Numbered from the stretch's first letter, positions 1-26,757 are shown. The stretch: 26,757 bases of DNA from a virus (IMGVR_UViG_3300007735_000554:1-26757), one strand, 5' to 3'. Notes: generated by a model not told the origin, from the letters alone. Numbers and translations: made by a program.

Positions 1-416
1 TTAGACATTTTAGCTTCTTGAACACTTTCGTCCATTTCTTCATCTTCTTCTTCATCAGACTCTTCTGATTCTTCTTCGTCGTCTTCAGCTTCCATCATCT
101 TGCCGTCGTCTTCTTTTTTAGCTAGTTCATCTAACTCGGCAAGAATTTCTTCCAATGATGCTTCGTCCATTTTGTCGTCAGCTTCTTCCATGTGCTCATC
201 GCCTTCTTCTTTGATTTTTTCAGCGTAAGCTTCATCGTAAGTGTCGCCTTCTTCCATTTCTTCGTAATCTTCTTCCAATTCTTCGGAAAGTTTCAAACGA
301 ATCATTTCTTTGATTTTTGGTTCAAAAGCTTCTTGGAGTGTTGCTTTGGCATTCGCCATTGCACTAGCACGAACTGCTTTAGCGTCTAAAAGCGCTTGCT
401 TGTACATGTCTTCCAT
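1..416 (-). CDS. Acidic prohead core scaffold protein, gp22-like (3' end outside window)
   Basis: The reading frame opens with ATG at 416 and runs off the left edge of the window, giving about 138 residues. The visible part starts with a short basic/alanine-rich helix (MEDMYKQALLDAKAVRASA), then a helix with KIKEMIRLKLSEELEED, and becomes extremely acidic with long Glu/Asp runs. T4 gp22 and its relatives, the main prohead scaffold degraded by gp21, are acidic helical proteins encoded directly after the protease, and this gene sits exactly there. Both arginine codons in the visible part are CGT, whereas neighbouring genes mostly use AGA, which suggests optimisation for high expression. A late-promoter-like octamer lies about 95 bases upstream. 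Assignment rests on position and composition, not on a specific motif; another acidic core protein (gp67/gp68-like) is the alternative. Confidence 0.65.
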   Translation of the reverse strand, partial: MEDMYKQALLDAKAVRASAMANAKATLQEAFEPKIKEMIRLKLSEELEEDYEEMEEGDTYDEAYAEKIKEEGDEHMEEADDKMDEASLEEILAELDELAKKEDDGKMMEAEDDEEESEESDEEEDEEMDESVQEAKMS

Positions 417-555
417 TTTGTTTTCTTGATTGTTTTGATTGCTTATTGTAGTGGGAAGCAATATAAGTATTAAGTTGTATAGCCTCGCAATAGAAATCAA
501 GGCATAGTAACAATAAATACCGAATATTTACGTAAAAACGTATATTACGTAAAAA
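417..555 (-). promoter_or_regulatory. Leader region between protease and scaffold genes with promoter-like octamer and inverted repeat
   Basis: This 139-base gap has no plausible gene. Read on the minus strand it contains TATTTATT (519 to 512), matching the octamer seen before other genes in this window, about 95 bases upstream of the scaffold ATG. Just upstream is an inverted repeat TTTACGTA/TACGTAAA (527-534 and 546-553) with an 11-base loop. It could be a weak hairpin after the protease gene or a protein binding site. The segment before the ATG is A-rich, with no Shine-Dalgarno sequence. Confidence 0.45.
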
Positions 556-1188
556 TTAATTTATGCAACAAACTCCAGACATGCTGCATATAATGTCTGA
601 TACCATTCTATTCGCTCTATCGTATCTTCCATGAGCTTGATTAGATGGATTGTAAGATTCATTTATTCCTGATACAGGTCTAACGTATGCTCCAAAAGTA
701 GATGGTGTGGATACAAAGTCCCAACAAATCAATTCTAAATCGTCTTCCACTCTTACCAAACCCTCTCCTATCGGAGACACTGTACCCATGGCTCTTGAAG
801 AGATTCCAACTGTTATATTGTTAGCAAATAACTGTTTAAGTATATTTCCTGATGGGGTTGGAAGTATCTCTATATCTCCGTATAGATTCTTTCCATCAAA
901 CCAAAGTTTTAATATATTGTGTGAAACATTTTTTAAATTTATAACTGAAGTTTCTGGATGATCCAATTCTCCAAGAGCTCTGTTTTCTGCGATAGGACCT
1001 TTTATGTATAACTCTACTTGTTGTTTTAAAGTTTCGTATGGATATATTCTTCTATTAGCATTTGGCTTATCACACGCTTGCACAAGACCTGAAACAATCA
1101 TGTTGCCGTTGCCGTTTCTAGTGCCTTCAGATAGTCTGTGCTTTGTGGGCGTGAATACGCTATATTCTATTAAAAGATCTTTGTTCAT
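556..1188 (-). CDS. 21: Prohead core protein and maturation protease, gp21-like
   Basis: A protein of 210 residues matching the T4 gp21 (herpesvirus-assemblin-like fold) prohead protease family in length and motifs. The catalytic histidine lies in GELDHPETS (His77) and the nucleophile in GISSRA (Ser130/Ser131); the core also shows the family pattern NANRRIYP near residue 46 and the conserved CWDFVSTPS segment. In T4 this enzyme cleaves scaffold, capsid and internal proteins after (L/I)-x-E before DNA packaging. Its own N-terminus, DLLIEY, contains such a site at residue 8, so self-processing is possible. The ATG overlaps the stop of the upstream 464-aa gene as TAATG at 1188, indicating coupled translation, and the scaffold gene follows downstream, the usual T4-like order 21-22. 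Confidence 0.9.
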   Translation of the reverse strand: MNKDLLIEYSVFTPTKHRLSEGTRNGNGNMIVSGLVQACDKPNANRRIYPYETLKQQVELYIKGPIAENRALGELDHPETSVINLKNVSHNILKLWFDGKNLYGDIEILPTPSGNILKQLFANNITVGISSRAMGTVSPIGEGLVRVEDDLELICWDFVSTPSTFGAYVRPVSGINESYNPSNQAHGRYDRANRMVSDIICSMSGVCCIN

Positions 1189-2582
1189 TAGGATACGTTT
1201 GTTTTTGTATATTTTACTCCTGACTTTTTTAAATCTGTTTCGTATGCTCCAGCTTCTTGATTATTTTTAAATATAGTTTCTCCGCCTGCTTTAAATTTAA
1301 TAGCTTCTTTTTTGAGAACTTTCTTTAAATACTCTTTTAACTTACTGTATTTATTTTTCTTTTCTATTTTTTTATCTTTAGTTTCCTCTTCGACTTGACC
1401 ACTCAACCAATTTTGACCAATTTTTCCTAAATCAGGAAGAGCTCCAAATTGAGAGTCTCTCTGTTTTTTTGCTTCTATAGCGTCTAAAACGTTTATTTGA
1501 AAATCTGCAGGTTGACCATTATCCAATTTAACTGTAATGGTTCCACCTACTATGTCAGTTACAATTCCTTTTCCAATAGGAGTGTCTATTTCCATTCCTG
1601 GAGAATACTTGTAGTGCGTGTCTTCAGTTAGACTTTTTTTTAAGGACTCTTTCAATTGATCTAATACCTTTTCTTTTCCAGGCATGTCCATTACGTCTTT
1701 GATTCCAGGAGCTTTTTTAGGAGTAATTCCCATTTCTTTTACTCCTTCTGGTTTGCCTTTTTTATTTTCTGTTTTCGGTGCGCTATCAGCTTTTAATTTT
1801 GGTTGACCTTTTATTTCTTTCATTCCGTTATCCTTGTCAACCATGTTTCCTGGTTTAACTTCTCTCATTTTAAGAGTTTCGTCTTGCTTTGTGATCTCAG
1901 CTGTGTTAGCAATAACAAGATCTCTATACGCCATAGGATCTTTTTTCATTTTTTTAGCAATTTTTTCAAGTATAGCAGGCAACATTTCGTCGCTCATATC
2001 TTCTTGTTTGCCGACTTCATAAGCTACCGCTCTCAAAAAAGTGGTAAAATTAACGTTATCCAAGTCTTTAAATCTTCCGTATTGAGTTTGACCAATGGCT
2101 TCTTTCCAACGACCTTCAGTTTTATCCTCAGCTTCGTTTAATCTTTCAGTCATACCTGGAAATCCACCTGGATGCACATCATCTTTATCCATTTTTGACC
2201 AGTCGTCTTTGTCGTCATTATAAAGATCTCCGTATCCACCAGTCTCTCTATTGTAGGTCTCTTCATCATGAGCCATTTGTTTTTCTGTTTCTGCTTCCAT
2301 CCAACCGTCTTTCCAAAGAGCTGCGTCTATTCCTTGATATGGATTATCTTTTAAAGAATATCCATCGAAATTAGCATTATATCCTTGTCTTTCTGCGTCT
2401 GGATTCATATTAGAAATGGCTTCGGATATAATTCTTTTGCTTTTAAGAATCTTGATAGCGTCATCTACTGATGTTACAGGAGATACGAATTGAGGAAATT
2501 GTTGGCGACAGTTTCTAACGAAATTGTCTCTACTTATTTTGCCCTCTAAAAGATCTTGGTATTGTTTGCTTATGTTTTTCAT
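1188..2582 (-). CDS. 464-aa multi-segment head protein, probably cleaved during maturation
   Basis: Not a family I can name. It lies between the portal region and the protease and is highly charged. Residues 1-25 (MKNISKQYQDLLEGKISRDN) look like a capsid-targeting leader ending at LLE13. Further (L/I)-x-E sites followed by small or charged residues occur at ISE54, LNE150 (then Ala) and LTE320 (then Asp). They separate regions of different composition: a DUF-like N-terminal part, an acidic stretch rich in Tyr/Asp near 105-140, a helical middle, a Lys/Pro-rich linker (about 235-305), and a small beta domain (326-365, YSPGMEIDTPIGKG onward) resembling an SH3/KOW-type barrel. The C-terminal tail has the pattern FKNNQEAGAYETDLKKSG. 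The start ATG lies three bases after a TATTTATT octamer. Role in the prohead core is inferred from position. Confidence 0.7.
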   Translation of the reverse strand: MKNISKQYQDLLEGKISRDNFVRNCRQQFPQFVSPVTSVDDAIKILKSKRIISEAISNMNPDAERQGYNANFDGYSLKDNPYQGIDAALWKDGWMEAETEKQMAHDEETYNRETGGYGDLYNDDKDDWSKMDKDDVHPGGFPGMTERLNEAEDKTEGRWKEAIGQTQYGRFKDLDNVNFTTFLRAVAYEVGKQEDMSDEMLPAILEKIAKKMKKDPMAYRDLVIANTAEITKQDETLKMREVKPGNMVDKDNGMKEIKGQPKLKADSAPKTENKKGKPEGVKEMGITPKKAPGIKDVMDMPGKEKVLDQLKESLKKSLTEDTHYKYSPGMEIDTPIGKGIVTDIVGGTITVKLDNGQPADFQINVLDAIEAKKQRDSQFGALPDLGKIGQNWLSGQVEEETKDKKIEKKNKYSKLKEYLKKVLKKEAIKFKAGGETIFKNNQEAGAYETDLKKSGVKYTKTNVS

Positions 2583-2585
2583 ACT

Positions 2586-2593
2586 AATAAATA
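2586..2593 (-). promoter_or_regulatory. Late-promoter-like octamer TATTTATT
   Basis: On the minus strand TATTTATT ends three bases before the ATG of the 464-aa protein, preceded by ACACA exactly as at 4912-4919. The sense orientation and the presence of the same octamer before other genes suggest a signal, but the very short spacing would give a leaderless or nearly leaderless transcript. Confidence 0.45.
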
Positions 2594-2597
2594 TGTG

Positions 2598-2729
2598 TTA
2601 TCTGCCTTGTCCGCAGTAGTTTCTTTCTTTGTGGTCGTGTTTATTATGACTTTTTTTCGCTTTGCCTTTTTTACGTTTTCCGAAACTTATCTTTATAGCA
2701 GTTCCGCCTCTAGTTATTGTCTTTGCCAT
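2598..2729 (-). CDS. Small basic protein, 43 aa
   Basis: ATG at 2729 opens a 43-codon frame ending at TAA 2600-2598, filling nearly all of the gap between two head genes. The product begins MAKTITRGGTAIKISFGKR, continues with a Lys/His/Arg-rich middle and ends NYCGQGR. The net charge is strongly positive, and the Gly-Arg-rich N-terminus and GQGR tail look constrained rather than random. Its stop lies just upstream of the octamer before the next gene. A small nucleic-acid-binding or prohead core component (compare the small T4 core proteins gp67/gp68 in location only) is conceivable; function unknown. It is real mainly on the basis of fit to the gap and composition. Confidence 0.65.
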   Translation of the reverse strand: MAKTITRGGTAIKISFGKRKKGKAKKSHNKHDHKERNYCGQGR

Positions 2730-2738
2730 TTGTTAAAT

Positions 2739-3137
2739 TTAATCGCCTCCACGATAATACATTGATTCAGGATCTGAATATGCAGATGGATCGAAAGGTT
2801 TTGATTTTTGTTGTGGTTGAGGAATTGGAGCATCTTTATAAATCAACTGCAAAGGTTTTCCGTCTACCAAAATTACTTCAGCAGCTATAGCTAGATCTTC
2901 AGCGTCTCTTGGAAGAGTTACTCTACCACCTTTTTTGAAAGTCGCTAAATTAATCATTGGCATTTTGAAAACTTCTTCACCTTCAATGGTAACTAAAGCT
3001 CCAGATCTTAAAGCGGATTGTAACGCTCTCAAAGTTGCATCTACATCTACTACTTTATTATTTTCATTTTCTCGTAATCTTGAAAATGGACCTAATTTAT
3101 TTTCTACCAAATATTGTTTATAGTTAAAATCTCCCAT
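2739..3137 (-). CDS. Head-module protein of unknown function, 132 aa
   Basis: Unrecognised. The N-terminus (GDFNYKQYLVENKLGPFSR) carries two (L/I)-x-E sites, LVE12 and LRE23, each followed by Asn, similar to the start of the 118-aa protein at 9526-9882. The remainder reads as a small mixed alpha/beta domain (residues about 28-105) followed by a Pro/Gln/Lys-rich tail ending YYRGGD. The ATG overlaps the upstream stop as TAATG at 3137. Placed among portal, protease and scaffold genes, it is likely to be incorporated in the prohead. Confidence 0.65.
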   Translation of the reverse strand: MGDFNYKQYLVENKLGPFSRLRENENNKVVDVDATLRALQSALRSGALVTIEGEEVFKMPMINLATFKKGGRVTLPRDAEDLAIAAEVILVDGKPLQLIYKDAPIPQPQQKSKPFDPSAYSDPESMYYRGGD

Positions 3138-4048
3138 TATTTGAGTTTTTTTGTTTTTTTGTGTAATTGTTTAACGGCTTCTTTTATTTTTAAAATAGCG
3201 TTCTCTGTATACTTTTTGTACTTTAGTCCATCAGAGCTTTCACTTAATTCCGTTTTAAGTCTTTCCATGTATTCATATAATTTATGAATCTCTTCTACTT
3301 TACGCTTAACTGATTTAACGGCTTGATGAAATTGTTCAGGCTTTGTGCGAGTTTTGGTTTCATTTTTGAATCTTGAGTAGTTCTCATTCATTTGAACAAG
3401 CTTTTCTACTTCTTTATAATCATGAGGATATAAATCATCAACGAGATCCATTATAGCATTATATAATCTAGTATTAGTATACCTAATCTTATCTACGATT
3501 TTCATGACACGCTGATAATCTTCTTTAGAAAAGATTTCGTCTATAATTTCGTGCATTTCTTTTAGCACTAATTCTTTCTTATTTATTTCATGCTGTTCAT
3601 TTACTCCCCAAAGATCTTTATATTGGAATCCACCTCTGTCTTTTGTATGACCCGGTCTAAAATTTTTATCTTGAGTATATCCTGATAATGCATCTTCTTT
3701 AAATGGATTTTGTTTTTTAGATGGCATATTCATAGCGGGCAGATATGCTTCTCCGCCTCCTGTTACCGCTCCTTCTTCGTTCATATATTCGTGAACTTGT
3801 ATTCTATCAGCATCCAAGCCCATACTTTCTACATAATCTACAAATTTTTGAAGATCATTTTGATCTGTTATATAGTATACGTCTGGGCCATCATGTATAT
3901 AATCAACATCTGCTTCAAATTGTTTGTTAAATAAGCTATCTATGCGCTCATCGTCAATAGTAAACATTACTCGACCTTCGTTAATGGGCTCTCTTAAACG
4001 AAGAGTGGCTGATTGTTGATTGAATTCGTATTTTTGTTTTTTAGCCAT
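3137..4048 (-). CDS. Head-module protein with coiled-coil C-terminus, 303 aa
   Basis: No family recognised. Residues 1-125 appear globular: after an N-terminal segment with LRE20 and INE24 (then Gly), there are strands and an acidic helix (FTIDDERIDSLFNKQFEADV) and a Gly-rich loop TGGGEAYLPAMN near 100. From about residue 150 to the end it is mostly helical with heptad-like hydrophobics and many Lys/Glu, ending in a Lys-rich tail (KKTKKLK). It overlaps the upstream gene by 8 bases and the downstream one by a TAATG junction. Position suggests a prohead component. Confidence 0.65.
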   Translation of the reverse strand: MAKKQKYEFNQQSATLRLREPINEGRVMFTIDDERIDSLFNKQFEADVDYIHDGPDVYYITDQNDLQKFVDYVESMGLDADRIQVHEYMNEEGAVTGGGEAYLPAMNMPSKKQNPFKEDALSGYTQDKNFRPGHTKDRGGFQYKDLWGVNEQHEINKKELVLKEMHEIIDEIFSKEDYQRVMKIVDKIRYTNTRLYNAIMDLVDDLYPHDYKEVEKLVQMNENYSRFKNETKTRTKPEQFHQAVKSVKRKVEEIHKLYEYMERLKTELSESSDGLKYKKYTENAILKIKEAVKQLHKKTKKLK

Positions 4049-4892
4049 TTGCTCTTTTAATTTCTTCTATTAGATCGTAACATTGGAGTAATCCAATAAC
4101 TTGCTCGTCTCTAATAGTCTTGTTTTCTTCTAAAGGCTTTACTAATTTTAAAACTTCTTGCAATTTTATTTTTAAAACTTTATCTGGGGTAGATTTGTAT
4201 AAACTGCTTAATTCTAACTTAACTTCGGATATTCTCTCATTCAAATATGTTGTAAGAGATTTAGTATCAGTTATACTATTTATGTATTGTTTTAATATAG
4301 ATTTTTGAATTTCGCTAAGATTTTCGTATTTGTCGTTAAACTTTTCTACTAATATTTTATATGCGAGTAACCTTACTTCTTTGTCCTCTTTCATAAAATC
4401 TTCCATAATAGATTGAGGAGCTTTTTTATCGTTGATTGTTTCTCCTGTTAATTGTTCTAATAGGTTTATTTTATTTAAGATTAGTTGTTTAGTGTCTAAA
4501 GATTTACTATTTTGTGATTCTAATATAGTATATAAAGAAGCATATTGTTTATAGTTAGATATTTTAGCCTTGAAAAACTCATCTAAATCATAATTAGACT
4601 TTATTTCTTTGATTAAATTATACTTTAACTTATTTATTTTTTCGCAATCTAATTTTTTATACTGTTCTATTAAAGTACTAATCAAAATCTCAGCCTTTGC
4701 TTCGCTAAGTTTTTCACTACTTACTAGTGTGTTATATAAACTATACTCTTTTCCTAATTCTGTATTAGTAAAATACTTTTTTAGAATTTTTACAGATTTT
4801 GAATCTTTGTTATTCAATAAATCTGATGTCGTTTGTCTAACTAGCAATTCGAATAAAACGCCAGTGTTACGATATTTTGAATGTTTAATCAT
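4041..4892 (-). CDS. Helical protein encoded after the portal gene, 283 aa
   Basis: Unrecognised, almost entirely alpha-helical by composition (Leu, Lys, Glu, Ile rich, very few Gly or Pro). It begins MIKHSKYRNTGVLFELLVRQ and has regular hydrophobic spacing, with one short Pro-containing break near residue 155-165. The pattern suggests an extended helical bundle. It lies directly downstream of the portal gene, preceded by a 36-base gap that holds a TATTTATT octamer, and overlaps the next gene by 8 bases. A neck, portal-associated or core role is possible but unproven. Confidence 0.7.
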   Translation of the reverse strand: MIKHSKYRNTGVLFELLVRQTTSDLLNNKDSKSVKILKKYFTNTELGKEYSLYNTLVSSEKLSEAKAEILISTLIEQYKKLDCEKINKLKYNLIKEIKSNYDLDEFFKAKISNYKQYASLYTILESQNSKSLDTKQLILNKINLLEQLTGETINDKKAPQSIMEDFMKEDKEVRLLAYKILVEKFNDKYENLSEIQKSILKQYINSITDTKSLTTYLNERISEVKLELSSLYKSTPDKVLKIKLQEVLKLVKPLEENKTIRDEQVIGLLQCYDLIEEIKRANG

Positions 4893-4911
4893 TTATTTAG
4901 ATTATACTGCT

Positions 4912-4919
4912 AATAAATA
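4912..4919 (-). promoter_or_regulatory. Late-promoter-like octamer TATTTATT
   Basis: Minus-strand TATTTATT preceded by ACACA and followed by AG, the same extended sequence as at 2586-2593. It sits 19 bases before the ATG at 4892, in the short gap behind the portal gene. Confidence 0.5.
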
Positions 4920-4928
4920 TGTGTCAAT

Positions 4929-6830
4929 TTACGGTAAATCTGATTTTATATTATCTTCGCTCAATAAAGATGGCTCGTTAAACAACTTCGTCTTTCTACC
5001 CATTGCATCTAACATAGCTTTATTTCTAATATATTCGCTCATAGCGCTTTCATAAGTCAGTGGACCTCCTTTATATTGTACTTTCATACTGTCTTCAGAA
5101 GAGTTTGTTTTTTTCATCTCTTTTTTACCAATTGCGTCTCTTCCAAATGCTGAATCATCTGTGCCGATTTTTGATTGATATTTTTTAGGTCTTCCTGGAC
5201 CTTCTTCTACATCCTTTTCGTCATATCCTATTGGTAAATCAAGTGGAGAATCTCCTTTTCCTCCATATAAGCTAGCTAATTGATGAGGTGTTCCAAATAC
5301 TTGACCAGTTTCTGCTGGATCATTACCTTCTTCTTCAATTTGTTTGAGCCTAAATATTTTTTTCTTGTCTTCAGCTATAAGATCTTCCATTTCAGCATAT
5401 TGATCTTCTGAGAATTGGAATATTTTATCGTATATGAAATCTTTAGGTAGTAGATTTCCATCCATAGCGTCTTTAGCAAGAGCAACTTTTTCTTTAAATA
5501 AAGCGATTCTTTCTTGCTCGTAAATAATAGAAGGGTTGGTTAAAGATAGAGTAAAATTCGCTGCAGACTCATTTGTATAGCCGTGAGCATATAAATGAAC
5601 AAGAGCCACTTTCGTAAGTTCAGAAACTATAATGCGCTGTATGCGTTCTACAGTTCTAGCAAAACGAATATCTTCAGCAGCTAAAGTAGCTTTACCGCTC
5701 AAATCTTTTTCGTACCCCATAAAAGCTTTAGGAATCTTAAGAGCGGCAAAAAGCTTTTCTCTAAAATATGTAACGTCTTCTATTGCGTTATACTCCAGCC
5801 CTTTTGCAGTATCTATTCTAGTCGTATTGTCTCCTCCTCTAACTGGAATGAAGAAATCTTCTAATAAGTTTTGCTGATTATATTTTAGATTATAGTTTCC
5901 TGTATTTGGATCGATAAGAGGAGTTTTTTTCATTTTACCGATCATCCTCTGCATATAGTTTTCTACCTCATTTGGTGGAATTGCTCCAACATTTACATAA
6001 AAAGTTCTGCGTTCTGGAGCCCTAGTAATACGATGAATTAACATCGCATCTTCTATAAGTGTATACTGTTTAAATAATTTTCTGGCTGGCTCTAAATAAG
6101 ACCTTCCGTACGGTAGATAATTTACATCTCCTGTTAATCTAAAGTGCGCCATTTCATAGTTATCGAAATAGATTCCAGGATCTTCATTATTATATGCAGA
6201 TGAGAAACCAGATGTAGTTCCTAGTGCGCCAAGAGGATCGTATTTAAAACGAACTTCATTAGGATTTTGAGGATTGTAGCCTTCTTGACGAATTATATTA
6301 TACGCAGAAAAAGGAATAACGTTATAAACACCGAATTTTTCTGCTATTTCCATTTTCAAGTAAAAGTCTCCGTATTTACACATGTTTCTTATCCAAGACC
6401 ACATAGTAAATTCTATATTCAAAACAGAATAGAATAAATTATATAATATTTTTTGAATATTTTCATCAGAAGATCTTATCTGTAAAACCTCTCCCTGTTC
6501 GTTTTTAAGCGTACATTCGTCAGCTATAATATCTAAAGCCGATGCTACTATCGCATCTGTATCCATAGCGTCATAATCAGCATATATTTGAACCCTGGCT
6601 GATTGGTAATTTTGAGCTAGATTTAGGTTGACTCCATAAGCGGTAGATGTTGTATATATCTTATGAAATCTATCTACTAGAGAATTAGTCTGTATTACAC
6701 CGTTATTTTGAATCCTATCAACGTCAATTACTTTTAGATTACCGGCTCCATCGTTTCTGATTATTACGTCAGTAGAAAATAGTCTCCTAAGAGTAGAAAA
6801 TAAATTATTCTGTTTTTGTTGTTCTGCCAT
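4929..6830 (-). CDS. 20: Portal vertex protein, gp20-like
   Basis: The 633-residue product matches T4-like portal proteins (T4 gp20 is 524 residues) in its alternation of segments and by position next to the terminase. Recognisable family regions include DRFHKIYTTSTAYGVN near residue 48, YADYDAMDTDAIVASALDI near 82-100, the stretch around YLPYGRSYLEPARKLFKQ near 240, ITRAPERRTFYVNVG near 268, and FREKLFAALKIPKAFMGY near 360. The portal forms the dodecameric ring through which DNA enters. The C-terminal 130 residues are a charged, low-complexity extension accounting for most of the extra length. The start ATG follows the terminase stop by about 10 bases, so the two are co-transcribed. Confidence 0.93.
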   Translation of the reverse strand: MAEQQKQNNLFSTLRRLFSTDVIIRNDGAGNLKVIDVDRIQNNGVIQTNSLVDRFHKIYTTSTAYGVNLNLAQNYQSARVQIYADYDAMDTDAIVASALDIIADECTLKNEQGEVLQIRSSDENIQKILYNLFYSVLNIEFTMWSWIRNMCKYGDFYLKMEIAEKFGVYNVIPFSAYNIIRQEGYNPQNPNEVRFKYDPLGALGTTSGFSSAYNNEDPGIYFDNYEMAHFRLTGDVNYLPYGRSYLEPARKLFKQYTLIEDAMLIHRITRAPERRTFYVNVGAIPPNEVENYMQRMIGKMKKTPLIDPNTGNYNLKYNQQNLLEDFFIPVRGGDNTTRIDTAKGLEYNAIEDVTYFREKLFAALKIPKAFMGYEKDLSGKATLAAEDIRFARTVERIQRIIVSELTKVALVHLYAHGYTNESAANFTLSLTNPSIIYEQERIALFKEKVALAKDAMDGNLLPKDFIYDKIFQFSEDQYAEMEDLIAEDKKKIFRLKQIEEEGNDPAETGQVFGTPHQLASLYGGKGDSPLDLPIGYDEKDVEEGPGRPKKYQSKIGTDDSAFGRDAIGKKEMKKTNSSEDSMKVQYKGGPLTYESAMSEYIRNKAMLDAMGRKTKLFNEPSLLSEDNIKSDLP

Positions 6831-6839
6831 GTTAAAAAA

Positions 6840-8438
6840 TTATAATAGCCAAGTTAAATCTTGAGATTCTTGACCTTGAGAATTGTTTATAGACATTGCC
6901 CAAGGATTTTGATTCACGTGACTATTTGCATTATATAAAAGTGTGTCTGCGTTTGTTTTAGAATAATTACTTAAAGCGCTATATGTTAGACTTTCAGCAG
7001 TTTTCCTATATCGTAAAGACGTTTCTCTTAGGTACATTCCCATAGAAAAACTCATAACTAAATCGTCATTATATCCTCCCATTGCTTGTTGTTTATTATT
7101 TTTCCAAATAAAAACTCTAAGCTCTTCTAACAGTCTAATAGATCTAATTACTGCTAATTTAGTTTCTATAACTTCTCTCATTTTTTCTAAAGCTAAAGGT
7201 CTGGTTCTTGCAGACATAGTAAAACCCGGTACTAAACCATCCGCTCTTTCAAACTTATTCAAATAAGTACTAAAATCTGAATTTCCTTCTGCTTTTAGAC
7301 TATAATAAATATTCGTGTATCCACTTTCTACAATGGATTGAACAACGTCCCAGCCTATATTAGCATTTTCTACAACTAATAAAGCTTGATTGTATTCAGT
7401 TGCTGCGGCTATAAGTACATTAGCATAATCTCTTGTGCCAATTTGAGATTTATATTCAGCAACTTGAGTCATTGTTTCTATGTCAAGAATGTGAAAAGCT
7501 GAATAATCTGATCCATCGCCTCTAGCTACGTCAGCCACTAAAGCATAATACTTCATCGGATCTGGATATTCCCAAATCCAATAGGCTTTATCTAGGCCCC
7601 TTCTTTCTTGTGGCTCTTGTATGCAATTTTGTTCATACCAAGTTAAAATTTCTGGATCTATAACTGTGTTACCCGAGCTGAGAAAATCACAATCGCACTC
7701 TTGCGCTGCATTCCTTTTCCCAAGATCCACATCCTGCATGTCTCTCCATGATTGATCTCTTTCTGGATGCACTGTCCAAGGAAGCGATATCGGTATAAAA
7801 TTATTATCTCCTTTTTGAGCTGCTGTATATGTTTTATGAAACCAGTTACCAACGCCGTTTGGGGTAGAAAGAGCTATGCATCCTCCTCCCGTTGCAAGAG
7901 TCATTTTAGCCGCCGTATATATAGTATCTATATTGTCTATAAAAGCTGCCTCATCTATTACTAGAAGAGATACCGCTTCAGAACGACCTGAGTCGCCCGC
8001 TGCAGACACGGCTTTAATTTGAGATCCGTTTGCTAAACGCAAACTAAGTCTATTGTTTTCTGTGGCCCCAGTTCCTATTTTTAACCAAACTGGCAAATTA
8101 TCGTAAGCAAATCTTACTTTAGTTACCATGTTCTTTGCTGTGTCTTGCTTGGTAGCAATTACAAGGATGTTTTTATCCTTATTGAAAATCATCAACCATA
8201 AAGAATACGCAGAAACTAGCGTAGAGATACCCAACTGTCTAGATTTATTTATAACAGAATCTGGATATTTTTGAAATAAGCGAAGTACTTTTTCTTGGAA
8301 AGGATAAAGGTCGAACAGTTGTCGACCTCTTTGTGGATGCTGGATCGTATAATACTTCTTCATGAAGTACACAGGATCTTGAGCGCATTTAACGAACTCT
8401 TCTTTAATTTTTTCTTTTATACTTATTTGCTCAGACAC
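6840..8438 (-). CDS. 17: Large terminase subunit (packaging ATPase/nuclease), gp17-like
   Basis: A 532-residue terminase of the T4 gp17 type. The N-terminal ATPase has a Q-motif region (YPFQEKVLRLFQKYP), a Walker A variant SRQLGIST (66-73), Walker B LLVIDE (158-163) and a coupling motif LSTPNG (190-195). The C-terminal RNase H-like nuclease has acidic residues in VADVARGDGSD (Asp303), LVVENANIG (Glu357) and YNDDLVMS (Asp458/459). It cuts concatemeric DNA and pumps it into the prohead. The start used is GTG at 8438; N-terminal residues 12-40 (EEFVKCAQDPVYFMKKYY) match the usual family beginning, so this start fits. No sheath (gp18) or tube (gp19) gene separates it from the portal gene, unlike T4. 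Confidence 0.95.
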   Translation of the reverse strand: MSEQISIKEKIKEEFVKCAQDPVYFMKKYYTIQHPQRGRQLFDLYPFQEKVLRLFQKYPDSVINKSRQLGISTLVSAYSLWLMIFNKDKNILVIATKQDTAKNMVTKVRFAYDNLPVWLKIGTGATENNRLSLRLANGSQIKAVSAAGDSGRSEAVSLLVIDEAAFIDNIDTIYTAAKMTLATGGGCIALSTPNGVGNWFHKTYTAAQKGDNNFIPISLPWTVHPERDQSWRDMQDVDLGKRNAAQECDCDFLSSGNTVIDPEILTWYEQNCIQEPQERRGLDKAYWIWEYPDPMKYYALVADVARGDGSDYSAFHILDIETMTQVAEYKSQIGTRDYANVLIAAATEYNQALLVVENANIGWDVVQSIVESGYTNIYYSLKAEGNSDFSTYLNKFERADGLVPGFTMSARTRPLALEKMREVIETKLAVIRSIRLLEELRVFIWKNNKQQAMGGYNDDLVMSFSMGMYLRETSLRYRKTAESLTYSALSNYSKTNADTLLYNANSHVNQNPWAMSINNSQGQESQDLTWLL

Positions 8439-8453
8439 GAACTGCTTTTAATT

Positions 8454-8461
8454 TATAAATA
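8454..8461 (-). promoter_or_regulatory. Late-promoter-like octamer TATTTATA upstream of terminase
   Basis: The 107-base gap 8439-8545 holds no gene. Minus-strand TATTTATA lies 15 bases upstream of the GTG start of the terminase. A second weaker copy (TATTTATC) lies at about 8506-8513. This would give the head operon its own transcript. Confidence 0.45.
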
Positions 8462-8545
8462 TATATTTTATTCGGTCAATGCAACTGTATATTTGTTCGG
8501 TAACAGATAAATATTCAATATCTATATATTATTCTCATCAGTATT

Positions 8546-8806
8546 TTATTGCATGCCCAATTGCATACGAATAAAATTACCTGCAGTCTCAACCATTGCA
8601 TCTAGATTAGTGCTACCTGGATTCTCATTTATTCCCGTTTGCGCAGCGTCATCAAGAACTTGTTCTAGTGAGTTACATGTCATTGCTTGTACTGCTAGTA
8701 CTAATCCAAACATAAAAGGATCGCATATTAGCTTAACCATAATTTTTTCTTTCATAATTGTGCTATTATATTTTTTATTTTTAAAAAAATCAATTAATTT
8801 TTTCAT
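8546..8806 (-). CDS. Small protein of unknown function, 86 aa
   Basis: Unrecognised. The N-terminus is Lys-rich (MKKLIDFFKNKKYNST), followed by a hydrophobic stretch (MFGLVLAVQAM, about residues 32-42) and an acidic, helix-prone C-terminal half ending MQLGMQ. Internal Met residues at 18 and 23 are possible alternative starts. It follows the 128-aa secreted/membrane protein by two bases and precedes the terminase promoter region. Confidence 0.5.
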   Translation of the reverse strand: MKKLIDFFKNKKYNSTIMKEKIMVKLICDPFMFGLVLAVQAMTCNSLEQVLDDAAQTGINENPGSTNLDAMVETAGNFIRMQLGMQ

Positions 8807-8808
8807 TG

Positions 8809-9195
8809 TTATTTGGTAAAATAAAGATATGTTAATCCGCCAACAACAGCGCTTAATGTTATTTTGGTAAACAGCAATTTTACTTTTAATTTTTTATTTT
8901 GTTTACGTAATTGATCAACCCACTTACCCTGAGTATCGAATTTCAATTGCTCGTTTTTTATGCGCTCTTCGTACATGACACCTTTTTGAACGTGTCCAGA
9001 TATAATACTATCTTTTAATGTTACTTTTTGTTCAGTTAAAACAAGTTGTTCTTTAGTTAATTCAAGTATCGCTTTAGTGCTATCACATCCTACTAATTCT
9101 TTAGCTATTTGTTTAGCTACAGGTGTGGGTATGTGAATTGTATCTTGTGATTTACCAAATAAAGGTAAGAATAATAATATAAACAAATATTTCAT
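8809..9195 (-). CDS. Exported coiled-coil protein with C-terminal membrane anchor (spanin-like)
   Basis: The 128-residue product starts with a signal peptide (MKYLFILLFLPLFGKSQ; cleavage likely after residue 17), continues with a helical region rich in Glu, Lys and Leu (about 40-105) and ends with a hydrophobic segment LFTKITLSAVVGGLTYLYF (about 108-126). An exported protein with a coiled coil and a terminal membrane segment, paired with the overlapping upstream gene that has an N-terminal anchor and coiled coil, resembles a spanin pair joining inner and outer membranes at lysis. The signal peptide has no lipobox cysteine, so it is not a classical outer-membrane spanin. The signal peptide style is like that of Bacteroidota proteins. 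The ATG overlaps the previous stop as TAATG at 9195. Confidence 0.65.
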   Translation of the reverse strand: MKYLFILLFLPLFGKSQDTIHIPTPVAKQIAKELVGCDSTKAILELTKEQLVLTEQKVTLKDSIISGHVQKGVMYEERIKNEQLKFDTQGKWVDQLRKQNKKLKVKLLFTKITLSAVVGGLTYLYFTK

Positions 9196-9566
9196 TAGTA
9201 ATTGTATCTAGCTTTAAAAAATGAATCTAATTCAGTAGGAGTATAATTATTTACTTGTTGACTCACTTCGTGATAATATTCTTTGATAATTGTTGTTTTT
9301 TCTTTTACATTATCAATTTTATCATCAACTTGTTTTACTTCAGTTTCATAAATATGAATAGCACTATCGATTTGTTTTTGATGTTCTATTAGTTGTTTAT
9401 TAACATTAGTTAAAGAGTCAATTGTTGTCTGTAAATCAGCGGGTATTTGTGGTTTACGAGTAGCGATCCATATAATACCATAGATGATTAGCAAAGCTAA
9501 GACTACATAAATTATGTTTTTATAATTAATCTTCGCTATCTGAAGAAGTTGGATTCTCGACTGCAC
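9195..9566 (-). CDS. Membrane-anchored coiled-coil protein (inner-membrane spanin-like)
   Basis: The product has one membrane segment near the N-terminus (IIYVVLALLIIYGIIWIA, about residues 19-36) and then a polar helical region of about 80 residues with heptad-like spacing, ending FKARYNY. This topology (N-in, C-out coiled coil) is that of inner-membrane spanins and related lysis accessory proteins. The only conventional start is GTG at 9566, which overlaps the upstream gene by 41 bases; initiation at a non-standard codon close to 9530 would remove the overlap, so the start is uncertain. The spanin reading depends on its pairing with the next gene; no holin or endolysin is seen nearby. Confidence 0.55.
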   Translation of the reverse strand: MQSRIQLLQIAKINYKNIIYVVLALLIIYGIIWIATRKPQIPADLQTTIDSLTNVNKQLIEHQKQIDSAIHIYETEVKQVDDKIDNVKEKTTIIKEYYHEVSQQVNNYTPTELDSFFKARYNY

Positions 9567-9882
9567 TTATTTTCTTTTTTAATTGTTTTATTTCGTTTGG
9601 TATATTACCTATAGCTTTATTATAATCTGAAATACTGCCTTTTACTTTTCTGCCTTCAGGAGTATCTTTTGTGTATTTGAATATTATATCTTTAGCTTTT
9701 GCTTGAAGTTGAGCCAACTTCTTTTTATTTTTCTCTAAATCTCTCATTTGCTTATCAGTATCCTGCATATCAACTTTTGTAGGTTCAGGAGTTGAATCAG
9801 GGTCTACGTCTTCTATAATTCTTTTTTTGCCAATCAGTGTTAGATTATTTTCTATTAGATATTTTTGTAGATCGAATGACAT
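9526..9882 (-). CDS. Coiled-coil protein with capsid-targeting-like N-terminus, 118 aa
   Basis: Unrecognised. It begins MSFDLQKYLIENNLTLIG, with LIE11 followed by Asn, very similar to the opening of the 132-aa head protein at 2739-3137 (QYLVENKLG). After an acidic/proline linker (residues 25-42) the rest is a charged helix (about 45-105), and the tail is Ser/Asp/Glu rich. It follows the 640-aa protein gene after one base. The shared N-terminal form suggests delivery to the prohead. Confidence 0.6.
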   Translation of the reverse strand: MSFDLQKYLIENNLTLIGKKRIIEDVDPDSTPEPTKVDMQDTDKQMRDLEKNKKKLAQLQAKAKDIIFKYTKDTPEGRKVKGSISDYNKAIGNIPNEIKQLKKKISAVENPTSSDSED

Positions 9883-9883
9883 A

Positions 9884-11806
9884 TTATAGATGTTGAATTT
9901 TTGAGATTTCTATAGTTCCTTGAGTAGTTCCATTATTTCTAGCATTTAAAGTTATTTTGATGTTGTCATCTTTTTTCTTTGACGCTAAAATTTCTATAAC
10001 TAATCCTCCAAAAGTAGAAGAATCTGTTATTTTTATCGGTTGTATTTTATCTTGAACATATAGAGATAGCGCACTTCCAGCTTCAAAAGTCTCTATTTTT
10101 CCAGGCTCTCCACTACTTGATGCTATTACTTTGTAAAAGGTCGGAGAAACATCTCCTAAAGACATTGCAAAAGCCGCCAATGCTAATAAAGCATCGTCTA
10201 TTGATTGTACGCCTTCATCGCTTGCTATCTGTGTAAAAAAGAAATTTAGTGATTTTAAAGCCGCATATTTACCTCTTAATTGATCTGATTTTATTTTTTC
10301 AATATCGCTATCAACTAGATCATATTTAATGTTGCTATTCTTTTTTACATACGATAGTATAGACTTTCTTAATCTTTCTATACCTTCTCTATATTTTCTA
10401 TCGTTATAATTTTGTTCGTCGGAAGTTAAGTTATATTCTGTTTTTGCTTTTTTGAATTTTTCAAAATATGCTTTTGCTTTACCACCTTGAGCTTTTTCAA
10501 ATTTTAGAGATACAGCTACTAAAGGAGCATTTATTGCTCCCCATTTAGACGCGAACGCATTGCTCAATATACCAGCAGTTTGAGAAGAATCTTCCGTTCT
10601 TGCTTTTTGTAAAATGCTTTGCGCTTTTTTATCGTTAATAACAACATACACATCTCCAGGGCACCATTTATCTGCAGGCATACCTAATTTTTCGTGCGCT
10701 ACGCTTCTTATTTCGTCAAATATTCCTGTTCTAGTTAAATTGAATGTCGAATATTTGCTTTTTATTGCTAAAGCTTGAGATAGAGGTTGATTTAAATTAT
10801 TTAAAGATTCTGGTGTATTCTTTATGGTAGAAAGATATTGATTTAATTCAGATCTAGTATTATCGCTTATTCCTGGACTTTTTATCAATACTTTTTTCAA
10901 CGTTTCTACAGAACTATCAAAATTCGTTTTATTGATCGATTTGGAAATTTTAGAGTAAAAAAACAATATAACCAACCCTTCTTTTACATTCGTTGATGTC
11001 GCTGTTTCTGAAGATCCTTTGAATAGTAGATTCGCTTCTCCTGATTTTGTTTTTAGTTTTACATTTCCAATCGATGAAAGACCTTTTGATATTTTAGCAT
11101 CTACTCCTTTTGTCGCTAACAATTGTTTCATCGCGTCCAATCTAGCTTTTTTATCTCTAGTATTTATTCCACTAAAATATACTTTATACGTATTTTTTCC
11201 TGTTTTTTCTATTTTTTGTATCCCTAAAGAAGCTATATTTTTATTTTTCTTTAAAATATTAGATATATCATCTTCCATAGATTCTGATAGTAGTCTACGG
11301 AGAATTTGTGACTCCTCTAAAGTTTCCCCTTCTTCTCCTGCCTCAGGTGCCGATGTTTCTGCTGGTGGCGTTTCTGCTGTTGATTCTTCTCCTCCTGTCT
11401 CTGCTCCTTGCTCTGCTCCCTCAGGACCTTTAACTTTCATAGGGCTTCCCCATCTAAGTAATCTGCCTATAGCCAACATCGCTCTTTGTTTTTCTCCTGT
11501 CGTCATTAGAAAGTAGTTTTTTCCAGCTATAGTGGCTTGATAGGCTTCTCCCATAAACGTTAAGAAGAAATACTGATTGTTATGTAAAACTATTTTAAAA
11601 GATGTAGGTTTATACGCAATAATGTATATACCGGTTAATAACTCTTTGAAATTTTCAGACATCAACTCTTCAAGAATTTCTCTTAAATCATCGTATTTGT
11701 TTAATATAAAATTCATTGGATCGTCTTCAAAAGTTTTTGGAGGCGTTTCCATACGATTTTCTTCGTCTTCTATCAATAATTTTTTTAGTATGTCTAAATT
11801 TTCCAT
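9884..11806 (-). CDS. 640-aa protein with possible PD-(D/E)xK-type nuclease core and capsid-targeting-like leader
   Basis: Opens with MENLDILKKLLIEDEENR, an xLxxLLxE leader (LIE13). Residues 55-120 form a small beta-rich domain; 125-165 is a Glu/Ala/Pro/Gly low-complexity linker; at 168-175 a second leader-like motif ILRRLLSES occurs. The remainder (about 190-640) is one or two globular domains. Within it, NVKEGLVILFF (Glu276), GDVYVVINDKK (Asp385) and VAVSLKFEK (Ser433-Leu-Lys435) are in the order and spacing of the Glu, Asp and (E/S)-x-K elements of restriction-endonuclease-like folds. This is my pattern reading, not an established family match. It is the largest gene of the accessory block; a virion-packaged enzyme is possible. 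Confidence 0.6.
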   Translation of the reverse strand: MENLDILKKLLIEDEENRMETPPKTFEDDPMNFILNKYDDLREILEELMSENFKELLTGIYIIAYKPTSFKIVLHNNQYFFLTFMGEAYQATIAGKNYFLMTTGEKQRAMLAIGRLLRWGSPMKVKGPEGAEQGAETGGEESTAETPPAETSAPEAGEEGETLEESQILRRLLSESMEDDISNILKKNKNIASLGIQKIEKTGKNTYKVYFSGINTRDKKARLDAMKQLLATKGVDAKISKGLSSIGNVKLKTKSGEANLLFKGSSETATSTNVKEGLVILFFYSKISKSINKTNFDSSVETLKKVLIKSPGISDNTRSELNQYLSTIKNTPESLNNLNQPLSQALAIKSKYSTFNLTRTGIFDEIRSVAHEKLGMPADKWCPGDVYVVINDKKAQSILQKARTEDSSQTAGILSNAFASKWGAINAPLVAVSLKFEKAQGGKAKAYFEKFKKAKTEYNLTSDEQNYNDRKYREGIERLRKSILSYVKKNSNIKYDLVDSDIEKIKSDQLRGKYAALKSLNFFFTQIASDEGVQSIDDALLALAAFAMSLGDVSPTFYKVIASSSGEPGKIETFEAGSALSLYVQDKIQPIKITDSSTFGGLVIEILASKKKDDNIKITLNARNNGTTQGTIEISKIQHL

Positions 11807-11812
11807 ATTATT

Positions 11813-12289
11813 TTAAAGTTCGTGGTATCCCGTATTAGCTTGATTTATGTAGTTTTGTGCTTGAGATATGTGATCTTGAATCCAACCTGGCAAATCCATT
11901 TCATTTTGCCCTATCTTATTCATTAATTGCGATGCGTTGCTTATAATATCTTTTAATAAATTTTGAGCCATTCCTACTTCGTGATCCTCAGAGCTATCAT
12001 CTTCTTGTGAAGCCCAGCCGCATTCTTGACACATATCTTCATACATCATCGATCCGCATTCTTGGCATGCATCTGGATATTGTTGTGGTCTGCCTACGGA
12101 ATACTTCTTCATTCCTATAGAATACTCATCTTGAGCACCTGTTTCATCTAAGTTTTTTTCTATTTTTTGAGCTACTTTTTTCTCCCAAGAAGAGATTTTT
12201 TTATCTTTGTCTCTATCAGCTAAGTGAGGTTTTTCTAAACCTGATTTTTCGTAAGATACTTCGTTTAATAGATTTTTTAATTTTATCAT
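11813..12289 (-). CDS. EF-hand/zinc-ribbon protein with capsid-targeting-like leader, 158 aa
   Basis: Three elements can be read. Residues 1-12, MIKLKNLLNEVS, form an xLxxLLxE leader (LNE10). Residues 25-36, DRDKDKKISSWE, fit a canonical 12-residue EF-hand calcium loop (Asp at 1, 3 and 5, hydrophobic at 8, Ser at 9, Glu at 12). Residues 75-90 contain CQECG and CQECG, two CxxC pairs 8 residues apart, as in zinc ribbons. The C-terminal part is helical (MNKIGQNEMDLPGWIQDHIS) and ends YHEL. The ends of the protein resemble other small T4-like phage proteins of unknown function. Four-base ATGA overlap with the upstream gene. Confidence 0.7.
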   Translation of the reverse strand: MIKLKNLLNEVSYEKSGLEKPHLADRDKDKKISSWEKKVAQKIEKNLDETGAQDEYSIGMKKYSVGRPQQYPDACQECGSMMYEDMCQECGWASQEDDSSEDHEVGMAQNLLKDIISNASQLMNKIGQNEMDLPGWIQDHISQAQNYINQANTGYHEL

Positions 12290-12567
12290 TTTTTAGATTT
12301 TTTCTTTTTACTCTTTCTTGCTTTTTTCCACAACTTATTATCTACTTTTCTAGCTCCTCCTTTTCCAGTAACAAAAGAATTGACTCTTCCCATAGCCCAC
12401 TGATGTTGACCAACTCCTGGTCTATGTCCTCCTTTCCATGCGCTTAGTCCTTTTTCATATACTTGTTTTAATATAGTTTTAGATATACCCGTAGCTTTTG
12501 CTTTATTAGATAGCGCTTTTTCTACGTTATCATCGTACTCTAATAGTAATTTAAGTAGACTTATCAT
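12286..12567 (-). CDS. Small basic protein (DUF5824-like), 93 aa
   Basis: Begins MISLLKLLLEYDDN, a leader with LLE10. The body reads AKATGISKTILKQVYEKGL, then WKGGHRPG, WAMGRVNSFVTGKGG and a Lys/Arg/Ser tail of about 15 residues. The combination of a 'gi-k-L-VY-G-aw' helix, HRPG and WAxxRVNSF is familiar from a phage family of unknown function that I believe is DUF5824, from memory and not verified. The very basic tail suggests DNA contact. ATGA overlaps on both sides place it in a chain of coupled small genes. Confidence 0.65.
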   Translation of the reverse strand: MISLLKLLLEYDDNVEKALSNKAKATGISKTILKQVYEKGLSAWKGGHRPGVGQHQWAMGRVNSFVTGKGGARKVDNKLWKKARKSKKKKSKK

Positions 12568-12830
12568 TTGCTTTTACCGAATCTTTTTTCGTACGCAGTA
12601 GTTGCTGCGGACTTTTTTGTTTTATATTTTTTAGTCTTATCTTTATCTGCATAATCAGCTTCCCATTTTCCGTAAGCTGAAGGATCATTCGATTTTAGTT
12701 TCTTTACTCTATCTATCTCTCTCTTCATCGCGGCTTTATCTTTTGTAAGATAAGCTTTTTTAACTTTAACTCCGCCTTTAGTTCTTTCAGCTTCCATTAA
12801 TAAAGCTAATAGGTGTATTATTTTTTTCAT
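12564..12830 (-). CDS. Small basic protein with leader, 88 aa
   Basis: N-terminus MKKIIHLLALLMEAERTKGG holds an amphipathic leader with LME13 followed by Ala, a good gp21-type site. The mature part would be a highly basic helical protein (KAYLTKDKAAMKREIDRV, then DPSAYGKWEADYADK, then KKYKTKKSAATTAYEKRFG). This pattern recurs in T4-like phages as an unnamed small protein. Its charge and size recall T4 internal proteins IPI-IPIII, which are small, basic and packaged with DNA. Function unknown. Confidence 0.65.
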   Translation of the reverse strand: MKKIIHLLALLMEAERTKGGVKVKKAYLTKDKAAMKREIDRVKKLKSNDPSAYGKWEADYADKDKTKKYKTKKSAATTAYEKRFGKSK

Positions 12831-13114
12831 TTTAAAAATTCAGGGTATTTCTCCAATAATCTATCGTATATAGATCTCCTAATAGCTTTTAATTCTCTTA
12901 GATTTTTTTCTAAGATAGGATCTTTTATGTGCTCGTCAATTTCAGCTTGTTGAATATTCTTTATTACTTCGTCCAGTTTTTTCAAAATTCTATTGAAATC
13001 TGGTTTGTATGTTACATCCCAAGAAATTTTACCTGTTTCTGGATCTACTGCGGTTTGAGTGGTTGTCGCAGCTGTATAATCTCCGATCTCTAATAATTTT
13101 TTTAAACTATACAC
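12827..13114 (-). CDS. Small protein with leader, 95 aa
   Basis: Unrecognised. Starts MYSLKKLLEIGDYTAATTT with LLE9. Residues 12-40 are Thr-rich with a possible beta hairpin (PETGKISWDVTYKPD); residues 42-95 are helical and end LEKYPEFLK. Overlaps the upstream gene by 8 bases and the downstream one by 4 (ATGA). Confidence 0.6.
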   Translation of the reverse strand: MYSLKKLLEIGDYTAATTTQTAVDPETGKISWDVTYKPDFNRILKKLDEVIKNIQQAEIDEHIKDPILEKNLRELKAIRRSIYDRLLEKYPEFLK

Positions 13115-13370
13115 TTTTTATTATTTTTAGTTTTAATTTTCCAGTCCCTTTTATCGCTCTATGCCAAATGTGTTTCTTTATAAATACTTTTTGGTTTATT
13201 GATATTGGTAAATTATTGTCTAATTGTATTTGCCAATCCGTATGTTCTAGAGCCTCTATTAACCTATCTTCATTATCTCTATGCCACATTAATTCTATAG
13301 GATCTATATTTTCATCAAATTCTCTAATTATAAAATTTTGATCTGTTATTAAATCTTTATATGGATTCAT
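13107..13370 (-). CDS. Small protein of unknown function, 87 aa
   Basis: Unrecognised. Visible pattern: an acidic first half with MWHRDNEDRLIEALEHTDWQ (about residues 28-47) and a basic, beta-prone second half (NQKVFIKKHIWHRAIKG, KLKLKIIKSV). It lacks the clear xLxxLLxE leader of its neighbours (IRE17 is the closest). A TATTTATA on the minus strand inside the gene near 13179-13186 is probably chance. Follows the 195-aa gene after 9 bases. Confidence 0.55.
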   Translation of the reverse strand: MNPYKDLITDQNFIIREFDENIDPIELMWHRDNEDRLIEALEHTDWQIQLDNNLPISINQKVFIKKHIWHRAIKGTGKLKLKIIKSV

Positions 13371-13379
13371 AATATAAAT

Positions 13380-13967
13380 TTACCAAAATCCAGAAAAATT
13401 AGATTTTAACCCTAACAACTTGGCATACCTTGGAAGTCTACAACTCCAATATTTAGGAGTAGTTTTATCTTTCGCTTGAGCGCATTTGTGTCTAGCGGCA
13501 AAAGATTTTCTAGCTTGCGGATTATTTATTTTTGCAGATAATCCCGTTGTATCACCAAAAGTAACTTTTTTTATACCTCCTCCAGGTTTTCTAACATAAA
13601 CGTAAAATTTTTTAGGACCTCCTCTTTTAGGTTTGTTTAATTGAGGTTGTTTTTTCTTTTTTGCTTTAACCTCTAACAAAAATTCTAGAGTTATTGGATA
13701 ATCTAATGGAACTTTAACTCCTTTATAAATTCCCCATTTTCCTATATCAGTATTATCAAAGTACCAAGAATCCTCTTCTGTGAGTTGAATTTTACCGGTT
13801 TCATATAACTTTCTAGATTCTTCAAAAAGTTCTAGGTATTTGATAGATTGAGGCCTATATATATTTTCGTTTATTGGAATGTCATTGTCTAAATGATACA
13901 ATAGACCTTCTGATAGCATCAATCTATTAACAGTTTCGTCTAATCGTATTCTAGTGCAACAATCCAT
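13380..13967 (-). CDS. Two-part protein with conserved basic C-terminal domain, 195 aa
   Basis: Residues 1-95 form an acidic/neutral N-terminal part with WYFDNTDIGKWGIYKGVKVP at 68-87. Residues 94-112, LEFLLEVKAKKKKQPQLNK, form a junction that has a gp21-type site (LLE99 followed by Val) and then a Lys-rich stretch. Residues 118-180 form a basic domain: KKFYVYVRKPGGGIKKVTFG, NPQARKSFAARHKC and YWSCR. This C-terminal pattern (VYVR-P-GG-KKV-FGD, ARKSF-ARH-C, YWSCR) recurs in T4-like phages as a protein of unknown function, often right after a leader. Here the leader-like junction is internal, so cleavage could release the C-terminal domain. TAATG junction with the upstream gene at 13967. Confidence 0.65.
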   Translation of the reverse strand: MDCCTRIRLDETVNRLMLSEGLLYHLDNDIPINENIYRPQSIKYLELFEESRKLYETGKIQLTEEDSWYFDNTDIGKWGIYKGVKVPLDYPITLEFLLEVKAKKKKQPQLNKPKRGGPKKFYVYVRKPGGGIKKVTFGDTTGLSAKINNPQARKSFAARHKCAQAKDKTTPKYWSCRLPRYAKLLGLKSNFSGFW

Positions 13968-14338
13968 TATTGTAAATTAACTAATTTATATTTTGTAGTC
14001 TCTATCAAAGAAACTATTTCATCAATTTGATTCTGTATATAGCTATCCTGAGTAATTTGCGTCCTAGTGGTTTCTGTAAACTTACAAAGAGCCTCAAAAT
14101 ATGTAACGTAATTTGCGTCTTCTCTTAATGACGCTGGCATTTTATACCCTCTTACTATGCCGTAACGACCTTGGTAAGATTCAACTAAAGCATCTATTAA
14201 AGGTACTATGCCTTCATAATATGTGCCTAAAGCTCTATGAGCGGCGTCAGATCCTACTCCTGAGGCTTGCCAGTGATATATGTGTGTTTGGTTTCTTGAT
14301 TGTAATAAAGTACCTATCAAAAGTGCAAATTGTTCCAT
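13967..14338 (-). CDS. Dps/ferritin-like protein (mini-ferritin), 123 aa
   Basis: The segment THIYHWQASGVGSDAAHRAL followed by YYEGIVPLIDALVESYQG matches helices A-B of Dps-type ferritins. His22, His34, Asp49 and Glu53 have exactly the spacing (12, 15, 4) of the E. coli Dps ferroxidase residues His51, His63, Asp78 and Glu82, and Trp follows the first His as in Dps. The residue corresponding to Dps Asp67 is Gly38 here. At 123 residues it is shorter than Dps (about 167) but still has a C-terminal helix (NQIDEIVSLIETTKYKL). I recall a phage family of this type (DUF5856), unverified. Possible roles: iron binding, DNA protection or an inert structural fold. TAATG junctions at both ends couple it to its neighbours. 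No clear capsid-targeting leader. Confidence 0.75.
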   Translation of the reverse strand: MEQFALLIGTLLQSRNQTHIYHWQASGVGSDAAHRALGTYYEGIVPLIDALVESYQGRYGIVRGYKMPASLREDANYVTYFEALCKFTETTRTQITQDSYIQNQIDEIVSLIETTKYKLVNLQ

Positions 14339-14958
14339 TATTTTTTATTTTTTTTGTTATCTTCTATTTCTTTTTTAGATTTTTCTATTTTTTCAAGTTT
14401 CGTCATGAAATCATCAATCTTATCCGCAATCATAGCTATGTGATCTTTATGCTTACTCGCGTTCTTTGGATCTTCTTTTGCCATATCCATGTGCTCTTTT
14501 CTTTTCTTTTCTAAGGTATCTATGGCTTTTTTAAGCTTGTCAGTTGCAACGCCTTTCTTTTCTTCTAAAGCTTTTTGTTTATTCAAATAGTCTTCATACA
14601 GTTCCATAGCTGTGTCTTTAGCCATATCCTCATCTGCATACAAAGCATGTACCTTATCAGGTACTAGTTCATGACCTGTGCCAATTCCTAAAAGTGGATC
14701 TATCGGTTTTACTAAAGACGTTAATTGACATCCTGCATATGGTTTTTGAACAGCGAATAATTGCGTTATTGCTCCTGGTATGACTTCCATTTCTTCTTTC
14801 ATTTGTTTACTTTTTGGTATTTTATTTTCTGCGTGTATTTGTAATGCAGCCACGTAATCATTTAGATCTCCTTTTGTGCATCCGACTTTTTCTCCTCTTG
14901 AACCGTCAGATTTTTTTTTATATACGCACTTATTTTTACGATCAATAGAATATGGCAT
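14338..14958 (-). CDS. Helical protein with cysteine-containing N-terminus, 206 aa
   Basis: Unrecognised. The first 45 residues (MPYSIDRKNKCVYKKKSDGS, then KVGCTKGDLNDYVAALQIHA) form a small basic domain with two Cys that resembles a short module repeated at the start of several phage proteins. The middle (60-115) is globular with GCQLTSLVKPIDPLLGIGTG. Residues 120-206 are a Lys/Glu-rich coiled coil ending in KKNKK. Preceded by a TATTTATT/TATAAATA motif pair. Confidence 0.6.
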   Translation of the reverse strand: MPYSIDRKNKCVYKKKSDGSRGEKVGCTKGDLNDYVAALQIHAENKIPKSKQMKEEMEVIPGAITQLFAVQKPYAGCQLTSLVKPIDPLLGIGTGHELVPDKVHALYADEDMAKDTAMELYEDYLNKQKALEEKKGVATDKLKKAIDTLEKKRKEHMDMAKEDPKNASKHKDHIAMIADKIDDFMTKLEKIEKSKKEIEDNKKNKK

Positions 14959-14964
14959 AATTGT

Positions 14965-14979
14965 TATTTATAATAAATA
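14965..14979 (-). promoter_or_regulatory. Overlapping TATTTATT and TATAAATA elements
   Basis: In the 23-base gap before the gene starting at 14958, the minus strand reads TATTTATTATAAATA (14979 to 14965). It contains both the octamer recurring in this window (TATTTATT) and a perfect T4 late promoter octamer (TATAAATA, 14972 to 14965), the latter 6 bases before the ATG. Confidence 0.5.
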
Positions 14980-14981
14980 TT

Positions 14982-15551
14982 TTAAATAGTGATCTTTTTA
15001 AGTTTTTCTATATTTGACTTTATTTCTTCGTACATTTTTGTCTTATCTACTTTTCCCCAACTCTCTATATCTCCTGCTTCTGTAACAAATGAATCATTCT
15101 CTTTCATCCATGCTTCTAAACCCATCTCAAACTCCTCTAAACTAGCATTTTTATTTTGATTTAGAATATCTTTTTCGTATTGTTCATATTTTCCCTCTAT
15201 TTTTAGTTTTGTCTCCATCTCAGTTACGCAATCTAAACACATTCCGTGAATAGAATACATTTTTTTATTTACATCGTGTACTTTAAATGCTGTTTTACAA
15301 TTTGGACAAGTCAATGGAAGCACAACTAATTTTTTTAGATTATCTAACTTGGTTATAGTTTGTTTTATTCCATTTTTTATTGTCCATCTTTTACCGCTTT
15401 CTTCCCAAACGTCTCCTTCTTGATAATCTTGTTTGTGTTTTTCCCACCCTGTTTGAATTTGCGTTCTATCTCCTGCTTTTCCAGTAATGATATTTCTCAT
15501 TCTCTGTACTGTGCTTTGCGAAAATTCTTTTTTTAATGTTGATTGATTCAT
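14982..15551 (-). CDS. Zinc-finger protein, 189 aa
   Basis: The N-terminal 40 residues (LKKEFSQSTVQRMRNIITGK) look like a helix followed by a basic loop; the segment EGDVWEESGKRWTIKNGIKQ (44-63) is a small beta module; LTCPNCKTAF and HGMCLDCVTEME (about residues 78-113) supply two CxxC pairs forming a treble-clef-like or zinc-ribbon site. The C-terminal part is helical with an acidic/aromatic motif ending KMYEEIKSNIEKLKK. This domain order recurs in T4-like phages as a protein of unknown function. ATGA overlap with the downstream zincin-HAD gene. Confidence 0.65.
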   Translation of the reverse strand: MNQSTLKKEFSQSTVQRMRNIITGKAGDRTQIQTGWEKHKQDYQEGDVWEESGKRWTIKNGIKQTITKLDNLKKLVVLPLTCPNCKTAFKVHDVNKKMYSIHGMCLDCVTEMETKLKIEGKYEQYEKDILNQNKNASLEEFEMGLEAWMKENDSFVTEAGDIESWGKVDKTKMYEEIKSNIEKLKKITI

Positions 15552-16441
15552 AATCGAAACTTTTTTAATATGTTTATTGTTTGTTCAGCGCTTCTGTGAG
15601 TGATTCCAATAGCTCCCAAAGCTTTCCAAGGCGCTAGGTTTTTGTAGTAATCGTCTATTAGTATAGATCTCTTTATTTCAGACTCTGGAAGTCCCTGGAT
15701 AGCTTCTTCTTTGTGGCCTGTTTGTTTATATATTATATCACTTGGAGCTGGTCTTAGGTTATTTGCAATCCATATATCTTTTCCCTGTTTGGCGTATTTA
15801 AAAGTACTTGGACTGGATAATATTATAGGTTGATATTTAGATATGTACGACCATAATTCAAGTGCTCCAGGAAATAGAGGCATTTTAGCCCAAAAATCGA
15901 GTCCTATATCGTCAACCGCTTTTTTCATTATTGTTGGACCTTTTGCGTTTGAAAATTCTCTAGCGCTCATTCCATAATAGTGATCAAACTGAGCTTCAAA
16001 ATCTGTTAGGACTCCATCCATATCACAATATATAGTAAATCTTGGTTTTATAGCAGAAATAGATAGTTTGCTATTCGCAGATTCATATATTAATTCATTT
16101 ACGCCTCCGTAATTTCTCATAAGTATTCCTGATATGGAATTGGCTTGATTCTCAATCTCAGATCCTGTGTCTCCAGATCTTGAATCTAACATCCCCAATT
16201 CGTTTTGTCTGTGATGAACTAATTCATGAGAAAGAGTTCTTAATATATCCGCTAAATTTCTATTTCCTATATAAATGTGAACAGAATTTTCTCCGTTTCT
16301 ATATTGACCGAAGCTATGAATTCCCGTTGCCCAACTTCTGTCTTCAGTGAAGTTTATTTCAGGGATAGTTTCTATTTCTAGATTTTTTACGCAGTATTGT
16401 ATAAAATCCTCTACTATTTCTTTCTTTTGCTCAGGACTCAT
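15548..16441 (-). CDS. Fusion of a zincin-like metallopeptidase domain and a HAD phosphatase/5'-nucleotidase-like domain
   Basis: Residues 1-118 contain TLSHELVHHRQNE, an HExxH zinc site (His72, Glu73, His76) with a likely third ligand in GSEIENQAN (Glu97), typical of minimal zincin proteases. Residues 135-297 are a HAD-superfamily hydrolase: motif I FTIYCDMDGVLTDFE (nucleophile Asp140, acid/base Asp142), motif II ILSSPS (Ser209/Ser210), motif IV ILIDDYYKN (Asp263/264), with a cap of about 50 residues, most like 5'-nucleotidase-type HADs. The linker VNELIYESANSK contains IYE120 followed by Ser, a possible gp21-type site. The N-terminus also has IVE11. TAATG junction with the nucleotidyltransferase gene at 16441. 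All catalytic residues appear intact. Confidence 0.85.
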   Translation of the reverse strand: MSPEQKKEIVEDFIQYCVKNLEIETIPEINFTEDRSWATGIHSFGQYRNGENSVHIYIGNRNLADILRTLSHELVHHRQNELGMLDSRSGDTGSEIENQANSISGILMRNYGGVNELIYESANSKLSISAIKPRFTIYCDMDGVLTDFEAQFDHYYGMSAREFSNAKGPTIMKKAVDDIGLDFWAKMPLFPGALELWSYISKYQPIILSSPSTFKYAKQGKDIWIANNLRPAPSDIIYKQTGHKEEAIQGLPESEIKRSILIDDYYKNLAPWKALGAIGITHRSAEQTINILKKFRL

Positions 16442-17034
16442 TATTTTTCTAATATTTTTGTTAATAGACCAAAAACTTTTTTTGCTTGTCCTTTATTATA
16501 TGCCGTCGCTGGCACGAATTTTGAAAACTCTCTAAAGTTTCCGTCTTTGATTGTCTGTCTCATCTGAGTTGCTGATATTCTTCCAAATTGATCAGGTATA
16601 ACTATGGATTTTACAACTCCTGGAAATTTTTCCTGTAGTTTTTTTGTATATCCTAATTTCTCTATCTCTTCTTTAGCTCCTGCGACATATATACTTTTAA
16701 CATCTGGATTTTGTGAAGCAAATCTAAATATATCTTTTATGGGTGTACTTTCTGTAGAAACCTTTACGTCTATGTTATTATTAGGTTCAGCTTTCAAATA
16801 ATCTTCCCATATAGTTAAACTATCTTTTGGAGTTATTCCAAATTTAGTAACATTGCTAATAATTACATAAACTTTATTAATATTTGGCAAGTTAGCTAAA
16901 TACTTAGCAGCTTCAAAATGACCTTTGTGCGGAGGTTTAAATTTACCAGGAAAAAAACACGGTCCGGTATTTTTATTAACTTCTTTTATTATGTCTCTTA
17001 TTATTTCAAACCCTATTTGACTATAATCACGCAT
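16441..17034 (-). CDS. Cytidylyltransferase-like nucleotidyltransferase (NMNAT/CTP-transferase superfamily)
   Basis: The 197-residue product has the class-defining N-terminal motif FFPGKFKPPHKGHFEAAKYL (HxGH: His36, Gly38-His39) and the C-terminal nucleotide-binding motif RISATQMRQ (ISxTxxR at 153-159). It has the length of a single Rossmann-type transferase domain. Enzymes of this fold join a nucleotide to a phosphorylated substrate (NMN, phosphopantetheine, phosphocholine and others); the substrate cannot be read from the sequence. NMN adenylyltransferases occur in other T4-like phages, which makes NAD metabolism one option. The first 20 residues form a helix with IKE18. It lies between the zincin-HAD and kinase genes with 1- and 8-base overlaps, suggesting the three act together. 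Confidence 0.85.
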   Translation of the reverse strand: MRDYSQIGFEIIRDIIKEVNKNTGPCFFPGKFKPPHKGHFEAAKYLANLPNINKVYVIISNVTKFGITPKDSLTIWEDYLKAEPNNNIDVKVSTESTPIKDIFRFASQNPDVKSIYVAGAKEEIEKLGYTKKLQEKFPGVVKSIVIPDQFGRISATQMRQTIKDGNFREFSKFVPATAYNKGQAKKVFGLLTKILEK

Positions 17035-17827
17035 TCGCTAATTTATTTAATCTATTTTTTATACTATTAGGATCGTCAAATTTTAAATCTTTAAGCTTAT
17101 TTATTTGAGATTTTATAATGGCATTTAGCTCTTTGATTTTCTTATTAGATTTTTCTCTGTCTTTAGCAGATTTTTCCTTTCCTTTAACTGTAAAAGGATC
17201 AAAAAATTGTTTTTTGATTTCTGGATCTGATGGATCAAAGTTCGGGAAAATCTCTTCTCCTTGTTTATATGCTTTATATAACATAAAATTATTACCAAAT
17301 TCTTTTCTATATAAATCTATGTTATTAAACATGGAAGACCAGCTTCTCAAAATTATTGACGGCATTAAAGTTCTTCCGCCTTCTTCTCCTCTTTTTATGT
17401 TTCTACTTAAAGATATATCAGGGGGAACAAAAATTAAAACCATTGCTGTTTTATATCCCAATTTTTCTAATTCAGACTTCTTTTTTAGGATTTCATTTGA
17501 CGAGGCTCCTGTTCCATCTATTATAAGATGCGACATGTCTGTTTTTAATTTTTCGTATCTCGCTCTATGCATTTTTTGAGCTTGAGACATAGCGGTACCT
17601 GCTGTAGATAAATCTTCTGGACCTTTAAACTTTCTAAAATCTAACGGTAATCCGGCTTTTTTCAATAAAGGTTCGTATATATCGTCTATATTTAATATCG
17701 TAAAATTCGCTATAGAATCTATAAATTTTTTTCTAAAAGTAGTCTTACCAGCTCCAGCAGATCCAGCTAAAAATATCGCTATCGGTCTATTTACCGCTTC
17801 TAATAATAAACTAGACAATCTTATCAT
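17027..17827 (-). CDS. P-loop kinase of the zeta-toxin/polynucleotide-kinase type with leader peptide
   Basis: N-terminus MIRLSSLLLEAVNRP is a clear xLxxLLxE leader (LLE10 followed by Ala) directly before the kinase core, which begins IAIFLAGSAGAGKTTFRKKF with Walker A GSAGAGKT (22-29). Asp48/49 in LNIDDIYEP and Asp104 in LIIDGTGAS are likely catalytic or metal residues, and a lid with Arg142, Arg146 and Arg152 lies in SRNIKRGEEGGR. This arrangement fits zeta-toxin-like kinases or related small-molecule kinases; the substrate is unknown. After about residue 205 there is a Lys-rich helical tail. ATG is three bases after a TATTTATA octamer. Confidence 0.8.
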   Translation of the reverse strand: MIRLSSLLLEAVNRPIAIFLAGSAGAGKTTFRKKFIDSIANFTILNIDDIYEPLLKKAGLPLDFRKFKGPEDLSTAGTAMSQAQKMHRARYEKLKTDMSHLIIDGTGASSNEILKKKSELEKLGYKTAMVLIFVPPDISLSRNIKRGEEGGRTLMPSIILRSWSSMFNNIDLYRKEFGNNFMLYKAYKQGEEIFPNFDPSDPEIKKQFFDPFTVKGKEKSAKDREKSNKKIKELNAIIKSQINKLKDLKFDDPNSIKNRLNKLANA

Positions 17828-17830
17828 GCT

Positions 17831-17838
17831 TATAAATA
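17831..17838 (-). promoter_or_regulatory. Late-promoter-like octamer TATTTATA before the kinase gene
   Basis: In the 18-base gap between the nuclease and kinase genes, minus-strand TATTTATA ends three bases before the kinase ATG, the same spacing as at 2586-2593. It may start a transcript covering the predicted cargo genes. Confidence 0.45.
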
Positions 17839-17845
17839 TTTAATC

Positions 17846-18634
17846 CTAGAGCTTTATAGAATTTGGAAGAGTCAACATTTCAATTTCTTGCTCTGGATGC
17901 ATCATTTTATACGTCTCGTATGTATGAAGAAACATATCGAAGTATTGATCTATTGTTTTATCGCCCTCTTTTAATTCCCAACCTGCACCTTGTATTCTTT
18001 TTCCAGTTTTATCAGCTCCTTTTTTTGGAGATTTTAACCATAATATACCAACATTATCTATTTGTTGTAGATATAGTTCTTGATAGGCCTTTACGTATGC
18101 TGACATTTGCAAATAATGACTTGTGTGAATCGCAGTAGAGGTTTTTATATCTATAATCCATTTTTTTCCGTTCAATTCTACTAAAAGATCTAAAGTACCA
18201 GAATATTTGTGAGTATCGGAATACATAAATTCTTCAGAGAGTAGTAAAGTGGGTTTATATGTGCTCCAAAAATCATAAAAACTCAAAATCATTCTCCACA
18301 CGTGGGTATTATAATTAACGTGGCCGTCAGATTCTATCCAACGAATTTCTTTACCTCTAAGAATATCTTCTACTGCGTTATGCACTTGAGTGCCTTCGTC
18401 GCCCGCTCTTCTCATTATAAAGTCTGCATTGTGACCAGAATCTTTTAACCAAGTTTCGAAGAAAGCTCCTTTAGGAAAATAGCCAAGAATTGTTGTTACT
18501 GACGGATAAAATACTCCTGGTGATCTTTGATAGTATCTTGCATCTGGAAGAGTGATCTGTCTTAAGTCTGGGTCGGTTTCGACCATCATTTTTAATCGTT
18601 TGTCTTTAAAGACGTTATTTGATTTGTTTATCAT
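17846..18634 (-). CDS. PD-(D/E)xK nuclease, RecB/Cas4-like
   Basis: A 262-residue protein with the motif series of RecB-family nucleases: GTQVHNAVEDI (His85), LLSEEFMYSD (Glu135), YSGTLDLLVEL (Asp149), WIIDIKTS (Asp162-Ile-Lys164) and YLQMSAYVKAY (Gln176, Tyr180). No cysteines are placed as in the Cas4 iron-sulfur cluster. Such phage enzymes act in recombination, end processing or host DNA degradation. The gene overlaps the primase by 4 bases (ATGA), so replication or recombination is a natural setting. It has no capsid-targeting-like leader. Confidence 0.88.
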   Translation of the reverse strand: MINKSNNVFKDKRLKMMVETDPDLRQITLPDARYYQRSPGVFYPSVTTILGYFPKGAFFETWLKDSGHNADFIMRRAGDEGTQVHNAVEDILRGKEIRWIESDGHVNYNTHVWRMILSFYDFWSTYKPTLLLSEEFMYSDTHKYSGTLDLLVELNGKKWIIDIKTSTAIHTSHYLQMSAYVKAYQELYLQQIDNVGILWLKSPKKGADKTGKRIQGAGWELKEGDKTIDQYFDMFLHTYETYKMMHPEQEIEMLTLPNSIKL

Positions 18635-19566
18635 GCGAATTGCATTTTTTTTATGAGTAAATCTGTGAATGTAAGTTGTTTTGCTTTATGTAAAAGCTTT
18701 GTAATCGCTTCAAATCCCATATCTGCCGGATCTTTTCCTTGTAGTTCCATTAAATAGACTTCTTTACCCATATTAATAAGACTCTCTGCGTAAGTCATAG
18801 ATTCTTTGAGCGCATCGTTATCTAACGCTATATAAACTGTTTTTACGTCAGATTCTACGAGTTTCATCATCAGAGCTTTTGGAATGGTTTTTCCGAATAG
18901 AGGAATAGCATTTCTTTTTATTGCGATAGCATCGAAAGATCCCTCGCATAGGATTACGGGTATTTTCCAATTTATGAGATATTCAAAGCCTATAATTTCT
19001 GTTTTGGAGCAGCTTGGAGCATCATATTTTAAGAATGGTTCCTTTTCAAATGATCTAGCAATAAAATAATTGAGCTGTCCATTTTTATCGTATGAAGGCA
19101 CAATGATACGATTTCTAAATCTACCAGAAGCACAATATCCCATATTATACTTTTTAATATCTTCTATTGATATTCCTCTTTGCTTTAAGTACGCCATAGC
19201 ATGCCTGTATTCTATATTTATGCCTTTTGGTTCAATACTAAGAGATTTAAATTCTTCTGGTAAAGCTACTTTTGTTGGATTATAATTTTCAAGAGATGTT
19301 CTATCGCCTTTAAAATACTGTTTCATTTCTAGTATTTTATCAGCTGGGACTTCTAATTTTTTAAATAGGCTAACTGGAGTTTTACCTTTTGTGGCTGGAT
19401 GGCACGTCCAACAATTGTATTGTCCAGTTACTATGTTAACAACTAATTTAGGTTTCTTGTGTTTACATATTGGGCAATGAAACATATGATCCATTTTATT
19501 TTTGTCTGGTTTCGATTTTCCCAGGACAGATTCCAATAAGCCAAGTATATATTTACTATTATCCAT
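18631..19566 (-). CDS. DNA primase, gp61/DnaG-type
   Basis: A 311-residue primase. Zinc-binding domain: HCPICKHKKPK and YNCWTCHP (Cys31, 34, 52, 55). RNA polymerase/TOPRIM core: ILCEGSFDAIAI (Glu208), YIALDNDALK (Asp249, Asp251) and GKDPADMG (Asp279, Asp282). The spacing of a CEG(S)xDA motif followed by an LDND and a DPAD motif is typical of DnaG-type TOPRIM primases, and the size is near that of T4 gp61 (342). It synthesises RNA primers with a replicative helicase, which is not in this window. It is the first gene of the leftward cluster, divergent from the ncRNA-like region. Confidence 0.9.
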   Translation of the reverse strand: MDNSKYILGLLESVLGKSKPDKNKMDHMFHCPICKHKKPKLVVNIVTGQYNCWTCHPATKGKTPVSLFKKLEVPADKILEMKQYFKGDRTSLENYNPTKVALPEEFKSLSIEPKGINIEYRHAMAYLKQRGISIEDIKKYNMGYCASGRFRNRIIVPSYDKNGQLNYFIARSFEKEPFLKYDAPSCSKTEIIGFEYLINWKIPVILCEGSFDAIAIKRNAIPLFGKTIPKALMMKLVESDVKTVYIALDNDALKESMTYAESLINMGKEVYLMELQGKDPADMGFEAITKLLHKAKQLTFTDLLIKKMQFA

Positions 19567-19670
19567 AATACTAATATACTACTTTTATTCCTAAATAAAA
19601 AAACTTTTTTTCTATGTACTTTAAAAATTATTTTTTTTTATAAAAATATTGTTGTATATTCATCTAAATT
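19567..19670. other. AT-rich divergent intergenic tract
   Basis: No gene. Almost purely A/T, with an A7-C-T7 palindrome (about 19597-19611), a T-run (about 19630-19640) and TATATT at 19655-19660, which could serve as a -10-like element for rightward transcription into the structured region. The leftward primase promoter must also be here. I cannot assign boxes with confidence. Confidence 0.4.
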
Positions 19671-19930
19671 GCGAAACTTTATGCTCTATACCGTAGCTTG
19701 GTGAGATTCCATGAACGAGTCGTAGAATAAAGAATAATTTCGCTACTCGGCGCTAAGATTAAGGCAACAATGCGTCAGGTATAAAAATATAGTTTTTGAT
19801 GAAAAGCTAATGAATTTCGACATAATATTAAATCGACGGGGTTAAATTTTCCGCAGGGCTTTAGTCAATAAATCAAAAACAAAAAACGGAATCGGTTCAC
19901 TAGAAAATTGGGGGGCTAAATACCCTGTAA
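19671..19930 (+). ncRNA. Putative structured noncoding RNA of unknown class
   Basis: About 260 bases without a plausible reading frame, richer in G/C clusters than the surrounding AT-rich genes. Pairings I can draw on the plus strand: GCGAAACTTTAT (19671-19682) with ATAAAG (19727-19732) and TTTCGC (19738-19743), 12 pairs with one 5-base bulge; GGCGC (19749-19753) with GCGTC (19772-19776); CGGGG (19837-19841) with TTCCG (19849-19853); CAGGG plus TTTAG (19854-19864) with CTAAA plus CCCTG (19916-19927), 10 pairs; and GTTTTTGAT (19792-19800) with ATCAAAAAC (19872-19880), 9 pairs that would form a pseudoknot with the 3' stem. It lacks recognisable tmRNA tag and TLD, RNase P, 6S, SRP or group I/II intron core motifs. 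Strand is inferred from the downstream genes; helices alone do not fix it. A replication origin or regulatory leader is the alternative. Confidence 0.6.
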
Positions 19931-19933
19931 TCA

Positions 19934-19941
19934 TATTTATG
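19934..19941 (+). promoter_or_regulatory. Late-promoter-like octamer TATTTATG
   Basis: Lies at the 3' edge of the structured region and overlaps the first possible ATG of the 58-aa gene. With the usual gap of three bases it would point to the second ATG (19945) as the start. Confidence 0.4.
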
Positions 19942-20115
19942 TCTATGCAACAACAGCAACTACCTACAGAAAAAGAATTAGATGCAATATATAAATACCT
20001 ATCAATATCATATGATAATATGACAGACGACGAACAAAAAATGTGGACTTTAATTTTAACAGAATTAGATCCCGAATTTGATGATATTGGAGAAGAAGAC
20101 GATATTCAAGAATAA
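19939..20115 (+). CDS. Small acidic protein, 58 aa (or 56 aa from ATG 19945)
   Basis: The frame begins MSMQQQQLPTEKELDAIYKY and ends in a very acidic tail (DPEFDDIGEEDD). The middle (TDDEQKMWTLILTEL) is a hydrophobic helix, so a helix-turn-helix-sized bundle with an acidic tail is likely. It fills the space between the structured region and the glutaredoxin gene, in the same direction, and has typical codon use for the region. The second ATG at 19945 is preferred because the octamer TATTTATG overlaps the first. No family recognised; an acidic decoy or inhibitor is one thought, without evidence. Confidence 0.65.
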   Translation: MSMQQQQLPTEKELDAIYKYLSISYDNMTDDEQKMWTLILTELDPEFDDIGEEDDIQE

Positions 20116-20127
20116 ATTATAACCGTT

Positions 20128-20448
20128 ATGAATAGAAAAATTACTATTTACACGCTTGAAGGATGTTCTTTTTGCGAAAAACTACAAAAAGAGTTAGAAG
20201 GTCTAAGAATAAGTTTTACAAATATAAATTGTACTAAAGATACTAATATTTGTGATAAATTAGAAAGCACGACTAATTGTAATTTATATCCCGCTTGTAT
20301 AATCCAATCGTTTCCTTCAAAAAAAATAATAGTTTCATTAGCAAAAGAAAGTAATCAATTGAATCAAATTAAAACAATAAACAGTGAAACAATAATTACA
20401 TATGTACACTCGATAGATAATATGTTAACTATCATTAAAAATAGTTAA
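20128..20448 (+). CDS. Glutaredoxin-like protein
   Basis: The 106-residue protein starts ITIYTLEGCSFCEKLQKEL, a beta strand then the redox motif CSFC (Cys13, Cys16) at the head of helix 1, as in glutaredoxins. A cis-proline position is suggested by NLYPACII (about residues 53-60). In T4-like phages glutaredoxins commonly serve as electron donors to phage ribonucleotide reductase, but no reductase gene is in this window. The active site is intact. A Cys-rich middle (NCTKDTNIC, TNC) is unusual for the family. Confidence 0.8.
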   Translation: MNRKITIYTLEGCSFCEKLQKELEGLRISFTNINCTKDTNICDKLESTTNCNLYPACIIQSFPSKKIIVSLAKESNQLNQIKTINSETIITYVHSIDNMLTIIKNS

Positions 20449-20467
20449 GTTTAAAATAAAAAGAGTT

Positions 20468-21106
20468 ATGAAATTCAAATTAACCGCAGAGCAAATGCTC
20501 GAAAACGTAAATAAGTTTTACGAATATATTGATAAATACATTACTGGGGATCGGAAAGATCAACTTAAAAAGTTCTATAATTCTATAGAGCAGACACTTA
20601 TAGATTCTCCTGCTTCTACAAAAGAAGCGCATCATAATTGTTTTCCAGGCGGATATTTAGACCATGTATTAAGGGTTATTGAAATGGCGCTAGTTATAGA
20701 TAGGGTGTGGGATAAGTTTGCACAAAAGAAAAATTATACTTTAGAAGAATTAGTATTTTCGTGTATCAATCATGATCTTGGAAAACTTGGAACAAACGAT
20801 CAACCATTTTATATTCCTAATGATTCTGAATGGCATATAAAAAATCAAGGAGCTCATTACAAGTATAACAATAAGATGACTCATATGAGAATATCAGATA
20901 GAAGTTTATATTATCTACAACAGGCAAATATTAGTGTTTCAGAAAATGAATTTTTGACTATAAAACTACATGACGGATTGTATGAAGAAGGAAATAAAGC
21001 ATATTATATTACGTATTCGTCGGAATCAGAATTAAAATCTAATTTGCCATATATTGTTCATCAAGCAGATTTAGCCGCATCGAAAATTGAAAATCAAAAT
21101 AAATAA
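20468..21106 (+). CDS. HD-domain phosphohydrolase-like protein
   Basis: A 212-residue protein with the metal-binding signature of HD hydrolases: His66 in GGYLDHVLRV, His102-Asp103 in CINHDLGKLG, His168-Asp169 in KLHDGLY and a late acidic position in IVHQADLAAS (His198, Asp201). Such enzymes cleave phosphates from nucleotides or cyclic nucleotides; the substrate is not evident. It begins with a helical extension of about 55 residues before the core. The gene follows the glutaredoxin gene in the same direction, in the metabolic/regulatory part of the rightward cluster. A role in nucleotide metabolism or in removing host signalling nucleotides is inference. Confidence 0.82.
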   Translation: MKFKLTAEQMLENVNKFYEYIDKYITGDRKDQLKKFYNSIEQTLIDSPASTKEAHHNCFPGGYLDHVLRVIEMALVIDRVWDKFAQKKNYTLEELVFSCINHDLGKLGTNDQPFYIPNDSEWHIKNQGAHYKYNNKMTHMRISDRSLYYLQQANISVSENEFLTIKLHDGLYEEGNKAYYITYSSESELKSNLPYIVHQADLAASKIENQNK

Positions 21107-21112
21107 TAACAT

Positions 21113-21385
21113 ATGTTTACACTAATCATGGCAATACTTTGGCCAGTTACTATTTTTATTTACATTATATATAACCTATATAACAAAAATAAAAAACTAG
21201 AAAATGCAATTATAAAGCAAAACAATTTCATCGAAAACGTACTTGTTTCTATAAAAGAAATTGACAAAGCTGTAGAAAAGATTGACGCCACCATTTGGGT
21301 ACAATCAGACCCAGAACTATTAACATTATTCGATTCTGTAAAACAGATTCAATCTCAAATAAAAGATTATATAGAAAATGAGTGA
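21113..21385 (+). CDS. Small membrane-anchored coiled-coil protein, 90 aa
   Basis: Residues 3-23 (TLIMAILWPVTIFIYIIYNL) form a single membrane helix, followed by a Lys/Asn-rich basic turn and a helix with heptad-like Ile/Val/Leu (about 30-88). It overlaps the late sigma gene by 8 bases. No family recognised. Confidence 0.65.
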   Translation: MFTLIMAILWPVTIFIYIIYNLYNKNKKLENAIIKQNNFIENVLVSIKEIDKAVEKIDATIWVQSDPELLTLFDSVKQIQSQIKDYIENE

Positions 21386-22127
21386 TACTAACGAAATAGA
21401 TCAAATACAGCTTACAAAAAAGGGAGCTCCAAGAAAGAGAAAGCCAAAAACTAAAAACGTCTATTTTACAGAAGACACAGAAAGAGCTATACTCGATTAT
21501 AGAAACGCTAAAACGTATGATGAAAAAAATAGATTGTACAACGAAAAAATACACTACGCGTTTTACAAATTAGCAGAAAATATAATTCATACATTTAAGT
21601 TTTATTATACAGACGTAGACAATATAGAAGATTTAAAGTATGAAATAATTTCTTTTTTACTTCAAAAAATAGACTTATACGATCAATCTAAAGGAAAAGC
21701 GTATTCTTATTTTGGCACAATAGTAAAAAGATATTTGATTTTATACAATCAAAAAAATTATAAGAAAATACTATCAAAGACAGATTTTCAAGAAATTCAT
21801 AACGAAGAAAAAACAATTAGTCTTCTTATTGAAGAACCTCAATCATCAGATATAGATAGATTAAGCGTTATAGATATGTTTATAAAAGAAATAGACGATA
21901 AGATGTTCGATATGTTCGATAAGCCTGAAGATCTTAAAACAGCCGATGCTATCCTTGAAATATTTAAGAAAAGAGATAACATAGACATATTCAATAAAAA
22001 AGCGATCTTTATATACGTTAAAGAAATCACGGATGTGCAGTCTATAACGATCACTAGAGTAATAAAAAGATTGAAATCTGTTTACAAGAGAATACTAGAA
22101 CACTATATTCAAAATATGGACCATTGA
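21378..22127 (+). CDS. 55: Late-transcription sigma factor, gp55-like
   Basis: The 249-residue product has a basic N-terminal extension (KKGAPRKRKPKTKN) and then a sigma-70 region 2-like helical core: VYFTEDTERAILDYRNA, LYNEKIHYAFYKLAENII, DVDNIEDLKYEIISFLLQKI and GKAYSYFGTIVKRYLILYNQ (about residues 28-134). This order is characteristic of T4 gp55 (185 residues), which directs host RNA polymerase to late promoters (TATAAATA in T4). The C-terminal 100 residues are helical and longer than in T4. The octamer TATTTATA recurring in this window would be its natural target; the reversed orientation relative to T4 is discussed separately. Confidence 0.85.
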   Translation: MSDTNEIDQIQLTKKGAPRKRKPKTKNVYFTEDTERAILDYRNAKTYDEKNRLYNEKIHYAFYKLAENIIHTFKFYYTDVDNIEDLKYEIISFLLQKIDLYDQSKGKAYSYFGTIVKRYLILYNQKNYKKILSKTDFQEIHNEEKTISLLIEEPQSSDIDRLSVIDMFIKEIDDKMFDMFDKPEDLKTADAILEIFKKRDNIDIFNKKAIFIYVKEITDVQSITITRVIKRLKSVYKRILEHYIQNMDH

Positions 22128-22135
22128 TATTTATA
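22128..22135 (+). promoter_or_regulatory. Late-promoter-like octamer TATTTATA
   Basis: Begins immediately after the stop of the gp55-like gene and ends 8 bases before the ATG at 22144, the first gene of the baseplate/tail cluster. Confidence 0.5.
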
Positions 22136-22143
22136 TAAAAACA

Positions 22144-22500
22144 ATGGATTTAGATAAAGAAATATTTAAAGGAAAAAAGATCTCAGATCTCGTAAAAGAG
22201 GTTTACGATAAACATAAAACTCAAGATAGCAAAGTAAATGGAGAGATAGAAAGATTATCAGAATTAATATCTTCTCCTGGTGATGCTATTATTATAGTGC
22301 CTCTTTTAAAATCGTTTTTTGATTTGAGTATAAAAAATGATGAAGTTCTAATGAAGATACTTCAACTTTTTCAAAAAGCAGCAGAGAAAGCTCAATCCTC
22401 TGATGGAGAAACAAGCCTATTATCTGAAAAAGACATAGCTCAACTATTCAGTGAAGTTAACACTATTATTCCAAAAGAAGATAAAAAATTAATTGGATAA
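22144..22500 (+). CDS. Helical protein at the head of the baseplate cluster, 118 aa
   Basis: Unrecognised. Mostly helical; residues 48-65 (AIIIVPLLKSFFDLSIKN) form a hydrophobic helix and the rest is Lys/Glu/Ser rich. Its stop and the next ATG overlap as TAATG at 22500, indicating joint expression with the baseplate OB-fold protein. A structural or chaperone role is likely by context only. Confidence 0.65.
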   Translation: MDLDKEIFKGKKISDLVKEVYDKHKTQDSKVNGEIERLSELISSPGDAIIIVPLLKSFFDLSIKNDEVLMKILQLFQKAAEKAQSSDGETSLLSEKDIAQLFSEVNTIIPKEDKKLIG

Positions 22501-23444
22501 TGGGTATATTCGATACATACGAAGGAGATTTTGGAAAAGCCACTGGTCATTTTTATATAATTGCTAGAGTTAAAAAAATAGTACTAGGTGCTTATCTAAC
22601 TGATTCCACCCCTAATCCAGATTATAAAAGTGAAAGAGATTTAGGAGCTATATATTTTGAAGCATTATACAGCAATAAATCAGGCTATACAGGAGATGGT
22701 AACTATTCCAAACCTGCTTATCCAATGTTTAGTTTTATTCGTCAATACCCAAATATAGGAGAAATAGTATTGATATTTCCCGGTCCTTCTCCAGATCTAA
22801 ACGACAATATACAAAATCAAGATCTTTGGTATTTACCGACTTTCGCAGTTTGGAACTCAGTACACCACAATGTTTTTCCAAACATGAATGAGTACGCAAG
22901 TTATTTAAAAAATGTAAGTGCACAAGGTTTTACAGGTCCAATAAAGCCAGTAATGCCTAAAATACCACAAGGCTACACTTTTCAAGAAATAGATGAAGGC
23001 ATTAGATCTTTGAGACCTTTTGAAGGCGATACTATATTGCAAGGAAGGTGGGGCCAATCAATAAGAATGGGATCTACTGTTTCTGAACTTAAAAAAACTA
23101 ACAGTTGGTCTTCTGGAAAAGACGAGAATGGCGATCCACAAGATGGAAAACCGATAACCATAATACTAAATCAACAAAGAAAACTAAATGCAGCAGAAGA
23201 AACATCTCCTGTCATTGTTGAAGATATTAATAGAGATGGATCCGCAATATATTTAACGGCTGGTCAAATTATAAATCTCATTGACTTTGCCAATTTTCCA
23301 AAAAGATCTTATTCTTTAGATACATCTTTAAGCGAACAGGAACAAGTTACTCTTGTGGTAGAATCAATACCAACTACTAATGAGATGGTATCTGCTAACG
23401 ATCAAGATGCTAGATCTTTAAATTCAAATTCTAATCAAAGATAA
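22500..23444 (+). CDS. Baseplate hub/spike protein with OB-fold-like region
   Basis: A 314-residue protein, mainly beta. Two features support a spike/hub role: the N-terminal region has FYIIARVKKIVLGAYLTD and a later RQYPNIGEIVLIFPGPSP segment, like the strands of the OB-fold in gp5/VgrG-type proteins; and residues 173-192 carry PFEGDTILQGRWGQSIRMGS, a motif frequent in phage baseplate proteins next to the spike. There is no lysozyme domain as in T4 gp5. The following gene supplies a beta-helical part, so the T4 gp5 functions may be divided between two proteins. TAATG junctions at both ends. Confidence 0.7.
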   Translation: MGIFDTYEGDFGKATGHFYIIARVKKIVLGAYLTDSTPNPDYKSERDLGAIYFEALYSNKSGYTGDGNYSKPAYPMFSFIRQYPNIGEIVLIFPGPSPDLNDNIQNQDLWYLPTFAVWNSVHHNVFPNMNEYASYLKNVSAQGFTGPIKPVMPKIPQGYTFQEIDEGIRSLRPFEGDTILQGRWGQSIRMGSTVSELKKTNSWSSGKDENGDPQDGKPITIILNQQRKLNAAEETSPVIVEDINRDGSAIYLTAGQIINLIDFANFPKRSYSLDTSLSEQEQVTLVVESIPTTNEMVSANDQDARSLNSNSNQR

Positions 23445-23887
23445 TGTTAAGTCCAAAATTCCCATTTAACGGAAATCAAGTCATACTCACGTCGGATAGA
23501 GTAACTTTACATTCTAAAACTGATGGTATATTTTTATTTGGTAAAGGCATAATATCTTTATCCTCTCCGCAAACTATAAATTTAGATGCTAATGAAAAAA
23601 TATTATTTGATTGTCCAAAAATAGAATTGGGACATAAAGCAGAAAAATTAGGGCAACCTATACTACTAGGAAAAGTATTTATCGATAATCTTGTGCTTTT
23701 GCTACAATCTCTACAAGAAGCAGGAAGTTATCTATCTACTGTGAATGAATCAAATGCTGCTTCCTCTTTTATGAATATTGCAAGTGCTGGAAATGCAATG
23801 TATGGCATGGCTTCTAGATTAGCCGATATATTAGAAAATAAAGAGAATCCTCAAAATCCGTTATCGAAAGTTACTTTTAGTAGATAA
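23444..23887 (+). CDS. Beta-helical spike/tip-like protein, 147 aa
   Basis: Residues 10-65 show short alternating strands with regular turns (NQVILTSDRVTLHSKTDGI, then FGKGIISLSSPQTINLDANE, then KILFDCPKIELG), the look of the triple-stranded beta-helix in phage spikes such as the C-terminal part of T4 gp5 and of VgrG. The second half (75-147) is helical. It follows the OB-fold protein by a TAATG junction. No His-rich metal-binding tip (as in gp5.4/PAAR proteins) is visible. Confidence 0.65.
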   Translation: MLSPKFPFNGNQVILTSDRVTLHSKTDGIFLFGKGIISLSSPQTINLDANEKILFDCPKIELGHKAEKLGQPILLGKVFIDNLVLLLQSLQEAGSYLSTVNESNAASSFMNIASAGNAMYGMASRLADILENKENPQNPLSKVTFSR

Positions 23888-23900
23888 AATACCATTTGAT

Positions 23901-26093
23901 ATGCCAGATAATTTTGGACCTATACAAACAGATAATAAACCATTAAATTTAAGTGGAGGAAATACTCTGTCTGGAGTTAGTACAAATAATACATTTGGAA
24001 CTCTTGGAGGAAACATATCTCCTACGATTAATCAATCGCAACAACAGGTGCCAAAACCTGTGCAACCTACAAAAAGAGAAATTAAAGAAACTAAAAGACA
24101 AGAAAAAGAGAAGAAAAAATTTCCTAAACAAGCAAGTGTAGCTAGAGGATTTGGAAATATTACTTCTCAAATAAATAATGCCATATACACAATAAGAGAA
24201 AAAATTAATGACGTTTATTACGGGAAAAAACCAGCTAATTCTCAAAGTAAGTTAATAAATCCATTAGATTATGGACTAATAAACGTTTTAAATTTATTAT
24301 TAGAAGTCGATGTGTGTGCAATATTTAATTACGGTTTAAATAAATTACCCGGAACTCCTCCATTTGATCCAAGAGATAAACAAAAAGCCTCTGAATCTAC
24401 TCTCGGTTCCATAAAGTGGAATGTTCAAAATTATGCTTATCAAATAAATAACACTATCGATGATTTTTTAGTTTCTTATGTAGATATTAATAATCCTACT
24501 TCTAAAGTTGAACTATACGGTTTAATTCAAAATGTAAATAATACTATATCGTCCGCAAGAGGTTTATTATATTCTGAACCTTTATTAAATGCATATCCAG
24601 AAATGAATTCAATAAATAATTTTTTGGATAATGCTCAAAAATATTACTCTAAATATACAGATATCAATAATATCAATGATCAAAACGTAAAAGATATTTT
24701 TGATTTTATTAATAAAACTAAGACAACTTGTTCTGCTATATTAGCTTTAAATAATCCTGTTGCTGCGTTACAATTTGCTGATACTGTATTTGGAACTAAT
24801 TTAATGCAACAAATAAATAAGCTCAATAAAGTAATAAATCCAAAGAATATTCCAAAAGCAATAAAAAATATTACCGACGCAAGTACAAAAATTCAAAATG
24901 TATCAAATAAAATTTTACAGTACATTAACTATGGTAGATTCATCATATCGCTTGCAATGGTTCTTATCTTTATATTGAAAATAATAAATAAGTTTCTAAA
25001 AGTTTTAGCCGTACCTAATATTTTTACGATTTTGGGATTATCAACGTTAATGTCAGAAGCCAACGGAAAAATAATAGATACTGCGGATTATTTTATGAAT
25101 AGGCTTAGTGAAATTAATAGTGTATTCAATTCAATATATAATTTATGCAAAGATCTAACTTTAAAGATACAAGAGCTAATAGATGGAAGTAAAGAGCTTC
25201 TTAACAACATTTTAAATTGCCAAGATTCAGATCTTCCCCCTTTATCTAATTCGGTAGTCGATTTACAAAACTCTATAAAAACTTTAGAATCAATAAAAGA
25301 TCAATTAGACGAATTTGTATCAACTTACGATAATAACAAAAAGAAAAAAGATAATACGTTCGGAAATTATACTATAGAGATAATAACAGAACAACTTGTT
25401 GATGAAGCGATTCCCAGAAAAAGAAGATATGGAGTCGCATTAGACGTAAATAGAGCTATAATAGTTCAATCTACAGCAACTTTTGCTTCAGATGATAGGG
25501 TTATTATAGAAGAAGTTAAATTATTACTTATTTCTAAAAAACTCGTAGAAACAGCGGCTTCCTCAGCAGCATCTTTAGAAGAATTAAATATAATGGAAGA
25601 GTCTCTTAATTATCTACAAGGCACCGATTTGTCGATAGATACGTTAGAAGAATCTCTTGCCTTTGACGCAGTATTAGATCTACCTGATAACGAAGATGAA
25701 GATGATGATGAAGTAGGAGACGACACAGTAAATATAAACTCTTTCGTAAGTAAACTAAAGGGCGGTAAGAAATTGAGGCGCAGAATGAGGATAAAAATGG
25801 CCGCTCAAAAATTAGAATTAGCAAACAATCTTGCAAAATCAGATACTGGAGGTAAATTTACTTCTAATACTGTTAAGAAGAGGCGACAAGACGCTTTAAA
25901 AGATGCTATAAAAGGACAAATGGATACTATATCTATTTATAAAGACGCTATTAAGAAATATAAAATTTTGATTGCTGCTAATCCTACAAGCGCACCTGCT
26001 TTCATAGTCTTGATTAAAAGAAAGAACGAACAGATAAAAAAAGTAGAAAATAAAATAAAAGAGTTAGAAAGAGAACTAGCATCAATAAAATAA
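23901..26093 (+). CDS. Large structural protein, 730 aa (tail/baseplate; hub or tape-measure candidate)
   Basis: Not assignable to a named family. Order: Gly/Asn/Gln-rich flexible N-terminus (1-50), a Lys/Glu-rich basic segment (55-78), a helical region with SQINNAIYTIREKINDVYYG (89-108), a long Asn/Ile/Leu-rich helical body, a strongly hydrophobic stretch around FIISLAMVLIFILKIINKFL (about 347-366) and FTILGLSTLM (375-384), a beta-containing domain (about 480-560), an acidic run (DNEDEDDDEVGDD near 607-620) and a basic coiled-coil C-terminus (about 640-730). An internal hydrophobic stretch within a helical protein is common in tape-measure proteins. Position between the spike genes and gp25 fits a baseplate hub/tape role such as T4 gp29 (590 residues), but no motif proves it. 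Confidence 0.65.
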   Translation: MPDNFGPIQTDNKPLNLSGGNTLSGVSTNNTFGTLGGNISPTINQSQQQVPKPVQPTKREIKETKRQEKEKKKFPKQASVARGFGNITSQINNAIYTIREKINDVYYGKKPANSQSKLINPLDYGLINVLNLLLEVDVCAIFNYGLNKLPGTPPFDPRDKQKASESTLGSIKWNVQNYAYQINNTIDDFLVSYVDINNPTSKVELYGLIQNVNNTISSARGLLYSEPLLNAYPEMNSINNFLDNAQKYYSKYTDINNINDQNVKDIFDFINKTKTTCSAILALNNPVAALQFADTVFGTNLMQQINKLNKVINPKNIPKAIKNITDASTKIQNVSNKILQYINYGRFIISLAMVLIFILKIINKFLKVLAVPNIFTILGLSTLMSEANGKIIDTADYFMNRLSEINSVFNSIYNLCKDLTLKIQELIDGSKELLNNILNCQDSDLPPLSNSVVDLQNSIKTLESIKDQLDEFVSTYDNNKKKKDNTFGNYTIEIITEQLVDEAIPRKRRYGVALDVNRAIIVQSTATFASDDRVIIEEVKLLLISKKLVETAASSAASLEELNIMEESLNYLQGTDLSIDTLEESLAFDAVLDLPDNEDEDDDEVGDDTVNINSFVSKLKGGKKLRRRMRIKMAAQKLELANNLAKSDTGGKFTSNTVKKRRQDALKDAIKGQMDTISIYKDAIKKYKILIAANPTSAPAFIVLIKRKNEQIKKVENKIKELERELASIK

Positions 26094-26103
26094 ACAAAAA
26101 TAA

Positions 26104-26111
26104 TATTTATA
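26104..26111 (+). promoter_or_regulatory. Late-promoter-like octamer TATTTATA
   Basis: In the 22-base gap after the 730-aa gene, ending 4 bases before the ATG at 26116. Confidence 0.5.
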
Positions 26112-26115
26112 ACAT

Positions 26116-26574
26116 ATGGCAAAAATAGATTTACTTAGAAAACTAATAAGAGAAGAAGTAAAAGCCGCGCTTAGAGAAGAGTTACCGAAGATATTAAGCG
26201 AAGTAAAAAAACCAGATACTGGCATCAGCAACATCATTAAAGAAATGAAGAAGTCTCAATTTCCTATGACTTTGAATACTGTTGATACATATAAATCACA
26301 ACAGAATAGACAATTTACAAATTCTTCGCCATTAAATTCTATTTTGAATGAAACGGCTATGTCAATGCAAAACGATGACTTCGATACACTAAGCTTTAAC
26401 ACAGACAATGTTAATCCAACTTCTTTTTTTCAACCTAAAGAAGTACAAGTCAGCGACGTAAATAGCATGCTTAGCACAGCTAGACCAAGTTCGGATATAT
26501 CTATGGTACAAATTAACGAAGTTCCTGACTATTCAGGGCTTATGAAAAATTTAATGTCGAAAGGAGTAATGTAG
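26116..26574 (+). CDS. Virion protein candidate with helical N-terminus, 152 aa
   Basis: Unrecognised. The N-terminus is a highly charged amphipathic helix (AKIDLLRKLIREEVKAALRE), with IRE13 in the leader position, followed by ELPKILSEVKK. The rest is Ser/Asn/Thr/Met-rich, low in structure, with repeated short motifs (SILNE, SMLST, LMSKGVM). It lies directly before the gp25 gene in the baseplate cluster, so a tail or baseplate component is probable. Confidence 0.6.
   Translation: MAKIDLLRKLIREEVKAALREELPKILSEVKKPDTGISNIIKEMKKSQFPMTLNTVDTYKSQQNRQFTNSSPLNSILNETAMSMQNDDFDTLSFNTDNVNPTSFFQPKEVQVSDVNSMLSTARPSSDISMVQINEVPDYSGLMKNLMSKGVM
26561..26566 (+). promoter_or_regulatory. Shine-Dalgarno sequence of the gp25-like gene
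   Basis: AAGGAG lies 9 bases before the ATG at 26576, inside the end of the preceding gene. It is one of the few convincing Shine-Dalgarno sequences in the window and fixes the gp25 start. Confidence 0.6.
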
Positions 26575-26575
26575 T

Positions 26576-26757
26576 ATGGCATATCAATTAACACAAATAT
26601 CGCCTTTTGATTTAAAAAAATCTACTGCCATTGGAGTCAAGATTCCATTTGCCGCTACAAACGCTTTTACTAGCGTATATACCACAAAAGAACAAACTAA
26701 ATATAATATAATTAATTTTTTATTAACGGATAAAAGAGAAAGACTTCTAAATCCAAC
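26576..26757 (+). CDS. 25: Baseplate wedge protein, gp25-like (3' end outside window)
   Basis: ATG at 26576 opens a frame that runs off the right edge (60 complete codons). The visible protein shows the family pattern: GVKIPFAATNAFTSVYTTKE followed by QTKYNIINFLLTDKRERLLN, matching the N-terminal half of gp25/lysozyme-like baseplate wedge proteins (GPW_gp25 family). In T4, gp25 sits in the inner wedge and helps trigger sheath contraction. It follows the 152-aa gene with one intervening base. Confidence 0.88.
   Translation, partial: MAYQLTQISPFDLKKSTAIGVKIPFAATNAFTSVYTTKEQTKYNIINFLLTDKRERLLNP

Follow-up and report, generated by a model that had tools for sequence, protein, structure and literature searches.

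Leaders resembling T4 capsid-targeting sequences on a varied set of proteins in a T4-related freshwater phage

Described systems and the setting of the block

Injected head proteins act ahead of any phage gene expression, and hardly any are known beyond T4 and a handful of giant phages because they have no common sequence. In T4, the N-terminus of the major capsid protein, gp23, is removed by gp21. An Asp at residue 10 of the T4 capsid targeting sequence prevents processing and leaves targeting intact. This sequence was dissected in the internal protein IPIII (MKTYQEFIAE) by amber-suppressor substitution, which assigned residues 4 and 7 to targeting and residues 8 and 10 to processing; gp21 itself carries LIE-9 (PMC9026906). 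The Ip loci of T-even phages are clustered and encode, across related phages, at least 10 proteins with no mutual homology beyond the N-terminal leader, among which Ip1-3 block GmrSD nucleases (PMC12373910). For the ejection proteins of SPN3US and phiKZ, the prohead protease removes an N-terminal propeptide of ~80-160 residues, mostly >100 (PMC5694885).

The stretch of DNA analyzed here, referred to as the window, spans an entire IMG/VR virus record (26,757 bases) from a freshwater phage related to T4, the hosts of whose group are probably Bacteroidetes. A PHROG search reveals a T4-type head module on the minus strand, comprising the gp21-type prohead protease reported in the initial annotation and confirmed here (556-1188; phrog_207, 1.7e-47), which has its own LIE8 near the N-terminus, as well as a gp20-type portal (4929-6830; phrog_213, 3.2e-68) and the large terminase (6840-8438; phrog_2, 2.5e-46), both devoid of a leader. 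From the head module, the window continues through the block of genes under study to an exonuclease-like gene and a primase. Among isolates, Flavobacterium phage immuto (host Flavobacterium sp. LMO8) has the closest terminase (56.6% identity). Its complete genome has the same order of primase, exonuclease, block, terminase, portal and protease, after which come a scaffold-like protein and then the major capsid protein; its protease homologue is annotated as a prohead core protein serine protease.

The leaders of the block resemble the capsid targeting sequence of T4 IPI-IPIII (MKTYQEFIAE↓A; here and below, the arrow marks the cut, which is a predicted one in the phages analyzed) and the short propeptides of Alt and gp24 in their length of 10-20 residues, in the hydrophobic residues at 4, 7 and 8 and in the Glu at 10. 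As in T4, they stand on unrelated, non-homologous proteins, a gp21-family protease is encoded in the genome and the accessory genes are clustered. The group differs from T4 in having another consensus, far more carriers per genome, enzymes among the carriers and tandem internal signals, and Pfam and PHROG scans of the window proteins returned no IPI, IPII or IPIII name. The block shares with the Ip loci the joint encoding of unrelated proteins that are found by their leader; in contrast to those loci, no known GmrSD inhibitor is seen here, and several cargo proteins look like enzymes. The predicted N-terminal propeptide and the prohead protease gene have counterparts in SPN3US and phiKZ, whereas the leaders of ~10-20 residues are far shorter than the propeptides of those phages. 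The kind of system is already known from the T-even phages, while its scale, cargo and tandem signals appear to be new; the literature consulted, mostly outside subscription journals, yielded neither a description of these leaders in this phage group nor virion proteomics for this phage or immuto.

Enrichment, register and conservation of the leaders

The strict leader form was defined as [LIVMFYW]xx[LIVMFY][LIVM]xE ending at residue 8-20, with the residue set chosen after seeing the window and T4. It is matched by 10 of the 35 window proteins, compared with 1.23 expected from internal windows (binomial p 2e-7) and a mean of 1.13 in shuffles (maximum 6; 0 of 5000 get to ten), and is found in 7 of 14 proteins of the block vs 3 of 21 in the rest of the window (Fisher p 0.03). 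Enrichment over shuffles, which the initial annotation had proposed to check genome-wide, holds for the complete genome of immuto: 21 of 210 called genes match the strict form vs 5.6 shuffled (p 3e-7), concentrated in the syntenic block. Within the syntenic region, 12 of 27 genes have the form as originally worded, with a slightly different residue set, vs 14 of 183 elsewhere; annotated immuto genes with leaders are 178, 179, 184, 187, 189, 191, 194, 195 and 199. A motif-free test, counting similar N-termini between non-homologous proteins, gives 4 pairs vs 0.5 in the window and 28 pairs vs 6.3 shuffled in immuto (maximum 11 among 20 shuffles).

The analysis was extended to 80 related, terminase-containing IMG/VR contigs, whose 783 proteins, clustered on the sequence beyond residue 22, gave 96 families. 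With a single member counted per family, 31.3 of the 96 families match; the shuffled value is 3.5 and that for internal windows 2.0. A majority of members bears the leader in 32 families, and because some of these branch from one superfamily, we estimate that nearer 24 carriers are truly unrelated. The leader is thus common to otherwise non-homologous proteins, and unrelated families are gained and lost between relatives. No match is ever seen for the terminase, the portal, DUF5856, the signal-peptide/membrane proteins encoded between the terminase and the block, or some others, and these provide an internal negative control. The bare [LI]xE motif is weak, as had been cautioned, because 8.0 of 35 window proteins are expected to carry it by chance (19 observed, an approximately twofold excess), and this commonness would favor an origin of the leaders in chance or in a compositional bias of N-termini toward Lys/Leu-rich starts. 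Such an origin is refuted by the shuffle counts for the strict form, which amount to 1.1 of 35 proteins, 3.5 of 96 families and 5.6 of 210 genes vs 10, 31 and 21 observed; the selection on specific leader positions described below also speaks against it, leaving it with hardly any probability.

The commonest form is MIKLxxLLxE (e.g., MIKLKDILLE), with L4, L/I7, L8 and E10; residue 10 is the modal position of the Glu, and leaders end at residue 9-20. The hydrophobic residues and Glu of this form coincide with the mapped positions 4/7/8/10 of T4 IPIII. Further leader types, a long FDLxKYLxENNLT and xRMQxLAGIxxE, maintain the same spacing, shifted by 1-10 residues. Positional conservation was evaluated by comparing one leader-bearing member with orthologues unselected for the motif, in 17 families and 386 pairs. 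Relative to the protein body (0.57), orthologue identity is highest at the P1 Glu (0.76), P7 (0.69), P4 (0.68) and P3 (0.68), and low at P2 (0.37), P5 (0.39) and P1' (0.34). Judged from these alignments, the pattern is what would be expected for a docking helix plus a bond that needs to be cut. Furthermore, the major capsid protein of the relatives begins MANLVQSLLNE↓S, and at the position of the gp23 cut it shows (Q)LVVE↓S or a comparable sequence.

The presence of the leader on the scaffold-like N-terminus of the capsid protein would also suit an uncut helix that docks onto the scaffold or another virion part, including the tail, on proteins that are ordinary structural or assembly parts and are not injected. 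A similar helix is indeed found in the tail module, where a 152-aa protein on the plus strand (26116-26574) has the N-terminus MAKIDLLRKLIRE↓E and fits the strict form; its immuto counterpart, at 81525 and adjoining a baseplate gene, has MKLDLLKKLIKE↓A. A second tail-module fit lies at 22144-22500, where a leader-like helix is perhaps present, and because both genes fit, the motif is imperfectly specific. An uncut helix is nevertheless at odds with the finding that conservation peaks at the P1 Glu and is among the lowest at P2 and P1', as for a cut site, and with mature parts that include enzymes with intact motifs and unrelated families coming and going between relatives; we consider it unlikely.

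Amphipathic N-terminal helices are also able to bind membranes, which would be in line with a signal unrelated to the head, serving membrane association, a replication compartment or the binding of a host protein. The register equal to that of the T4 signal, the late head-gene neighborhood and the leader on the major capsid protein argue against such a role, as does the lack of any excess in two phages of Bacteroidetes in which no gp21-family protease is detectable (1 vs 1.5 and 0 vs 2.2). This explanation is more doubtful still than that of an uncut docking helix.

Collectively, several observations lend sequence-level support to the capsid-targeting reading first put forward in the initial annotation: the leaders are enriched and in their commonest form follow the T4 register, orthologues conserve the residues that correspond to those needed for targeting and processing in T4, a gp21-family protease is encoded, relatives have the leader on their major capsid protein as well, and no excess is seen where no such protease is found. 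We consider it most likely that the leaders signal capsid targeting and cleavage of the T4 type for an enlarged set of cargo, and the whole explanation, in which the cargo is packaged, cut by the gp21-family protease and injected, is given a probability of about 0.78.

From the observed leader, register, selection, protease and setting, we infer the steps of core binding, cleavage, packaging, injection and cargo function. The proteins of the block would be made late, together with the head genes, and their N-terminal amphipathic helix would bind the prohead core via the hydrophobic P7 and P4. Once the cargo is enclosed on closure of the shell, the gp21-family protease would cut after (L/I)-x-Glu and release the mature domain, which would remain beside the DNA and go into the next host with the genome. 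The tag would act as an interchangeable module on many unrelated proteins, and the cargo would most likely represent an early-infection kit for host nucleotides, NAD or defences. If the leader serves for sorting, this abundant group of freshwater phages would offer dozens of unknown families as candidates for injected effectors or counter-defence proteins. The tags might permit the loading of foreign proteins into the heads of these phages, and the culturable relative immuto makes the candidate families testable together.

Proteins of the block as predicted cargo

All seven open reading frames originally listed as leader-bearing have the coordinates and N-termini given for them; six of the leaders fit the strict form. 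The exception is a 95-aa protein (12827-13114, minus strand, as are the other window genes given with start and end in this section), whose MYSLKKLLE places LLE one residue too early. The P-loop kinase of zeta toxin/polynucleotide-kinase-like type at 17027-17827 begins with MIRLSSLLLE↓A in exact T4 register (4,7,8,10) and passes the family profile match (Pfam Zeta_toxin, PF06414, 1.1e-11; 45 bits vs a curated cut-off of 22.3). An 88-aa basic protein (12564-12830; MKKIIHLLALLME↓A) found no match in the PHROG search, and a 158-aa protein (11813-12289; MIKLKNLLNE↓V) found none in either Pfam or PHROG. Between them, at 12286-12567, lies a DUF5824 protein (Pfam, 1.4e-16) with the leader MISLLKLLLE↓Y. 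The Pfam domains of the kinase and of the DUF5824 protein both start at residue 13, just past the predicted cut. The long leader type is present in a 118-aa protein at 9526-9882 (MSFDLQKYLIE↓NNLT...), where 38 of 38 relatives keep it. The seventh listed protein, of 640 aa, is discussed below.

The similar sites proposed for further proteins fared unevenly. The strict form is fitted by a head-module 132-aa protein with a leader of the long type (2739-3137; MGDFNYKQYLVE↓NKL, YLVE12) and by the nucleotidyltransferase at 16441-17034, an NMN/cytidylyl-transferase-like protein (phrog_3041, 1.3e-6; phrog_395, 3.4e-6) with a leader ending IIKE18 that 4 of 5 orthologues keep. Its Pfam match to CTP_transf_like is only below the cut-off, and it contains PPHKGH and ISATQMR, i.e., intact HxGH and ISxTxxR motifs. 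The zincin-HAD protein (IVE11) and the protease (LIE8) have only a bare (L/I/V)xE, as does the 464-aa protein (LLE13). Details given for three named members, 12827-13114, 15548-16441 and the 464-aa protein, proved wrong or weak. The second of these, combining an HExxH zincin-like domain with a HAD deoxyribonucleotidase (15548-16441; phrog_2643, 6.6e-21), lacks the strict leader; the immuto homologue of the nucleotidase, gene 184, has its own, MKKVMGNLADLLLE↓E. The block genes at 13107, 13967, 14338, 14982 and 15548 are without a leader.

Judging from domain matches, candidates for the cargo are the kinase, the nucleotidyltransferase, the DUF5824 protein and others, those identified being enzymes or unknown families; most other leader-bearing families received no Pfam assignment. 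Enzymes and DNA-binding proteins had both been anticipated: the former were identified, while the latter have no domain match. A comparable kinase-cytidylyltransferase-nucleotidase run is found in Pelagibacter phage HTVC008M with weaker leaders (MIPFILKE↓G), which suggests that these enzymes probably became associated before this phage group arose.

The 640-aa cargo candidate (9884-11806) starts with the leader MENLDILKKLLIE↓D (ILKKLLIE13), which fits the strict form. Behind it come a conserved N-domain and an acidic linker, then, at residue 175, a second signal, SQILRRLLSE↓S, and finally a long C-terminal domain that is variable and exchanged among relatives. Several relatives have a comparable element in the linker (ILKLLLE↓M, ILKAILKE↓A, ILEAILRE↓A), and the C-terminal part falls among relatives into four groups without detectable similarity. 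In an 841-aa protein of immuto, the homologous N-domain sits at the opposite end and is itself preceded by SELKEIMLE↓A. The AlphaFold model of the 640-aa protein places short helices at 2-12 and 165-173 within an otherwise low-confidence region. The arrangement of signals and domains in these proteins is consistent with a modular polyprotein that would be cut within the head. A PD-(D/E)XK nuclease was considered for the C-terminal domain and rejected, D385/SLK435 being the only hint; Foldseek gave no PDB match with E below 0.001 for this fold (model pLDDT 60).

Leaders in other phages

In T4, the strict scan returns two internal proteins with MKTYQEFIAE and a 427-aa protein starting MAKINELLRE↓S, plus background. 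The latter is presumably gp24, which is known to be cut after that leader. Conserved use of the leader across all T4-like phages was considered and rejected: S-SM1, RM378, KVP40 and K440 show little or no statistical excess of the strict form, and the leader rule is therefore not universal. A few plausible carriers are present in several T4-like genomes, such as MKKFSAFLNE↓A in S-SM1, MKQFCNFLAE↓V in KVP40 and MAKTYKEFIAE↓A in RHph.

Agrobacterium phage Atu_ph07 encodes a gp21-family protease and ten consecutive genes with the leader M(R/K)WxxL(T/N/I)E (39484-49507). These are CDS 53-62, counted from the start of the record, within the range CDS 31-76, for which 29 products were detected in virions by mass spectrometry, a figure that refers to the whole range (PMC6102473). 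This array resembles the present block in its protease and short common leader and lies in a cluster rich in virion proteins; it differs in consisting mainly of related proteins and in its register, with hydrophobics at 3 and 6 and Glu at 8. We give even odds to the broader proposal that T4-type phages outside the enterobacteria commonly carry a large, exchangeable arsenal of injected enzymes, sorted into the head by lineage-specific versions of one leader and including modular polyproteins in which a second targeting and cleavage signal sets free an interchangeable effector domain in the head. If so, the injected effectors of a phage could be listed from its sequence by reading the leader.

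In Rhizobium phage RHph_I1_18, several proteins carry MIxFKxH(L/I)xE↓S, and the motif-free test gives 24 pairs vs 4.3 shuffled. One leader protein of this phage has an ADP-ribosyltransferase-like YHGT start.

Leader-bearing genes in an Agrobacterium and a second phage

In Agrobacterium phage Atu_ph07, ten consecutive genes (39484-49507 of its record) start with M(R/K)WxxL(T/N/I)E. This array lies within CDS 31-76, a cluster with many products detected in virions by mass spectrometry (29; PMC6102473). Most of the ten genes also carry a YRGM stretch, a sequence feature suggestive of ADP-ribosyltransferases, and one is a fusion with a kinase-like domain related to the zeta toxin / polynucleotide-kinase-like protein of the window (17027-17827, minus strand). 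In phage RHph_I1_18, several small proteins (at 1866, 8633, 81057, 81503, 96838 and 129751) share the leader MIxFKxH(L/I)xE followed by Ser, with the predicted cut between Glu and Ser; one of them has an ADP-ribosyltransferase-like YHGT start, with a weak match to a PARP profile (E 0.03).

Related phages and fused domains

By terminase, Microcystis phage Mel-JY01 (PP395634; 52.7% identity) is the nearest annotated relative of the window, second to a Flavobacterium phage; its host, stated as cyanobacterial, may be worth verifying. Its tagged genes include one at 60276 (MIKLKSLLQE) and a ParB-like one at 96164 (MGILKQLLKE). Pelagibacter phage HTVC008M encodes, at 3155-11106, a run of kinase, cytidylyltransferase-like protein and nucleotidase similar to the window block (9526-17827). 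The DUF5824 protein (12286-12567) and the nucleotidyltransferase (16441-17034), two distinct tagged genes of the window, both match phrog_3041, a longer family in which the two are fused.

Genes outside the block

Between the terminase and the block, two short genes (8809-9566) start with a signal peptide or transmembrane segment, and their position makes them spanin-like candidates. A tail-module protein with the leader-like helix LLRKLIRE is present both in the window (26116-26574) and in Flavobacterium phage immuto (81525-81944), where its gene adjoins a baseplate gene.
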